DNA of 64,000 nucleotides from Mycobacterium sp. ITM-2016-00317 (GTDB lineage Bacteria > Actinomycetota > Actinomycetes > Mycobacteriales > Mycobacteriaceae): assembly GCF_002968295.1 (NCBI RefSeq), contig NZ_CP134399.1, positions 5,208,001 through 5,272,000 on the forward strand, in the 5' to 3' direction. Position 1 is the stretch's first letter. Each line of letters opens with the position of its first letter. The position numbers were made by a program, and so were the translations under genes. The notes under the pieces were generated by a model. The model worked only from the letters and a program-made list of their open reading frames with translations, ran no database searches and was not told where the DNA came from. Positions 1 through 64,000 of this stretch are shown in pieces.

Positions 1-33
1 AGGTTCACCCAAGCGCAGGAGGCGTCGAAGTGA
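1..33 (+). CDS. ipdA: IpdA C-terminal end (partial)
   Basis: Only the last ten codons (RFTQAQEASK) and a TGA stop are in the window. The assignment rests on position: the TGA overlaps the GTG start of the ipdB-like gene (GTGA), as expected for the two subunits of the IpdAB CoA-transferase-fold hydrolase. The sequence alone is too short to identify the product. Confidence 0.6.
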   Translation, partial: RFTQAQEASK

Positions 34-776
34 CTTCCGCAACCCGGGCCGAGGTGTGTGCCGTCGCCTGTGCCGAACTGTTCCGTGACGCGGGCGAGAT
101 CATGGTCAGCCCGATGACGACGATCGTGTCGATCGGCGCCCGCCTGGCCAGGCTGACGTTCTCCCCCGACATCGTGCTCACCGACGGTGAGGCCCGGCTG
201 ATCGCCGACACTCCCGCGATCGGCGCCGCGGCCGCGATCGAGGGCTGGATGCCCTTCGGCCGTGTCTTCGAGACGCTGGCCTGGGGCCGCAGGCACGTCG
301 TGATGGGCGCCAACCAGATCGACCGCTACGGCAACCAGAATCTGTCCGCTTTCGGGCCGCTGCAGCACCCGACGCGCCAGATGTTCGGCGTGCGCGGCGC
401 ACCGGGAAACACCATCAACCACGCCACCAGCTACTGGGTGGGCAACCACTCCAAGCGGGTGTTCGGCGATTCTGTCGACATCGTGTCCGGAATCGGCTGG
501 GACAAGGTGGATCCCGATAACCCGGCCTACCGGTTCGTCAACGTCTACCGGGTGATCACCAACCTCGGGGTGTTCGACTTCAACGGCCCGGACCACCAGA
601 TGCGCGCGGTGTCACTGCACCCCGGTGTCGAGGCACAACAGGTGGCCGAGAACACCTCGTTCGAGGTGCACGGTCTCGACGAGGCGGAGACCACACGACT
701 GCCGTCGGCCGAGGAGCAGAAGCTACTGCGCGAGGTCATCGATCCGAAGTCATTGCGGGACAGAGAAGTCAAGTGA
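30..776 (+). CDS. ipdB: IpdB, beta subunit of the cholesterol ring-opening CoA-hydrolase IpdAB
   Basis: The 248-residue protein has the length and character of a CoA-transferase family I beta subunit and corresponds to M. tuberculosis Rv3552. With IpdA it hydrolyses the last steroid ring as a CoA thioester (COCHEA-CoA) in the cytoplasm, during catabolism of rings C and D. The GTG start overlaps the preceding TGA, indicating co-translation with ipdA. Family and neighbours (ipdC here; fadA6 and kstR2 8 kb away) agree. The KstR2 operator expected to control this operon would lie before ipdA, outside the window. The gene's 3' end runs into the tandem duplication at 767-840. Confidence 0.9.
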   Translation: MTSATRAEVCAVACAELFRDAGEIMVSPMTTIVSIGARLARLTFSPDIVLTDGEARLIADTPAIGAAAAIEGWMPFGRVFETLAWGRRHVVMGANQIDRYGNQNLSAFGPLQHPTRQMFGVRGAPGNTINHATSYWVGNHSKRVFGDSVDIVSGIGWDKVDPDNPAYRFVNVYRVITNLGVFDFNGPDHQMRAVSLHPGVEAQQVAENTSFEVHGLDEAETTRLPSAEEQKLLREVIDPKSLRDREVK

Positions 777-840
777 TGAGCGCTCGCGCAAAGAACCGAG
801 TCAAGTGATGAGCGCTCGCGCGAAGAACAGAGTAAAAGCA
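767..840 (+). repeat. 32-bp tandem duplication spanning the ipdB stop and ipdC start
   Basis: Bases 767-796 and 799-828 are identical except for one transition (790 A, 822 G), a period of 32 bp. A degraded third register begins at 831. The ATG triplets at 776, 808 and 840 are exactly 32 bp apart, and the last is the ipdC start. The translation-initiation region of ipdC therefore appears to have been duplicated in tandem. Because 32 is not a multiple of three, each copy shifts frame. Confidence 0.85.
776..808 (+). CDS. Coupled mini-ORF 1 (10 codons)
   Basis: This frame encodes MSARAKNRVK and then TGA. Its ATG overlaps the ipdB stop (TGATG) and its stop overlaps the ATG of the next mini-ORF in the same way. 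It arises from the 32-bp duplication. The architecture is right for termination-reinitiation, but nothing shows that a peptide accumulates. It may only relay ribosomes to ipdC. Confidence 0.35.
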   Translation: MSARAKNRVK

Positions 841-843
841 TGA
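808..843 (+). CDS. Coupled mini-ORF 2 (11 codons)
   Basis: This frame encodes MSARAKNRVKA and then TGA, one residue longer than mini-ORF 1. Its TGA (841-843) overlaps the ipdC ATG (840-842) as ATGA. The near-identical peptide comes from the second copy of the 32-bp repeat. Translation is plausible by coupling, and any function is unknown. Confidence 0.35.
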   Translation: MSARAKNRVKA

Positions 844-1913
844 GTCGGCTCACCACACCCCTGACCGAACTGCTCGGCATCGAGCACCCGGTCGTGCAGA
901 CCGGCATGGGTTGGGTGGCCGGCGCGCGACTGGTCGCCGCGACGTCGAATGCGGGCGGGCTGGGCATCCTGGCCTCGGCAACCATGACGCTGGCGGAGCT
1001 GCAGACCGCGGTCACCAAGGTCAAGGCCGCCACCGACAAACCGTTCGGGATCAACATCCGCGCCGACGCCGGTGACGCGAACGAACGTGTCGACCTGCTG
1101 ATCCGCGAAGGGGTCAGGGTCGCCTCCTTCGCGCTGGCCCCCAAGCCCGATCTGATCGCCAAGCTCAAGGACGCCGGCGTCGTGGTCATCCCGTCCGTCG
1201 GGTTGGCCAAACACGCCAAGAAGGTCGCCGCCTGGGGCGCCGACGCCGTGATCGTCCAGGGCGGCGAGGGCGGCGGGCACACCGGGCCGATCGCCACCAC
1301 GCTGCTGCTCCCGTCGGTGCTCGACGCGGTCGCCGACACCGGGATGCCGGTCGTCGCGGCGGGCGGCTTCTTCGACGGCAGGGGGCTGGCAGCCGCACTC
1401 TCCTACGGCGCAGCCGGCGTGGCGATGGGCACCCGGTTCCTGTTGACGTCGGATTCGACGGTGCCCGAGGCGGTCAAACAGCGTTATCTGCAGGCCGCAC
1501 TCGACGGCACCGTGGTGTCCACCCGGGTGGACGGCATGCCGCACCGTGTCCTGCGCACCGGCCTGGTGGAGAAGCTGGAGAGCGGTTCCCCGCTCAAGGG
1601 TTTCGCCGCCGCGGTGGGCAACGCACAGAAGTTCAAGAAGATGACCGGCATGACGTGGAAGTCCATGGTCAAGGACGGGCTGGCCATGCGCCACGGCAAG
1701 GAACTGACCTGGTCGCAGGTCGTGATGGCCGCCAACACCCCGATGCTGCTCAAGGCCGGGCTGGTCGAGGGCAACACCGACGCCGGGGTGCTGGCCTCGG
1801 GCCAGGTGGCCGGCATCATCGAGGATCTGCCGTCGTGTGCCGAGCTGGTGCCTGCGATCGTCGCCGAGGCCGTCGAACACCTCCGCTCGGCTGCGGGGAT
1901 GATCGCCGACTAG
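840..1913 (+). CDS. ipdC: IpdC, nitronate-monooxygenase-like flavin oxidoreductase
   Basis: The 357-residue protein has the TIM-barrel flavoprotein pattern of the 2-nitropropane dioxygenase/nitronate monooxygenase family. Visible marks are an N-terminal PVVQTGMGWVAGARL segment, the central VQGGEGGGHTG loop, and the AAGGFFDGRGLAAALSYGA phosphate-binding region. It matches M. tuberculosis Rv3553 (IpdC), required for steroid ring C/D catabolism in the cytoplasm. Translation appears coupled to ipdB through two mini-ORFs. M. tuberculosis has fdxB next; here it is replaced by a phospholipase D gene after a 35-bp gap. Confidence 0.87.
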   Translation: MSRLTTPLTELLGIEHPVVQTGMGWVAGARLVAATSNAGGLGILASATMTLAELQTAVTKVKAATDKPFGINIRADAGDANERVDLLIREGVRVASFALAPKPDLIAKLKDAGVVVIPSVGLAKHAKKVAAWGADAVIVQGGEGGGHTGPIATTLLLPSVLDAVADTGMPVVAAGGFFDGRGLAAALSYGAAGVAMGTRFLLTSDSTVPEAVKQRYLQAALDGTVVSTRVDGMPHRVLRTGLVEKLESGSPLKGFAAAVGNAQKFKKMTGMTWKSMVKDGLAMRHGKELTWSQVVMAANTPMLLKAGLVEGNTDAGVLASGQVAGIIEDLPSCAELVPAIVAEAVEHLRSAAGMIAD

Positions 1914-1948
1914 ACATCCCCGGCCGCGCTTCGGGGTACTGGGAAGGC

Positions 1949-3493
1949 ATGGCCGATCTCGCGCAGTGGTTCCTCACGACCGAAGAGCGCGGTAACCCGT
2001 CCTCTCACCTTCCGGCCTGGTGTGAGGGCAGCCGGGCCGAACCGCTGATCCACGGGTCGACCTACTTCGATCAGCTCGCCACCGAGGTGGACGCGCTGCA
2101 CGCCGGCGAGTACGTGTTCTTCACGGACTGGCGCGGCGATCCCGACCAGAAACTGCGCGACGACGGGCCGACGGTGGCCGAGCTGTTCTGCCGCGCCGCC
2201 GAGCGTGGCGTCGTCGTCAAGGGCCTGGTGTGGCGCTCCCACCTGGACCAGTTCGCCTACAGCGAGGAGCAGAACCGGAACCTCGGCGACGAGATCGAGA
2301 AAGCCGGTGGCGAGGTCCTGCTCGATCAGCGCGTCCGATTCGGCGGGTCCCACCATCAGAAACTCGTGGTGTTGCGCCGTCCGGGTGCGCCCGACCGGGA
2401 CGTGGCGTTCGCCGGCGGCATCGACCTGTGCCATTCGCGGCGCGACGACGCGTCGCACCGCGGTGACCGCCAGGCGGTGCAGATGGCCCGCAGTTACGGC
2501 GACCATCCCCCGTGGCACGACGTGCAGCTGCGGTTGCAGGGGCCGGTGGTCGGCGCGCTGGACACCGCGTTCCGTGAACGCTGGAACGATCCGGCACAGC
2601 TGGACATGCTGTCGCCGATCGCGTGGATCCGCGACAAACTGCGCGGCGCCGATCTGGAACCCGGGAAGCTCCCCGAGCAGCCGCCGGATCCCCCGCCGTG
2701 CGGCCCGCATGCGGTGCAGGTGCTGCGCACCTATCCCGACGCGCATTTCGAGTACGACTTCGCCCCCGACGGCGAGCGCAGCATTGCCAAGGGCTACCGC
2801 AAGGCGCTCTGCCGCGCCCGCCGGCTGATCTATCTGGAGGACCAGTACCTGTGGTCCAAGCGGGTGGCGGAGTTGTTCGCGGGCGCGCTGGCCGACAATC
2901 CCGACCTGCACCTGGTGGCGGTGGTACCCCGGTATCCCGACGTCGACGGCAGGCTGGCGCTGCCGCCCAACCAGGTCGGCCGCCACGAGGCCGTCGCCGC
3001 CTGCAGTCGGGTCAGCCCCGAGCGCGTGCACGTCTTCGACCTGGAGAACCATTCGGGCACACCGGTATACGTGCACGCCAAGGTGTGTGTGGTGGACGAC
3101 GAGTGGGCCAGCGTCGGCAGCGACAACTTCAACCGCCGGTCCTGGACCCACGACAGCGAGCTGTCCTGCGCGGTGCTGGACTCCGACGGGGTGTTCGCGC
3201 GGGACCTGAGGCTGCGCTTGATGCGCGAACACCTCGACCGCGCCGACGACGGCAGCCAGGACGGCGGACTGGCCGATCCGCTGACCGCAGTCGAGGAGAT
3301 CACCGCGGCGGCCGACGCACTCGAGGCCTGGTACGCGTCCGGCCGCCGAGGCCCGCGTCCGGCCGGCCGGCTGCGGCCGCACCGACCCGAGCAGTTGGGC
3401 CGGTTCACCCGGTTGTGGGCGTCCCCCGCCTACCGGATGTTCTACGACCCCGACGGGCGCAACTACCGGGACCGGATCCGGGGGCGCTGGTGA
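1949..3493 (+). CDS. Phospholipase D-family protein
   Basis: The 514-residue protein carries two HxK half-sites of the phospholipase D superfamily. The first is SHHQKLVVL near residues 135-142 (His136, Lys138). The second is VHAKVCVVDD near residues 375-384 (His376, Lys378, Asp383), followed by GSDNFNRRSW. In the first half-site the Asp position of HxKx4D is not Asp, a variant I believe occurs in some bacterial PLDs. No signal peptide is visible, so action is probably cytoplasmic on phospholipids or related phosphodiesters. The ATG at 1949 is chosen because the upstream in-frame stretch lies inside ipdC. It follows ipdC by 35 bp and could share its transcript. The substrate is unknown. Confidence 0.85.
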   Translation: MADLAQWFLTTEERGNPSSHLPAWCEGSRAEPLIHGSTYFDQLATEVDALHAGEYVFFTDWRGDPDQKLRDDGPTVAELFCRAAERGVVVKGLVWRSHLDQFAYSEEQNRNLGDEIEKAGGEVLLDQRVRFGGSHHQKLVVLRRPGAPDRDVAFAGGIDLCHSRRDDASHRGDRQAVQMARSYGDHPPWHDVQLRLQGPVVGALDTAFRERWNDPAQLDMLSPIAWIRDKLRGADLEPGKLPEQPPDPPPCGPHAVQVLRTYPDAHFEYDFAPDGERSIAKGYRKALCRARRLIYLEDQYLWSKRVAELFAGALADNPDLHLVAVVPRYPDVDGRLALPPNQVGRHEAVAACSRVSPERVHVFDLENHSGTPVYVHAKVCVVDDEWASVGSDNFNRRSWTHDSELSCAVLDSDGVFARDLRLRLMREHLDRADDGSQDGGLADPLTAVEEITAAADALEAWYASGRRGPRPAGRLRPHRPEQLGRFTRLWASPAYRMFYDPDGRNYRDRIRGRW

Positions 3494-3541
3494 TCGCCGA
3501 ATCCGCCACGGCGGGACTGCGCGGTTCCTACACTCGGCCGC

Positions 3542-4654
3542 ATGAAGACCAACGCGGCGATTCTGTGGGAGTACGGCGGCGACTGGACTGTCGAGGAGAT
3601 CGATCTCGATCCGCCGGGCGACGGCGAGGTGCTGGTGAGCTGGGAGGCCACCGGCCTCTGCCACTCCGACGAGCACATCCGCACCGGTGACCTGCCCGCC
3701 CCGCTCCCGCTGATCGGTGGTCACGAGGGCGCCGGAATCGTGCAGGAGGTCGGCGCGGGCGTCGTCGGTCTCGCGCCGGGCGACCACGTCGTCGCATCGT
3801 TCCTGCCGGCCTGCGGCCGTTGCCGCTTCTGTTCGACCGGCCACCAGAATCTGTGCGACCTCGGCGCGTTGATCATGGCCGGGACACAGCTCGACGGCAC
3901 CTACCGGCGCCACATCCATGGGCAGGACGTCGGCGTGATGGCGCTGGTCGGCACGTTCTCGCAGTACGGCACCGTGCCGGAGGCGTCGATCGTCAAGATC
4001 GACGACGACATTCCGCTGTCCCGGGCCTGCCTGCTCGGGTGCGGGGTCACCACCGGTTGGGGCTCGGCGGTCAACACCGCCGATGTGCAGCCCGGCGACA
4101 CCGTCGTCGTCATCGGTTTCGGTGGCATCGGCAGCGGCGCGGTGCAAGGCGCCCGGTTGGCCGGGGCGGAGAAGATCATCGTCGTCGAGCCGGTGGAGAC
4201 GAAGCGGGAGAAGGCTTTCCAGCTGGGTGCCACACATTTCGTGACGTCTCTGCCGGAGGCGACCGCGCTCGTGGCCGAGCTGACCCGCGGGGTGATGGCC
4301 GACTCGGCGATCCTCACCGTCGGTCTGCTCGAAGGCGCGATGCTCGAGGATGCGGCGAACATCATCCGCAAGGGCGGCGCAATCGTGATGACCGCGCTGT
4401 CCACCATGGCCGACAGCTCACCCACGCTCGGATTGATGATGTTCACGCTGTTCCAGAAGCGGTTGCTGGGCAGCCTCTACGGCGAGGCGAACCCGCGCGC
4501 TGACATTCCGCGGCTGCTGTCGCTGTACCGCGAGGGCAAGCTGCTGCTCGACGAGACGGTCACCCACGAGTACAAGCTCGCCGAGGTCAACGAGGGCTAC
4601 GAGGACATGCGGTCGGGCCGCAACATCCGCGGCGTCATCCTGCACGACCACTGA
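3542..4654 (+). CDS. Zinc-dependent medium-chain alcohol dehydrogenase (AdhD / NDMA-dependent type)
   Basis: The 370-residue protein is a complete medium-chain dehydrogenase. It has the catalytic-zinc motif TGLCHSDEH, the GGHEGAG motif, a structural-zinc loop with four cysteines (CGRCRFCSTGHQNLC) and the Rossmann glycine motif GFGGIGSGAVQGA. It resembles mycobacterial AdhD and the NDMA-dependent alcohol dehydrogenases, which oxidise alcohols with tightly bound NAD; the physiological substrate cannot be read. It is convergent with the ectoine operon across a strong hairpin. No other mycofactocin-type gene is nearby. Confidence 0.85.
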   Translation: MKTNAAILWEYGGDWTVEEIDLDPPGDGEVLVSWEATGLCHSDEHIRTGDLPAPLPLIGGHEGAGIVQEVGAGVVGLAPGDHVVASFLPACGRCRFCSTGHQNLCDLGALIMAGTQLDGTYRRHIHGQDVGVMALVGTFSQYGTVPEASIVKIDDDIPLSRACLLGCGVTTGWGSAVNTADVQPGDTVVVIGFGGIGSGAVQGARLAGAEKIIVVEPVETKREKAFQLGATHFVTSLPEATALVAELTRGVMADSAILTVGLLEGAMLEDAANIIRKGGAIVMTALSTMADSSPTLGLMMFTLFQKRLLGSLYGEANPRADIPRLLSLYREGKLLLDETVTHEYKLAEVNEGYEDMRSGRNIRGVILHDH

Positions 4655-4660
4655 CCGATC

Positions 4661-4723
4661 CGCCGAAATTGCATTCCGCGCGGGCTTTTCGCGATTATGC
4701 CCGCGTGGAATGCAATTTCGGCG
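4661..4723. terminator. Long palindromic hairpin between convergent genes
   Basis: The left arm 4661-4685 and right arm 4699-4723 pair at 24 of 25 positions around a 13-base loop. The palindrome sits between the stops of the alcohol dehydrogenase (plus) and ectD (minus), so it probably works as a bidirectional terminator. There is no T-tract. The length and near-perfect symmetry also suggest a dispersed palindromic repeat. Confidence 0.7.
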
Positions 4724-4724
4724 C

Positions 4725-5639
4725 TCATGTGGTGAGGACGGGGGTACTGAACGCCTGAATCTCCCTGGCCGCAAGGTATTCCGGGCGGGGCGCCTCGGCG
4801 CGGTACGGCGCCACCAACCGGTTCTCCACCGAGTTGAACACCAGGAAGATGTTCGACCTGGGATACGGCGTGATGTTCGACCCGGACCCGTGCATGATGT
4901 TGCAGTCGAACCACAGTGCGGTGCCCGCGGGTCCGGTGACCTGGTCGATGCCGTGACGGTCGGCGGCCATCGTCAGGGTGGCCTGACTCGGTACGCCGAT
5001 CTCCTGCTTGACCAGCGACGATGCGTGGTGGTCCGGCGGGGTGGCCCCGACGCACGGATAGAAGACCTGATGCGAGCCGGGCATCACCATCAACGACCCG
5101 TTGAACGGGAAGTTGCGGGTCAGCGCGATCGAACACGACACCGCGCGCATCTCGGGCATACCGTCCTCGGCGTGCCAGGTCTCGAAGTCGGAGTGCCAGT
5201 AGAAACCGGTCCCGGTGAAGCCGGGCATCATGTTGATCCGCGCCTGGTGCAGGTACACGTCGCTGCCCAGCAGTTGCCGGGCCACAGGCAGCACGGTGTC
5301 CGACGTGATGACCTCGCTGACGACGTCGCTGAACAGATGCGGCTGGAACACCGACCGGATGCTGCCGCCGGGTTCACGGATGATCCGGGGATCCGCCGCG
5401 TCGGCGGTCGCACCGATACGGTCCAGCTCGGCGGTCAGGGCCGGCAGCCAGGTCGGATCCACGGCGTCGCGCTGCACCAGGTAACCGTTGGAGGCCATCG
5501 TCCGCAGGTCGGCATCGGTGAGCGGACCGGCCGTGGCCGCGCCCCACACGGTCGGCTCTTCGCGTGCGATCGGATCGATCTGCTCGGCGAGCCGGGTCGG
5601 GTACCGGTCTGTGGTCTGTGTCGGGTGCCCGGAACTCAA
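4725..5639 (-). CDS. ectD: EctD, ectoine 5-hydroxylase
   Basis: The product is a 304-residue non-haem Fe(II)/2-oxoglutarate dioxygenase that converts ectoine to 5-hydroxyectoine. The diagnostic EctD signature FYWHSDFETWHAEDGMP supplies the iron-binding His and Asp, and a downstream NIMHGSGSNITPYPRSN supplies the distal His and 2-oxoglutarate-binding Arg. The TTG at 5639 is chosen because it overlaps the ectC stop (TTGA) and gives the usual EctD length of about 300; the open frame extends further upstream inside ectC. It is last in ectABCD, and the operon ends at the palindrome 4661-4723. Confidence 0.93.
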   Translation of the reverse strand: MSSGHPTQTTDRYPTRLAEQIDPIAREEPTVWGAATAGPLTDADLRTMASNGYLVQRDAVDPTWLPALTAELDRIGATADAADPRIIREPGGSIRSVFQPHLFSDVVSEVITSDTVLPVARQLLGSDVYLHQARINMMPGFTGTGFYWHSDFETWHAEDGMPEMRAVSCSIALTRNFPFNGSLMVMPGSHQVFYPCVGATPPDHHASSLVKQEIGVPSQATLTMAADRHGIDQVTGPAGTALWFDCNIMHGSGSNITPYPRSNIFLVFNSVENRLVAPYRAEAPRPEYLAAREIQAFSTPVLTT

Positions 5640-6028
5640 CGCGCCTGCACCGCCGGTGGGTAGGCGCCGTTCTCGTCGTGGACCTCCTGGCCCGTGACCG
5701 GTGGGTTGAACACGCACAGCATGCGCATCGTGGTGTCACACGTGACCCGATGCCGCTCATGCCCGTTGAGCAGATACATGGTGCCGGGGCCCAACGGGTA
5801 CTGTTCACCGGTTTCGTGGTCGGTGAGCGTGCCGGTGCCCTCCACGACCCACACCGCCTCCACATGGTGCTGGTAGTGGAACTCGCTGACGGAGTTCGCC
5901 TCGATCGTGGTCTCGTGAAACGAGAACCCCACCCCGTCGTCGGCCAGGATGATCCGCTTGGATCTCCAGTGTTTGGCCGCCACGTCGCGATTCGTGCCGG
6001 TGATCTCGTCGGTAGTGCGGACGATCAA
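5636..6028 (-). CDS. ectC: EctC, L-ectoine synthase
   Basis: The 130-residue cupin starts with the characteristic MIVRT and keeps the family's EFHYQHHVEAVWVVEGTG and LGPGTMYLLNGHERH segments. It closes N-gamma-acetyl-diaminobutyrate to ectoine in the cytoplasm. The start codon is TTG (6028), fixed by the conserved N-terminus. An AAGGA lies about 11 bases upstream. It lies 38 bp after ectB and overlaps ectD. Confidence 0.95.
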   Translation of the reverse strand: MIVRTTDEITGTNRDVAAKHWRSKRIILADDGVGFSFHETTIEANSVSEFHYQHHVEAVWVVEGTGTLTDHETGEQYPLGPGTMYLLNGHERHRVTCDTTMRMLCVFNPPVTGQEVHDENGAYPPAVQAR

Positions 6029-6066
6029 TTCCCTGCAGGTCCTTTCTTCGCAGTTTTCGCGGTCGC

Positions 6067-7356
6067 TCAGGCGACGGTGACCGCAATCGCCTCGGCGAGG
6101 ATGTCGATACCCGCGTCGAGGTCTTCTTCTGAAGTCGTCAGGGGGGGAAGGAGTTTGATCACCTCATCGGACGGACCGCTGGTCTCCATCAGCACCCCGC
6201 GCTCGAAGGCGGCGTTGCAGGCGGCCGCCGCCACCGGCGCATCCTCGAACTTCAGGCCCTGGGCCATCCCCCGGCCACGCGCGCTGACGCCCGGGTACTT
6301 CGTGGCGATGCCGTCGAGCCGGTCGCGGATCTGGCGGCCTTTGGCCAGCGTGTCCTCGACGAAGGTCTCTGTTTCCCAATAGGTTTCCAGTGCGGCCGCG
6401 GCGGTGACGAACGCCGGGTTGTGGCCGCGGAAGGTGCCGTTGTGCTCGCCGGGCGACCACACGTCGAGTTCGCGCCGGAACAGCGTCAGCGCCATCGGCA
6501 GGCCATACCCGCTGATCGACTTCGACAGAGTGACGATGTCGGGGACGATCCCGGCCTCCTCGAAGCTGAAGAACGGACCCGTGCGACCGCAGCCCATCTG
6601 CACGTCGTCCACGATCAGCAGGATCTCGCGGCGCCGGCACAGCTCGGCGAGCCCGCGCAGCCACTCCACCCGCGCCACGTTGAGACCGCCCTCACCCTGC
6701 ACGGTCTCGACGATGACCGCGGCCGGACGATTCAGCCCACTGCCGGAGTCGTCGAGGACCCGCTCGAACCAGTGGAAGTCCTCGGTGACCCCGCCGAAGT
6801 AGTTGTCATACGGCATCGGCGTCGCGTGGACCAGCGGGATTCCGGCGCCGGCACGCTTCATCGAGTTTCCGGTGACCGACAGCGCACCGAGCGTCATACC
6901 GTGGAATGCGTTAGTGAAGCTGATGATCGACTCGCGCCCGGTCACCTTGCGGGCGAGCTTGAGGGCCGCCTCCACCGTGTTCGCTCCGGTCGGGCCGGGG
7001 AACTGCACTTTGTAATCGAGCCCGCGTGGCCGCAGGATCAGCCGCTCGAACGTCTCGAGGAACCGCGTCTTGGCCTCGGTCGCCATGTCCAGTGAGTGCA
7101 CGATCATGTCGTTCGACAGGTAGTCGATCAGCGGCCGCTTGAGAATCGGGTTGTTGTGCCCATAGTTCAATGCGCCTGCACCGGCGAAGAAGTCGAGGTA
7201 GCGGCGGCCTGACGTGTCGGTCAGCCACGACCCCTGCGCGGTGGCCATCGTGGTCGGCCAGCCTCGGCAGTAACTACGCACCTCGGATTCGACGGAGCTG
7301 TAGACGTCCGGAAGTTCGGGCTGCTCGGCAGAGACGATCGCGGCAGGAGTTGACAT
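6067..7356 (-). CDS. ectB: EctB, diaminobutyrate--2-oxoglutarate transaminase
   Basis: The 429-residue class-III PLP aminotransferase transfers an amino group from glutamate to aspartate semialdehyde to give L-2,4-diaminobutyrate, the first ectoine step. Visible marks are FPGPTGANTVEAALKLARK, the AFHGMTLGALSVTGN segment, IVDDVQMGCGRTG (cofactor Asp) and the PLP-lysine motif TLSKSISGYGLPMAL. The start ATG follows AAAGGA closely. The gene lies 17 bp after ectA. Confidence 0.95.
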   Translation of the reverse strand: MSTPAAIVSAEQPELPDVYSSVESEVRSYCRGWPTTMATAQGSWLTDTSGRRYLDFFAGAGALNYGHNNPILKRPLIDYLSNDMIVHSLDMATEAKTRFLETFERLILRPRGLDYKVQFPGPTGANTVEAALKLARKVTGRESIISFTNAFHGMTLGALSVTGNSMKRAGAGIPLVHATPMPYDNYFGGVTEDFHWFERVLDDSGSGLNRPAAVIVETVQGEGGLNVARVEWLRGLAELCRRREILLIVDDVQMGCGRTGPFFSFEEAGIVPDIVTLSKSISGYGLPMALTLFRRELDVWSPGEHNGTFRGHNPAFVTAAAALETYWETETFVEDTLAKGRQIRDRLDGIATKYPGVSARGRGMAQGLKFEDAPVAAAACNAAFERGVLMETSGPSDEVIKLLPPLTTSEEDLDAGIDILAEAIAVTVA

Positions 7357-7373
7357 GGGTCCTTTCGATGGGG

Positions 7374-7898
7374 TCAGTCGACAAGAGGTGTGGCGATGGG
7401 GCCGATCCGCAGAAGCGGTTCGTCGTCGTGGTTTCCGTCGGCGTCCAGTTGGGCGGCGGTGAAATGTGGGTGTTCGGCAAGACTTACACCGTGGCGCCGG
7501 GCGAACGCGCCGAACAGCGCCCGCGAGGCCGCGTTGTCAGGGGCGACGGTCGCTTCCACGGTGACCGGATGCCCGCGCCGTGCACGCCGGACGCGTTCCA
7601 CGAGGGAGTCCAGCATCAACCCCGCCATCCCGGTGCCGCGTGCCGACTCGGCCACGGCCACCTGCCAGATGAACAGCACCTCCGGCCGCGCCGGGGGGTG
7701 GTAGCCGGTGATCAGCCCGCAGAGCTCGCCATCCCGGTCGGCGACGATCGTGGTGTCGGCGAAGTCGGTGGCCATCAACAGGTAGGTGTACGTGGAGTTC
7801 ACGTCGAGCACCCCGGTGTCGGCGACCAGGCCATGCATCGCGATCGCGTCCCCACCGGCGGGCCGTCGCAGAAAGCGCCCCCATGAATTACTGCGCAT
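7374..7898 (-). CDS. ectA: EctA, L-2,4-diaminobutyrate N-acetyltransferase
   Basis: The 174-residue GNAT acetyltransferase makes N-gamma-acetyl-diaminobutyrate from diaminobutyrate and acetyl-CoA. The EctA hallmark DVNSTYTYLL is followed by the acetyl-CoA loop VAVAESARGTGMAGLML. I chose the ATG at 7898 because family members begin just before the FRRP...GDA segment. An in-frame GTG at 7970 would add 24 unconserved residues. It is the first gene of ectABCD. A CRP-like palindrome lies upstream at 8171. Confidence 0.92.
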   Translation of the reverse strand: MRSNSWGRFLRRPAGGDAIAMHGLVADTGVLDVNSTYTYLLMATDFADTTIVADRDGELCGLITGYHPPARPEVLFIWQVAVAESARGTGMAGLMLDSLVERVRRARRGHPVTVEATVAPDNAASRALFGAFARRHGVSLAEHPHFTAAQLDADGNHDDEPLLRIGPIATPLVD

Positions 7899-8170
7899 CA
7901 CAGCGCTTTTCGAAGCCAATGTCCATGTGCGCGGCACAGCGCCGGTGTCGCGCGGGGCATGGATGTTCACTTATGGATCACCACCGAACAGAAGTCTCGT
8001 GCATCGTTTCGTTACGCCATCGGTGCACTGGACCGTATTCGGGTCACGGTTGGGGATGCAAGCCTGTGGATTCTCTTGCTGCGGCGGCTCGTTGACCGGA
8101 ACACCGGTAAAGCACCAGCTCACAGGCGACTCACAGGTGTGGGTTGCGCCGCCTGCGCGACTCTGCGGGA

Positions 8171-8186
8171 AGTGATCTATCTCACA
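8171..8186. promoter_or_regulatory. CRP/Cmr-type binding-site candidate upstream of ectA
   Basis: Read on the minus strand this is TGTGA-N6-TCACT, one base from the TGTGA-N6-TCACA consensus of CRP-family regulators (mycobacterial Crp, Rv3676). It lies about 270 bp upstream of the chosen ectA start. Its role in ectoine control is inference. Confidence 0.5.
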
Positions 8187-8246
8187 CCGGCCGCGCAGAT
8201 CCGGGCGCCCAGCCGCCGATCGGGATTCATGGCGGGGGCTGAACGA

Positions 8247-8300
8247 GAGAACCCCGGGTGAGGGCGCGGCCTGGTAGGCCTCACCTCATCCGGGGTTCTC
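8247..8300 (-). terminator. Hairpin downstream of fadA6 (second of two)
   Basis: An 11-base perfect outer stem (8247-8257 with 8290-8300) continues into an inner ggtgagg/cctcacc stem (8257-8263 with 8279-8285), with a small right-side bulge. It follows the hairpin at 8311-8336 in the direction of fadA6 transcription, so it may be a back-up terminator. A regulatory role for ectA is also possible. Confidence 0.5.
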
Positions 8301-8310
8301 TTGTCGGTTC

Positions 8311-8336
8311 ACGCCGGCAGGCTTCGCTGCCGGCGT
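8311..8336 (-). terminator. Terminator hairpin directly after fadA6
   Basis: Perfect 10-base arms (8311-8320 and 8327-8336) surround a 6-base loop and start 10 bp past the fadA6 stop. The stem is GC-rich and has no T-tract, as is common in mycobacteria. Confidence 0.6.
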
Positions 8337-8346
8337 CGCCGCCGTG

Positions 8347-9495
8347 CTAGAGCCGTTCGATGATCGTGACGTTGGCGGTGCCGCCGCCCTCACACATCGT
8401 CTGCAGGCCGTAGCGGCCGCCGGTGCGCTCCAGGGTGTTCAGCATCGTCGCGAAAAGCTTTGCGCCCGTTGCGCCCAGCGGATGTCCGAGCGCGATCGCC
8501 CCGCCGTTGGGATTGACCTTCTCCGGATCCGCCTTGGTCTCCTTGAGCCACGCCTGTACGACCGGCGCGAAGGCCTCGTTGATCTCGACGGTGTCGATGT
8601 CGTCGATCGTCAGACCGGCCTTGTCCAGCGCGTAGCGGGTGGCCGGGATCGGTCCGGTCAGCATGAACACCGGGTCGGCACCGCGCGCACTGATGTGGTG
8701 GATGCGGGCACGCGGTTTCAGATTGTGGGTCTTCACCGCGCTTTCCGACGCCAACAGCACCGCGCTGGCGCCGTCGGAGATCTGGCTGGCCATCGCAGCG
8801 GTCAACCGACCGCCGTCCACCAAGGTCTTCAGTCCGGCCATCTTCTCCAGTGAGGTGTCCCGCGGGCCCTCGTCGATCGCAAAGCCGTCCACCTCGATGA
8901 TCTCGTTCTCGAAGTGGCCCGCCCGGATCGCGGCCTGGGCGCGCTGATGGCTGGTCAGCGCGAACTGCTCCATGTCCTCGCGCGAGATGTCCCACTTCTC
9001 GGCGATGAGTTCGGCGCCGCGGAACTGCGAGATCTCCTGGTCGCCGTAGCGGTGCAGCCAGCTCTTGGATTCGTTTGTCGGGGAGGTGAATCCGAACTGC
9101 TCTGCGACGGTCATCGCGGAACTGATCGGGATCTGGCTCATGTTCTGCATACCGCCGGCGACGATCAGGTCGGCGGTACCGGACATGATCGCCTGGGCGC
9201 CGAACGAGATCGCCTGCTGGCTGGAACCGCACTGCCGGTCGACGGTCACGCCGGGCACCTCTTCGGGGTAACCGGCGGCCAGCCAGGACAGCCGCGCGAT
9301 GTTGCCTGCCTGCGGGCCGATCGCGTCGACGCAGCCGGCGATGACGTCGTCCACCGCGCCGGGGTCCACGTCGTTGCGCGCGAACAGGCCGCGCCAGCCC
9401 GCCGCCCCGAGATCGACCGGGTGCACACCGGCCAGCGACCCGTTGCGCTTGCCGATCGCGGTGCGTACAGCGTCGATGACATACGCCTCAGCCAT
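8347..9495 (-). CDS. fadA6: FadA6, steroid-degradation thiolase
   Basis: The 382-residue thiolase has the acylated cysteine in VDRQCGSS (Cys89), the GGAIALGHPLGATG histidine motif and the C-terminal MCEGGG cysteine. By family and position (directly after kstR2, as Rv3556c/Rv3557c) it is FadA6, which cleaves a beta-ketoacyl-CoA formed after the last steroid ring is opened. Its ATG overlaps the end of kstR2 by 8 bp, so the two are co-translated. Two hairpins follow it. KstR2 control is expected through the palindrome at 10118. Confidence 0.9.
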   Translation of the reverse strand: MAEAYVIDAVRTAIGKRNGSLAGVHPVDLGAAGWRGLFARNDVDPGAVDDVIAGCVDAIGPQAGNIARLSWLAAGYPEEVPGVTVDRQCGSSQQAISFGAQAIMSGTADLIVAGGMQNMSQIPISSAMTVAEQFGFTSPTNESKSWLHRYGDQEISQFRGAELIAEKWDISREDMEQFALTSHQRAQAAIRAGHFENEIIEVDGFAIDEGPRDTSLEKMAGLKTLVDGGRLTAAMASQISDGASAVLLASESAVKTHNLKPRARIHHISARGADPVFMLTGPIPATRYALDKAGLTIDDIDTVEINEAFAPVVQAWLKETKADPEKVNPNGGAIALGHPLGATGAKLFATMLNTLERTGGRYGLQTMCEGGGTANVTIIERL

Positions 9496-10102
9496 TGCTG
9501 CTCTCCTTGCTTGTTGACTCGGCGGTTATCCCGCCGAGGACGATCGAAAGGTACTGCTGTCCGACCTCTTCCGCGGTCAACGGGCCTCCGGGTTGATACC
9601 AGCGGACCGAAACCCAGGTGGTGTCGCGGATGAACCGGTACACCAGGTCGACGTCGACGTCGGGCCGGAAGTAGCCCTCGGCGATGCCCTGGGTGAGCAC
9701 GTCCACCCACATCTTGCGCTGTTCTCTGTTGCGCTCCTCGACGTAGCCGAACCGCTCCTGCGACGACAGTCGTTTGGCCTCGTCCTGGTAGATGACGACC
9801 TCGGCGTGGCGCGTCGCGATGGCCTCGAACGAAGTCATGAACAGACCCTTGAGGCGTTCCATCGGGTTGGCCTCGGTCTCGAGGATCCGGCGGTACCGGT
9901 CGAAGAGCCAGTCCAGGAAGCCGCGCAGCACCTCGTCGACCATCTCCTCTTTCGACGAGAAGTGGTGGTAGAGGCTTCCCGACAGGATTCCGGCCGAGTC
10001 GGCGATGTCGCGCACCGTGGTGGCGCGCAGCCCACGCTCGGCGAACATCGTCGCGGCGAGCGCCAAAAGCTCGTCGCGGCGGCTGGGCAGCGCCTTATCC
10101 AC
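9488..10102 (-). CDS. kstR2: KstR2, TetR-family repressor of steroid ring C/D genes
   Basis: The 204-residue TetR protein has its helix-turn-helix at about residues 25-50 (TTVRDIADSAGILSGSLYHHFSSKEEM) near the N-terminus. It is recognised as KstR2 (Rv3557c) from sequence character, from the coupled fadA6, and from a KstR2-consensus palindrome 15 bp upstream of its GTG start. KstR2 represses its own operon, ipdABC, and the fadE30/fadD3 promoters, and responds to a CoA thioester of the C/D-ring intermediate HIP. Autoregulation is expected. Confidence 0.92.
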   Translation of the reverse strand: MDKALPSRRDELLALAATMFAERGLRATTVRDIADSAGILSGSLYHHFSSKEEMVDEVLRGFLDWLFDRYRRILETEANPMERLKGLFMTSFEAIATRHAEVVIYQDEAKRLSSQERFGYVEERNREQRKMWVDVLTQGIAEGYFRPDVDVDLVYRFIRDTTWVSVRWYQPGGPLTAEEVGQQYLSIVLGGITAESTSKESSNG

Positions 10103-10117
10103 TCACCCAGAGTAGCA

Positions 10118-10131
10118 ACCAAGCGCTTGCT
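10118..10131. promoter_or_regulatory. KstR2 operator upstream of kstR2-fadA6
   Basis: The 14-mer ACCAAGCGCTTGCT fits the published KstR2 consensus AnCAAGnnCTTGnT at every fixed position. It overlaps the stop codon (10130-10132) of the BcsB-like gene lying upstream on the same strand. Confidence 0.9.
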
Positions 10132-12103
10132 AGGTAAGTCGAGTCCTGCTCCGACGGCGCCTGATCAACCACACGATTCCTGCGGTCAGTCCGATCGCGG
10201 CCGCCGCGGCAGCCGCGATGCTGATCGCGCCCGGTGGGAGCGACGACGCCTCGACCGCGGACGGTTCGGCGACATCGGCCCCGCCTGCCTGGTCGAAGAT
10301 CGTCAGATTGGTCGGCACCCCCTCCTCGCCGGCTGCCAACACATCACCGGTGAGCGCTGCCCACTCGCCGTCCAACCCGGCGAGGTAGCCGAACAGCGGA
10401 TCCACCAGCGACCAGGCACCCGTCGTGGTCACCAGCACCACGGAACGATTCCGGGAACGATCGGCGAAAGCCTGGACCGACCCGAGACCGGAACCGACAC
10501 TAGCGCGCAACTCGGATGGAAGGCCCACGTTCAAGGTGCCTCCGTCGCCGCTCACCGGCGGCCGCAGCGACGTCTCTTTCAGTGCCGACGAATTGGCGAC
10601 GATCAATGCCGCGGAATCAGCATCCGCGGCGGTCTTGAGATCGACTACTTCCGGAGTCAACTGCCTGCTACTGAGACGCGCGACAGCGGCGACCACGTCT
10701 GCGGCGTAGCCGAGCTGGTTCGGGCCGCTCCCGTCGAATGCGACCAGAAAACTCGGGCCGAACTCGGCGGGGATGGAGCTGAAGCCGCCGGGCGGAGGAC
10801 CACCGCGGTGGACGGTGAGGGACGAGCGAGGATCGATCTGGAATGTGATCGGGGCCGTCAGGGGCCCACACGCCTGCCGCGGGCTGTAGGTGAGCGCGAA
10901 GTCGAGGCTGACGAACTGGCCGATCGCGCGATCCCGCAGCACGAAGGTTGCGTCCAGCCGGCCTGCGTTGTCGAGCACACCGGTGTAGACGACGTTCCCG
11001 TCCGAGGAACGGATGACCACGGCCGCTGCATCCCCGTCAGGTACCGGTGTGTAATGAGCGAGCAGATGCACCTGCACGCTGTCGACACGACCGCTTCCTA
11101 GAGCCGAGCGTCCGACTCCCACCCGCAGACCGCTGGATCGGAGCACCTCGGTCCTGCCGTTCAGGTCCAACTGACCGAACGTCAGCACATCACCACTCGG
11201 GGCCTCACCGGATCCCGCCTGCTCGACGCGCGCGACGGGCGCCTGCGCCAGCGTCTGCAAGTCGTTGGCGAGCAACGACACCTGGGTGGAGAGGTCGCCG
11301 CCGGTGCCCGACACGCGGAGGTACGCAGCCGCGTTCCCGGCGTTCTCGACACGCAGACCGGCGGTGCCGCCCTTTTCGACGACGACCGTGCGGGTCAACG
11401 CACCAGCGCGCGGCGGTGTTGCGCCTCTCTGCTGATTGACCACGGTGACATCCAGCAGCTGAGGGTCGTACAGCCGCGTGAGCGTGGACACCAACCTCAG
11501 CACCGACTGCTGTTCAGCCGAGTCCGCGTCCTTCGGCGCGTAGATCGACACCCGCTCAAGCACCGGCGGGAAAAAGTTCGCGATCGTCGTCACGGGCGGT
11601 TCTGTTCCGGTGAACACCGTCGACAGGTCCGTGAGGGCCAACTGTTGGAGCGGGCCGCAGAACCGATCGACGCCGTCGAGGGCACGAACGGTCAACGACA
11701 ACTCGGCAGACGACGCTCGAACTCGGGCCGCCGAGATGTCGACATCCATCGGTATCGCAGCCTGCGCGGAGCCTGCAGGCGGCAGATCGACAGTGCCGAG
11801 CAGCTTTCCGTCGGCGTCGTCGATCTCCAGGTACCCGGCAGTGATGTTCATCGGGGCGTTGATGGTGCCGCGCAGTCGCGTCACACTGAGCCCGGTCGGC
11901 ACCGGCACAGTGAACGTTCTCGTACTGTCCGGGCCGAGCACCACCTCCCGCTCCATACCGAGTGCAGGCCAGCGCAACGTCACCGCCGACGCGACCTGGG
12001 AATCTCCGGCGTCGGGTTGGGCATGCACCGGAGCGGCGAACAAAGCAGGTAGAAACAGCAGCATCACGGAGGCCAGCACCCGCAACGCCCGGATGCGGCT
12101 CAC
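10130..12103 (-). CDS. BcsB-like secreted/membrane-anchored polysaccharide protein
   Basis: The 657-residue product starts with a signal peptide (RIRALRVLASVMLLFLPALF...AQ). A large extracytoplasmic part follows, and a single C-terminal membrane helix (about 20 residues, before a basic RRRRSRTR tail) anchors it. Two-part beta-rich domains and the CGPL...PITFQIDPRSSLTV segment resemble BcsB, the periplasmic partner of cellulose synthase; the resemblance is moderate. No BcsA-like synthase is in the window. The GTG at 12103 just before the signal peptide is preferred, since the frame is open for 71 more codons with no obvious start. It is divergent from the polysaccharide genes and ends 27 bp before kstR2. 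Confidence 0.6.
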   Translation of the reverse strand: MSRIRALRVLASVMLLFLPALFAAPVHAQPDAGDSQVASAVTLRWPALGMEREVVLGPDSTRTFTVPVPTGLSVTRLRGTINAPMNITAGYLEIDDADGKLLGTVDLPPAGSAQAAIPMDVDISAARVRASSAELSLTVRALDGVDRFCGPLQQLALTDLSTVFTGTEPPVTTIANFFPPVLERVSIYAPKDADSAEQQSVLRLVSTLTRLYDPQLLDVTVVNQQRGATPPRAGALTRTVVVEKGGTAGLRVENAGNAAAYLRVSGTGGDLSTQVSLLANDLQTLAQAPVARVEQAGSGEAPSGDVLTFGQLDLNGRTEVLRSSGLRVGVGRSALGSGRVDSVQVHLLAHYTPVPDGDAAAVVIRSSDGNVVYTGVLDNAGRLDATFVLRDRAIGQFVSLDFALTYSPRQACGPLTAPITFQIDPRSSLTVHRGGPPPGGFSSIPAEFGPSFLVAFDGSGPNQLGYAADVVAAVARLSSRQLTPEVVDLKTAADADSAALIVANSSALKETSLRPPVSGDGGTLNVGLPSELRASVGSGLGSVQAFADRSRNRSVVLVTTTGAWSLVDPLFGYLAGLDGEWAALTGDVLAAGEEGVPTNLTIFDQAGGADVAEPSAVEASSLPPGAISIAAAAAAAIGLTAGIVWLIRRRRSRTRLT

Positions 12104-12622
12104 CGCCGCTGCCCGGTACCGCTGAGATCCGGTCGCGGTAACCCCGCGGTAGTCCGGATTTGACGACAAGACTGAACTGACCGGGTCACCTGTTCCACTT
12201 TCGGGGTGCACGAGCTTCGTAATCCCAACAGGGGTCGGACTATACCGCCGGACACCGCAAGCGACCGCATTATCGGTAACGAAAGAATTGCGCCGTAAAT
12301 CACGTTTTTTCCACACTAACTACGCTTTGCTGGTCACACGCTAGTCCGTCACGAAGCGATCGGGGCCGTGGCCAGGCATTCTTAATACTCCCGCTAACGC
12401 CATTAGGCACTCAACCCACCGCTCGGCTGTGCACTCCCAGGCGATACCGATCGTTTTGAACGTCCTTGATTACGGCGGTGTTCCGACCGCGGCTCTAAAC
12501 ATCTCCACCCGTGACGACGTCGTCGCCTTCCTTGGCGGCGAGCTATTACCTGGGATAGCGTAGTGCGACTGTGCGCGCGAGCGGCAGGCATGAGAGAGAG
12601 CCTCAGCGGTGAAGGGTCGCAG
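12104..12622. other. Divergent promoter region of the polysaccharide island
   Basis: About 520 bp lie between the BcsB-like gene and the Wzz-kinase gene. Base composition is visibly more A+T-rich than the surrounding steroid genes (for example around 12290-12330 and 12380-12400). It should hold divergent promoters, but I cannot fix -35/-10 boxes or an operator with confidence. No RNA gene is recognisable. Confidence 0.5.
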
Positions 12623-14026
12623 TTGACTGTTCAGGATTTCGCGCGAATCTTACGCACCCGTTGGCGGATCATCTGCGCAACAACAGGTATCGCGATAATC
12701 GGCGCCTTCGCTTACTCGCTCTTCATGGCCCCCTCATACCAGGCATCGACCCGCTTGTTCGTCGCGACCGCGGCGGATGGAACCAATTCCGAGATTTATG
12801 ACGGTAGCCTCTTTGCTGAGCGTAGAGTGCTGTCTTATATCGAACTGTTGGCGGGCGATATTCTGGCGCAGCGCACGATAGACAAACTCGGCCTCGACAT
12901 GAGTGTCTCGGAACTGCAGGACCAGATCGAAGCAAGTGCGCCGACGGAGACCGTCGTCATCGACGTCGCGGTGTCCGACCGGTCGGCGGCGCGAGCACGC
13001 GACATCGCGAATGCACTGTCTGACGAGTTCGTCATCATGGCGGCAGAACTGGAAACGCCGACGCTGGGCGCGCAACCGAATGCGCGCGTAATCGTGCAGC
13101 AGCGCGCGGACATCCCCGACAGTTCGACGGCACCGAATACCGCTCGGACGATGGCCGTCACCGCGCTACTCGGCGCGATAATCGGCATCATCATCGCGCT
13201 TGTCCGGGGACGAAGTGACCACTCGGTGAGAAGCCCCAGCACCCTCGAGGAAGCAGCCGGCGTCGGGCTCCTTGTCGAGATCCCGTTCGAGGCGAAGTTA
13301 CGGGAGAATCCGCTCATTTCATTTCAATCCGACTCTTCCCCGTCCGCCGAGGCTTTCCGCGAGCTGCGTGTGAATCTCAAGTTCCTCGAGGTCGCCGAAG
13401 GGTCGCGAGTGCTCACGGTGACCAGCGCGATGCCCGAAGAAGGGCGGACCTCTACGGCGATCAACCTCGCCCTCTCACTGGCCGAATCCGGCCACAACGT
13501 GATCGTCGTAGACGGTGACATGCGCCGCCCGAGGGTCGCGCGCTATCTGGACCTGTCCGGGAAGAACGGCCTGAGCAATGTGCTCCGTGGCGAGGTTGCC
13601 GTGCGTGATGCGCTACAACAAACCTCGTCGACTCGGCTGACGGCGCTCACATCGGGCCCGATCCCCCCCAGCCCCACCGAACTCCTCGAATCCCCGGCTA
13701 CTACAGATGTCCTGAACGAATTGAGCGCACAGTTCGACTACGTCGTCGTCGATACGCCGTCGCTTCTGAAACCGGACGGCGCAATCCTCGCGGCAGCGTC
13801 TCAAGGCGTGCTGATGCTCGCCCGGTTCGGCACGACCCGACGCGGAGATCTTGTTCGAGGCTGCAGCTCGCTCAACCGGGCAGGCGCACCACTCGTCGGC
13901 ACCGTTCTGACGATGACACCGGCGAAGCGGTCCAGGGGCAGGGCCTATTACAGCAGCTCTGAGGATTCGCAGCCCCTCCCGCAGGTCCCGACGGAACACG
14001 GGCCACGCCGGTCGCGCGGAAACTGA
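12623..14026 (+). CDS. Wzz/BY-kinase: polysaccharide chain-length and tyrosine autokinase fusion
   Basis: The 467-residue protein has a Wzz-type N-terminal half with two membrane helices (about residues 15-35 and 175-195) flanking an extracytoplasmic loop. A cytoplasmic P-loop domain of the CpsD/BY-kinase type follows. Walker A reads SAMPEEGRTSTA, with arginine where the catalytic lysine is expected; Walker A' VDGDMRRP and Walker B YVVVDTPS look normal. The C-terminus has only two adjacent tyrosines (AYYSSSE) instead of a long cluster. TTG at 12623 is preferred because GAAGGG lies 6 bases upstream and Wzz proteins begin with (M)TVQDF; ATG 12590 is the alternative. Its likely job is control of polymer length and export with the Wzy-like neighbour. 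Confidence 0.82.
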   Translation: MTVQDFARILRTRWRIICATTGIAIIGAFAYSLFMAPSYQASTRLFVATAADGTNSEIYDGSLFAERRVLSYIELLAGDILAQRTIDKLGLDMSVSELQDQIEASAPTETVVIDVAVSDRSAARARDIANALSDEFVIMAAELETPTLGAQPNARVIVQQRADIPDSSTAPNTARTMAVTALLGAIIGIIIALVRGRSDHSVRSPSTLEEAAGVGLLVEIPFEAKLRENPLISFQSDSSPSAEAFRELRVNLKFLEVAEGSRVLTVTSAMPEEGRTSTAINLALSLAESGHNVIVVDGDMRRPRVARYLDLSGKNGLSNVLRGEVAVRDALQQTSSTRLTALTSGPIPPSPTELLESPATTDVLNELSAQFDYVVVDTPSLLKPDGAILAAASQGVLMLARFGTTRRGDLVRGCSSLNRAGAPLVGTVLTMTPAKRSRGRAYYSSSEDSQPLPQVPTEHGPRRSRGN

Positions 14027-14041
14027 CCGGACAGCACATCG

Positions 14042-15493
14042 ATGGGCGGGGACGAAGGCACGCGGGGTTCTGTATCTTCCTATGTGGCCGCACCGCCCGT
14101 GTATCTGAGGGAGCGCACCCGCTTCCTCGATTCTCCCCCAACGGATTCGAGAATCCGCCGACGGGCATTCGTCCTGCTGCTGGTGACCGCGCTCGGCCTC
14201 GTCGTGATCCCTGAGGCCATCAATTACCTGATCGTCAAGCACACACCCGATCTGGCCATCAGCGAAGCCTTGGTTTCGGCTGAGACTCCCGTCGCGGGCC
14301 TGGCGCGATGGGTTGGGTCGGCCGCCCTGCTCGCCGTGAGCGCTTGGGGCGTGCTCATGCGCGGGCACCCGAACCGCGACATCACCTGGCTGCTCGTGTT
14401 CTTGCTTGCCTTGAACCTGCCCTACCTCGCTGGGCCGGACCGTCCGGGCCCGGCGGACCTGGTCAAGATCCTCCTCGCGAACATCGTTCTGCTGGCGATA
14501 TGGAACACCGGAGCGCGGGTGGCGGACCTGAAGTGGATTCCGGTCCTGATGTCATGCGTCGGCGCCTATTCGATAGTCGGCGGGCTGATCATTCCCGAAT
14601 ACATGATGTACAACATCGTCTCCAGAAAGTCGCTTGTCGCAGGCTGGGAGCTAGCCGGACCGTTCGGACAGAGCAACGCACTCGGCATGTACTGCGCTAT
14701 TTCGTTCTCGTTGATACCGCTCATCAAAAAGATCCAGTGGCGAGTGCTCTGCGCGTCGCTTCTATTGGCGACGATAATCCTGTCTGCGACCAGAACGGCG
14801 GTGGTCGCAGCCGCGGTAGTCATTCTGTGGTGGATATTCTGTCGAATCCGGCCGCTGATTTCGGTACGTCTGGCAGGTACTGCACTCGCGACTTCCGCCG
14901 TTGCAGCCGCCTTCGTCATTCCCTGGCTGGATTGGGGCTCGGACGCGTTCACCGAGCGTGCATTCATCTGGTCTGAGGCACTCGACCTTTGGCAGCAAGC
15001 CCCGATCGTCGGCTCCGGTTTCAATTGGTTCCTGGTTCATGGTCAGGCGCAGGCGCAGATCGTGGTCTGGGCCGTCGCCGGTACGGGTCACAACATCGTC
15101 GTCGACACGCTGGTGAAGTACGGAGTGGTGGGCCTGGCCACACTCATACCCGTTTGGCTAGGCGCGATTTGGGCGACTCGGGCCATGCGTGCCCCGAACG
15201 AACAAATCGCATGCTTCGGCTATCTCAGCGCCTTCTTCGTGATGGCCATCACCGAAGCAGTCTGGGATCTGTGGCCCAACGTGCAGCAGTTCCCCACCAG
15301 CGGCCTGATTTTCGCGACGATTCTGATGGCCCGAAATGGCGACCCCGCCAGACAGGAGTCTCCCGATGTTGAGAAACCGAAATCAACGATCGAGCACCCG
15401 CGTGCTGTATTCCGGCTTCCACTACCTGCACATCAATCCCGACTCGGGGTACGACAAGGTCGTTCCGGATACCGGCAACTACGTGAGCGGTGA
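14042..15493 (+). CDS. Wzy-like O-antigen polymerase/ligase
   Basis: The 483-residue protein is mostly hydrophobic, with about ten to twelve predicted membrane helices and a large extracytoplasmic loop. The pattern W...APIVGSGFNWF, followed by TGHNIVVDTLVKYGVVG, is typical of the Wzy_C O-antigen ligase/polymerase family. It probably joins repeat units or attaches the finished glycan outside the membrane. The last 40 residues are basic and unlike the family; they are read from DNA that also encodes the start of the next gene in another frame (128-bp overlap). A lost stop codon is a likely cause. Confidence 0.78.
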   Translation: MGGDEGTRGSVSSYVAAPPVYLRERTRFLDSPPTDSRIRRRAFVLLLVTALGLVVIPEAINYLIVKHTPDLAISEALVSAETPVAGLARWVGSAALLAVSAWGVLMRGHPNRDITWLLVFLLALNLPYLAGPDRPGPADLVKILLANIVLLAIWNTGARVADLKWIPVLMSCVGAYSIVGGLIIPEYMMYNIVSRKSLVAGWELAGPFGQSNALGMYCAISFSLIPLIKKIQWRVLCASLLLATIILSATRTAVVAAAVVILWWIFCRIRPLISVRLAGTALATSAVAAAFVIPWLDWGSDAFTERAFIWSEALDLWQQAPIVGSGFNWFLVHGQAQAQIVVWAVAGTGHNIVVDTLVKYGVVGLATLIPVWLGAIWATRAMRAPNEQIACFGYLSAFFVMAITEAVWDLWPNVQQFPTSGLIFATILMARNGDPARQESPDVEKPKSTIEHPRAVFRLPLPAHQSRLGVRQGRSGYRQLRER

Positions 15494-16418
15494 GCGACTC
15501 CCCTTCGCCAACCGCCTCGAGTCCACCAGACCGCGACACCTCAACTTCCTGTTGCTGGATCTGCTCACCCTTGTCCGCGGGCTGCGCCACGACACGGTGC
15601 ACTACTTCCACCCGGAAGCCACCGCCTACCTTTCACCATGGCTTCTCCGCTTGTTCGGCAAGCGCATCGTCTACACGGTGCATCTTGATGATTCTCAGTG
15701 GCTGGGCTCGGTACGCAGCACGCACCACCGCATCAAGCAGATATCGCTGCGCGCCGCCCATGTGATCGTTGTTCTCAGCAGCCAACAGCGCGACGTCTTC
15801 AGTCAGGCATTTCCGGACAAGAACGTGAGCTTCGTACCCCACGGATTTACGTTCGACGCCATTGCGGAGCCTCCGGTCGAGGTGTTCGAACGACGCACTT
15901 GCGAGCCGCGGCGGCTCGTCATGGTCGGGGCCAACTACCGCGATATGGACATGCTGGAACAGGTTGTGGCCGAACGTGGCTCGCGTGAGGTCCAGATCGA
16001 ACTCGTGGGCATGGACGAGGCGACTAAGCTCCGGTTTGCACAACAGGACGGCGTGGTGTGCCACCCACGCCTGGACGCCGCGAGCTATCACAAGCTGTTG
16101 TGGGAATCGTTCGCGCTGCTGCTGCCGCTCACGTTCGCGACGGCCAACAACGCTCTGCTCGAAGCGTACAACTGTTATCTGCCTGCACTGTTGAGCCGCA
16201 TCGACGGCGTCACGGACTACGTCGCCGACGGTGACCGCTCGTTGTTCTCCTCACCACAGGAATTCTGGTCGAAGTATGACGCTCTGACGACACTCAGCCC
16301 GCAGGAACTGCGCGATTACTGCACTACGCTGCACACGGTAGCGAGCGATCGGTATTCCTGGCCGAAAGTCAGGCTCGAACTTTCGAAACTCTACGCACAT
16401 GGCGACTCTACGCCTTAG
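15366..16418 (+). CDS. Glycosyltransferase (GT-B-like, group 1 type)
   Basis: The 350-residue protein begins with RVLYSGFHYLHINPDSGYDK and has an Rossmann-like two-domain layout. The C-terminal half holds a donor-binding-like LLWESFALLLPLTFATANNALLEAY segment, resembling the E-x7-E region of GT4 enzymes. It should transfer one sugar during repeat-unit assembly at the inner face of the membrane; donor and acceptor are unknown. ATG 15366 has AGGAG 7 bases upstream. It is the only glycosyltransferase of the island, so other transferases must be encoded elsewhere. Confidence 0.72.
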   Translation: MLRNRNQRSSTRVLYSGFHYLHINPDSGYDKVVPDTGNYVSGERLPFANRLESTRPRHLNFLLLDLLTLVRGLRHDTVHYFHPEATAYLSPWLLRLFGKRIVYTVHLDDSQWLGSVRSTHHRIKQISLRAAHVIVVLSSQQRDVFSQAFPDKNVSFVPHGFTFDAIAEPPVEVFERRTCEPRRLVMVGANYRDMDMLEQVVAERGSREVQIELVGMDEATKLRFAQQDGVVCHPRLDAASYHKLLWESFALLLPLTFATANNALLEAYNCYLPALLSRIDGVTDYVADGDRSLFSSPQEFWSKYDALTTLSPQELRDYCTTLHTVASDRYSWPKVRLELSKLYAHGDSTP

Positions 16419-16465
16419 CCTTAGCTAACGGGGTAATTGCTACTTAGTTCGGAGGGGGATCGAAC

Positions 16466-17044
16466 GTGAGGTCTGTAGAGGAAATCTTTTCAGATACGAT
16501 TTCAGTCAAATCAAGGATCCTCAACGACCCCGTTCTTCTTGAAACCGCTCGCGCAGTCGCGAATCACCTGATCTCGGGATACCGGGAAGGTGCCCGGGTC
16601 TTCATGTGCGGCAACGGCGGGAGTGCCGCAGATGCCCAGCATTTCGCCGCAGAGCTGACGGGTCACTTCATCTTCGACCGGCCACCACTCGGAGCCGAAG
16701 CGCTCCACGGTAATTCGTCCCACATGACGGCTGTGGCCAACGACTACGACTACGAGACAGTCTTCGCGCGTGCACTGGAAGGATCGGCGCGGCTCGGGGA
16801 CAACCTCGTCGCGATCAGCACGTCGGGAAATTCGGCCAACGTGCTGCGCGCCGCGTCGACCGCGAAGAGACTGGGCGTGAACGTTATTGCGATGACCGGA
16901 GAATCAGGCGGTCAGCTGGCAAACTTCGCTGATTTCCTGATCAGGGTGCCGTCCACTGATACCGGGCGCATCCAGGAATCCCACATAGTTTTCATTCACG
17001 CAATTTCCGAACATGTCGAGCACGCGTTGTTCGCACCGCGTTGA
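16466..17044 (+). CDS. gmhA: GmhA, sedoheptulose-7-phosphate isomerase
   Basis: The 192-residue SIS-domain protein carries the GmhA motif [19 protein letters not shown], the phosphate-binding STSGNSANV and the C-terminal [18 protein letters not shown] with metal-ligand histidines. It converts sedoheptulose 7-phosphate to D-glycero-D-manno-heptose 7-phosphate. The GTG start is supported by GGAGGGGG 8 bases upstream. It is followed by gmhB and hddA, the same order as M. tuberculosis Rv0113-Rv0115. Confidence 0.92.
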
Positions 17045-17090
17045 CGACGTTATGCCCGAATGTGCTGCTTGCCGGTTGGTGGTCGAACGA

Positions 17091-17648
17091 ATGGATCGGC
17101 AATGGTGTCTTTTCGTGGATCGGGACGGAGTGATCAACCGACGGATCGTCGACGGCTACGTCCGCGAGTGGGGTGACTTCGAGTGGCTGCCGGGCGCGAA
17201 ACGAGCCCTGGGAATCCTGCGCGCGTGGGCTCCTCAACTCGTGGTCGTGACGAACCAGCAAGGCGTGGGCAAGGGACTGATGGCGTCAGCAGATGTCGCG
17301 ATGATCCACGATCAGATGCGAAGTGAGCTTGCGGAGTCGGGTGTCTCGATAGACGGCTTTCAGGTGTGCCCGCACCTGGCCGCATCCGAATGCCGTTGTC
17401 GCAAGCCCAGGCCAGGGCTGATCCTGGACTGGCTGCACGCGCATTCCGGTTCCCAACCCGCGCTGAGCGTCATGTGCGGTGACAGCCGCAGCGACCTCGA
17501 ACTGGCTGACAACGTTGCTGCCGTTACGGGAGGATGCGCGGGAATTCAGATCGGTGAACCCACCGGCGTATCCGCCTACGCGTCATATGACACCCTGTGG
17601 GATTTCGCGGCCGCGGTCGAACATGCGATACAGGAGCAGGTCTCGTGA
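17091..17648 (+). CDS. gmhB: GmhB, D-glycero-D-manno-heptose-1,7-bisphosphate 7-phosphatase
   Basis: The 185-residue HAD phosphatase has motif [12 protein letters not shown], motif [13 protein letters not shown], a GmhB-type zinc loop [11 protein letters not shown] (shortened compared with E. coli) and KPRPG plus [10 protein letters not shown] for motifs III and IV. It removes the 7-phosphate from heptose 1,7-bisphosphate. ATG 17091 gives the usual length; ATG 17052 in the same frame is an alternative. The stop overlaps the hddA GTG. Confidence 0.88.
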
Positions 17649-18709
17649 CGGTCATCCGTGGACGAGCGCCGTTGCGACTCGGCCTCGGCGGCGGCGGGAC
17701 CGACGTCGACCCGTACTCCACCGAGTTCGGCGGACGAATTCTGAATGCCACGATCGATCGGTACGCCTATGCGTTCGCCGAGCGCTGTGACGGTGACACC
17801 ATTGCCTTTCGTTCCCCCGACCGCGACAGAGCCGGCACAGGAACCTTCGCGGACCTGGAAAGCCTCAAAGACGATTTTCCCCTGCATGTGGCGGTCTACC
17901 GCCGGGTGATCGGCGAGCTCAACCGCGGCGAACCGATCCCGCTCACACTTGCGACTCAGGTCGACGCTCCACCCGGTTCCGGCCTGGGGTCGTCCTCCGC
18001 CCTTGTCGTGGCGATGCTGATCACGACGTGCGAACTCATCGGTACGACACTGAGCCCGTACGAATTGGCACGTCTGGCGTGGGAAGTCGAACGGGTGGAT
18101 CTGGGGATGGCCGGCGGCTGGCAGGATCACTATGCCGCGGCCTTCGGCGGATTCAACTTCATGGAGAACCGGCCGAACGAAGAGGTCGTGGTCAACCCAC
18201 TGCGCATACGCCGCGAGGTGATCGCCGAGTTGGAGGCGTCCCTTCTGCTCTATTTCGGAGGCGTGTCCCGGCTGTCCTCGGAGGTCATAGCCGAACAGCA
18301 GCGCAACGTGGTCGAACGCGAAGTCGATGCGTTGGCCGCGACGCACGCGATTCGCGACGAGGCGCTGGAGATGAAGGACCTCCTCGTCGTCGGCGACATT
18401 CCCGGCTTCGCGGATTCGTTGTCGCGGGGATGGGAAGCCAAGAAACGGCTGGCCTCCAGGATCACGACTCCCGCTATCGAGGCGGCCTACGACACCGCGG
18501 TGCTCCACGGCATGCTCGCCGGCAAGGTCTCTGGGGCCGGCGGCGGCGGATTCCTCATGATGATCGTCGACCCGAGGCGGCGTATCGAAGTGACACGCAG
18601 TCTCGAAAGGGAGTGCGGGGGCACCGTCTCACCGTGTCTGTTCACACATGCCGGTGCGGAGACATGGCGGACCCCATCGGGGCGGAAGCCTCTGACCCCC
18701 AGCCGGTGA
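17645..18709 (+). CDS. hddA: HddA-like heptose-7-phosphate kinase (GHMP family)
   Basis: The 354-residue GHMP kinase begins [16 protein letters not shown], has the ATP-binding [16 protein letters not shown] and the C-terminal [14 protein letters not shown] motif. With GmhA and GmhB it would make D-glycero-alpha-D-manno-heptose 1-phosphate. The GTG start overlaps the gmhB stop (GTGA). The last enzyme, the HddC guanylyltransferase, is not in the window. It is convergent with the flippase gene, 14 bp apart. Confidence 0.88.
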
Positions 18710-18723
18710 GGATGACGACGGGA

Positions 18724-20196
18724 TCAGAGTCTGCGCTTCCGCACGTTGGCCAGAATGGCTGTGAACTCTCGAGTTTCGCGTTTGAACGCCGGCACGAATG
18801 CAAGCAGCACCACCACCAGCAGCGATGAGATGGACGCCCCGGCCAGTGTCCAGGCCGCCTGCCAACCGCTTCGGGTCAGGGTTTCGCTGACGATGAGTCC
18901 GACTGCCACCATGGGCGTCAGGAAGGCGAGCCGCAGCAAGGAGGGCCGCAGGAGTTCCATCGCCGGGAATCCGATTCTGGGCAGTCCTATCACCGTCGAC
19001 GCGAACCAATTCAGCAGCAGACTGGCGGCATACAGCGCGGCGATCCACTCGGCACCCCTGGTGTTGAACACGAAGTACGCCGCGGTGATCGGTATCCACA
19101 CTGTCGCGTCGAGCAGCCACACCAAGCCCAACCGACGCTTGCGTGTGTAGAGCCAGTAGTTCACATATCCGAAGATCTGGAAGATGCCACCGATTGCGAT
19201 GATCTGTGCGAGACGGCCTGATGCACGCCAATCCGAGCCGAACAAGACTTCGACGAGATCCGGGCCACCCACGATGATGAGCACGATGAACGGCAACAGC
19301 GCGTACGCCATCGCGAGCTGAACCCGTTTCGCTGCCGCGACCAGGTTCGGGCCCTCTTCGACGCGGGCCAAGATGGGCACGACCACGCGGGTGAGCGGCC
19401 CCGCCAACTGCACAAGTGGGAACGCCACAAGTTGAAAGGCCCGGTTGTACAACCCGATCGTCGCCGCGCCGAGGGCCTGTCCAACCGCCGCCGGCGCTGC
19501 GTACACTGCCGCATAGTTCGTCAGATCGATTCCCAGGGACGTGGCGCCGAAAGACAAGTGCTCCGTCAAGCCTCGCAGACTCGGTCGCGAACGTGGCACG
19601 TAACGCGACAGGACCATCAGCGTCGTGACCAGGACGACCGCGGCTACGCCTTGCTGAACTACCACCGCCCAGTACCCGGCGCCTCGCAGAGCCACGATGC
19701 AGGCAGCGACAAGGGCCACCCCCTGCGCGATCGGATCGACGCACGCCAGCGATGCGAACTTGTGCTTACGCGCGAGCTCCGCCCGGAACTGCGACGCCAG
19801 CCCGGAAATGCACACGAATGCCGCCAGCCATCGGGTGACCTCCTCCAGCAGCGGCTCTCCGTAGAAAGCGGCGATCAACGGTGCCGCCAGCCAGACGCAC
19901 CCCGCCGTCACGAGCGCCAAAACCGCGTTGATGTAGAACAGTGCGTCCCGGATCGCAGGGGGGAGACTCGCCTCCCGCATGATCGCCATCGAGAGCCCGA
20001 AATCGCTCAGTACCGACGTCACCCCGATTATCGAAGTGACCATCGCCACCAGCCCGAAGTCGACGGGCGTGAGCAGGCGAGCGAGCAGGATCAGGCCCAT
20101 CAACTGGATCAGCGTGCGAAGCATCTGGCCGATGATGACGGCGAATCCCCCGCGGACAGCGGTCCCCTGAAGAGAACCGCTATCAGAGGAGGTCAC
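18724..20196 (-). CDS. Wzx-like polysaccharide flippase (MOP superfamily)
   Basis: The 490-residue membrane protein has about 12-14 helices and begins with the MOP pattern RGGFAVIIGQMLRTLIQLMG...LLARLLTPVDFGLVAM. It resembles the lipopolysaccharide/oligosaccharide flippases that move lipid-linked repeat units across the membrane, so it supplies the Wzx step beside Wzz and Wzy. The start is GTG at 20196. It points back toward hddA and is separately transcribed. Confidence 0.85.
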   Translation of the reverse strand: MTSSDSGSLQGTAVRGGFAVIIGQMLRTLIQLMGLILLARLLTPVDFGLVAMVTSIIGVTSVLSDFGLSMAIMREASLPPAIRDALFYINAVLALVTAGCVWLAAPLIAAFYGEPLLEEVTRWLAAFVCISGLASQFRAELARKHKFASLACVDPIAQGVALVAACIVALRGAGYWAVVVQQGVAAVVLVTTLMVLSRYVPRSRPSLRGLTEHLSFGATSLGIDLTNYAAVYAAPAAVGQALGAATIGLYNRAFQLVAFPLVQLAGPLTRVVVPILARVEEGPNLVAAAKRVQLAMAYALLPFIVLIIVGGPDLVEVLFGSDWRASGRLAQIIAIGGIFQIFGYVNYWLYTRKRRLGLVWLLDATVWIPITAAYFVFNTRGAEWIAALYAASLLLNWFASTVIGLPRIGFPAMELLRPSLLRLAFLTPMVAVGLIVSETLTRSGWQAAWTLAGASISSLLVVVLLAFVPAFKRETREFTAILANVRKRRL

Positions 20197-20374
20197 GCGT
20201 GAGCCGTAGGACGCACGTCGGCAGGCTTCGAAGCAAACACTGGGGAGTCCACCGCAAGAGCGACAGGGCGGAGGGACGAAGTGGCAGTGCGTGTCTCTCC
20301 GGTCACCGCCCGAGTCTAGCGCGACCAGCTAACTGCAATCCGGCAGCTTGAGCCCAGTTCAGGCACCCATGCCT
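20197..20374. other. Gap between flippase and hydrolase genes
   Basis: These 178 bp upstream of the flippase gene should carry its promoter, unless it is read through from the hydrolase gene on the same strand. I see no clear promoter boxes or hairpin. Confidence 0.4.
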
Positions 20375-21415
20375 CTAGGAAGCGGCTCGGATCAGTGCTG
20401 TGGCGGCCGGCTTGAGTGTGAGGTCTTCACGAAGGACGCCGAAACTGTCCTCGTCCTGCGCGGAGTTCCCACCGTCGACGAGCTCGTAGTAGATCAGTGG
20501 ACCCGCCCAGTCCCAGCGTGCGGTTTGATCACGCGCCTTCACAACGGATCGTGCCTGGTCTTTCTCGGACACCGCGTTCGGTCCTCGTGTCGGCGCCCCG
20601 AACTCGGTGATCCAGATCTTCTTTCGGCCGTCCCCGCGGCGCTTCATCACAGCGTGCAGTTCCGGGAGGTCAGTGAATTCACCGATCATCCGCTCGGTCT
20701 TGGCCGTGGGCATGGCGGGGAAACTGTAGGGGTGGGCGGCGACGGCGTCGGCGAGTTGCGCCGCCCCGCTGTCGTAGAGCTGCTCGAGGTACTCCGTCGG
20801 CGATATCTCGCCCGGCGACGTCGCGTATTTCGGGGAGAGTCCACCGATGAGCAGCGTCGCCTCTGGATCCACTTCGCGTATCGCCTCGGCTGCTACTCGG
20901 AACAACGCGCTGTATTCGCGCACATCCGGTCTTGGCGGCCAAAAGCGCCTGATATTTGGTTCATTCCAGATCTCCCAGCTGCCAACCCCTCTCGGGCCAT
21001 ATCTCTCGGCGGCGATGCGGGCGAACCTCGCGAAGGCCGACAGCTCGACAGGCCGGTGATAGGGAGTGATTCCCGAGTGCCCCGGCGCAGATGAACGCGC
21101 CCATGGCGGGGTGAATGCGAGAACGGCCAGCACGTTCATTCCGCGGGTTGCGGCTTCACTGACGATCTTGTCGGGGTACGACCAGTCGAACTGCCCGCGC
21201 TCCCGCTCGATCCACGCCCAGCCGATGTCCACTCGTACCCAACGGACATTCATCTCCGCCATCAGTTCGAACTGCCGCTCGATGCTAGCGGCGTCGGCGC
21301 CCCGGGAATGCACGGTCATACCGATCTCGGTTCGACTCGGAGGGGACTGGCACGACACCGCGACCAACGCGATCGGAACCAGCATCAGGCACGCGAGAAA
21401 CCTGTGCCTGTTCAA
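20375..21415 (-). CDS. Lipoprotein glycoside hydrolase (clan GH-A, PslG-like)
   Basis: The 346-residue protein begins with a lipoprotein signal peptide (NRHRFLACLMLVPIALVAVSC, lipobox Cys22), so it should sit on the outer face of the plasma membrane. The mature part is a (beta/alpha)8 hydrolase with the clan GH-A acid/base motif GSWEIWNEPN and a nucleophile motif ITEFGAP. The layout resembles GH5/GH39 enzymes such as PslG, which trims exopolysaccharide in Pseudomonas. It probably cuts or edits the island's glycan. The start is TTG. It is divergent from the unknown membrane protein. Confidence 0.75.
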   Translation of the reverse strand: MNRHRFLACLMLVPIALVAVSCQSPPSRTEIGMTVHSRGADAASIERQFELMAEMNVRWVRVDIGWAWIERERGQFDWSYPDKIVSEAATRGMNVLAVLAFTPPWARSSAPGHSGITPYHRPVELSAFARFARIAAERYGPRGVGSWEIWNEPNIRRFWPPRPDVREYSALFRVAAEAIREVDPEATLLIGGLSPKYATSPGEISPTEYLEQLYDSGAAQLADAVAAHPYSFPAMPTAKTERMIGEFTDLPELHAVMKRRGDGRKKIWITEFGAPTRGPNAVSEKDQARSVVKARDQTARWDWAGPLIYYELVDGGNSAQDEDSFGVLREDLTLKPAATALIRAAS

Positions 21416-21602
21416 GTCCGCAGACTCATCATCGCTCGTCCCTCAGACCCTCTCGTTCGTCGGGTTCTGCCGCTATTGCATCACGTGCCCCATGACACCA
21501 AAGCAGGTTGCGCTGATCATCTCCGGCACAGTCCCGGATTTGCGGTTGCGTACGCCCTGGCCAACTGCGCGGCGTAGCGTTGTTCGGCAGGGGGGCTCAG
21601 GT

Positions 21603-22844
21603 ATGGCAAAGAATCACGGAAAATCGACCGGCCGGCCCATGCACGTACTCAGGGATACGCGAACATGGCTACTGGCATCGATGTATGTGATCATCTTCGC
21701 CACAAGTGCGGATTTCTCATCGCCGCCTTCCGGCGATGCGCTCGAGTACCGGCAAATATCTTCCGCCGCACCGGAATTACCGACGACTTCGATCGGTTCG
21801 GCGTATGCCGGTAGATTTGCCGTCCACTACGCCGTCGGCATACTCGCGAAACTACCCGGTGTCTCGCTCGATACGGCCTACGCCCTGGCCTGGGCCATCA
21901 CCATGGCTGCACTATTCGCCGTGGTCCTCGCCCTCTTCCGACACCTACCCGTGCCTGAGTTCGCGCTGTGCTCTGCTCTTTTCGTCCTGAATCCCTATAC
22001 CTTGCGGCCCTTCGTCTCGCAGACGGACTCGTTGCAGGATCTTGTCTTCGTGGCGGGTTTAGGTATCTGCCTGCTCGGCCTGAGGCGGCAGGCGCCGGTC
22101 AAAGTGCTCGGCGGGCTGCTTATCGCCGCACTCGGACGCCAGACGGCCATCGGGGTCACACCCGTTGCTGCACTGTGGATCCTGGTGGATCCGGCATGGC
22201 GGAAGCCGGAACGTGCGCATGCTCGGCCGTGGACGACGGCGGCGGCAACCCTTGCGCTGCCTTTCGTCATCTATGGCGGCATCAAGGTGTGGACCGCCCG
22301 CTTCTCTGTGGATTACGAACCCTCACTGCTACGTGATTCGGTACTGACCCGCATCGGTGACCTGCCCGCAGCAGCACCGGAACTGGCCGCACACCTGGCC
22401 CGCACCGCGATACCGCTCACCCTGCCGGTAGCCGTATTGGTCCCGCTGGTCGTGATTGCCGGTTGGCGCAATCTGTCTGTGCCGTGCTGGATGAGCCTCT
22501 TGATGGCCGGCGCACTGGCGGCACAGCCGGCGATGATCGATCCGGCGTGGGTGGGCTTCCAATCGAACGAGCAGCGCCTTGGAGCGCTGGCCGTTCTACC
22601 GCTCGTCTATGCGATCTCCGAGGTCCTCGGCAGCCTGAGCGACCGTCCGCACCGGAAGCTCGCTGTCGGCTTCACCGTCGCGGTGATCGCCATCGCGTCG
22701 TTGCACCATGAGTTCACGTCGTTCGGGCCTGCGTCTCTGGCACAATTCCTGTCAGTTCAGCTGGTGGCAGCTGTGGCCGTCGCCGGGCTGATCACCTTTG
22801 ACCGGCGCGCGGTGCGTAAACCCACGGCGGCACAGGAAGCGTGA
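21603..22844 (+). CDS. Unknown polytopic membrane protein of the polysaccharide island
   Basis: The 413-residue product is largely hydrophobic, with about nine to eleven predicted helices. I do not recognise a family. Its general look (FVLNPYTLRPFVSQTDSLQDL after the fourth helix, an early loop with GDALEYRQ) recalls GT-C-type membrane glycosyltransferases or mannosyltransferase-like proteins. A catalytic acidic pair after helix 1 (SGDALE) would fit that, but this is a guess. The ATG at 21603 follows GGGGGG closely. It ends 16 bp before the convergent ipdF gene and forms the right edge of the island. Confidence 0.6.
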   Translation: MAKNHGKSTGRPMHVLRDTRTWLLASMYVIIFATSADFSSPPSGDALEYRQISSAAPELPTTSIGSAYAGRFAVHYAVGILAKLPGVSLDTAYALAWAITMAALFAVVLALFRHLPVPEFALCSALFVLNPYTLRPFVSQTDSLQDLVFVAGLGICLLGLRRQAPVKVLGGLLIAALGRQTAIGVTPVAALWILVDPAWRKPERAHARPWTTAAATLALPFVIYGGIKVWTARFSVDYEPSLLRDSVLTRIGDLPAAAPELAAHLARTAIPLTLPVAVLVPLVVIAGWRNLSVPCWMSLLMAGALAAQPAMIDPAWVGFQSNEQRLGALAVLPLVYAISEVLGSLSDRPHRKLAVGFTVAVIAIASLHHEFTSFGPASLAQFLSVQLVAAVAVAGLITFDRRAVRKPTAAQEA

Positions 22845-22860
22845 TATCTGCGTGCCGGAC

Positions 22861-23652
22861 TTACGCCCGTTGGCTCGACACCGAGATCACCTCGCCGGTC
22901 AGGTAACTGGAGTAGTCGCTGGCCAGGAACGCGATGGTGGCCGCGACCTCCCACGGCTCCGCAGCGCGGCCGAACGCCTCGCCTTCGGCCAACCGGTCGA
23001 GCAGTTCGGAGCTGCTGGTCTTCTCCAGGAACTTGTGCCGGGCGATGCTCGGTGAGACCGCGTTGATCCGCACCCCGTACTCGACGGCCTCGACCGCGCT
23101 GCACCGGGTCAGCGCCATCACGCCGGCCTTGGCCGCGGCGTAGTGCGACTGCGAGTGCTGTGCGCGCCAGCCCAGCACGCTGGCGTTGTTCACGATGACA
23201 CCGCCGTGCGGCACGTCGCGGAAGTACCGCAACGCGGCCCGGGTCGCCCGCATCACCGACGTCAGCGTCACGTTGAGGACGCGATCCCACTCGTCGTCGG
23301 TCATGTCGATGACCGGCGTCTGCCCGCCCAGGCCGGCGTTGTTCACCAGAACGTCGAGGCGACCGGCCTTTTCGACCGTACGGGCGATCAGCGCGTCGAC
23401 GGCTTCGGTGGAGGTGACGTCACACACCACCGAGTCGACCTTGCCGAGGCCGAGCGCAGCGAGTTCGTCGCGGGTCTCGCCGAGCCGGCGTTCGTGATAG
23501 TCGGAGACCACCACGTCGGCACCCTCGAGCAGCGCGCGCCGTGCGGTCGTCGACCCGATGCCGGTGCCGGCCGCGGCGGTCACCAGCACGACCTTGCCCT
23601 TGAGCAGGTCATGGCCCGCGATCTCAGTGGGCGCGATGGACAGATCGGTCAT
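22861..23652 (-). CDS. ipdF: IpdF, short-chain dehydrogenase of steroid ring C/D catabolism
   Basis: The 263-residue SDR has a nucleotide motif TAAAGTGIGSTTA, the NNAG motif, a catalytic Ser (NNASVLGW) and YAAAKAG for Tyr/Lys. It matches Rv3559c (IpdF), which oxidises the 5-hydroxy form of HIP-CoA. The ATG overlaps the fadE30 stop (ATGA), so it is translationally coupled. The next gene on the other side belongs to the polysaccharide island. Confidence 0.88.
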   Translation of the reverse strand: MTDLSIAPTEIAGHDLLKGKVVLVTAAAGTGIGSTTARRALLEGADVVVSDYHERRLGETRDELAALGLGKVDSVVCDVTSTEAVDALIARTVEKAGRLDVLVNNAGLGGQTPVIDMTDDEWDRVLNVTLTSVMRATRAALRYFRDVPHGGVIVNNASVLGWRAQHSQSHYAAAKAGVMALTRCSAVEAVEYGVRINAVSPSIARHKFLEKTSSSELLDRLAEGEAFGRAAEPWEVAATIAFLASDYSSYLTGEVISVSSQRA

Positions 23653-24806
23653 GAACCTTTGGCCTCCCGGGGCAGGCCGAGCACCCGCTCGGCGATGATG
23701 TTGCGCTGGATCTCGTTGGACCCGCCGTAGATGGTGTCCGAGCGGGAGAACAGGTACAGCCGTTGCCATTCACTGAACTCCCCGTCCGGCAACGTCAGCC
23801 CTGCCATCCCTTCGACATCCATCGCGATCTCGCCGAGTTCGCGATGCCAGTTGGCCCACAACAACTTTGAGATGTTGTCCTGCCCGGGCCTCTCGACGTC
23901 CATCGTCGCCAGGGCGTAGGACCGCATCGCCTTGAGACCGGCCCACGAGCGGACCAGCCGCTCGCGGATCAGCGGGTCGTCGGCGGCACCGGTGCGCTTG
24001 GCCAGCTCGACGAGATTGGCATGCTCACGCGCGTAACGGATCTGCTGACCGAGGGTGGACACCCCGCGCTCGAAGGTCAGCGTCCCCATGGCCACCCGCC
24101 AGCCGTCACCCGGTTCGCCGACCACGAGGCCGGCGTCGGTGCGGGCGTCGTCGAAGAAGACCTCGTTGAACTCGGAGTCGCCGGTCAGCTGGATGATCGG
24201 CCGAATCTCGACGCCGGGCTGCTCCAGCGGGACCAGTAGGTAGGACAGGCCGGCGTGGCGCTTGGAGCCCTTCTCGGTGCGGGCCACCACGAAGCACCAC
24301 TGCGCCCAGTGCGCCAGCGACGTCCAGACCTTCTGGCCATTGATGAGCCACTGCCGGCCCTCGTCGTCGAGCACCGCGGTGGTGGACACGTTGGCCAGGT
24401 CGCTACCTGCGCCAGGCTCGGAGTAGCCCTGCGACCACAGCTCGGTGACGTCGAGGATCTTCGGCAGGAAGCGCTGCTGCTGTTCCGGTGTGCCGTAGGC
24501 GATCAGCGTCGGGCCGAGCAGCTCCTCGCCGAGGTGGTTGACCTTGTCGGGGGCGTTGGCTTTGGCGTACTCCTCGTAGAACGCGACGCGGTGCGCGACC
24601 GACAGCCCGCGGCCGCCGTGTTCCTCGGGCCACCCCAGGCAGGTCAGCCCGGCGGCAGCCAGATGCCGGTTCCATTGCAGCCGTTCCTCGAAGGCCTCGT
24701 GCTCGCGGCCGGGCCCTCCCAGGCCCTTCAACGCGGCGTATTCGCCGACCAGATTCTCGGCGAGCCAGTCGCGGACCTCAGCCCTGAACTCCTGGACCTC
24801 TATCAC
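23649..24806 (-). CDS. fadE30: FadE30, acyl-CoA dehydrogenase acting on HIP-CoA
   Basis: The 385-residue acyl-CoA dehydrogenase is complete: SEPGAGSDLANV flavin region, QKVWTSLAHWAQWCFVVART, and the C-terminal YGGSNEIQRNIIAERVLGLP. Position beside fadD3 and the KstR2 palindrome identify FadE30 (Rv3560c), which introduces a double bond into the CoA-activated C/D-ring intermediate. The GTG at 24806 (GVIEVQEFRAEV) lies 17 bp from the operator at 24823. Confidence 0.9.
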   Translation of the reverse strand: MIEVQEFRAEVRDWLAENLVGEYAALKGLGGPGREHEAFEERLQWNRHLAAAGLTCLGWPEEHGGRGLSVAHRVAFYEEYAKANAPDKVNHLGEELLGPTLIAYGTPEQQQRFLPKILDVTELWSQGYSEPGAGSDLANVSTTAVLDDEGRQWLINGQKVWTSLAHWAQWCFVVARTEKGSKRHAGLSYLLVPLEQPGVEIRPIIQLTGDSEFNEVFFDDARTDAGLVVGEPGDGWRVAMGTLTFERGVSTLGQQIRYAREHANLVELAKRTGAADDPLIRERLVRSWAGLKAMRSYALATMDVERPGQDNISKLLWANWHRELGEIAMDVEGMAGLTLPDGEFSEWQRLYLFSRSDTIYGGSNEIQRNIIAERVLGLPREAKGS

Positions 24807-24822
24807 CCCTGTAGGGTAGCCT

Positions 24823-24836
24823 ACCAAGCACTTGCT
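24823..24836. promoter_or_regulatory. KstR2 operator between fadE30 and fadD3
   Basis: The 14-mer ACCAAGCACTTGCT fits AnCAAGnnCTTGnT exactly and sits in the 60-bp divergent promoter, where one bound dimer could repress both operons. Confidence 0.92.
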
Positions 24837-24866
24837 TGGGTAGCCGATCCCCTGGAGGAGCGTTCG

Positions 24867-26396
24867 ATGACGAAGTCCGCGCGGACCACTCCCGCGGTTC
24901 TCGACCGGATCGCGCGCGAGTTGCCCGACCACCCCGCCGTCGTCACGACCGACAGGACGTTGACCTACGCCGAGCTGCGCTCCGAGGTCCGGCAGGCGGC
25001 CGCGGCGATGATCGAGCTGGGCATCGAACCGGGCGACCGGGTGGCGATCTGGTCGCCCAACACCTGGCACTGGGTGGTCGCCTGCCTGGCCATCCACCAC
25101 GCCGGCGGTGTCCTGGTCCCGCTCAACACCCGCTACACCGCCGGTGAGGCCGAAGACATCCTGGCTCGCACCGCGGCGCCACTGCTGTTCGCGTCCGGGG
25201 AGTTCCTCGGCGCGGACAAAGCCGGTTCGGTCGACCGGGACGCGCTGCCCGCGCTGCGCGAGGTCGTGCGCATCCCGATCGAGACCGACGACGGCACCTG
25301 GGACGAGTTCGTGGCGCGCGCCGCCGATCTCACCGCCGTCGACCAACGCGCCGCGGCGGTGACCGACGACGACGTCTCCGACATCCTGTTCACCTCCGGC
25401 ACCACCGGCCGCAGCAAGGGCGTGCGCTGCGCACACCGCCAGTCGCTGGACGCGTCTGCCGCGTGGGCGGCCTGTGGGCAGGTGTCGTCCAGCGACCGCT
25501 ACCTGTGCATCAACCCGTTCTTCCACAACTTCGGCTACAAGGCAGGCATCCTGGCCTGCCTGCAGACCGGCGCCACGCTGTTCCCCGAGCTGACGTTCGA
25601 TCCGGAGAAGACGATGCGCGCGGTGCAGGAGCACGGCGTCACCGTGCTGCCGGGGCCCCCGACGATCTACCAGACGCTGCTGGACCACCCCAAGCGCACC
25701 GAATTCGACCTCAGCTCACTGCGTTTCGCGGTCACCGGGGCGGCCACCATCCCCGTCGTGCTCATTGAGCGGATGCAGACCGAACTCGACATCGACATCG
25801 TCCTGACCGCGTACGGGCTGACCGAGGCCGCGGGCTTCGGCACGATGTGCCGCGCCGACGACGACGCGGTGACGGTTGCGACGACGTCGGGCCGGCCGAT
25901 CGCGGACTTCGAACTGTGCATCGGTGAGCAGGGCGAGGTGCTGCTGCGCGGACCCAACGTGATGCTGGGCTACCTGGACGACCCCGAGGCCACCGCCGCC
26001 GCGATCGACGCCGAAGGTTGGCTGCACACCGGCGATGTCGGCGAACTCGACGCCGACGGGAACCTGAAGATCACCGACCGGCTCAAGGACATGTACATCT
26101 GCGGCGGGTTCAACGTCTACCCGGCCGAGATCGAGCAGGTGCTCGCGCGCCTCGACGGCGTCGCCGAGACCGCGGTGATCGGCGTCCCCGACGAGCGCCT
26201 CGGCGAGGTCGGCAAGGCGTTCGTGGTCACGCTGCCCGGCGCCGAACTGGACGAGAAGACCGTGATCAACCATGCGCGAGAGCATCTCGCGAACTTCAAG
26301 ACCCCGCGCAGCGTCGAGTTCCTCGACGCGCTCCCGCGTAATCCGGGCGGCAAGGTGGTCAAGCCACTGCTCCGTCAACACACTGAGAGGGCCTGA
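24867..26396 (+). CDS. fadD3: FadD3, HIP--CoA ligase
   Basis: The 509-residue adenylate-forming enzyme has the AMP-binding motif ILFTSGTTGRSKGV, the LTAYGLTEAAGFGT segment, GWLHTGDVG and a C-terminal NPGGKVVKP lysine motif. It is FadD3 (Rv3561), which attaches CoA to HIP, the two-ring propanoate left after rings A and B are removed; this product is also the KstR2 inducer. ATG 24867 follows CTGGAGGAG. It is first in the fadD3-fadE31-fadE32-fadE33 operon. Confidence 0.92.
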   Translation: MTKSARTTPAVLDRIARELPDHPAVVTTDRTLTYAELRSEVRQAAAAMIELGIEPGDRVAIWSPNTWHWVVACLAIHHAGGVLVPLNTRYTAGEAEDILARTAAPLLFASGEFLGADKAGSVDRDALPALREVVRIPIETDDGTWDEFVARAADLTAVDQRAAAVTDDDVSDILFTSGTTGRSKGVRCAHRQSLDASAAWAACGQVSSSDRYLCINPFFHNFGYKAGILACLQTGATLFPELTFDPEKTMRAVQEHGVTVLPGPPTIYQTLLDHPKRTEFDLSSLRFAVTGAATIPVVLIERMQTELDIDIVLTAYGLTEAAGFGTMCRADDDAVTVATTSGRPIADFELCIGEQGEVLLRGPNVMLGYLDDPEATAAAIDAEGWLHTGDVGELDADGNLKITDRLKDMYICGGFNVYPAEIEQVLARLDGVAETAVIGVPDERLGEVGKAFVVTLPGAELDEKTVINHAREHLANFKTPRSVEFLDALPRNPGGKVVKPLLRQHTERA

Positions 26397-26397
26397 G

Positions 26398-27522
26398 TTG
26401 GACCTGACCTTCGACGACGCCACGTGCGAGTTCCGGGCCGAGGTGCGTGAGTTCCTCGCCGCGAACAAGGACGCGTTCCCGACCAAGTCCTACGACACCG
26501 CCGAGGGCTTCGAACAGCACCGCCGCTGGGACAAGGTGCTTTTCGACGCCGGACTGTCGGTGATCACCTGGCCGGCCAAGTACGGCGGCCGCGACGCCAC
26601 GCTGTTGCAGTGGATCGTCTACGAGGAGGAGTACTTCCGCGCCGGCGCCCCGGGCCGGGCCAGCGCCAACGGCACCTCGATGCTGGCGCCGACGCTGTTC
26701 GCGCACGGCACCGAGGAACAGCTGGACCGGATCCTGCCCAAGATGGCCAGCGGCGAGGAGATCTGGGCGCAGGCGTGGTCGGAACCGGAGTCCGGCAGCG
26801 ACCTGGCGTCGCTGCGGTCGACGGCGACCCGCACCGACGGCGGCTGGCTGCTCAACGGGCAGAAGATCTGGAGCTCGCGTGCGGTGTTCGGCGAGCGCGC
26901 GTTCGGACTGTTCCGGTCCGATCCCGAGGCGCAGCGCCACAAAGGTCTGACGTACGTCATGTTCGACCTGAAGGCGGACGGCGTGACGGTCCGGCCCATC
27001 GCACAACTCGGCGGCGACACCGGCTTCGGGGAGATCTTCCTCGACGACGTCTTCGTCCCCGACCAGGACGTGATCGGCAGCGTGCACGAGGGCTGGCGAG
27101 CCGCGATGAGCACCTCGAGCAACGAGCGGGGCATGTCGCTGCGCAGCCCGGCCCGCTTCCTCGCCCCGGCCGAACGCCTCGTCGCACAGTGGAAGGACAA
27201 CCCTGACCCGGCCTTCATCGACCGGGTCGCCGATGCATGGATCAAGGCGCAGGCCTACCGGCTGCACACGTTCGGCACCGTCACCCGGGTCGCAGGCGGC
27301 GGTGAGCTGGGCGCGGAATCGTCGATCACCAAGGTGTTCTGGTCCGACCTCGACGTCGTGCTGCATCAGACCGCGCTGGACCTGCGGGGCGCCGACGGCG
27401 AACTCTTCGATTCGGTGACCGAGGGTCTGCTGTTCGCGCTCGGCGGACCGATCTACGCCGGAACCAACGAGATCCAGCGCAACATCATCGCCGAGCGGCT
27501 CCTGGGCCTGCCCCGAAAGTAG
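26398..27522 (+). CDS. fadE31: FadE31, acyl-CoA dehydrogenase
   Basis: The 374-residue acyl-CoA dehydrogenase has SEPESGSDLASLRS and GQKIWSSRAVFGERAFG in the flavin region and YAGTNEIQRNIIAERLLGLP at the end. It corresponds to Rv3562 (FadE31) by order after fadD3. TTG at 26398, one base past the fadD3 stop, is the only start that fits the family N-terminus (DLTFDD). It probably partners a short FadE neighbour in an alpha2beta2 enzyme. Its exact CoA substrate in late ring degradation is not fixed by sequence. Confidence 0.87.
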   Translation: MDLTFDDATCEFRAEVREFLAANKDAFPTKSYDTAEGFEQHRRWDKVLFDAGLSVITWPAKYGGRDATLLQWIVYEEEYFRAGAPGRASANGTSMLAPTLFAHGTEEQLDRILPKMASGEEIWAQAWSEPESGSDLASLRSTATRTDGGWLLNGQKIWSSRAVFGERAFGLFRSDPEAQRHKGLTYVMFDLKADGVTVRPIAQLGGDTGFGEIFLDDVFVPDQDVIGSVHEGWRAAMSTSSNERGMSLRSPARFLAPAERLVAQWKDNPDPAFIDRVADAWIKAQAYRLHTFGTVTRVAGGGELGAESSITKVFWSDLDVVLHQTALDLRGADGELFDSVTEGLLFALGGPIYAGTNEIQRNIIAERLLGLPRK

Positions 27523-27528
27523 ACGAAC

Positions 27529-28488
27529 GTGAACTTTGAGATCGACGATCAGCAGCGCGATTTCGCGGCCAGCATCGATGCCGCGCTGGGCTCGGCCGAC
27601 GTGCCCGCCGCGGTACGGGCCTGGGGCGACGGCAACCTCGCCCCCGGCCGCAAGGTGTGGGCGCAGCTCGCCGACCTGGGGGTGACCGCGCTGATGGTCC
27701 CCGAGAAATTCGACGGCATCGATGCGCACCCGGTGGACCTGGTGGTAGCGCTGGAACGGCTCGGCCGGTGGAACGTGCCGGGCCCGGTCGCCGAATCGAT
27801 CGCGGTGGCACCGGTCCTGCTCGCCGACGACGAGCGCAGCGGGGCACTGGCCTCTGGCGAGTTGATCGCGACGGTCGCCGCGCCGCCCCTGGTGCCGCGT
27901 GCGGTCGGCGCCGACACCGCGGGCCTGGTCCTGCTCGCCGGCGACGGCACGGTGTGCGATGCGACCGCGGCAGGCGAGCACGAGTCCGTCGATCCGAGCC
28001 GGAAACTGTTCGAGGTCAACGCCTCCGGTGAGGCGAGGGCCGCGGACGTGGCGCGCGCGTTCGAGTTCGGCGCGCTGGCCACCTCGGCGCTGCTCGTCGG
28101 CGCCGCGCAGGCCATGCTGGACGCGTCGGTGGAGTACGCCAAGCAGCGCAGCCAGTTCGGCACGGTGATCGGCACCTACCAGGCGATCAAGCACAAGCTG
28201 GCCGACGTGCTGATCGCCGTCGAATTGGCCCGGCCGCTGGTCTACGGCGCGGCGCTGTCGCTCGCGGACGGCTCGGTCGACACCGCCCGCGACGTCAGCG
28301 CGGCCAAGGTCGCGGCGGCCGACGCGGCACTGCTGGCCGCCCGGTCGTCGCTGCAGACCCACGGGGCGATCGGATTCACCCAGGAGCACGACCTGTCGCT
28401 GTTGCTGCTGCGGGTGCAGGCACTGCGCCCCGCATGGGGCGATCCGACGTGGCACCGGCGGCGAGTTTTGGAGGAACTGACCAGATGA
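27529..28488 (+). CDS. fadE32: FadE32, short acyl-CoA dehydrogenase subunit
   Basis: The 319-residue protein is a shortened acyl-CoA dehydrogenase with the typical C-terminal helical-domain segment YAKQRSQFGTVIGTYQAIKHKLADV, but the flavin-binding middle domain is reduced. Such short FadEs work as partner subunits of heterotetramers (ChsE1-ChsE2 type). Position matches Rv3563. The start is GTG; the stop overlaps the fadE33 ATG. Confidence 0.86.
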   Translation: MNFEIDDQQRDFAASIDAALGSADVPAAVRAWGDGNLAPGRKVWAQLADLGVTALMVPEKFDGIDAHPVDLVVALERLGRWNVPGPVAESIAVAPVLLADDERSGALASGELIATVAAPPLVPRAVGADTAGLVLLAGDGTVCDATAAGEHESVDPSRKLFEVNASGEARAADVARAFEFGALATSALLVGAAQAMLDASVEYAKQRSQFGTVIGTYQAIKHKLADVLIAVELARPLVYGAALSLADGSVDTARDVSAAKVAAADAALLAARSSLQTHGAIGFTQEHDLSLLLLRVQALRPAWGDPTWHRRRVLEELTR

Positions 28489-29426
28489 GCGACGAACGGG
28501 ACCTGCTGCGCGACACCGTCGCCGCGCTGGTCGACAAGCACGCGTCGCCCGAGGCGGTGCGCAAGGCGGCGGCCTCGGAGCGGGGCTACGACGAGTCGCT
28601 CTGGAAGACGCTGTGCGAGCAGGTCGGCGCCGCTGCACTGGTGGTGCCGGAGGAACTCGGCGGCGCCGGTGGCGAACTGGGCGACGCCGCAGCAGTTCTC
28701 GAAGAACTGGGCAAGGGCCTGGTGCCGACGCCGCTGCTCGGCACCACGCTGGCCGAACTTGCGCTGCTGTCGGTCGACCAGCCGGACGAAGACCTGCTCG
28801 GGGCGCTGGTTGAGGGCACCGCGATCGGGACCGTGGTGTTCGACCCGGCCTACGTCGTCAACGGCAATGTCGCCGACGTCGTGGTCGCCGCCGACGGCGA
28901 CGCACTGACCCACTGGACCTCCTTCACCGCGACCCCGGCGGTGGCGATGGACATCACGCGTCCGTTGGCCGCCCTCGAGGCCGCACAGACCTCGCCGCTG
29001 GGCGCCGATCCCGGTCTGGCGGACACCGCGGCGATCCTGCTGGCCGCCGAACAGATCGGCGCCGCGACGCGCTGCCTCGAGCTGACCGTGCAGTACACCA
29101 AGGACCGGGTGCAGTTCGGCCGCCCGATCGGCAGCTTCCAGGCGCTCAAGCACCGGATGGCCGATCTGTACGTCGCGGTGCAGTCGGCCAAGGCCGTCGT
29201 CGACGCAGCGGTCGCCGAGCCGAGCTCTTCTGGGGCGGCGCTGGCCCGGTTGGCGGCCTCCGAGGCGTTCTCGGCCGTGGCGGCCGAGGCGGTGCAGATG
29301 CACGGCGGCATCGCGATCACGTGGGAGAGCGACATCCAGCTGTACTTCAAGCGGGCGCACGGCAGCGCGCAGCTGTTCGGGCCGCCGCGGCAGCAGCTGC
29401 GTCGGCTCGAATCCGAGGTGTTCTAG
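28485..29426 (+). CDS. fadE33: FadE33, short acyl-CoA dehydrogenase subunit
   Basis: The 313-residue protein is a second shortened acyl-CoA dehydrogenase, with YTKDRVQFGRPIGSFQALKHRMADLY and the C-terminal MHGGIAITWESDIQLYFKRA segment. It is coupled to fadE32 by ATGA and matches Rv3564. FadE31-33 are assigned to beta-oxidation steps after FadD3 in C/D-ring catabolism. Confidence 0.86.
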   Translation: MSDERDLLRDTVAALVDKHASPEAVRKAAASERGYDESLWKTLCEQVGAAALVVPEELGGAGGELGDAAAVLEELGKGLVPTPLLGTTLAELALLSVDQPDEDLLGALVEGTAIGTVVFDPAYVVNGNVADVVVAADGDALTHWTSFTATPAVAMDITRPLAALEAAQTSPLGADPGLADTAAILLAAEQIGAATRCLELTVQYTKDRVQFGRPIGSFQALKHRMADLYVAVQSAKAVVDAAVAEPSSSGAALARLAASEAFSAVAAEAVQMHGGIAITWESDIQLYFKRAHGSAQLFGPPRQQLRRLESEVF

Positions 29427-29435
29427 CCTGGCCAG

Positions 29436-30590
29436 GTGACTCCTTCGCTGCGCTCGGGTATCCCGCCGTTCTATGTGATGGACGTGTGGCTGGCCGCGGC
29501 GGAACGCCAGCGCACCCACGGTGACCTGGTCAATCTCTCGGCGGGACAGCCCAGCGCCGGGGCGCCGACGGCGGTGCGCGAGGCCGCCGTCGCGGCACTG
29601 AACCGCAACGAGCTCGGCTACTCCGTCGCGCTCGGCATCCCTGAACTGCGGGCCGCGATCGCCGACTCGTACCAGCAGCGCCACGCGCTGCCGGTCGACC
29701 CCGATGACGTCGTCGTCACGACGGGCTCGTCGGGCGGATTCCTGTTGGCGTTTCTGGCGTGCTTCGACCCCGGGGACCGGGTGGCGATCGCCAGCCCCGG
29801 ATATCCCTGCTACCGCAACATCCTGACGGCGCTGGGCTGTGAGGTGATCGAGCTGCCCTGCGGACCCGAGACCAGGTTCCAGCCGACGCTGCAGATGCTC
29901 GAGGCGTTGGACCCGCCCGTCTCGGGCGTGATCGTCGCGAGCCCCGCCAACCCGACCGGCACGGTGATCCCGCCCGAGGAACTCGCCGCGATCGCGTCCT
30001 GGTGTGAGGCCTCCGGGGTCCGGCTGATCAGTGACGAGGTGTACCACGGGCTGGTCTATCCCGGTGCGCCGGCGACCAGCTGCGCATGGGAGTCCTCCCG
30101 GGAAGCGGTTGTGGTGAACAGCTTCTCGAAATACTTCGCGATGACCGGGTGGCGGCTGGGCTGGCTGCTGGTGCCCCAGGAACTCAAGCGGGCCGTGGAC
30201 CGGTTGACCGGCAACTTCACGATCTGCCCTCCAGTGCTGCCCCAACTGGCCGCCGTATCGGCCTTCACCCCCGAGTCCATCGCCGAGGCTGAGGCGCTGC
30301 TCGACATCTACGCGGCCAACCGAACCCTGCTGCTCGACGGGCTGCGCGCGATCGGCATCGACCGGCTGGCACCGACCGACGGTGCGTTCTACGTCTACGC
30401 CGACGTGTCGCACCTGACCACCGACTCGCTGGCCTTCTGCTCCAAGCTGTTGGACGAGACCGGCGTGGCCATCGCCCCCGGGGTCGACTTCGACACCGTC
30501 CGGGGAGGCGCATTCGTGCGACTGTCGTTCGCGGGCCCGACCTCCGACCTCGAGGAGGCGTTGCGCCGCATCGGGGCATGGCTGGGCTGA
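29436..30590 (+). CDS. PLP-dependent aminotransferase (AspB-like)
   Basis: The 384-residue class I/II aminotransferase has SPANPTGTV, the cofactor-binding SDEVYHGLVYPG and the PLP lysine in VVNSFSKYFAMTGWRLGW. It corresponds to Rv3565, annotated aspB in M. tuberculosis, next to the KstR2 genes. Its substrate and any link to steroids are unknown. The GTG start is 9 bp after fadE33, so it is likely in the same operon. Confidence 0.85.
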   Translation: MTPSLRSGIPPFYVMDVWLAAAERQRTHGDLVNLSAGQPSAGAPTAVREAAVAALNRNELGYSVALGIPELRAAIADSYQQRHALPVDPDDVVVTTGSSGGFLLAFLACFDPGDRVAIASPGYPCYRNILTALGCEVIELPCGPETRFQPTLQMLEALDPPVSGVIVASPANPTGTVIPPEELAAIASWCEASGVRLISDEVYHGLVYPGAPATSCAWESSREAVVVNSFSKYFAMTGWRLGWLLVPQELKRAVDRLTGNFTICPPVLPQLAAVSAFTPESIAEAEALLDIYAANRTLLLDGLRAIGIDRLAPTDGAFYVYADVSHLTTDSLAFCSKLLDETGVAIAPGVDFDTVRGGAFVRLSFAGPTSDLEEALRRIGAWLG

Positions 30591-31744
30591 CGCCCGCAGC
30601 CCAGCGGGCACCGTTGTTGGCTGCCGGGTTCACGACAGCCTTCGGCGCCCACGCGGTCGCGGGCACGTTGGGCACCACCACCACGGGTACCGCGGCGTCG
30701 CTGCTGACACTCGGGGCACTGTTGGCGATCTACGACGGCGCCGAGGTCGTCCTCAAACCGGTCTTCGGGACCCTTGCCGACCGGATCGGCGCACGCACCG
30801 TGCTCATCGCCGGGTTGCTGATCTTCGTGGCCGCCTCGGCGGCGTATGCGGTGGCCGACGACACCGGGTGGCTCTGGGCGGGACGCTTCGGCCAGGGTGT
30901 GGGCGCCGCGGCCTTCTCCCCTGCCGCGTCGGCGCTGGTGGCCCGCCTGACCCCGGCGGGCGGCCACGGTCGCGCGTTCGGCACCTACGGCTCCTACAAG
31001 TCGATCGGGTACACACTGGGGCCGCTACTGGGCGGAGTGATCGTCGCCGTGGGCGGGATGCGCACACTGTTCGCGGTGATGGCGGTGCTGGGCGGCGTGG
31101 TCGCCGTGTGGGCGGCGGTCTCGGTACCCGCACTGAAGCCCCTCCCCCGACAGCGGCAGACCCTGGTCGACACGTTGCGTCGGTTTTCCGAATCCTCCTT
31201 CATCACACCGACTCTCGCGCTCGTCTCGGCCACCGCGGCACTGTCGGTCGGCGTCGGGTTCCTGCCGGTCGTCGGGACACAGGCCGGTCTGTCCCCAGTC
31301 GTCACCGGCGCAGTCGTCTCCGTGCTTGCGCTGACCACGGCGCTCGTGCAGCCCGCCGCCGGCCGCGCACTCGACGCAGGGCGGATCACCGTGACCGCAG
31401 GCATCACGTCCGGTGGGCTGCTCACCGCGGCGGGGCTGGCCGCAGTGCTGATCCCCGGGGTGGCGGGCCTGCTGTGCGCCGCGGTCGTGATCGGGCTTGG
31501 TTGTGGACTGATCACCCCGCTCGCGTTCACGATGCTGGCCCGGTCGACACCCGAAGAACGGCTGGGTCAGACCATGGGCGCGGCTGAGGTGGGCCGCGAA
31601 TGCGGTGACGCCGCGGGCCCTCTGCTGGTCGCGTCCATGGCAGCAGCGACCAGCGTGCCGCTGGGCTTCGTCGGGCTGGCCGCGCTCGTGACGCTCTCGG
31701 GCGTCGCGACGTTCGGCGTGAACCGGGTGCGCGGTGCCGGATGA
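30578..31744 (+). CDS. MFS transporter
   Basis: The 388-residue protein has about 12 helices in two halves, with the MFS loop signature FGTLADRIGARTVL after helix 2 and a gating RFGQGVGAAAFSPAASAL in helix 4. It is a drug/metabolite exporter-like major facilitator of unknown substrate. The ATG at 30578 overlaps the aminotransferase by 13 bp. It is the last plus-strand gene before the convergent xylose transporter. Confidence 0.82.
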   Translation: MAGLTPAAQRAPLLAAGFTTAFGAHAVAGTLGTTTTGTAASLLTLGALLAIYDGAEVVLKPVFGTLADRIGARTVLIAGLLIFVAASAAYAVADDTGWLWAGRFGQGVGAAAFSPAASALVARLTPAGGHGRAFGTYGSYKSIGYTLGPLLGGVIVAVGGMRTLFAVMAVLGGVVAVWAAVSVPALKPLPRQRQTLVDTLRRFSESSFITPTLALVSATAALSVGVGFLPVVGTQAGLSPVVTGAVVSVLALTTALVQPAAGRALDAGRITVTAGITSGGLLTAAGLAAVLIPGVAGLLCAAVVIGLGCGLITPLAFTMLARSTPEERLGQTMGAAEVGRECGDAAGPLLVASMAAATSVPLGFVGLAALVTLSGVATFGVNRVRGAG

Positions 31745-31763
31745 TCCGTTCCGGTCCAGCGGG

Positions 31764-33041
31764 CTAACTCAATCCCGTCGACGAACGGCGGCGCCGCGAG
31801 ATCGCGTCGACGCTGGCGGCCAGCAGAAGCACACCGCCGGTCACCAGGAAGTTGATGTACGACGACTGGTTGAGCAGACCCAGACCGTTGGCGATGGTCG
31901 CGACCACCACCCCGCCGATCACCGCGTCGATCGCCCGGCCCCGGCCGCCGAACAGGCTGGTACCACCGATGACCGCCGCGCCGACGGCGTAGAGCAGCGT
32001 GTTGCCCGCGCCCGACGAGGCCGACACCTTGCCCGCGTACGACGCCGCGATGATGCCGCTCAGCGCGGCCAGCGACGAGCACACGATGAACACCGACACC
32101 CGGATGCGGTCCACCGAGATACCCGCCCGGCGTGCGGCTTCGGCGTTGCCGCCGACGGCGTAGATGTGCCTGCCGTAGGACGTGCGCTTGAGCACCACGG
32201 TCATCGCGATCAGCAGCACCAGGATCAGCGGCAGCACATACGGGATTCCGCGGATCTCCGCGCTGGCGTTGACGCTGCGGTTGACGCTCATCACGTACGT
32301 CACACCGAGTACCACCGCGGCCACCGCGGACACCCGTGCGACCACGACACCGATGGGCGGGTGGGCCAGTTGCAGGGCAATCTTGCGCCGGTACTGGCCG
32401 AATTCCAGTGCGGCGAAACCGATCACCACCACCGCGGCGATCGTCCAGCCGACGGTGACCGGCAGGTTGCTGATCGTCAGCCCGCGGATCACCGGGTTGT
32501 CGACGCGCACAGAGCCGCCCTCGCCGATGAGCTTGAGCGTGACACCCTGCAGTCCGAGAAAGAACGCCAGCGTGACGACGAACGACGGGATACCCAGCTT
32601 CGCGCGCAGCAGGCCGATCGCGAGCCCGATGACTGCGCCGCAGGCGATCCCGGCCGCCATCGCGACCCACCAGGGCCAGCTCATGTTCACCACGGCCAAT
32701 GCCATCGCGCAGGCCGCCACCCCGCCGGCGACGCCGGCCGACAGGTCGATGTCGCCGAGCAGCAGCACGAACACCAGGCCCATCGCCAGCACGCAGATCG
32801 ACCCGGCCTGGGTGATGAGATTGGCGAGGTTCAGCGCGGACAGGAACCGGTCGTTGGCCAGGCCGAAGACCACGAACAACACGACCAGGCCGAGGAAGGC
32901 CGGCAGGGATCCCATGTCCCCACCGCGGACCCGTTGCAGGTATCCGCGTACCGCGTCGCCGAACGTGTCGTCGGTGCGCTGGTCATCCGAGAACCCGGAC
33001 TCGGCCGTAGCGAGCCCGGATTCGGGACGGACAGTGGTCAT
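31764..33041 (-). CDS. xylH: XylH-like sugar ABC transporter permease
   Basis: The 425-residue membrane protein has about ten helices and the sugar-permease pattern LLLGDIDLSAGVAGG near helix 3, and GRHIYAVGGNAEAARRAGI ahead of the C-terminal helices. It belongs to the RbsC/XylH family (CUT2). With the SBP and ATPase next to it and xylA upstream, the substrate is most likely D-xylose. ATG 33041; 38 bp follow the ATPase gene. Confidence 0.87.
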   Translation of the reverse strand: MTTVRPESGLATAESGFSDDQRTDDTFGDAVRGYLQRVRGGDMGSLPAFLGLVVLFVVFGLANDRFLSALNLANLITQAGSICVLAMGLVFVLLLGDIDLSAGVAGGVAACAMALAVVNMSWPWWVAMAAGIACGAVIGLAIGLLRAKLGIPSFVVTLAFFLGLQGVTLKLIGEGGSVRVDNPVIRGLTISNLPVTVGWTIAAVVVIGFAALEFGQYRRKIALQLAHPPIGVVVARVSAVAAVVLGVTYVMSVNRSVNASAEIRGIPYVLPLILVLLIAMTVVLKRTSYGRHIYAVGGNAEAARRAGISVDRIRVSVFIVCSSLAALSGIIAASYAGKVSASSGAGNTLLYAVGAAVIGGTSLFGGRGRAIDAVIGGVVVATIANGLGLLNQSSYINFLVTGGVLLLAASVDAISRRRRSSTGLS

Positions 33042-33079
33042 TTCGAGCGCCTCATCTGTGTCTCGGGGTTGGACGGGGT

Positions 33080-33862
33080 TCACATCGACTCGGCGGCTTC
33101 GGCCGGGGCCAGGCCGAGGTTGCCCGATCGGCCTGCCGTGATGAGTTCGACCACCTGGCCGTGAGTGACGTCGGAGGCCTTGACCTCCGCGGCCACCCGA
33201 CCCAGGTACAACGCGCAGATCCGGTCGGCGACCTCGAACACGTCGTTCATGTTGTGAGAGATCAGCACCACGCCCAGACCGCGCTCGGCGAGTCCGCGCA
33301 CCAGGTCGATCACCTGCCGGGTCTGCGCCACACCCAGGGCGGCCGTGGGTTCGTCGAGCAGGACCACCTTGGAGTTCCACAGCACGGACTTGGCGATGGC
33401 CACGGTCTGCCGCTGGCCGCCCGACAGACTCGACACCGGCTGGCGCACCGATTTCACCGTCCGCACCGACAGCGAGGTCAGCGCGTCGCGGGCCATCGTC
33501 TCCATCCGTGCTTCGTCGAGCATCCCGCGGCTCTTGAGTTCCCTTCCGAGGAACATGTTCTCGACGATGTCGAGGTTCTCGCACAGCGCCAGATCCTGGT
33601 ACACGACCTCCACGCCCAGCTCCGACACGTCGTTGGGGCTGCGCACAGTCACCGGTTTGCCCTCGAACAGGTAGCTGCCCGTGTCGATGGGGTGGATCCC
33701 GGCGATCGCCTTGACCAGGGTCGACTTCCCGGCGCCGTTGTCCCCGACCAGCGCGGTCACCTGGCCGGGATAGACACAGAAGTCGACATCGTGCAGCACG
33801 TGGACGACGCCGAAACTCTTGTTGACGCCGCTCAGTTCGAGGATGGGCGGATGCGGTTCCAT
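33080..33862 (-). CDS. xylG: Sugar ABC transporter ATP-binding protein (XylG-like, single domain)
   Basis: The 260-residue ATPase has Walker A GDNGAGKST, signature SSLSGGQRQTVAIAKSV, Walker B VVLLDEPTAAL and a switch histidine (VVLISHNMND). It carries one ATPase domain, whereas classical XylG has two; single-domain forms are usual in actinobacteria. The ATG overlaps the stop of the binding-protein gene (ATGA), showing co-translation. Confidence 0.88.
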   Translation of the reverse strand: MEPHPPILELSGVNKSFGVVHVLHDVDFCVYPGQVTALVGDNGAGKSTLVKAIAGIHPIDTGSYLFEGKPVTVRSPNDVSELGVEVVYQDLALCENLDIVENMFLGRELKSRGMLDEARMETMARDALTSLSVRTVKSVRQPVSSLSGGQRQTVAIAKSVLWNSKVVLLDEPTAALGVAQTRQVIDLVRGLAERGLGVVLISHNMNDVFEVADRICALYLGRVAAEVKASDVTHGQVVELITAGRSGNLGLAPAEAAESM

Positions 33863-34941
33863 CACATGCCCGCGGCGGTGCACGCCGCGGCGAACTGCCC
33901 GGAGCACACCTCGTCCTTGGACTGACCACCGTCGTCGAAGACGATCGCGATGTTGTCCTTGGTGATCGACTGCGGCATCAACAGCACCGAGGGCACGTCA
34001 CGGCCACCGGTGTCGTCACGCGAGGTACCGGTGGTTTCGGGCTCCTGGCCGTTGGCGAGCGCGATCGCGACGTCGGCGAGCGCACCCGCCTCCTCGGCGG
34101 CCGACTTGTACACCGTCATGCACTGGGTTCCGGCCAGGATGTTCTGCAGGCCTTCGACCGTCGCGTCCTGCCCGGTCACCGGGACCTGGCCGGCACGCTT
34201 GTTCTTCTCCAGAATCGAGATCACCGAACCGGCCAGACCGTCGTTGGCGGCGTACACGCCGTCCACCCGGCCGTCTGCCGCGGTGTAGAGCTGCTCGAAG
34301 ATCGTCACCGCCGCGTCGTTGTCCCAGTCGGGCACCGCCTGCTCACCGACGATCGTGATCGACGGGGTCGCATCGACGACCGAGTGCGCGCCGGTACTGA
34401 ACAGCGTGGCGTTGTTGTCGGTGGGCGAACCGTTGAGGAACACCACGTTCGCGGGTTGCCCGGCCAGGCACTCGACCAGCCCCTGGCCCTGCAGTTCGCC
34501 GACCTTGGTGTTGTCGAACGACACGTACACGTCCGACGAACCGCCCAACGTCAGGCGGTCGTAGTCGATGGTCTTCACACCCTGGGCAGCGGCCTTCTGC
34601 TGGATCGAGGCGCCGCTGTCGGAATCGAGGTTCACGATCGCCAACACGGTGACGCCGTCGGCGATCATGCCGTCGGCGATGGTGGCCATGGTGTCGGCCG
34701 ACCCCTCGGCGTTCTGGATGGTGTAGTCGACACCGGCATCGCTGAACGCGGCCTCCAACGCGGGGCGGTCCTTGGTCTCCCAGCGGACCGACGACTTGGT
34801 GTCGGGCAGGATGACGCCGATCTTGCCGCCGCCCTGGGCGGCGGTGGACCCCGAACCCGAGTCCGAGTTCGACCCGCACGCGGTCAAGGTCAGGCCCACG
34901 CCTATCACTGCGGTGACGAGCAGGCTGCTGGTGCGCTTCAC
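33862..34941 (-). CDS. xylF: XylF-like sugar-binding lipoprotein
   Basis: The 359-residue protein has a lipoprotein signal (KRTSSLLVTAVIGVGLTLTAC) and a type-1 periplasmic-binding fold with the VLAIVNLDSDSGA and GVYAANDGLAGSVI segments of D-xylose-binding proteins. It catches the sugar outside the membrane and delivers it to the permease. GTG 34941 is chosen because GGAGG precedes it and it leads straight into the signal peptide. It lies 109 bp after xylA. Confidence 0.88.
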   Translation of the reverse strand: MKRTSSLLVTAVIGVGLTLTACGSNSDSGSGSTAAQGGGKIGVILPDTKSSVRWETKDRPALEAAFSDAGVDYTIQNAEGSADTMATIADGMIADGVTVLAIVNLDSDSGASIQQKAAAQGVKTIDYDRLTLGGSSDVYVSFDNTKVGELQGQGLVECLAGQPANVVFLNGSPTDNNATLFSTGAHSVVDATPSITIVGEQAVPDWDNDAAVTIFEQLYTAADGRVDGVYAANDGLAGSVISILEKNKRAGQVPVTGQDATVEGLQNILAGTQCMTVYKSAAEEAGALADVAIALANGQEPETTGTSRDDTGGRDVPSVLLMPQSITKDNIAIVFDDGGQSKDEVCSGQFAAACTAAGM

Positions 34942-35050
34942 GAAGATCCCTCCGAACAAGTCGTGGTGGTCATTTGTTGTGCCTCTCGACATATAACGTG
35001 ATCCAGGTCACTGGTGGGCAGGATTTTCCGTTTCCCCTCGCGCCGCGCAC

Positions 35051-36274
35051 TCACCGCGCGCCCATCAGGTGCTCGATCGCCAGCTGATGCAGAGCGACGA
35101 AGCCGCAACCTCTTCCACCGAAGTACGCGTCGGTGTCGAAGTCCTCGTAAGCGGTCGGGTCGGCCAGCAGATCGGCGTAGGTCTCGCCGTCCCCGAGAGT
35201 CGGGCGCCGCAATTCGGCCACCTTGGCCGCGGCCATCGCCTCCCGCACGGCCGGGTCGGCGCGGAACGCCGCGGCCCGCTCGCGAAGCAGCAGGTACATG
35301 CGCATGTTGGCGGCGGCGGACGCCCAGACGCCGGCGATGTCCTCGGTGCGGCTGGGCTTGTAGTCGAAGTGCCGGGGCCCGTCATAGGCGGCCGCACCGT
35401 CCGGTCCGCCGTGCTCCAGCAGGTCCACCAGTGAGAATGCGTTGACCAGGTCGCCGTGACCGAACACCAGATCCTGGTCGAACTTGATGCCACGCTGACC
35501 GTTGAGGTCGATGTGGAACAGCTTGCCGCTGTAAAGCGCCTGCGCGATACCGTGCGCGAAGTTCAGCCCGGCCATCTGCTCGTGGCCCGTCTCGGGATTG
35601 ACCCCGACCATCTCCGGATGTTCCAGGGTCTCGATGAACGCCAGGGCGTGCCCGACGGTGGGCAACAGGATGTCGCCGCGCGGCTCGTTGGGCTTGGGCT
35701 CGATGGCGAACCGCATTCCGCTGCCCTGATCGATCACGTACTGGCACAAGAGGTTCAGCGCTTCCCGATAGCGCTCCAGGGCGGCCTGCACGTCCTTGGC
35801 CGAGTCGTACTCGCTACCTTCCCTGCCACCCCACATCACGAACGTCTGGGCACCGAGTTCGGCGGCGAGATCGACGTTGCGCAGCACCTTGCGCAGCGCG
35901 TAGCGGCGCACGCCCCGGTCGTTGCTGGTGAACCCGCCGTCTTTGAACACCGGCTGGGTGAACAGGTTCGTGGTCACCATCGGCACGACCAGACCGGTGG
36001 CGCCGAGCGCGGCGGTCACCCGGTCGACGGCCCGCCGCCGGTCGGCATCGGAGCTGCCGAAGGCGAACAGGTCGTCGTCGTGGAAGGTCAGGCCGTACGC
36101 ACCCAGTTCGGCGAGTCGTTCCACCGCCTCGACCGCGTCCAGCGCGGGGCGGGTGGCGACACCGAACGGGTCAACACCCGGCCATCCGACGGTCCAGAGA
36201 CCGAACGAGAACCGGTCCTCACGTTTCGGGGTCAGTGCTTCGGCGGTGCGAAGGCCGGCGGCCAGCACAGTCAT
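35051..36274 (-). CDS. xylA: XylA, xylose isomerase
   Basis: The 407-residue isomerase interconverts D-xylose and D-xylulose. Family marks are [59 protein letters not shown] with a metal-ligand Glu, [16 protein letters not shown] and [20 protein letters not shown] 36274 has GGAG about 8 bases upstream; a TTG at 36286 is less likely. It heads the operon xylA-xylF-xylG-xylH, divergent from the ROK gene. Confidence 0.95.
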
Positions 36275-36307
36275 CGGATACTCCAAACGGCAATGGACTA
36301 TGGTTTT

Positions 36308-36349
36308 GTTCTTTGATCGAACTTATGATGTGGCCTGCGACACTGTCAA
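36308..36349 (-). promoter_or_regulatory. xylA promoter with overlapping operator palindrome
   Basis: On the minus strand TTGACA (36349-36344) is followed after 16 bp by CATAAG (36327-36322), a good sigma-70/SigA -35/-10 pair. The palindrome GTTC-N7-GAAC (36308-36322) lies right over the -10 edge and the predicted start of transcription. That is where a repressor would block RNA polymerase. The adjacent ROK protein is the obvious candidate. Confidence 0.7.
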
Positions 36350-36377
36350 GGGTCGAATGTGAAGGAGGCGGGCACCG

Positions 36378-37544
36378 TTGAACGCGACGCATGGCCACCG
36401 CGCAACGCGGGTGGGGACGAGCACCGACGACGTCCGACGGCGGAACCTGTCCGGCGTGCTCACCCTCGTACACCGCCGCCGCGCCGTCAGCCGCGCCGAG
36501 CTGACCCGGCACACCGGGTTGTCGCGCTCCACCACGAAGGACCTCGTCGAGGAGTTGGCGGCCAGGGGCCTGGTCGACGAGTCCCCGGCACCGCCGGTCT
36601 CGCAGGTCGGGCGCCCGAGTCCGATCGTGCGCCCCGGCGATCGGGTGGTCGCGGTGTCGGTCACCCCCGAGGTCGACGCCGTCACCGTCGGAGTCGTGTC
36701 GATGGGCGGCGAGGTCCGCGAGGTCGTCCGCCGCCCGACCGACCGGATACCCACGCCGGCCGACACCGTGGCCATCACGGCCGACGCGATCGCCGACATC
36801 CGCCGCAGCCTGCGCAGCGATCAGGAGATCACCGCCGTCGGTGTCGCGGTGCCGGGCCTGGTGCACGGCCCGGAGTCGTCGGTGCAGTTGGCCCCCAATC
36901 TGGACTGGCATGACGTGGAGATCGGCCAGATGCTCAGCAGCGCAACGGGATTGCCGGTCTACGCGGCCAACGACGCCAACGTGGGCGCCATCGCCGAACA
37001 CCTCTTCGGCAACCACCACGGCGCCGAGCACCTGATCTACGTCAACGGCGGCCCCAGCGGCATCGGTGCGGGATTCGTGGTGGCCGGCGGACTGCTGGGC
37101 GGCATTGCCGGATACGCGGGCGAACTGGGGCACACCTACGTCGGCGGCGGCGAGCAGTGCCATTGCGGCAGCGTGGGATGCCTGGAGACCGAGGTCGTGC
37201 AGGCGCCGCTGGCCCGGCTGGTCACCGAGTTGGACGGTGCCAGAGCGGATCCGCCCACCAGCGCCGAACTCGACGTGCTCAATCGCCAGGCCCGCGTGCT
37301 GGCGGTGGCTCTCGGCAATGCCGTGAACATGCTGAACCCCGGCCTCATCGTCCTCGGCGGATTCCTGCGGGTGTTCTGCGCCTACGCGGCGACGGCGCTG
37401 CGTGAGGAACTGGCGCGGCGAAGCATGGGTGCGCCGCGAAGCATGGTCCGGGTCGTGCCCGCCACACTGGGCGCCGATACTCTGGTCATCGGTGCCGCGG
37501 AGTTGGCGTTCGCACCTGTGCTGGCCGATCCCGGGAGGTTCTGA
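36378..37544 (+). CDS. xylR: ROK-family transcriptional repressor (XylR-like)
   Basis: The 388-residue protein has an N-terminal winged helix ([23 protein letters not shown]) and a ROK sugar-kinase-like domain with the zinc signature [20 protein letters not shown]. The combination is that of XylR/NagC repressors that release DNA on binding their sugar. TTG 36378 is chosen because GAAGGAGG lies 9 bases upstream. It is followed 1 bp later by xylB and is divergent from xylA, so it probably represses both. Confidence 0.88.
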
Positions 37545-37545
37545 C

Positions 37546-38940
37546 ATGACGCTCGTCGCGGGTGTCGACTCGTCCACCCAGTCCTGCAAAGTGGTCGTCT
37601 GTGACGCCGACACCGGCCGCGTCGTGCGTTCTGCGTCGTCGCCACATCCCGGCGGGACCGAGGTCGACCCGAGATGGTGGTGGGAGGCGCTGCAGCGCAG
37701 CATCACCGCCGCAGGCGGATTCGATGACGTCGCGGCCATCTCGGTGGGCGCGCAGCAGCACGGCATGATCTGCCTGGACTCCGCCGGGCAGGTGGTACGG
37801 GATGCGTTGCTGTGGAACGACACCCGCTCCGCTGACGCCGCGGCGCAACTCGTCGGCGAGTTGGGCGGCCCCGCGGTGTGGGCCGACCGTGTCGGCGTGG
37901 TGCCGGTGGCCGCGATCACCGCGGCCAAACTGCGGTGGCTGGCCGACCACGAGGCGACGAGCGCCGATGCCACTGCGGCAGTGTGCCTTCCACACGACTG
38001 GCTGACCTGGCGGTTGACCGGCTCGTCGGACATCGCCGATCTGCGCACCGACCGTAGCGACGCCAGCGGAACCGGCTACTACTCCGCCGGCGCCGACGAC
38101 TACCAGTACGACCTCCTCGCGCTCGCCCTGCGCGGCCGCATCCCCACGGTGCCCCGGGTGCTGGGACCACGGGAGTCCGCGGGCACGACAACCGAGGGTG
38201 TTGCCCTGGGGCCTGGTGCGGGCGACAACGCCGCGGCCGCATTGGGACTGGGCGCAGGCGACGGCGACTGCGTGGTGTCGCTCGGGACCTCGGGCGTGGT
38301 CAGTGCCGTCGGCCGGACCGCGCCCCACGACCCCGACGGCATCGTCGCCGGATTCGCCGACGCGACCGGACGCCAATTGCCGTTGGTGTGCACCCTCAAC
38401 GGGGCGCCGGTGCTGGCCGCGGTCGCAGAGATGCTGTCGGTGGATTTCGACGAGTTCGACAGACTCGCCCTGTCGGCGCCGCCCGGTGCCGACGGGCTGG
38501 TCCTGGTGCCGTACTTCGAGGGTGAACGCTCCCCCAACCTGCCGCGGGCCGCCGGGGCGCTGCACGGTGTCACGACGCGGAACCTGCACCCTGCCAACAT
38601 CGCCCGGGCAGCGGTTGAAGGGCTGCTCAGTTCGATGTCGTTCTGCATCGACAAGATCGGCGAGCAGGGCGTCGACGCGAACCGCATCATCCTCGTCGGC
38701 GGCGCCGCCAGGTCCGACGCGGTCCGGCGGATCGCACCCGCGGTGTTCGGGACCACCGTGCGAGTGCCGACACCGGGCGAATACGTGGCGTTGGGCGCGG
38801 CCCGGCAGGCGGCATGGGTGGCGTCCGGGCAGCAGGCACCGCCGGCGTGGGAGATCGGAGACTGGGCGAGTTACGAAGCCGACGCGACGCCCCATGTGCT
38901 CGAGCAGTATCACTCCGCGGCGCCGCTGACCTTGCGGTAG
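37546..38940 (+). CDS. xylB: XylB, xylulokinase (FGGY family)
   Basis: The 464-residue kinase phosphorylates D-xylulose to xylulose 5-phosphate. It has [13 protein letters not shown] (phosphate 1), [22 protein letters not shown], a [10 protein letters not shown] segment and the C-terminal [13 protein letters not shown] adenosine motif. It completes the xylose route with xylA and the transporter. GGGAGG lies 8 bases before ATG 37546. Confidence 0.92.
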
Positions 38941-38984
38941 GCGGCTTGTCGGAACTTGTCGGCGCCTGTTGGTAGCGTCGGGGC

Positions 38985-40268
38985 ATGTTCGAAAGTTTGT
39001 TCGATATCGACGAGGGGGCATCGCAGGCCGAGTTGCGGGCGGCCGTCGAGCGCTTCGAAGCCCTGAAGTCCGCCGCTGCGGCGGCGCAGGCGCGGGCGAC
39101 GGCGTTGTGGGCGGCCAAGCGCCGCGCCGCTGAGGAGGCCGCGGGGATTCCGGCGGCGAAGCGCGGGAAGGGCCTCGGCGCGGAGGTGGCGTTGGCCCGC
39201 CACGACGCCCCGGTGTGCGGCGGGCGGCATCTGGGGTTCGCGCAGGCGTTGGTGGAGGAGATGCCACACACGCTGGCCGCGTTGGAGTGCGGGGGGCTCT
39301 CGGAATGGCGGGCCACCCTGATCGTGCGGGAATCCGCGTGTCTGTCGGTGGCGCAGCGGAGGGAGTTGGACGCCGAACTGTGCGGCGACGTCACCAGGTT
39401 GGCCGGGTGGGGCAACAACCGGATCGAGGCCGAGGCCAAGAAGATCACCGCCCGGCTGGACGCGGCGGCCGTGGTCGCGCGGGGCCGGGCGGCGGTTGCC
39501 GATTGCGCGGTCAGTGTGCGGCCGGTGTCGGACACCATGATGTGTGTCAGTGTCCGGCTGCCCCTGGCCAAAGGCGTCGGCCTGTATGCGGCGTGTAAAC
39601 GAGCCGCCGACACCACCTTTGATGCGCGGCCGCGGGGCCAGGTGATGGCTGAGACGGTGTATGAGCGGGTGACCGGTCACCCGGCTGATGGGCCGGTGCC
39701 GGTGGCGTTGAGTCTGGTGATGGCCGACACGACGTTGGCCGGTGACGATGACGAGTTGGGTTGGCTCGACGGCTACGGCCCGGTCCCGGCCGGGTTCTGC
39801 CGGGCGCTGACCGGGGACGCGGCTGCTGACGCCGAGGCGAAGGCCACGCTGCGGCGGCTCTATCGGCATCCGGAATCAGGGCAGTTGGTGGCGATGGAAT
39901 CGACGGCCCGGAAGTTTCCGAAAGCACTGGCGCTGCTGTTGCAGCGCCGCGACCGCACGTGTCGCACCCCGTACTGCAATGCCCCGATCCGCCACCACGA
40001 CCACGCCGTGCCCGCCCGCGACGGCGGAAAGACCAGCGCAGGCAACGGGCTCGGGTTGTGCGAGGCGTGCAATTACGCCAAGGAAGCGCCGGGCTGGCGG
40101 GTGACCACCAGCGAGACGAACGGTGAGCATCGGGCCGAGTACGTGACCCCGACCGGGGCCACCTACACCTCGATCGCCCCGGTGCTGCCCGGGCCGCCGG
40201 TGCGACGACGGCTCAGCCTGGCCGAAGGCCGACTCAGCATCGACCTCGTCACCTTCGACGCTGCGTGA
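38985..40268 (+). CDS. 13E12-repeat family HNH endonuclease-domain protein
   Basis: The 427-residue protein has the DUF222 N-terminal domain and a C-terminal HNH domain with paired cysteines (CRTPYCNAP...HHDHAVPARDGG...CEACN). It is a member of the REP13E12 family repeated many times in mycobacterial genomes. Such genes serve as attachment sites for phiRv1-type phage elements in M. tuberculosis. Its cellular role is unknown. It overlaps the acetoacetate ligase gene by 20 bp tail to tail. Confidence 0.88.
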   Translation: MFESLFDIDEGASQAELRAAVERFEALKSAAAAAQARATALWAAKRRAAEEAAGIPAAKRGKGLGAEVALARHDAPVCGGRHLGFAQALVEEMPHTLAALECGGLSEWRATLIVRESACLSVAQRRELDAELCGDVTRLAGWGNNRIEAEAKKITARLDAAAVVARGRAAVADCAVSVRPVSDTMMCVSVRLPLAKGVGLYAACKRAADTTFDARPRGQVMAETVYERVTGHPADGPVPVALSLVMADTTLAGDDDELGWLDGYGPVPAGFCRALTGDAAADAEAKATLRRLYRHPESGQLVAMESTARKFPKALALLLQRRDRTCRTPYCNAPIRHHDHAVPARDGGKTSAGNGLGLCEACNYAKEAPGWRVTTSETNGEHRAEYVTPTGATYTSIAPVLPGPPVRRRLSLAEGRLSIDLVTFDAA

Positions 40269-42144
40269 CGTACCAGTCGAGAAGCGCGGGATCGTCGACC
40301 GCGCTGCGTTCGACGACCTTCGCGGGGTCTCCGCCCTGGAACAGCTTCTTGATCGGCACCTCGAGCTTCTTGCCGGTGCGGGTGTGCGGAACGGCGGGCG
40401 CGACGATGATCTCGTCGGGCACGTGGCGCGGCGACACCTCGGAGCGGATCGTGTCGTTGATGCGGTCGCGGAGTTCGTCGGTCATCTCGACATCGTCGGG
40501 CAGCACCACGAACAACGGCATCCAATAGCCGCCGTCGGGTTGCTCGGCGCCGATCACCAAGGCCTCCACCACTTCTGGCAGGCTCTCGACCGCCTGATAG
40601 ATGTCGGCACTGCCCATCCGGATACCGTGCCGGTTGAGGGTGGAGTCGGACCGGCCGTGCACGATCACACTGTCGTGATCGGTGATGGTGATCCAGTCAC
40701 CGTGGCGCCAGACACCCGGGAAGGTGTCGAAATAGGCCGAGCGGTAGCGCTCCCCGTCGGGGTCGTTCCAGAATGCGACGGGCATCGACGGCAGCGGCTT
40801 GGTGACCACGAGTTCGCCGACCTCGCCGCGCACCGGGTTGCCCGACTCGTCCCACGCATCAAGGGCGACACCGAGGTACGGCGCGGACAGTTCGCCGGGC
40901 CAGACCGGCACAGTGCGCGCGCCACCGATGAACGCCGACACCACGTCGGTGCCCCCGCTGATCGACGCGATCTGCACCCCCACGTGGTCGCGCAACCACA
41001 GCGACGACGACGGAGGGAGCGACGACCCGGTGATCCCTACGGTCCGCAGCGCGGACAGGTCGTGGGTGCGGCCGGGCTCGGCGTCGGCCTTGATGCAGCC
41101 CAGCACATAACCGGGGCTCGTGCCCAGCACCGTGGCACGGATCCGGGCGGCGATGCGCCACAACGAATCCGGCTGCGGGGCGTTCGGGCTGCCCTCGTAG
41201 CAGACGATCGTCGCGCCGACCAGCAGCCCGGCGACCTGGAAGTTCCACATCATCCAGCTTGGGCTGGTGTACCAGAAGAACGTGTCGTCGGGGCCGATGT
41301 CGGATTGCAGCGCAACGGCCTTGAGATGTTCGAGCACCACACCGCCGTGGCCGTGGATGATGCCCTTCGGCAGCCCGGTGGTCCCCGACGAGAACAGGAT
41401 CCACAGCGGATGCTCGAACGGCACCCGGACCGGTTCCCACGGGGCGTCACTGCGTTCGGCGAGGTCGTCGGTCGAGAACGTCGCCTTCAGTGTCGGCAGC
41501 CCGGCCGTGACGGCCTTCACGTCGTCCCGCTTGTCGCGGTATTTGCCGCCGAACAGGTAGCCGTCGGAGGCGACCAGCACCGTCGGTTCCAGCTGCCCCA
41601 GCCGGTCCAGCGCCGCCTTGGCCGAGTAGTCCTGGCCGCATGCGCTCCATACCGCGCCGACGCCGGCGGTGGCCAGGAACGCGATGACCGTCTCCGGGAT
41701 GTTGGGCAGGTAGCCGACGACGCGGTCCCCCGGGCCGACGCCGGCCGCGCGCAGCTTCTCGGCGAACGCCGCGGCACGTCCGAGCAGGTCGGCCCACGAC
41801 ACCTCGCGGTCGGGTCCGTCCTCGCTGACGTGGATGATCGCCGGCCGGTCGGTCCGGGCCTGCCGCACGACGTGGTCGACGTAGTTCAGCGTGGTGCCCG
41901 GAAACCAGGTGACGCCGGGCATTTCCGATCCCTCGAGGACACCGGAGTGCTCCCCGAGCTCGAAGTAGTCCCACAGCGCACCCCAGAAGCCCTCGACGTC
42001 CTCGACCGACCACCGCCACAGGGCCTGGTAGTCCGCGAACGTCTTCCCGGTGCGTTGTTCGGCGAAGCGCGCGAACGCCGTGACCTGCGCCCCCGTGATG
42101 TCCTCGTCGGTCGGCACCCACTGCGGTTCGGTCGTCACCGTCAC
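40249..42144 (-). CDS. Acetoacetate--CoA ligase
   Basis: The 631-residue ANL-family ligase has WILFSSGTTGLPKGIIHGHGG, SISGGTDVVSAFIGG, WRHGDWITITDHDSVIVHGRSD and a C-terminal TGKKLEVPIKKL lysine motif. It matches acetoacetyl-CoA synthetases in length and in its N-terminal acs-type domain, and converts acetoacetate plus CoA and ATP to acetoacetyl-CoA. GTG 42144 overlaps the dehydrogenase stop (GTGA); an in-frame ATG at 42156 is the alternative. It is co-operonic with the 3-hydroxybutyrate dehydrogenase and the MHS transporter. Confidence 0.9.
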   Translation of the reverse strand: MTVTTEPQWVPTDEDITGAQVTAFARFAEQRTGKTFADYQALWRWSVEDVEGFWGALWDYFELGEHSGVLEGSEMPGVTWFPGTTLNYVDHVVRQARTDRPAIIHVSEDGPDREVSWADLLGRAAAFAEKLRAAGVGPGDRVVGYLPNIPETVIAFLATAGVGAVWSACGQDYSAKAALDRLGQLEPTVLVASDGYLFGGKYRDKRDDVKAVTAGLPTLKATFSTDDLAERSDAPWEPVRVPFEHPLWILFSSGTTGLPKGIIHGHGGVVLEHLKAVALQSDIGPDDTFFWYTSPSWMMWNFQVAGLLVGATIVCYEGSPNAPQPDSLWRIAARIRATVLGTSPGYVLGCIKADAEPGRTHDLSALRTVGITGSSLPPSSSLWLRDHVGVQIASISGGTDVVSAFIGGARTVPVWPGELSAPYLGVALDAWDESGNPVRGEVGELVVTKPLPSMPVAFWNDPDGERYRSAYFDTFPGVWRHGDWITITDHDSVIVHGRSDSTLNRHGIRMGSADIYQAVESLPEVVEALVIGAEQPDGGYWMPLFVVLPDDVEMTDELRDRINDTIRSEVSPRHVPDEIIVAPAVPHTRTGKKLEVPIKKLFQGGDPAKVVERSAVDDPALLDWYVTQRRR

Positions 42145-42887
42145 CGCGCGCTCCATCCGCCGTCCATCGTGTACGACGCCCCCGTCACCATGCCCGCCAC
42201 AGGCGATGCCAACCATGCGACCAACGCGCCGACCTCCTCAGGTTCCACGAGACGCTTCACCGCGCTCTCCTTGAGCAGGATGTCAGAGATGACCTGATCC
42301 TCACCGATGTTGTGCGTTCTGGCCTGGTCGGCGATCTGCCGGGTCACCAGCGGGGTCCGGACGTAGCCCGGGTTGACGCAGTTGCTCGTGACACCGTGCG
42401 GTCCGCCTTCGAGCGCGGTGACCTTGGACAACCCCTCCAGGGCGTGCTTGGCGGTGACGTAGGCGACCTTGTACGGCGATGCCCGCAGGCCGTGGATCGA
42501 CGAGATGTTGACGACCCGCCCGAACTCGTTGCGGTACATGTGCGGCAGCGCGGCGCGGATCAACAGGAACGGTGCCTCCACCATCAACGCCATCATCGAG
42601 CGGAACTTCTGCGGCGGGAACTCGGCGATCTCGGCGATGTTCTGCACGCCGGCGTTGTTGACCAGGATGTCGGTCTCCAGGCTCAGCCCCTCCAGCGCCT
42701 CGACATCGAGAAGGTCCAGCACCCAGGCGGTTCCCCCGACCTCCTGTGCGACCGCCTTGGCCGCCACGCCGTCCACGTCGGCGACGGTGACCTCGGCCCC
42801 CTGGTCGGCCAGCGCCCGGGCGCACGCAGCGCCGATACCGCCTGCACCACCCGTGACCAGGGCGGTGCGACCGCGCAGACCACTCAT
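42141..42887 (-). CDS. D-3-hydroxybutyrate dehydrogenase (SDR)
   Basis: The 248-residue SDR has TGGAGGIGAACA, NNAG, catalytic Ser in VNISSIHGLRASPYK, YVTAKHA for Tyr/Lys and NPGYVRTPLV, the last two being typical of 3-hydroxybutyrate dehydrogenases. It oxidises 3-hydroxybutyrate to acetoacetate, feeding the ligase beside it. The ATG overlaps the transporter stop (ATGA). Confidence 0.88.
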   Translation of the reverse strand: MSGLRGRTALVTGGAGGIGAACARALADQGAEVTVADVDGVAAKAVAQEVGGTAWVLDLLDVEALEGLSLETDILVNNAGVQNIAEIAEFPPQKFRSMMALMVEAPFLLIRAALPHMYRNEFGRVVNISSIHGLRASPYKVAYVTAKHALEGLSKVTALEGGPHGVTSNCVNPGYVRTPLVTRQIADQARTHNIGEDQVISDILLKESAVKRLVEPEEVGALVAWLASPVAGMVTGASYTMDGGWSAR

Positions 42888-44254
42888 ACCAGGCCGGCCT
42901 TGGCCAGCTGCTCTCGATCGGCCTCGTCGACGTCGTGCAGGTCGATGCCGTTGGTCTCGCGGGTGAACCACGCGGCGACGAGCGTGATCGCCGCGGCGCC
43001 TGCCAGATAGACCGCGATCGGGACCCAGGTGCCGAACCGGTCCAGCAGCCAGGTGGCGATCGCCGGGGCCAGCGATCCCGCCACGATCGACGTCACCTGA
43101 TAGCCCAGCGACACACCCGAATACCGCATGCGCGTCGGGAACATCTCGGCCATGATCGCGGGCTGCGGCGCGTACATGAACGCGTGAATGACAAGTCCGA
43201 GGATGACCGCGCCCATGATCATCAGGTAGTTACCGGTGTTCATCATCGGGAACGCGAAGAACCCCCAGGTGGCGGCCAGCGCAGCGCCGCCGATGTACAC
43301 CGGTCGGCGCCCGAACCGGTCGGCCAGCCGGCCCACCTGCGGCACAACGATGAAGTGTACCGCGTGCGCGGCCAGCAGATACCACAGGATGTCGCTGGTG
43401 TCGGCGCCGACGTGCGTCTTGAGGTAGACGATGGAGAACGTGACCACGAGGTAGTACATGATGTTCTCCGCGAAGCGCAGTCCCATCGCGGTGAAAACCC
43501 CACGGGGATAACGCTTCAGAACCTCGAACACGCCGTAGGACACGGCCTTGACCCGCTCGACCTCCTCCTGCGCGGCGAGGAAGATCGGCGCATCGGTGAC
43601 CTTGGTCCGGATGTAGTAGCCGACGAGCACCACCACCGCGGAGAGCCAGAACGCCACCCGCCAACCCCACGACAGGAACGCGTCCTCGGACAGCACCCCG
43701 GTCAGCACCAGCAGTACGACGGTCGCCAGCATGTTGCCGACCGGCACGGCCGCCTGTGGCCAGCTGGACCAGAACGCGCGCTGCTTGTCGGGGCTGTGCT
43801 CGGCGACCAGCAGGACCGCGCCGCCCCATTCCCCACCGACCGCGAAGCCCTGCAGGAAGCGCAGGGTGACGAGCAGGATCGGCGCCCAGACCCCGATCTG
43901 CGCGTACGTAGGCAGACACCCCATCAGGAACGTCACCGCGCCGACGAGCAGGATCGCGAACTGCAGCAGCTTCTTGCGGCCGTACTTGTCCCCGAAGTGC
44001 CCGAAGACGATGCCACCCAGCGGACGCGCGATGAAGCCGACCGCATAGGTCAGCAGCGCGGCGATGAGCCCGGCGGCCTCACTCGTCCCCTCGGCGAAGA
44101 ACACCTTGTTGAACACCAGCGTGGCGGCGGTGGCGTAGAGGAAGAACTCGTACCACTCGACGACGGTGCCCGCCATCGAGGCGACCACCACCCGCTTGAG
44201 GCCCGTCGTGATCGGCCCCTGACCGTCCGTCCGTGCATCGTGTTGCGTGCTCAT
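42884..44254 (-). CDS. Metabolite:H+ symporter (MHS family MFS)
   Basis: The 456-residue protein has 12 predicted helices and MHS marks: MAGTVVEWYEFFLYATAA in helix 1, GHFGDKYGRKK loop and RFLQGFAVGGEWGGAVLL in helix 4. It is an alpha-ketoglutarate/shikimate-type symporter; the two following genes suggest 3-hydroxybutyrate or acetoacetate as substrate. It is first in the operon and divergent from the LysR gene. Confidence 0.85.
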   Translation of the reverse strand: MSTQHDARTDGQGPITTGLKRVVVASMAGTVVEWYEFFLYATAATLVFNKVFFAEGTSEAAGLIAALLTYAVGFIARPLGGIVFGHFGDKYGRKKLLQFAILLVGAVTFLMGCLPTYAQIGVWAPILLVTLRFLQGFAVGGEWGGAVLLVAEHSPDKQRAFWSSWPQAAVPVGNMLATVVLLVLTGVLSEDAFLSWGWRVAFWLSAVVVLVGYYIRTKVTDAPIFLAAQEEVERVKAVSYGVFEVLKRYPRGVFTAMGLRFAENIMYYLVVTFSIVYLKTHVGADTSDILWYLLAAHAVHFIVVPQVGRLADRFGRRPVYIGGAALAATWGFFAFPMMNTGNYLMIMGAVILGLVIHAFMYAPQPAIMAEMFPTRMRYSGVSLGYQVTSIVAGSLAPAIATWLLDRFGTWVPIAVYLAGAAAITLVAAWFTRETNGIDLHDVDEADREQLAKAGLV

Positions 44255-44345
44255 CGCGCACCTTTCCTATGTGACGCCCACCACAGATGTCAGTGAGTAT
44301 TCCTGCAGCTACCCCACGCGGCAATGGCCAAAACCGCAGTACACA

Positions 44346-44361
44346 TCTGCGAAAATGCAGA
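44346..44361. promoter_or_regulatory. Inverted repeat at the lysR start
   Basis: TCTGC-N6-GCAGA is a perfect interrupted palindrome ending 1 bp before the GTG chosen for the LysR gene. It resembles a LysR-type operator (short inverted arms, T at one end and A at the other) and may mediate autoregulation and control of the divergent operon. Confidence 0.4.
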
Positions 44362-44362
44362 G

Positions 44363-45274
44363 GTGTCTTCTCCAGTCCGCAGGCCCAGTGCGGACGACCT
44401 GCTGGTTCTGCTGGCGGTCGGCCGCACGGGCCGGTACACCACCGCGGCCGACGAGCTGGGCCTGAACCACACCACGATCAGCCGCCGCATCGCCGCGCTG
44501 GAGCGGGCCATGGGTGGGCGGGTGCTGGCCCGCGTCGCGGGTGGCTGGGAGCTGACCGATCTCGGACGCGAAGCCCTGGCTGCGGCCGAGGCCGTCGAGA
44601 ACGCGGTCCGGTCGCTGGCCACCGACACCGCCGGGCAGCGGGCGCTGGAAGGTGTCGTGCGCATCTCGGCCACCGACGGGTTCTCCGCGTACATCGCCGC
44701 GCCGGCCGCGGCCGCGGTGCAGCGCAAGCACGCCAAGGTGGCGGTCGAGATCGTGGCCGCCACGCGTCGGGCCAGCCAGCAGCGCTCCGGGCTGGACATC
44801 GAGGTGGTCGTCGGCGAGCCGAAGGTGCACCGCGCCGAGGCACTACCGCTCGGCGACTACTGCCTGGGGCTGTACGGCTCGCGCGACTACCTCGACGAAC
44901 ACGGCGGACCGGTCGATGTGGACGACCTTCGCCGGTTCCCGCTCGTCTATTTCATCGACTCGATGCTCCAGGTCGACGATCTGGACGTGGCCGCCAGTTT
45001 CGCCCCGGCCATGCGGGAATCCGTGACGTCGACGAACGTGTTCGTCCATGTCGAGGCCACCCGCGCCGCGGCCGGACTGGGCCTGCTGCCGTGCTTCATG
45101 GCGGACCGCCATCCCGATCTGGTGCGGGTGCTGCCCGCCGCGGTGTCGATCCGGCTCACCTATTGGCTGGTCGCCCGCGCCGAGACGTTGCGCAGGCCCG
45201 AGGTCGCCGCGGTGGTCGACGCGCTTCGGGAACGGATGGGCGACCAGCACCACGTGCTGCTCGGCGAGTGGTGA
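44363..45274 (+). CDS. LysR-family regulator of the ketone-body cluster
   Basis: The 303-residue protein has an N-terminal winged helix (GRTGRYTTAADELGLNHTTISRRIAALE) and a LysR effector-binding domain. GTG 44363 gives the usual family length; ATG 44324 would add 13 residues. It is divergent from the MHS transporter, dehydrogenase and ligase operon, so it is the likely regulator responding to 3-hydroxybutyrate, acetoacetate or their CoA products. That is inferred from position. Confidence 0.8.
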   Translation: MSSPVRRPSADDLLVLLAVGRTGRYTTAADELGLNHTTISRRIAALERAMGGRVLARVAGGWELTDLGREALAAAEAVENAVRSLATDTAGQRALEGVVRISATDGFSAYIAAPAAAAVQRKHAKVAVEIVAATRRASQQRSGLDIEVVVGEPKVHRAEALPLGDYCLGLYGSRDYLDEHGGPVDVDDLRRFPLVYFIDSMLQVDDLDVAASFAPAMRESVTSTNVFVHVEATRAAAGLGLLPCFMADRHPDLVRVLPAAVSIRLTYWLVARAETLRRPEVAAVVDALRERMGDQHHVLLGEW

Positions 45275-45283
45275 GGCGAACCT

Positions 45284-45315
45284 TTATCCACAGGAGTTAT
45301 CCACAGTGTGGATGA
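45284..45315. other. Cluster of DnaA-box 9-mers between convergent genes
   Basis: TTATCCACA occurs exactly at 45284-45292 and 45297-45305, 13 bp apart in the same orientation. An inverted near-copy (TGTGGATGA, 8 of 9) follows at 45307-45315. ATCCACA and TGTGGAT form a perfect palindrome around one base. The cluster fills the 42-bp gap between the lysR and tetR stops. No dnaA/dnaN genes are nearby, so this is not an oriC by context. Confidence 0.55.
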
Positions 45316-45316
45316 A

Positions 45317-45880
45317 TCACACCGGTGTTATTTCACCGAGCAGCAGACGGGTGGCGTCGCGGACCACCTCGCCGCGGCTGCTGCCGGGGTGGTCGGCTGC
45401 GATCAGGTGGTCACCGATCACCAGCGAGAAGGCGAGCATCGCCCGCGCCTCGACCTGGGCCGGGTCCTCGACGAGGGTCGCGAGGAGTTCGCGCAGGTAG
45501 TCCATCCGGCGGTTGTCCACCTGCCGCAGCCGGCGCGCCACCTCCCGGTCACGCCGCGCCCAGTCCCGGACGGCGAGGTCCAGCGGGAGCAGCTCAGGGG
45601 AGAACGTCAGCGCGCCGGCCCGGGCGACCTTGCTCCGCGCGCCGCCGCCCTCGGCCTCGACCCGCGCCCGCACCTCGTCGATGCTGCGCTGCTCCCAGGT
45701 GTCGAGCATCGCCTCGACGAGGTCGCCCCGTCCGCCGAACTGCCGGTAGAACCCGCCCCTGGTGACGCCGAGCCGCTGGGCCAACACCTCGACCCGCACG
45801 GCGTCGGGCCCGTCGGCAGCGAGCAGGGTGAGTCCGGCGTCGATCCAGGCATCCCGGGGTGTGCGCACAGGTGGCGGCAT
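45317..45880 (-). CDS. TetR-family regulator
   Basis: The 187-residue protein has a TetR helix-turn-helix at about residues 25-50 (VEVLAQRLGVTRGGFYRQFGGRGDLV) and a ligand domain. ATG 45880 is chosen since it gives normal length. Divergent from a 158-residue DUF2867-like gene, with a perfect palindrome between them, it should repress both itself and that gene. The inducer is unknown. Confidence 0.82.
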   Translation of the reverse strand: MPPPVRTPRDAWIDAGLTLLAADGPDAVRVEVLAQRLGVTRGGFYRQFGGRGDLVEAMLDTWEQRSIDEVRARVEAEGGGARSKVARAGALTFSPELLPLDLAVRDWARRDREVARRLRQVDNRRMDYLRELLATLVEDPAQVEARAMLAFSLVIGDHLIAADHPGSSRGEVVRDATRLLLGEITPV

Positions 45881-45920
45881 GGCGTTCCGATCGTCGGTCG
45901 ACTCTTGCCCTTCCACCCTA

Positions 45921-45951
45921 CGATAGATACAGTACTGTTCTGTATCTATCG
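45921..45951. promoter_or_regulatory. Perfect TetR-type operator palindrome
   Basis: Twelve-base arms (45921-45932 and 45940-45951) are exact inverted copies separated by 7 bp. The palindrome lies 40 bp from the tetR start and 12 bp from the start of the plus-strand gene, covering its ribosome-binding region. Confidence 0.82.
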
Positions 45952-45962
45952 GGAGGTCGCTG

Positions 45963-46439
45963 ATGCGCTCACATGCCGGACCCGTCGAGCGCGTCGACGC
46001 CGACAGCGCCCTGCTGGCGTGCAGCACCCTGCCGCGGATCGACCATGTCGACGCCCACCTTCTTCGCACCGACCGCAGCCCGTCGTGGACACCCGAACAA
46101 TGGACGCGCGAAATCCTCGAGCACCCGCCGGCGGCCGTACGTCTGCGCCTGCGCGCCGGGTGGACCGCACTCGGGATAGCGCTGCACCACGGCCGACCTG
46201 ACACCGTCGCCGGCTGGCCGATCACCGACAACACCGCGGAATACCTTCGGCTGCAGAGCGATTCACGGATCGGCCTGCACGGCCAGCTGATCACTCGGGT
46301 CTGCGACCGGGGCGTCACCTTCGCGACAGTCGTCGCACTGGACAACCCCGTCGCCCGAATGGTCTGGGCGAAGGTGCTGCCCGGCCACCTGACCACCGTG
46401 CGGTCGCTGGTGGAAGGTGCGGCTCGACGGACGGACTAG
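45963..46439 (+). CDS. DUF2867-like small protein under TetR control
   Basis: The 158-residue protein has no signal peptide or helices. The C-terminal part (NPVARMVWAKVLPGHLTTVRSLVEGA) resembles the SRPBCC-like DUF2867 family, which also appears fused to NAD(P)-binding proteins. The function is unknown. GGGAGGT precedes ATG 45963. Its stop is shared tail-to-tail with hsaB in the tetranucleotide CTAG (46436-46439). Confidence 0.65.
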   Translation: MRSHAGPVERVDADSALLACSTLPRIDHVDAHLLRTDRSPSWTPEQWTREILEHPPAAVRLRLRAGWTALGIALHHGRPDTVAGWPITDNTAEYLRLQSDSRIGLHGQLITRVCDRGVTFATVVALDNPVARMVWAKVLPGHLTTVRSLVEGAARRTD

Positions 46440-47005
46440 AGCCAGGTGTCGTCGGTGGTCGCGGTCAGGAACGCCTCGAGATCGTTGCGCCAGTCGGCCG
46501 GCGTGGTCTTGTCGGGCTCGATACCCGTGTACTGCCCTTGATAGAACAGCAGCGGCCGAGGCTTCTTCCGGGCCGAACTCTCCGACAGTGAATGCACTGC
46601 GCCGAACACCACGAAGTGGTCGCCACCGTCGTGCACCGAATGCACGGAGCAGTCGAGGTGGGCCAGCGCGCCGTCGATCGCGGGCGATCCGAGATTCGAA
46701 GGCGTCCAGTCGATCCCCGCGAACTTGTCCGGTTCACGCGAGCCGAACCGCGCCGACACGTCCTTCTGATCCTCGTGCAGGATGTTGACACAGAAGTTGC
46801 CGCTGGCCTCGATCGCCGTCCACGAGCGCGACTGCTTCGTCGGACAGAACAGCACCAGCGGGGGGTCCAGCGACAACGCCGCGAACGACTGACAGGCGAA
46901 TCCCACGGGCAGGCCGTCGTGCACCGTGGTGATCACCGTGATCCCGGTACAGAACTGGCCCAGCACATTCCGGAAGGTGCGGGCATCGATCTGAGGCTCG
47001 GACAC
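46436..47005 (-). CDS. hsaB: HsaB, flavin reductase component of HsaAB
   Basis: The 189-residue flavin reductase (HpaC-like) supplies reduced FMN to HsaA. It reads DARTFRNVLGQFCTGITVITT at the start and GDHFVVFGAVHSLSE before the C-terminus, close to Rv3567c. GTG 47005 aligns with the M. tuberculosis start. It follows hsaC by 13 bp in hsaA-hsaD-hsaC-hsaB. Confidence 0.93.
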   Translation of the reverse strand: MSEPQIDARTFRNVLGQFCTGITVITTVHDGLPVGFACQSFAALSLDPPLVLFCPTKQSRSWTAIEASGNFCVNILHEDQKDVSARFGSREPDKFAGIDWTPSNLGSPAIDGALAHLDCSVHSVHDGGDHFVVFGAVHSLSESSARKKPRPLLFYQGQYTGIEPDKTTPADWRNDLEAFLTATTDDTWL

Positions 47006-47018
47006 GGTCACTTGCTCG

Positions 47019-50001
<2,983 letters not shown>

Positions 50002-50042
50002 TGGTGTGCCTCCCGAGGCGTGCGAAAGTAACTACAAGAGAT

Positions 50043-50056
50043 TAGAACACGTTACG
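50043..50056. promoter_or_regulatory. KstR-like operator near hsaA (one mismatch)
   Basis: TAGAACACGTTACG fits TnnAACnnGTTnnA except for G in place of the last A. It lies close upstream of hsaA and may be the site that controls that operon. Confidence 0.7.
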
Positions 50057-50110
50057 ATTTGTGTCGAGTAGCGGTGGCCTGTGGCCACTGGACCTGCGGA
50101 CATGCATTTC

Positions 50111-50124
50111 TGTAACCTGTTCTA
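50111..50124. promoter_or_regulatory. KstR operator near kshB
   Basis: TGTAACCTGTTCTA fits the KstR consensus TnnAACnnGTTnnA exactly, 38 bp before the kshB start in the divergent hsaA/kshB promoter. Confidence 0.9.
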
Positions 50125-50162
50125 GTTATGACCTACCCCGGCGTGAAGAGAGGGCTCATCTT

Positions 50163-51233
50163 GTGACGGACGTAGTCGCCGACCAACCGCTGGGCGCCCA
50201 CGTGCTCGAACTGGAGATCGTGAAGGTCATCGAGGAGACCGCCGACGCTCGCTCGCTCGTGTTCGGATCCCCGGCCGACGCGCCCGTTCCGCCGGAGAAG
50301 CTGCGATACGCACCAGGACAGTTCCTCACCCTGCGGGTGCCCAGCGACCGCACCGGCTCGGTCGCGCGCTGCTATTCGCTGTGCAGCTCACCGTTCACCG
50401 GCGACCCGCTGACCGTCACGGTCAAGCGGACCGCCGAGGGATACGCGTCGAACTGGTTGTGCGACAACGCCCACGCCGGGATGCGGATCCACGTGCTCGC
50501 CCCGTCGGGCACCTTCGTCCCCAAGACACTGGACACCGACTTCCTGCTGCTGGCCGCAGGCAGCGGCGTGACCCCGATGCTGGCGATCCTGAAGTCGGCG
50601 CTGTCCGAGGGCACCGGCAAGGTGACGCTGCTCTACGCCAACCGCGACGAGAACTCGGTGATCTTCGCCGAGGTCCTTCGCGACCTCGCCGCCAAATACC
50701 CGGACCGGCTCACCACGATCCACTGGCTGGAATCGGTGCAGGGGCTGCCGACCGTGTCCGCGCTGGCCGAGCTGTTCGCCCCGTACGGGTCCCGCGAGGC
50801 GTTCATCTGCGGGCCCGGCCCGTTCATGGCCGCCGCCGACGAGGCGCTCAAGACCGCGGGCCTGCCCGCCGAGCGCATCCACATCGAGGTGTTCAAGTCG
50901 CTGGAGTCCGATCCGTTCGCAGCGGTAACGCTGGCTTCAGATGACAGCGACGAAGGCCCCGCGACCGCGATCGTCACGCTCGACGGGCAGACCCACGAGG
51001 TGTCCTGGCCGCGCCGCGCCAAACTGCTCGACGTGCTGCTGGACAAAGGGCTCGACGCGCCCTTCTCGTGCCGGGAGGGCCACTGCGGTGCGTGCGCGGT
51101 GGTCAAGAAGTCCGGCGATACCGAGATGGAGATCAACGACGTGCTCGAGCAGCAGGATCTCGACGAGGGGCTGATCCTGGCCTGCCAGGCACATCCGATG
51201 TCGGATTCGGTCGAAGTCACCTATGACGAGTAG
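50163..51233 (+). CDS. kshB: KshB, reductase of 3-ketosteroid 9-alpha-hydroxylase
   Basis: The 356-residue protein is a ferredoxin-reductase with FAD motif RCYSLCSSP, NAD region AGSGVTPML and a C-terminal plant-type 2Fe-2S domain (CREGHCGAC plus a distal Cys in ILACQAHP). It passes electrons from NADH to KshA for steroid ring opening and matches Rv3571. GTG 50163 follows the KstR site; upstream in-frame triplets lie inside it. Confidence 0.94.
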   Translation: MTDVVADQPLGAHVLELEIVKVIEETADARSLVFGSPADAPVPPEKLRYAPGQFLTLRVPSDRTGSVARCYSLCSSPFTGDPLTVTVKRTAEGYASNWLCDNAHAGMRIHVLAPSGTFVPKTLDTDFLLLAAGSGVTPMLAILKSALSEGTGKVTLLYANRDENSVIFAEVLRDLAAKYPDRLTTIHWLESVQGLPTVSALAELFAPYGSREAFICGPGPFMAAADEALKTAGLPAERIHIEVFKSLESDPFAAVTLASDDSDEGPATAIVTLDGQTHEVSWPRRAKLLDVLLDKGLDAPFSCREGHCGACAVVKKSGDTEMEINDVLEQQDLDEGLILACQAHPMSDSVEVTYDE

Positions 51234-51255
51234 CGGGGGGATTACCTTCATCACG

Positions 51256-51843
51256 ATGAAACGGCTCGCAACGGCAAGTGCGGTCGCGCTGGCCCCGATG
51301 TTGATGGCGGCACTCGCCGGCGCCCCCGCAGCCACGGCCGCGTCCAACACCGCGGTGTCCTCGATCAACGTCGACCCCGCCACGCAGATCCAGATGCACG
51401 TCACCGCGAACTGCGACGCGGCACAGAACAGGTGCTTCTACAACACCTCCGCGAACCTGCTGACCCCGAGCGGCCCGACCGGGTTCCCGCAGGACACCTG
51501 GGCCCGCCAGACGGTGACCCTGCGCAGCGACTCCCAGGACATCTGGCAGGAGGCCTCGTACAGCGCGCCGTCGGGCACCCCACGCGAATCCAAGGGCGCC
51601 AACCACGACAACGTGCTGTCCAGGATGCTGAAATCGCTGCGCGACGTCGAGGTTTCGGTGACCTACTTCGGCGGCGGCCCGATCCCACGGTTCACCACCG
51701 ACGGTGACTCCGTGCCGACCTCGTGGACCACCGGCCTGCCCGCCAAGGGGTCGCAGTTCATCGTGTGCTCGCAGATCCAGGTGGTCTACGAAGGGGTCAA
51801 CCTCACCACCCCGAGCGCCTGCGCGCAGACGACCTTCGAGTAG
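51256..51843 (+). CDS. Small secreted protein downstream of kshB (Rv3572-like)
   Basis: The 195-residue product has a signal peptide (KRLATASAVALAPMLMAALA, cleaved near AAT-AAS) and four cysteines in the mature part (CDAAQNRC, C...C near the end), a compact exported protein of unknown role. By position it corresponds to Rv3572. ATG 51256 is preferred; ATG 51223 in the same frame overlaps kshB and precedes the signal peptide. Confidence 0.72.
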   Translation: MKRLATASAVALAPMLMAALAGAPAATAASNTAVSSINVDPATQIQMHVTANCDAAQNRCFYNTSANLLTPSGPTGFPQDTWARQTVTLRSDSQDIWQEASYSAPSGTPRESKGANHDNVLSRMLKSLRDVEVSVTYFGGGPIPRFTTDGDSVPTSWTTGLPAKGSQFIVCSQIQVVYEGVNLTTPSACAQTTFE

Positions 51844-51847
51844 CCGC

Positions 51848-52402
51848 CTAGCGCGGCCCGCTCCACTCCAGACGCGCGCCGTCCGCCGCGACGACGACCA
51901 GGTCGCCGCCGAGCACCGCCCGATGCACCAGGTCGGCGAGTTCCTCGGCCGACGCGTCGGGGTGGGCCAGCGCGATGCCGCGGCCGACCTCGTTGTTGAA
52001 GAGGTCCATGGCCATGCTCGTCGGGCGGTTGCCGGCCCTGCCCTCGTGCGCGGCCGTGAACGTCGCCGTCCAGTCAGCGCCGAACCGCCGCGTCAACAGC
52101 GCGCTGGCGTACGCGTGCCGGAACGCATCGGTCTGGTTGTCGGTCTCGACGCCACCGGGCGGCGGGAACCGGGCCACGGCCTCGGCCGTCGCCCGGATCT
52201 TGACGGCGTGGACGTCGGACATGCGCGCCGGCTCGGCCAGCAGCATCTCGATCTCGGTGCGGGTCAACTCCACCGGAGCGATCTCACCGGCTTTCCGCCC
52301 GGTCACCACCGCGGCATCGAAAACCGATGTACCACCGGGATCTTCGGGGACCCGATAGGTCTGCAGGATCTCGGCGAGCCGACACGCGCGCTGCTCGCTC
52401 AC
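51848..52402 (-). CDS. Uncharacterised protein with a DNQTDAFRHAYASALL motif, coupled to fadE34
   Basis: The 184-residue protein has no signal peptide. Its middle holds DNQTDAFRHAYASALLTRRF, AAHEGRAG and MDLFNNEVGRGIA, a His/Asp/Asn-rich pattern I associate with DUF6973-like domains, though I am not certain of the name. The start GTG overlaps the fadE34 stop (GTGA), so it should be translated with fadE34 and controlled by KstR. Function is unknown. Confidence 0.65.
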   Translation of the reverse strand: MSEQRACRLAEILQTYRVPEDPGGTSVFDAAVVTGRKAGEIAPVELTRTEIEMLLAEPARMSDVHAVKIRATAEAVARFPPPGGVETDNQTDAFRHAYASALLTRRFGADWTATFTAAHEGRAGNRPTSMAMDLFNNEVGRGIALAHPDASAEELADLVHRAVLGGDLVVVAADGARLEWSGPR

Positions 52403-54537
52403 CGCGGCAGGCCCAGCAGCCTCTCCCCCGCGACGGTCAGCAGGATCTGCTCGGTGCCGCCGGCGATCGTCAGGCAGCGGGTGTTGAGGAAGTCATGCAC
52501 CTGCTGGTTGAGCACCGCGCCGCCGCCCTCGGACAGATCCATCCGGAACTCGGCGAGGGCCTGCCGGTAGCGCACACCGATGAGCTTGCGTGCGCTGGCC
52601 TGCGGGCCGGGGTCCTGGCCCTCGACGGCGAGCTGGGCGATCCGCTGGTCCAGCAACGAGCCGACCTGCGCGGTGACGATCAACTGACCGAGCTGATCCT
52701 GTTGGGCGCCATCGACTTCCAGCCGGGCGATGACCGCCAGCAGCTCCTCCATCGGGTTGCCCAGCGCGGTGCCCTGGGCCATCGCCACCCGTTCGTTGGC
52801 CAGCGTGGTGCGCGCCAGCCGCCATCCGTCGTTGACCTGCCCGACCACCATCTCGTCCGGGACGAAGACGTCGTCGAAGAACACCTCGTTGAACAGCTCG
52901 TCACCGGTGATCTCGCGCAGCGGGCGGATCACGATGCCCGGGCTCTTCATGTCGATCAGGAAGTAGGTGATGCCTTTGTGTTTCGGCGCGTCGGGGTCCG
53001 TTCTGGCCAGGCACACGCCCCAGTGCGCCTTCTGCGCGGCCGAGGTCCACACCTTCTGACCGGTGAGCTTCCAGCCGGGCCCCGATTCGCCGTCGACGCG
53101 GACGGCCTTGGTGCGCAACGCCGCCAGGTCCGAGCCGGCGCCGGGCTCGCTGAACAACTGGCACCACGTCAGCTCACCGCGCAACGTCGGCGGGACGAAC
53201 TGCTCGACCTGTTCCGCGCTGCCGTGCTCCAGGATCGTCGGCACCGCCCACCACCCGATCACCAGATCCGGACGCACGACGCCCGCGGCGGCCAGCTCCT
53301 GGTCGATGAGCAACTGTTCGGCCGGACCGGCGGCGCGGCCGTGCGGTCGCGGCCAGTGCGGTGCCAGCAGGCCGGTCTCGGCGAGCGCGACCTGGCGCTC
53401 ACCCTCCGGCGCGGCCGCCACTTCGGCCACCGCGGAAGCGATCTCGGGCCGCAGGTCGGCGACCGAGTCCAGGTCGATGTTGAGGTCCCTGCGCACGCCC
53501 TGCTGTGTCAGCGCGGCCACCCGGCGCAACCACCGCGACCGGCCGCCCAGGAACTGGCCGATGCCGTAGGCCCTGCGCAGGTACAGGTGCGCGTCGTGCT
53601 CCCACGTGATGCCGATGCCGCCGAGCACCTGGATGCAGTCCTTGGCGTTGGCCTTGGCCGCGTCGATGGCGACCGACGCGGCCAGAGCGGCCGCGATCGA
53701 GAGTTGATCGGCGTCCGCCTCCTCGGCGGCCCGTGCGGCATCCGCGGCAGCCACCGCCACCTGCTCCGAGCGCAGCAGCATCTCCGCGCACATGTGCTTG
53801 ATCGCCTGGAAGCTGCCGATCGGCTTGCCGAACTGCTCGCGTACCTTCGCGTACTCGGTGGCGGTGCGCAGCAGCCAGCGCGCCAGCCCGGCGGCCTCCG
53901 CGGCCATCAGCGTGGCCGCCAGGTCGACGACCCACTGGGCGGGGACGTCCAGCGCCTCGGCCGGCGCACCGTCGAGCACGACGCGGGCCAGCGGGCGGGA
54001 GAAGTCGGTGGCCTCGAGCGTCTCGACGGTCACCCCGTCGGCGGCGCCGTCGACCAGCACCCACGTGTCGCCCGCGGGCAGCAGCAGCACCGCGGACCGG
54101 TCCGCGCCCAGCACGTGGGGCGCACTGCCCGAGACCCGGCCGTCGGCGTAGTCCAGGTCCGCGCTCAGCGTCAGCGCCGCGGTGCGCTGACCGGTGGCCA
54201 GCGCCTCCAGCAGCTCGGCCTGCGCTCCGGGCAGCACCAAGGTGGCCAGCGCGGTGGTCACCACCGGACCGGGCACCAGCGCCGCGGCCGCCTCGTCGAT
54301 CATGGCTGCCAGATCCGATACCGTGCCGTCGGCTCCGCCGTGCTCCTCGGGGAGCGCGACACCGAAGATCCCTAGTTCGGCCAGGCCGGCGTACGGCGCG
54401 CGCCAGGCATCGGCGTCACCCTGCTCGACCTCCCGTGCCGCCTCGACCGCGCGCGACGCCGCGGCCCAGGTCCGGACCAGTTCACGGGCGGCGGACTGGT
54501 CGTCGGTGGTGGGAGCGGATGTTGAAGCCGACACCAT
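52399..54537 (-). CDS. fadE34: FadE34, two-domain acyl-CoA dehydrogenase for the steroid side chain
   Basis: The 712-residue protein is two acyl-CoA dehydrogenase units in one chain, as in Rv3573c. The N-terminal unit ends near residue 370 (YAKVREQFGKPIGSFQAIKH; GGIGITWEHDAHLYLRRA). The C-terminal unit has SEPGAGSDLAALRT, GQKVWTSAAQKAHW and the final GGTEQILLTVAGERLLGLP. It dehydrogenates five-carbon side-chain steroid CoA esters. ATG 54537 is divergent from kstR across a perfect KstR palindrome. Confidence 0.93.
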   Translation of the reverse strand: MVSASTSAPTTDDQSAARELVRTWAAASRAVEAAREVEQGDADAWRAPYAGLAELGIFGVALPEEHGGADGTVSDLAAMIDEAAAALVPGPVVTTALATLVLPGAQAELLEALATGQRTAALTLSADLDYADGRVSGSAPHVLGADRSAVLLLPAGDTWVLVDGAADGVTVETLEATDFSRPLARVVLDGAPAEALDVPAQWVVDLAATLMAAEAAGLARWLLRTATEYAKVREQFGKPIGSFQAIKHMCAEMLLRSEQVAVAAADAARAAEEADADQLSIAAALAASVAIDAAKANAKDCIQVLGGIGITWEHDAHLYLRRAYGIGQFLGGRSRWLRRVAALTQQGVRRDLNIDLDSVADLRPEIASAVAEVAAAPEGERQVALAETGLLAPHWPRPHGRAAGPAEQLLIDQELAAAGVVRPDLVIGWWAVPTILEHGSAEQVEQFVPPTLRGELTWCQLFSEPGAGSDLAALRTKAVRVDGESGPGWKLTGQKVWTSAAQKAHWGVCLARTDPDAPKHKGITYFLIDMKSPGIVIRPLREITGDELFNEVFFDDVFVPDEMVVGQVNDGWRLARTTLANERVAMAQGTALGNPMEELLAVIARLEVDGAQQDQLGQLIVTAQVGSLLDQRIAQLAVEGQDPGPQASARKLIGVRYRQALAEFRMDLSEGGGAVLNQQVHDFLNTRCLTIAGGTEQILLTVAGERLLGLPR

Positions 54538-54575
54538 GTCTCCTAGCGTTTGGGTGAGAAGACGATGCTTCTCAC

Positions 54576-54589
54576 TAGAACGTGTTCTA
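54576..54589. promoter_or_regulatory. KstR operator between fadE34 and kstR
   Basis: TAGAACGTGTTCTA fits the KstR consensus exactly and is itself a perfect palindrome. It lies 38 bp from fadE34 and 141 bp from kstR. Confidence 0.93.
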
Positions 54590-54730
54590 ATAGTGACAGC
54601 GTTCGACCGTCAAGTCGACCGCCCTCGGAGCGGGGCACCGGCGTGTGCCCGCCGCATGGACAAGAGAAATACGGGACCGGGATGCGTATCGTTTTCACCG
54701 GGAACGCATCACGAAGGAGCCATTCACCGG

Positions 54731-55438
54731 ATGTCGGGGTCGTCGGATTTCGCCGCTGATAAGCCGCAGACGCCTGCCCGCACCACCTCGGGCACGGGGT
54801 CGGACTCCAAGCCCCGCCAGGTCATGAACGTCGCGGTGCTCGCCGAATCCGAGCTCGGCTCCGAGGCACAGCGCGAACGGCGCAAGCGCATTCTCGACGC
54901 CACCCTCGCGATCGCGTCCAAGGGCGGGTACGAGGCGGTACAGATGCGCGCGGTGGCCGAACGCGCCGACGTCGCGGTCGGCACCCTGTACCGGTACTTC
55001 CCGTCGAAGGTGCACCTGCTGGTCTCGGCGCTGGGCCGTGAGTTCGAGCGCATCGACGCCAAGACCGACCGGTCCGCGTTTCCGGCCGGCGCCACCGCCT
55101 ACCAGCGGCTCAACATCATGGTCGGCAAGCTGAACCGGGCCATGCAGCGCAACCCGCTGCTGACCGAGGCGATGACGCGCGCGTTCGTGTTCGCCGACGC
55201 GTCCGCCGCCGGTGAGGTCGATCACGTCGGCAAGCTGATGGACTCGATGTTCGCCCGGGCGATGAGCGACGGCGAACCGACCGAGGACCAGTACCACATC
55301 GCGCGGGTGATCTCCGACGTCTGGCTGTCCAACCTGCTGGCCTGGCTGACCCGCCGCGCGTCGGCCACCGACGTCAGCAAGCGGCTCGATCTGGCCGTGC
55401 GGCTCCTGATCGGCGACGGCGACCAGCCTAAGATCTGA
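54731..55438 (+). CDS. kstR: KstR, TetR-family repressor of steroid catabolism
   Basis: The 235-residue TetR protein matches mycobacterial KstR (Rv3574): VAVLAESELGSEAQRERRKRILDAT before the helix-turn-helix (AVAERADVAVGTLYRYFPSKVHLL). It represses hsa, ksh and side-chain genes until a steroid CoA thioester binds. ATG 54731 has AAGGAG 11 bases upstream and gives about 30 residues ahead of the core; an ATG at 54824 matches the short M. tuberculosis form. Autoregulated through 54576. Confidence 0.94.
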   Translation: MSGSSDFAADKPQTPARTTSGTGSDSKPRQVMNVAVLAESELGSEAQRERRKRILDATLAIASKGGYEAVQMRAVAERADVAVGTLYRYFPSKVHLLVSALGREFERIDAKTDRSAFPAGATAYQRLNIMVGKLNRAMQRNPLLTEAMTRAFVFADASAAGEVDHVGKLMDSMFARAMSDGEPTEDQYHIARVISDVWLSNLLAWLTRRASATDVSKRLDLAVRLLIGDGDQPKI

Positions 55439-55441
55439 CGG

Positions 55442-56206
55442 GTGAGCGCCGACCTCCCGTCCGAACTGCAGGCTGCGCTGACCGCCGCGGCCGACACCCC
55501 ACGACTTCTGGTCACCTCTGACTTCGACGGCACGCTGGCGCCGATCGTCAACAACCCGGCCGATGCACGCCCACTGCCCGACGCCGCGGAAGGGCTGCTT
55601 CAACTTTCCGAATTGCCCTCTACCACAACGGCATTGATCTCCGGCCGGGCGCTCGAGACGCTCCGGGCGCTGTCGTCGATGCCGGCGTCCGTACACCTGG
55701 TGGGCAGCCACGGCGCCGAGTTCGCCGGTGGCTTCGCCCATGACATCGACCACGATCTGCTCGGGCGCATCACCGAGCGGCTGCGCGAGATCGCCTCGGG
55801 CCGAACAGGTGTGACGGTCGAGACGAAACCCGCCAGCGTCGCACTGCACGTACGCAACGCGTCCCCGGCCGACGGGGAGGCCGCCCTGGCTGCCGCGTGG
55901 GAGGCGTCCCCGCAGTGGAACGCGCACGTGACCAGCGGCAAGGCGGTACTGGAGTTCGCCGTCGTGTCCACCGACAAGGGCGAGGCGGTCGACATCCTGC
56001 GCGCCGAGCACGATGCGACGGCCGTGGTGTTCTTCGGCGACGACGTCACCGACGAGAAGGCGTTCGCCCGGTTGCGCAACTCCGACGTCGGGGTCAAGGT
56101 CGGGCCGGGCGAGACGGCCGCGGCCTACCGGGTGGACTCGCCGGACGACGTCGCCACCGCGCTGCAGTTCCTGCTCAGCCGACGACGGTCACGCCGGGGG
56201 TCCTGA
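55442..56206 (+). CDS. otsB: Trehalose-6-phosphate phosphatase (OtsB family)
   Basis: The 254-residue HAD phosphatase has motif I TSDFDGTLAPI, STTTALISGRAL, LVGSHGAEFA, KPASVALHVRN and a final FFGDDVTDEKAFARL, which are trehalose-phosphatase marks. It would dephosphorylate trehalose 6-phosphate; it is compact compared with M. tuberculosis OtsB2. GTG 55442 is 3 bp after kstR, so co-transcription is likely. The 3' end overlaps the convergent lacI-type gene by 18 bp. Confidence 0.87.
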   Translation: MSADLPSELQAALTAAADTPRLLVTSDFDGTLAPIVNNPADARPLPDAAEGLLQLSELPSTTTALISGRALETLRALSSMPASVHLVGSHGAEFAGGFAHDIDHDLLGRITERLREIASGRTGVTVETKPASVALHVRNASPADGEAALAAAWEASPQWNAHVTSGKAVLEFAVVSTDKGEAVDILRAEHDATAVVFFGDDVTDEKAFARLRNSDVGVKVGPGETAAAYRVDSPDDVATALQFLLSRRRSRRGS

Positions 56207-57289
56207 CGTACGTCCCCGCACCACCTCGGTCGGCAGCACCTCGATCACGGGCAGTCCCGAGCGCGCCGGGTTGTGCAGGATTTCCCCTGCCCGCCTTCCT
56301 TTTTCCACACCCGGCTGCACCACGGTGGTCAGGCCGCGGCGCCTGGCCTCCGGCACCCCGTCGAAACCGGTGACCGTCATCTGCCCCGGCACGTAGACCC
56401 CCCGTGCGCGGAGGTGGTCCATCGCCGAGAGCGCCAGCACGTCCGCGGTGCACATCAGCGCGGTGATCCGGGGATTGGCCTCCAGCGCGACGTCGGCGCC
56501 CATACCGCCCGACGACGGCAGATGTTCGTAGCTCTCCACGACGGTCAGCGACTGCGGGTCGAGGCCGGCCGCTTCCATCGCGTCGCGCACCCCGCGGATC
56601 CGTTCACCCTGCACCTGGAAGTGCGGGGTCCGCAATCGCTCCGGGTCGGCCAGCGCCGGAGAGACGCCGCCGTGCGGCCAGTCCCGGCCCAGTCGCATCG
56701 TCAGCAGCCCGATCTCGCGGTGGCCGAGGCCGATGACGTGCTCGGCGAGCCGACGCATCGCCGCCCGGTCGTCGATGCCCACGCGCGATGCCCCGGGTAC
56801 GTCCCGCGGCTGGTCGACCACCACGAGAGGGAGATGACGTCCGGCCACCACCGGCAGATACGGGTCGTCGTCCGAGGCCGAGTACACCACGAAGCCGTCC
56901 ACCCCGGCGGCCAGCACCGCCGCCGATCCCTCGGCGAGGCTGCGGTTCGGACCCACCGCGACCAGGAGCAGGCCCTGCCCCACCGCCTCACACGACTCGG
57001 CAAGCCCGGCAACGAAATCCAGTGCCGCGGGATCGCTGAACGAATAGTTCAGCGGTTCGGTGATCACCAGGCCGACGGCTCCGGCCTTGCGGGTGCGCAG
57101 CGAGCGGGCGACCGGGTCCGGGCCCGGATACCCCAGCCGCTTGGCGGTCGTGAGCACCCGCTCGCGCAGTTCGGGCGACAACTGGTCGGGCCGGTTGTAG
57201 GCGTTGGACACGGTGGTGCGCGACACCTTGAGCTCGGCGGCCAGTGAGGCCAACGTGGCACGCCGCCTCGGCGCCGGACTCCTGGACAT
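56189..57289 (-). CDS. LacI-family transcriptional regulator
   Basis: The 366-residue protein has the LacI headpiece (ATLASLAAELKVSRTTVSNAYNRPDQLSPELRERV) and a sugar-binding-like C-terminal domain (GFDGVPEARRRGLTTV). It corresponds to Rv3575c by position. ATG 57289 is used, since earlier in-frame starts lie inside znuB. It is 11 bp downstream of znuB on the same strand, so it may be read with the zinc importer. Its effector is unknown. Confidence 0.85.
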   Translation of the reverse strand: MSRSPAPRRRATLASLAAELKVSRTTVSNAYNRPDQLSPELRERVLTTAKRLGYPGPDPVARSLRTRKAGAVGLVITEPLNYSFSDPAALDFVAGLAESCEAVGQGLLLVAVGPNRSLAEGSAAVLAAGVDGFVVYSASDDDPYLPVVAGRHLPLVVVDQPRDVPGASRVGIDDRAAMRRLAEHVIGLGHREIGLLTMRLGRDWPHGGVSPALADPERLRTPHFQVQGERIRGVRDAMEAAGLDPQSLTVVESYEHLPSSGGMGADVALEANPRITALMCTADVLALSAMDHLRARGVYVPGQMTVTGFDGVPEARRRGLTTVVQPGVEKGRRAGEILHNPARSGLPVIEVLPTEVVRGRTSGPPA

Positions 57290-57300
57290 GCTCCCCGACG

Positions 57301-58173
57301 TTAGTGGATGGCGGGCGCCGCAGGCCTGCGACTCGGGCGCGGCGCGCGGAGACCGGCCCACACCAGCAACCAGACCGCGCACGCGATCGAGACGATCACG
57401 AAGCTCGGCGGCAGATTGAACATCGCCGAGAGCACCAGTCCCACCCACACCGACACCAGTCCGATCACCGCGGACACCGCCATCGCCACGACCGGGCGGG
57501 CAGTCAGCATCAGCGCGGTCGCGGCGGGGGTGACCACCAGGGCGAACAACAGCAGTGTCCCCACGGCCTGCACCGCCATCGTCACCGTCAGCCCGAGCAG
57601 CACCATGAACGTGATCGACAGCCCACGCACCGGAACACCCTTGGCCTCGGCGACCTTGCTGTTGACCGAGGTGAACAGCAGCGGCCGGAAGATGAACGCG
57701 ATGCCCGCGGCGGTCAACACCAGCAGCCCCAGGAAGGACAGCAACTGCTCGCCGGTGATCGCCAGCAGGTTGCCGAAAAGCACGTTGGTCAGCGTCGAGG
57801 AGTTTCGGGTCGCCAGCGAGTTGAAGAACAACCCCAGCCCGGTGGCGAACGCCAGCACGGTGCCGGTCGCGACCTCCCGGTCGGCGGCCCGCTTGCCCAG
57901 CGCGCCGATCACCAGCGCCCCGCCCACGCAGAACACGCCGAGCCCGACCGCCACCGGCAGGCCCAACAGCACGGCACCCGTGGCGCCGGGCAGGCCGATG
58001 TGCGCGAGCGCGTGCGCGGCGAACGCGATATGGCGCACCACGATGAAATAGCCCATGAGCCCGGCCGCCAGGGCCACGATGGTGCCGCCCAGCCAGGCGT
58101 TGCGCATGAACGACGAGCCGAGGATGTGCAGCCAGTTGTCCTGATAGCCGAGGGCCACCACGGTCTGGGTCAT
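57301..58173 (-). CDS. znuB: Zinc/manganese ABC transporter permease (ZnuB-like)
   Basis: The 290-residue membrane protein has about eight or nine helices and the metal-permease marks SSFMRNAWLGG, HALAHIGLPGATGAVLLG and LFALVVTPAATALML. It forms the channel of a zinc importer with the ATPase upstream. ATG 58173 overlaps the ATPase stop (ATGA). Confidence 0.9.
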   Translation of the reverse strand: MTQTVVALGYQDNWLHILGSSFMRNAWLGGTIVALAAGLMGYFIVVRHIAFAAHALAHIGLPGATGAVLLGLPVAVGLGVFCVGGALVIGALGKRAADREVATGTVLAFATGLGLFFNSLATRNSSTLTNVLFGNLLAITGEQLLSFLGLLVLTAAGIAFIFRPLLFTSVNSKVAEAKGVPVRGLSITFMVLLGLTVTMAVQAVGTLLLFALVVTPAATALMLTARPVVAMAVSAVIGLVSVWVGLVLSAMFNLPPSFVIVSIACAVWLLVWAGLRAPRPSRRPAAPAIH

Positions 58174-58955
58174 CCGCCGCTCCGCATGTAGAGCTGGCCC
58201 TGCAGGGTGTGGGCCACCTGGATCGTGGTTCCGTACATGTGGGTGAGCAGGTCGGAGTCGACGACGCGGTCCAGTGCCGCGTGGTGGGCGTGCCCGTCGA
58301 GCAGATAGATCGCGCTGTCCAGGACCGCCAGCAGCGGGTTGAGGTCGTGCGTCACCACCAGCACCGTCACCCCCAGCTCCTGCTTGAGCCGGTTCAGCAC
58401 CGCGACGATCTCGTGCTGGTTGCGCAGGTCCAGCGAGGCCAGCGGCTCGTCGAGGATCAGCATCCGCGGCCGCGACACCAGTGCGGCGGCCAGCGCGATC
58501 CGCTGGCGCTGCCCGCCGGACAGGTCCGAGAGCCTGCGGTCGGCGATCTCACGCCCGTCCACCCAGCCGAGCGCCTCGTCGACGCGCTGACGGTCGGCGG
58601 CGCTGGTGCGGCTGAAACCCCACCGGCGCCCCGTCAGACCGAGCAGCACCGCGTCCCGGGCGCGGATGGCCTCGTTCGCGTTCGCGTCGTAGTTCTGTGG
58701 GACGTAACCGATCTCGTCATTGGCGCTGCCGGGCCGGTGACCGTATACCCGGACCTCGCCCGCGGTGGGCGGGAGCAGTCCGAGGATCACCTGCAGCAGC
58801 GTGGTCTTACCCGAACCGTTGGGTCCGATCACGGCGACGAATCTGCCCGCCTCGACCCGGAACGTCGAGTCGCTCCAGATCATCCGCCCGTCGCGCTCGA
58901 CGCTGACGTCGTCGAACGCCAGCGCCGGTACCGCGGCCGGTTCAGGTGCGGACAC
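58170..58955 (-). CDS. znuC: Zinc/manganese ABC transporter ATPase (ZnuC-like)
   Basis: The 261-residue ATPase has Walker A GPNGSGKTTL, Q-loop VPQNYD, signature LSDLSGGQRQRIALAAAL, Walker B MLILDEPLASLD and the switch His in VVTHDLNP. GTG 58955, which overlaps the end of znuA and has GAGG 8 bases upstream, is chosen; ATG 58976 is possible. It energises import of the znuA-bound metal. Confidence 0.9.
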   Translation of the reverse strand: MSAPEPAAVPALAFDDVSVERDGRMIWSDSTFRVEAGRFVAVIGPNGSGKTTLLQVILGLLPPTAGEVRVYGHRPGSANDEIGYVPQNYDANANEAIRARDAVLLGLTGRRWGFSRTSAADRQRVDEALGWVDGREIADRRLSDLSGGQRQRIALAAALVSRPRMLILDEPLASLDLRNQHEIVAVLNRLKQELGVTVLVVTHDLNPLLAVLDSAIYLLDGHAHHAALDRVVDSDLLTHMYGTTIQVAHTLQGQLYMRSGG

Positions 58956-59946
58956 CGAGGGCCTCGGCCAGGGCATCCAGTTGCGCCACCTGCCAATCCT
59001 GGAACGAACCGGCCCCGTCGGGCAACGTCTCGGTCACCTCCACCACCGCGACACCGGCCCGCTCGGCTGCCGAGCGCAGCTGCTGGGGCACCGAACCCTC
59101 GGTCTGGATGTTGTAGATCAGCACGTCGACGCCGCGGTCGGCGAGCAGCCGCAGGAACGCGTCCAGATCGGCTGGCGACGGTTCGCTCTCGTTGGCCGCG
59201 GCGGCGCGGTAGCCGGCCGGGGTGCGGTCCACCAGCCCGACCGCGGTGGCCATGTCTTCGAACACGCTCTCGCTGGCGCCGTAGGTCTTGCCCGCGGCAC
59301 CGGTCCGGATCGCCGCGATCGCGTCGCGGTAGGGCTTCATCGACTCCTCGAACGCGGCGCGCCGATCGGCGAAGTAGCCGGCGGCGTCCGGGGCGAGGTC
59401 GCTCAGCGTCGCGGTGACCGCCTCGGCGACCTCGGTCACCACTGCCGGGCTGTACCAGACGTGGGGGTTCTCGCCTGCGCTGTGGTCGTGACCCGCGTGG
59501 TCATGGCCCACGTGGTCATGGCTGTGGTCCCCATGGTCCTCGCTGTGGCCGCCGCCGATCTCGACCGCGTCGATCACCCGCGCATCGGCCGCCGAGGTCG
59601 CGGCGAGCTTGACCGCCCACTCGTCGTAGTGCCCGCCGTTGACGACCACCAGTTGCGCGCCCTCGAAGGCCACCGCGTCGGAGGGTGCGGGTTCGTAGTC
59701 GTGCGGGTCGACCGACGAACCGGCCAGCACCGTCGTCACGTCGGCGCACGCTCCGCCGAGCTGGGACACGATGTCACCCCACTGGTCGACGCTGACGACG
59801 ACGTCGACCGCCGACGCCGGGCAGTCCGGCGCCCCGGCCCCCGACGGGGCGGCGGTGTCCGCACCGCCACAGGCGGACAGGGACAGCGGCAGGCAGACGG
59901 CGAGCGTCGCGGTGAGCGCGCGCAGACGACGGGACGAACCAAGCAC
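58942..59946 (-). CDS. znuA: Zinc-binding lipoprotein (ZnuA-like) with His-rich loop
   Basis: The 334-residue protein has a lipoprotein signal (LTATLAVCLPLSLSAC, lipobox Cys26) and a TroA/ZnuA fold. Metal ligands are expected at DPHDYEPAP, NPHVWYSP and the C-terminal YNIQTEGS region. A His/Asp-rich insert (HSEDHGDHSHDHVGHDHAGH...) is typical of zinc rather than manganese binders. GTG 59946 has no ribosome-binding site and begins 6 bp from the Zur-like box, so it is probably leaderless. Confidence 0.9.
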   Translation of the reverse strand: MLGSSRRLRALTATLAVCLPLSLSACGGADTAAPSGAGAPDCPASAVDVVVSVDQWGDIVSQLGGACADVTTVLAGSSVDPHDYEPAPSDAVAFEGAQLVVVNGGHYDEWAVKLAATSAADARVIDAVEIGGGHSEDHGDHSHDHVGHDHAGHDHSAGENPHVWYSPAVVTEVAEAVTATLSDLAPDAAGYFADRRAAFEESMKPYRDAIAAIRTGAAGKTYGASESVFEDMATAVGLVDRTPAGYRAAAANESEPSPADLDAFLRLLADRGVDVLIYNIQTEGSVPQQLRSAAERAGVAVVEVTETLPDGAGSFQDWQVAQLDALAEALGVRT

Positions 59947-59951
59947 GTCGC

Positions 59952-59972
59952 AACGATAACCGTTTTCAATAA
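59952..59972 (-). promoter_or_regulatory. Zur-box candidate upstream of znuA
   Basis: Minus strand reads ATTGAAAACGGTTATCGTT, close to the mycobacterial Zur/FurB box (core TGAAAA...TTTTCA/TTATCA). It ends 5 bp before the znuA GTG and overlaps a TATCGT that would serve as -10 of a leaderless transcript. Repression by zinc-loaded Zur is expected. Confidence 0.7.
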
Positions 59973-60049
59973 CGTCCGCACACCGCCGTGGCGGCCGTCA
60001 CTTCCCCGTCACCGCCGGTGTCCGGATTCCGGGCACTAGGCTCGGCCCC

Positions 60050-60814
60050 ATGACCACGGTCTCGGTCGACCTCAACGCCGACCTCGGTGAGGGTTTCGGG
60101 GTCTGGACGCTCGGCGACGACGACGCGATGCTGGAGATCGTCACCTCGGCCAACGTCGCCTGCGGTTTCCACGCGGGTGATCCGGCGACGCTGTCGAAGG
60201 TGTGCCGCGCGGCCGCCGACCGCGGCGTGCGGATCGGCGCCCAGGTCAGCTACCGCGACCTGGCCGGCTTCGGCAGACGCTTCATCGACGCCAGCGCCGA
60301 GGACCTGACCGCCGACGTGATGTACCAGATCGGCGCCCTGTCCGCGCTCGCCGCCGCAGCCGGTACCTCGGTGTCATATGTGAAACCCCATGGTGCGCTG
60401 TACAACTCGATCGTCACGAATCGGGTACAGGCGCAGGCGGTGGCCGAAGCGGTACACGCCGTCGACCCCGCGCTTCCCGTGCTCGGCCTGGCCGGCTCGG
60501 TGTTCTTCGCTGCCGCCGACCGGCTGGGACTGCGCACCGTGCCCGAGGCGTTCGCCGACCGCGCCTACCGGCCCGACGGACAGCTGGTGTCCCGGCGCGA
60601 GCGCAACGCGGTGCTGCACGACGTCGACGAGATCGCCGCGCGCGTGATCTCGATGGTCACCGCCGGACGGGTCACCGCGGTGGACGGTTCGACGATCCCG
60701 GTCACCGTCGAATCGGTGTGCGTGCACGGCGACTCCCCCGGCGCCGTGCAGATCGCCACCGCGGTGCGTGAACGGCTGCTCGGCGACGGCGTGGCGCTGG
60801 CTCCGTTCACCTGA
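60050..60814 (+). CDS. pxpA: PxpA-like 5-oxoprolinase subunit A (LamB/YcsF family)
   Basis: The 254-residue LamB/YcsF protein begins VDLNADLGEGFGVWTLGDDDAML and has VACGFHAGDP, VKPHGALYN, AFADRAYRPDGQLVSR and CVHGDSPGA, the complete family motif set. It cleaves 5-oxoproline together with PxpB and PxpC; these partners are not in the window. It is divergent from znuA and shares a short intergenic region with the Zur box. A link to zinc is not shown. Confidence 0.88.
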   Translation: MTTVSVDLNADLGEGFGVWTLGDDDAMLEIVTSANVACGFHAGDPATLSKVCRAAADRGVRIGAQVSYRDLAGFGRRFIDASAEDLTADVMYQIGALSALAAAAGTSVSYVKPHGALYNSIVTNRVQAQAVAEAVHAVDPALPVLGLAGSVFFAAADRLGLRTVPEAFADRAYRPDGQLVSRRERNAVLHDVDEIAARVISMVTAGRVTAVDGSTIPVTVESVCVHGDSPGAVQIATAVRERLLGDGVALAPFT

Positions 60815-60921
60815 GCCAGCCGGGGAATATCCGGCGCCCCGCCGGGTTGAAGGTGATCAGGCCCCACGTACCCTCGACGGGCTCTACGCATGTCGAATCA
60901 GCCGGTCGGAGGTGAAGCGCG

Positions 60922-62124
60922 TTGGTCGCGTTCGAGCCGTCTGTCGGAGACGCCCAGCGATGGGCGTACCCACTGCTGCTGGTGCTCAGCGGTGTCGCAC
61001 TCGGGGTCTCCGGGATGCCCGCGCCGCTGTACGGCATCTACGAGACCAACTGGCACCTCTCGCCGCTGGCCACCACGGTGGTCTTCGCGGTGTACGCCAT
61101 CGCCGCACTGGCCGCCGTGCTCGTGTCCGGCCGGATCTCCGACGTGGTGGGGCGGAAACCGGTGCTCGTCGCCGCGCTGATCGCACTGCTGGTCGGCCTC
61201 GGCGTGTTCCTGGTCGCCGACAGCATGGCCATGCTGCTGCTGGCCCGCACCATCCACGGCGCGGCAGTGGGTTCGATCGTCGTCGCGGGCGCGGCCGCCC
61301 TGCTGGACCTGCGGCCCGATCACGGCGTGCGCGCCGGCCAGCTCAGCGGCGTCAGCTTCAACATCGGGATGACCGTGGCCATCCTCGGTTCGGCGCTGCT
61401 CGCCCAGTACGCGCCGCACCCGCTGCGCACCCCGTACGCGGTCGTCGCCGTCCTCTGCCTGATCGTCGGCGTCGGTCTGCTGGCGCTGCGCGAAACCCAC
61501 ACCACCCGCGCCAGTGGCCCCATCCGCATGGCCAAACCCTCTGTGCCTCAGGAAATCCGCGGCGACTTCTGGTTCTCCGCGCTCGGCGCGATGGCCTCCT
61601 GGTCGGTGCTGGGTGTGCTGCTGTCGCTGTACCCGTCGCTGGCGGCGCGCCAGACCCACATCGACAACCTGGTCTTCGGCGGGGCCGTGGTCGGCACCAC
61701 CGCGTTCGCCGCCGCGCTCGCGCAGCTGGCGGCCACCCGCATCCCGGCGCGGTATTCCGCGATCATCGGCGACGCGGGAATGGCCGTCGCTCTGCTGCTG
61801 ACGATCCCGGTGCTGCTGACCCACCAGTGGCAGCTGGTCTTCGTCGCGGCCGCACTCCTCGGCGCGACATTCGGGTTGGGGTTCGGCGGCTCACTGCGCC
61901 ACCTGTCCGACGTCGTGCCCGCGGGCAGGCGGGGCGAGACGATGTCGGCGTTCTACCTGCTGGCCTACTCGGCCATGGCCGTGCCGACCCTGATCGCGGG
62001 CTGGGCGGCCACCCGATGGGATCTGGCCGCGGTGTTCCCGTGGTTCGCCGGCGCGGTGGCGGCGGCCTGCCTGGGCGCCGCGCTGGCCGGACTGCGCAGC
62101 ATCAGGGCCACCCGCACCGCTTAG
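60922..62124 (+). CDS. MFS transporter
   Basis: The 400-residue membrane protein has about 12 helices, with the RISDVVGRKPVLV loop after helix 2 and LLARTIHGAAVGSIVVAGAAAL in helix 4. It is a sugar/drug-type major facilitator of unknown substrate. The TTG at 60922 has GGAGG 9 bases upstream. It stands in line with pxpA and the next gene (10 bp), probably as one operon. Confidence 0.82.
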   Translation: MVAFEPSVGDAQRWAYPLLLVLSGVALGVSGMPAPLYGIYETNWHLSPLATTVVFAVYAIAALAAVLVSGRISDVVGRKPVLVAALIALLVGLGVFLVADSMAMLLLARTIHGAAVGSIVVAGAAALLDLRPDHGVRAGQLSGVSFNIGMTVAILGSALLAQYAPHPLRTPYAVVAVLCLIVGVGLLALRETHTTRASGPIRMAKPSVPQEIRGDFWFSALGAMASWSVLGVLLSLYPSLAARQTHIDNLVFGGAVVGTTAFAAALAQLAATRIPARYSAIIGDAGMAVALLLTIPVLLTHQWQLVFVAAALLGATFGLGFGGSLRHLSDVVPAGRRGETMSAFYLLAYSAMAVPTLIAGWAATRWDLAAVFPWFAGAVAAACLGAALAGLRSIRATRTA

Positions 62125-62133
62125 GGTGTCGTC

Positions 62134-63042
62134 ATGCGCCTGAAGGCCGGGCGGCCTGACCTGCAGGCCTACGCCGGGTATTTCGACCTGCCGACCCCGC
62201 CACCGTCGTCACCGCTGACGGTGACCTGGGCCGGGGTGGCCACGCTGTTGATCGACGACGGCCGGTCCGCGGTCATGACCGACGGATTCTTCACGCGGCC
62301 AAACCTTCTCACGGTCGCCGCGCGGCCGCTGAAACCGTCACCGTCCCGGATCCGGGACGGGCTGACCCGACTGGGCGTGACGCACCTGGACGCCGTCACC
62401 CCGGTGCACACCCACTACGACCACGCGATGGACTCGGCGCTGGTCGCCGACCTGACCGGCGCCCGGTTGATCGGCGGCACCTCCGCGGCCCACCTCGGCC
62501 ACGGCCTGGACCGCGTCGAGGTCGTCACCCCGGGTGCACCGAGCACGGCGGGCAACTTCGACCTCACGCTCGTCGAGGGCGACCACTGCCCGCCGGACCG
62601 CTTCCCGGGCACCATCACCGCACCGATCACCCCGCCGGCCCGGGTCTCGGCTTACCGCTGCGGGGAGGCCTGGTCGACGCTCGTGCACCACCGGCCGTCC
62701 GGCATCGGCATCCTCATCGTCGGCAGCGCCGGATTCCGGCCGGGCGCGCTGAGCGGCCACCGCGCCGACGTGGCGTACCTCGGCGTCGGGCAGCTCGGGC
62801 TGCAGCCGGAGAGTTACCTCGTCGAGTACTGGACGCAGACCGTCCGCACCGTCGGCGCCCGCCAGGTGGTGCTGATCCACTGGGACGACTTCTTCCGGCC
62901 GCTGCACAAGCCGCTGCGGGCCCTGCCGTTCGCCGCCGACGACCTCGACCGGTCGATGCGCGTGCTGTCCCGGCTGGCCGCCGAGGACGGTGTCGGACTG
63001 CACCTGCCCACGCTGTGGCGGCCGGCCGCCCCATGGAACTGA
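62134..63042 (+). CDS. Metallo-beta-lactamase-fold hydrolase (Rv3577-like)
   Basis: The 302-residue protein has the HTHYDH zinc motif of the metallo-beta-lactamase fold, then VEGDHCPPDR and VLIHWDDFFRPLHKP near the C-terminus, the pattern of lipoate/UlaG-like hydrolases. It corresponds to Rv3577. The substrate is unknown. Its end overlaps the ArsB-like gene by 10 bp. Confidence 0.82.
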   Translation: MRLKAGRPDLQAYAGYFDLPTPPPSSPLTVTWAGVATLLIDDGRSAVMTDGFFTRPNLLTVAARPLKPSPSRIRDGLTRLGVTHLDAVTPVHTHYDHAMDSALVADLTGARLIGGTSAAHLGHGLDRVEVVTPGAPSTAGNFDLTLVEGDHCPPDRFPGTITAPITPPARVSAYRCGEAWSTLVHHRPSGIGILIVGSAGFRPGALSGHRADVAYLGVGQLGLQPESYLVEYWTQTVRTVGARQVVLIHWDDFFRPLHKPLRALPFAADDLDRSMRVLSRLAAEDGVGLHLPTLWRPAAPWN

Positions 63043-64000
63043 CAGTCTCCGTCGTCGCGCTGGCCGCGGTGCTCGGTTTCGCGCTGCTGCGCCCGCACCG
63101 GTGGCCCGAGGCCGTCGTCGCGGTGCCTGCCGCGGGCGCCGTCATCGCCGTCGGCGCCCTGTCCTGGGATGAGGCCGTCGCCGAGGTCGGCCGGCTCGCC
63201 CCGGTGGTGGGGTTCCTGGCCGCGGTGCTCGTGCTGGCCCGGATGTGTGACGACCTAGGGTTGTTCCACGCCGCCGGCGTGCTGATGGCCCGGGCCACCT
63301 CCGGCGGCCAGAACCGGTTGCTGGCCTCGGTTTTCGGGATCGCCGCCGGCGTCACCGCGGTGCTGAGCCTGGACGCCACCGTCGTATTGCTGACCCCTGT
63401 CGTGCTGGCCACCGCACGCACGCTCGCAGTCCCGGCGCGGCCACACGCGTACGCCACCGCACACCTGGCCAACACCGCCTCGCTGCTGCTGCCGGTGTCG
63501 AACCTGACCAACCTGCTGGCCTTCAGCGCTGCCGGGCTGTCGTTCCTGCATTTCGCCGCGGCCATGTCGCTGCCCTGGATAGCGGCAATACTGGTCGAAT
63601 TCCTGTTGCTGCGTTGGGTTTTCGCGAAGGATCTGGCGATCCCGCCGCAACGCGAGGTGTCCACCGAACCGATCGAGGTACCTGCCTTCGCGCTGGTGGT
63701 GGTGGGCCTGACGCTGGCCGGGTTCGCCGTCACCTCCCTGCTGGGCCTGTCGCCGGCATGGGCGGCACTGGCCGGAGCGCTGGTGCTGGGCGCGCGGGCG
63801 CTGGGTACCGGCCGCACCACGGTCACCGCGATCGCCAAGGCGGTCGACGTGCCGTTCCTGGCCTTCGTGCTGTGCCTCGGCGTCGTGGTCGACGCGGCGA
63901 TGCGCAGCGGACTGGAACCTGCCATGCACCGGCTGATCCCCGACGGTCAGGGCCTGTGGGCACTGCTGGCGATCGCCGCGGTCGCGGCCGTGCTGTCCAA
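63033..64000 (+). CDS. arsB2: ArsB/NhaD-like transporter, cut by the window end (Rv3578-like)
   Basis: The first 322 residues of an ion-transporter family protein start at ATG 63033 and run off the window without a stop. It is strongly hydrophobic, with at least eight helices, and LSLDATVVLLTPVVLATAR plus LLLPVSNLTNLLAF match the hairpin motifs of ArsB/NhaD. It corresponds to Rv3578 (arsB2). No arsR or arsC gene is near, so arsenite export is only presumed. Confidence 0.85.
   Translation, partial: MELTVSVVALAAVLGFALLRPHRWPEAVVAVPAAGAVIAVGALSWDEAVAEVGRLAPVVGFLAAVLVLARMCDDLGLFHAAGVLMARATSGGQNRLLASVFGIAAGVTAVLSLDATVVLLTPVVLATARTLAVPARPHAYATAHLANTASLLLPVSNLTNLLAFSAAGLSFLHFAAAMSLPWIAAILVEFLLLRWVFAKDLAIPPQREVSTEPIEVPAFALVVVGLTLAGFAVTSLLGLSPAWAALAGALVLGARALGTGRTTVTAIAKAVDVPFLAFVLCLGVVVDAAMRSGLEPAMHRLIPDGQGLWALLAIAAVAAVLS

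What the first reader, a model, noticed from the sequence alone, without database searches (positions are those of the whole stretch)
10130..22844. Candidate undescribed polysaccharide island with heptose genes
One block holds a BcsB-like exported protein, Wzz-kinase, Wzy, Wzx, one glycosyltransferase, gmhA-gmhB-hddA, a lipoprotein glycoside hydrolase and an unknown membrane protein. Together they look like a Wzx/Wzy pathway for a heptose-containing glycan, rare in mycobacteria, which are known for arabinogalactan, lipoarabinomannan and glucan. A+T content is visibly higher than in the flanks.
Basis: partly seen in the sequence, partly recalled or inferred. Interest (0 to 1): 0.78.

Follow-up and report, generated by a model that had tools for sequence, protein, structure and literature searches.

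The report
Mycobacterial exopolysaccharide locus with heptose cargo
This stretch looks like a sugar-coat factory of an environmental mycobacterium, built on the capsule-type Wzx/Wzy plan and carrying swappable sugar genes, here genes for a seven-carbon sugar; whether the coat really contains that sugar still has to be tested.

Summary
The block (10130-22844) looks like a Wzx/Wzy-type exopolysaccharide locus of a Mycolicibacterium; its nearest named relative found is M. vaccae. Close wzy homologues occur in 17 of 198 genus genomes, own included. The exported protein has a BcsB fold, with no BcsA beside it; the 'unknown membrane protein' has a GT-C glycosyltransferase fold.

The heptose genes are not core. 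M. vaccae has the same locus at 89-91% DNA identity without them. In nine genomes with this locus type the slot between GT4 and wzx is empty in six, and holds gmhA-gmhB-hddA (window), gmhA-hddA (one) or a FkbM-type methyltransferase (one): a cargo slot, as in serotype loci.

HddC, the last GDP-heptose enzyme, is missing from the window; the genome's best match is 37% identical. No heptosyltransferase tracks with the trio. Heptose in the polymer is plausible, not shown.

The GmhA belongs to equivalog PRK13938. A 2024 review calls rv0112-rv0115 exclusive to tubercle bacilli (passage); no direct sequence comparison was made.

The parts
10130..12316 (-). BcsB-fold exported protein with a C-terminal helix (the database protein P0130 is 657 aa, about 10130-12103); no bcsA beside it
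12563..14026 (+). Wzz chain-length protein fused to a tyrosine autokinase
   Evidence: PF02706 and AAA_31; TIGR01007 135 bits, cut-off 108
14042..15493 (+). Wzy-type polymerase
   Evidence: PF04932 52.5 bits, cut-off 31.7; 23 of 198 genus genomes match, 17 at 49% identity or more, own included
15336..16418 (+). GT4-type glycosyltransferase (start uncertain)
   Evidence: PF13439 and PF13692; 97% identical in M. vaccae
16466..17044 (+). gmhA, sedoheptulose-7-phosphate isomerase; first gene of the cargo
   Evidence: NF010547/PRK13938 367.7 bits, cut-off 320; more general GmhA models below their cut-offs; six residues tested in M. tuberculosis GmhA kept at a constant offset of 3
17013..17648 (+). 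gmhB, heptose bisphosphate 7-phosphatase
   Evidence: TIGR01656 145 bits, cut-off 84; three GmhB-specific models below cut-off, best NF006506 119 of 178; DxDG and CxHx7CxC motifs present
17597..18709 (+). hddA, heptose 7-phosphate kinase (GHMP); start may lie later
   Evidence: PF00288 and PF08544; best NCBIfam match NF049969, 296 bits, below cut-off 600; GHMP motifs present
16398..18721 (.). stretch with no match in the collinear M. vaccae locus: the cargo
   Evidence: blastn pieces end at 16397 and resume at 18722; junctions
18724..20196 (-). Wzx-type flippase
   Evidence: PF13440 200 bits; NCBIfam flippase models below their cut-offs
20375..21415 (-). lipoprotein glycoside hydrolase, GH39/GH5-like
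   Evidence: PF01229 2.1e-8, PF00150 5.2e-7; signal peptide ending in AVSC, read from the sequence
21600..22844 (+). GT-C-fold membrane glycosyltransferase (start uncertain; ORF from 21066)
21362..22859 (.). second stretch with no match in the M. vaccae locus (holds the GT-C gene)

Best explanation
The block is the polymerisation and export half of a Wzx/Wzy-dependent exopolysaccharide locus found sporadically in Mycolicibacterium. Proposed mechanism: a PF02397 enzyme (candidate C1:1498171-1499709) loads the first sugar on a polyprenyl phosphate. Cytoplasmic glycosyltransferases (GT4 in the block; GTa and GTb, with an epimerase, at C1:5200.5-5203.9 kb) finish the repeat unit. Wzx flips it, Wzy polymerises it, and the Wzz-kinase sets chain length. 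The BcsB-fold protein holds or guides the chain outside the membrane without a BcsA partner, and the lipoprotein hydrolase trims it. gmhA-gmhB-hddA is a cargo cassette in a variable slot between the GT4 gene and wzx; [quoted passage not shown] Shown by sequence or predicted fold: the gene families, the recurring gene order, the slot with different contents, the BcsB and GT-C folds. Inferred: the polymer itself, its export route, the initiating enzyme, and heptose in it.
For: Gene families. bcsB, wzzK and wzy stand together in 20 of 20 type-1 and type-2 genomes compared (own included), GH in 17 of 20. BcsB fold. The four-gene module GAF / PF02397 / UppS-like / amine-oxidase-like lies beside bcsB in 4 of 11 type-2 loci and is present at C1:1497.3-1501.9 kb here. 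Heptose genes lie in the same slot in a second genome, and a FkbM-type methyltransferase in a third. The trio is on the strand of wzzK-wzy-GT4, 47 bp after the GT4 gene, with overlapping frames if the longest ORFs are taken. Pairwise dN/dS of gmhA and hddA is 0.04-0.12 in the six of eight pairs where it could be computed.
Against: No hddC in the window (best tblastn E 0.19, one query); the best in the genome is 37% identical. Seven of nine type-1 genomes lack heptose genes in the locus, and the GT4 protein of M. vaccae is 97% identical. The GT-C gene does not go with the trio: its three other genomes are not among the 11 with HddA at E 1e-90, and the second slot-bearing genome has no GT-C match at E 1e-6. 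HddA and three GmhB-specific models score below the curated NCBIfam cut-offs. Pfam Wzy_C also covers ligases. The PF02397 module is beside none of the eight other type-1 loci in the stretches held. No expression or chemical data exist here. A second heptose cluster in the genome shows that heptose may be used elsewhere.
Confidence: 0.6

Rival explanations
1. The Wzx/Wzy locus is real, but the heptose trio feeds a different product (a glycolipid, a glycoprotein or the second heptose cluster); its place in the slot is incidental.
For: Seven of nine type-1 genomes lack the trio there. Of 10 close trio loci, 8 show no type-1 locus beside them, one of these on a 5.3-kb contig too short to judge. 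The same genome has a GT9 gene and an HldE-like fusion in another cluster. hddC is missing.
Against: Same slot in two genomes, same strand and tight spacing to wzzK-wzy-GT4.
Confidence: 0.27
2. The trio is a decaying passenger: an ancestral four-gene cassette has lost hddC here, and gmhB as well in the second slot-bearing genome.
For: gmhA-gmhB-hddA-hddC in 4 of 9 assessable loci; no hddC in the window or the second slot-bearing locus, which also lacks gmhB.
Against: Motifs present; low pairwise dN/dS, though pairwise values do not isolate this lineage; three further trio loci outside the slot also lack an adjacent hddC.
Confidence: 0.12
3. The Wzy_C protein is a ligase, and the locus decorates a lipid or protein with a short glycan rather than making a polymer.
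For: PF04932 is named O-antigen ligase and, as I recall, covers ligases and polymerases; a hydrolase and a GT-C protein would fit a decoration system.
Against: A Wzz-tyrosine kinase chain-length protein beside it in 20 of 20 type-1 and type-2 genomes.
Confidence: 0.15
4. It is a cellulose synthase locus, as some database names of the BcsB-like homologues suggest.
For: BcsB fold; some homologues are named cellulose synthase subunit or BcsB.
Against: No BcsA beside it. The genome's best of three CelA matches (58.9 bits, cut-off 699) lies at C1:633.9 kb beside a different BcsB homologue.
Confidence: 0.03

Closest known systems
Wzx/Wzy-dependent capsule and exopolysaccharide loci (general knowledge)
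   Same: Wzx, Wzy, Wzz with tyrosine autokinase, glycosyltransferases, variable sugar genes inside a conserved frame
   Different: BcsB-fold protein in the core; initiating enzyme and some glycosyltransferases elsewhere in this genome; mycobacterial cell envelope
Bacterial cellulose synthase BcsA-BcsB
   Same: BcsB fold
   Different: No BcsA beside it; Wzy polymerase instead; 12-14% identity; no Pfam match. That some mycobacteria carry putative BcsA/BcsB genes is in print (PMC6364259, passages)
[quoted passage not shown]
   Same: First three enzymes, motifs present
   Different: HddC not found in the window; nearest homologue in the genome 37% identical
M. tuberculosis gca-gmhA-gmhB-hddA operon, rv0112-rv0115 (PMC10906988, PMC12810186, PMC3087520, passages)
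   Same: Same three-gene order; GmhA in the PRK13938 equivalog (196 positions; the M. tuberculosis enzyme has 196 residues); six tested residues at a constant offset; no hddC named in the operon in these passages
   Different: gca absent; here inside a Wzx/Wzy locus; sequences not compared directly

Membership tests
Wzx/Wzy-dependent polysaccharide pathway | Wzx-family flippase | tested here: met
   PF13440, 200 bits
Wzx/Wzy-dependent polysaccharide pathway | Wzy polymerase (not ligase) | tested here: inconclusive
   PF04932 above cut-off, but the model also covers ligases
Wzx/Wzy-dependent polysaccharide pathway | Wzz chain-length protein with tyrosine kinase | tested here: met
   PF02706; TIGR01007 above cut-off
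Wzx/Wzy-dependent polysaccharide pathway | Polyprenyl-phosphate initiating transferase | tested here: inconclusive
   Four PF02397 genes in the genome, none in the block; homologues of one beside 4 of 11 type-2 and 0 of 8 other type-1 loci
Wzx/Wzy-dependent polysaccharide pathway | Polymer made and dependent on wzy | not testable with these tools
   Needs the organism
GDP-heptose pathway | GmhA | tested here: met
   NF010547 367.7 bits, cut-off 320
GDP-heptose pathway | HddA | tested here: inconclusive
   Best match is the HddA model but 296 bits against cut-off 600
GDP-heptose pathway | GmhB | tested here: inconclusive
   HAD phosphatase domain above cut-off, three GmhB models below; motifs present
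GDP-heptose pathway | HddC in the cluster | tested here: not met
   tblastn of one HddC homologue against the window, best E 0.19; 37% homologue elsewhere
BcsA-BcsB cellulose synthase | BcsB fold | tested here: met
BcsA-BcsB cellulose synthase | BcsA beside it | tested here: not met
   No GT2 family among the block's proteins; best CelA match in the genome lies beside another BcsB homologue
GT-C glycosyltransferases (21600-22844) | GT-C fold | tested here: met
GT-C glycosyltransferases (21600-22844) | Catalytic acidic residue in the first outer loop | tested here: inconclusive
   D46 invariant in 10 sequences, after the first long helix (20-35) at the start of helix 46-56 of the model; topology not tested
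rv0112-rv0115-type heptose locus | GmhA of the PRK13938 equivalog | tested here: met
   367.7 bits, cut-off 320; two other mycobacterial GmhA proteins 167 and 133. That the model stands for Rv0113 is recalled
rv0112-rv0115-type heptose locus | gca (GDP-mannose dehydratase) beside gmhA | tested here: not met
   No dehydratase family in the block's proteins
rv0112-rv0115-type heptose locus | Close sequence kinship of all three genes | not tested
   The genomes searched are unnamed and no tubercle genome was identified among them; no such sequence was compared

The most novel reading that the evidence does not exclude
Some mycobacteria carry a hybrid export system: a Wzx/Wzy polymer handed to a BcsB-type guide that has been uncoupled from BcsA, perhaps to lead the chain towards the outer mycomembrane. 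A serotype-like cargo slot swaps sugar genes, and its heptose cassette comes from the same pool of environmental mycobacterial cassettes from which the heptose genes of the tubercle bacilli were drawn.
Probability: 0.27. Interest if true: 0.8.

Novelty: new variant of a known kind. Interest (0 to 1): 0.58.

Why it matters
How mycobacteria make and export polysaccharides other than arabinogalactan, lipoarabinomannan and glucan is poorly known. PMC6364259 (passages) says the M. tuberculosis genes for cellulose are yet to be identified; PMC12167362 (passages) calls the cellulose machinery of mycobacteria unknown. A recurring locus with flippase, polymerase, chain-length kinase and a BcsB-fold protein gives a concrete genetic handle in environmental species. 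The cargo slot would make surface variation traceable across species. If the trio is kin to rv0113-rv0115, the published view that those genes are exclusive to tubercle bacilli (PMC10906988, passage) would need revision and an environmental reservoir would be identified.

Tried and rejected
Rejected: heptose genes as a fixed part of the locus. Rejected: the GT-C gene as the dedicated heptosyltransferase of the trio, since the two do not co-occur at the thresholds used. Rejected: a cellulose locus. Led nowhere: plasmid search for the trio gave 9 records, none covering 80%; phage records gave 11 distant HddA relatives, all under 60% identity; Rfam found nothing in 9000-24500; no tRNA in the window; no repeat pair of 18 bases or more marks the cargo's edges. 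The GmhA tree (7 of 8 inner branches open) and the HddA tree (4 of 7 open) do not resolve where the cassette came from, so gain here versus loss in M. vaccae is undecided. A third, partial BcsB-profile match at C1:1173507-1173887 lies among what look like ribosomal protein genes and was not followed. Paper searches: 65 papers, 25 listed; 7; 0; 16, 12 listed; 4; 3; 245, 15 listed. No title or abstract start in these listings describes a Wzx/Wzy polysaccharide locus in mycobacteria. Papers not listed were not seen, and the library holds open-licence papers only.
Full report
What is there. The window is C1:5208001-5272000 of a one-contig 6.06-Mb genome. By the BcsB-like protein the nearest of five named loci found is M. 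vaccae NBRC 14118, 92% identical; flanking DNA matches it at 93.5-96.0%. The block lies between the TetR-family gene at 9488-10102 and the SDR gene at 22861; I recall these as the kstR2 region of M. tuberculosis, where PPE64 takes this place. GC is 0.625 over 12317-22844 against 0.674 and 0.694 in the flanks.

The locus in relatives. Wzy matches 23 of 198 genus genomes: 17 (own included) at 49% identity or more, one at 40-43%, five weakly. I fetched 20-kb stretches round the 17 (own excepted) and one of G066 and compared them with the five named loci. That is nine genomes. Type 2 has another wzx and a GT2 in their place: 11 genomes (L040-L050). bcsB, wzzK and wzy stand together in all 20. GH was found in 17 of 20: 6 of 9 type-1 (not in M. 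parafortuitum, G099, G142) and 11 of 11 type-2. The other two named loci (L030, L031) hold bcsB with a distant wzzK (27-29%), and L031 a weak wzy match; G066 has diverged wzy copies without a wzzK or bcsB match in the stretch fetched. At least two of GTb, epimerase, GTa and GT2 lie in the stretch in 14 of the 19 other genomes (11 of 11 type-2, 3 of 8 type-1). In the window's genome GTb, epimerase and GTa lie at C1:5200.5-5203.9 kb, 14 kb before bcsB, with a membrane protein without Pfam match beside them that I labelled GTC without a fold test; its homologues sit inside the locus in L029 and L035. Type-1 loci sit at the TetR/SDR junction in six genomes and beside genes I recognised as pta or ackA (not tested by family search) in three (G014, G180, G323).

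The slot. Between GT4 and wzx six of nine type-1 genomes have only a short gap; the window has gmhA-gmhB-hddA; G323 has gmhA and hddA without gmhB; G180 has a FkbM-type methyltransferase gene (PF05050). The window and M. vaccae are sisters with 100/100 support in the GT4 and Wzx trees, so gain here or loss there is recent (inference). Against M. vaccae the window has three stretches without a match: 4724-8348 (ectoine genes), 16398-18721 (trio) and 21362-22859 (GT-C).

The heptose trio. Close HddA (76-82% identity) was found in 6 other genomes of 396 and 7 others of 383 at least 99% complete. The samples overlap; together they give 8 other genomes and, with the window and two copies in G323, 10 loci. 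Four and five further genomes had HddA at 48-49%. Among public proteins the same GmhA type is frequent: 704 proteins at E 1e-50 among capped candidates, the 120 listed all at 79% or more. hddC lies directly behind in 4 of 9 assessable loci (L052, L078, L079, L081); the window, L080, L082, L113 and L114 show none; L083 ends with its contig. G323 has two copies: gmhA-hddA in the slot and a four-gene cassette elsewhere. The window has no hddC (best E 0.19, one query); the genome's best is 37% identical at C1:1519426, perhaps a mannose-1-phosphate guanylyltransferase (inference). Six residues mutated in the M. tuberculosis GmhA study (N53, S121, T122, S123, S126, Q173) fall on the same residue three positions earlier in the window protein; the paper names the glutamate once as E65 and once as E66, and E66 fits. 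Pairwise dN/dS was 0.04-0.12 for gmhA and hddA and 0.11-0.13 for gmhB, against 0.12-0.17 for GT4 and wzx; three of 11 trio pairs could not be computed, and all the trio's dS values are above 1, so these ratios are rough.

Initiation and carrier. Four PF02397 genes exist in the genome, none in the block. One lies in a module GAF / PF02397 / UppS-like / amine-oxidase-like at C1:1497.3-1501.9 kb; homologues of all four stand beside bcsB in L041, L043, L048 and L049, i.e. 4 of 11 type-2 loci and 0 of 8 other type-1 loci, in the stretches held. This makes it a candidate, no more. A homologue of another PF02397 gene (C1:1496.6 kb) stands near two of the four-gene heptose cassettes (L078, L079).

Other heptose use. 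A second cluster at C1:2921.1-2928.8 kb has GmhB and GmhA relatives (33% and 45%), a PfkB plus cytidylyltransferase fusion as in HldE, a GT9 (heptosyltransferase family) gene and a carbamoyltransferase gene. So heptose chemistry in this genome need not depend on the window's trio.

Relation to print (passages read, no whole papers). [quoted passage not shown] PMC3087520 lists Rv0113-Rv0115 as horizontally acquired, GC 61.3. PMC12810186 describes a gca-gmhA-gmhB-hddA operon. PMC6364259 says some mycobacteria carry putative BcsA/BcsB genes while M. tuberculosis seems to have neither; PMC12167362 says much the same of M. tuberculosis. The window's GmhA and three relatives pass the PRK13938 cut-off (320 bits) with 353-383 bits, while two other mycobacterial GmhA proteins score 167 and 133. 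The model has 196 positions, the length given for the M. tuberculosis enzyme. This suggests, without proving, that the trio is of the tubercle type; no tubercle sequence was compared.

Judgement. An ordinary reading (a Wzx/Wzy exopolysaccharide locus) explains most of it. Unusual are the BcsB fold without BcsA, the cargo slot, and the possible link of the cargo to a locus thought private to the tubercle bacilli. Heptose in the product remains a hypothesis.

Noticed in passing
4724-8348: Ectoine genes (ectA, ectB and an ectoine hydroxylase by NCBIfam) form a third stretch absent from the collinear M. vaccae region.
   Followed up: partly
L087, about C1:5166.1-5177.4 kb: A separate cluster with a Wzy_C protein, a PF02397 initiating enzyme, four glycosyltransferase genes and an epimerase, about 31-42 kb before the window.
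   Followed up: partly
L110 (C1:624000-643999): A second BcsB-like gene beside a GT2 gene with a sub-threshold CelA match, next to genes that look like pta and ackA.
   Followed up: partly
L053, C1:2921.1-2928.8 kb: Second heptose cluster with HldE-like fusion, GT9 and carbamoyltransferase genes.
   Followed up: partly
L079 and L080 (G323): One genome with two close heptose cassettes: a four-gene one, and gmhA-hddA in the slot without gmhB.
   Followed up: partly
L051 and G066:C37:119904-135713: Three diverged wzy copies (40-43%) within 16 kb; near two of them a FkbM homologue and a distant PF02397 homologue.
   Followed up: no
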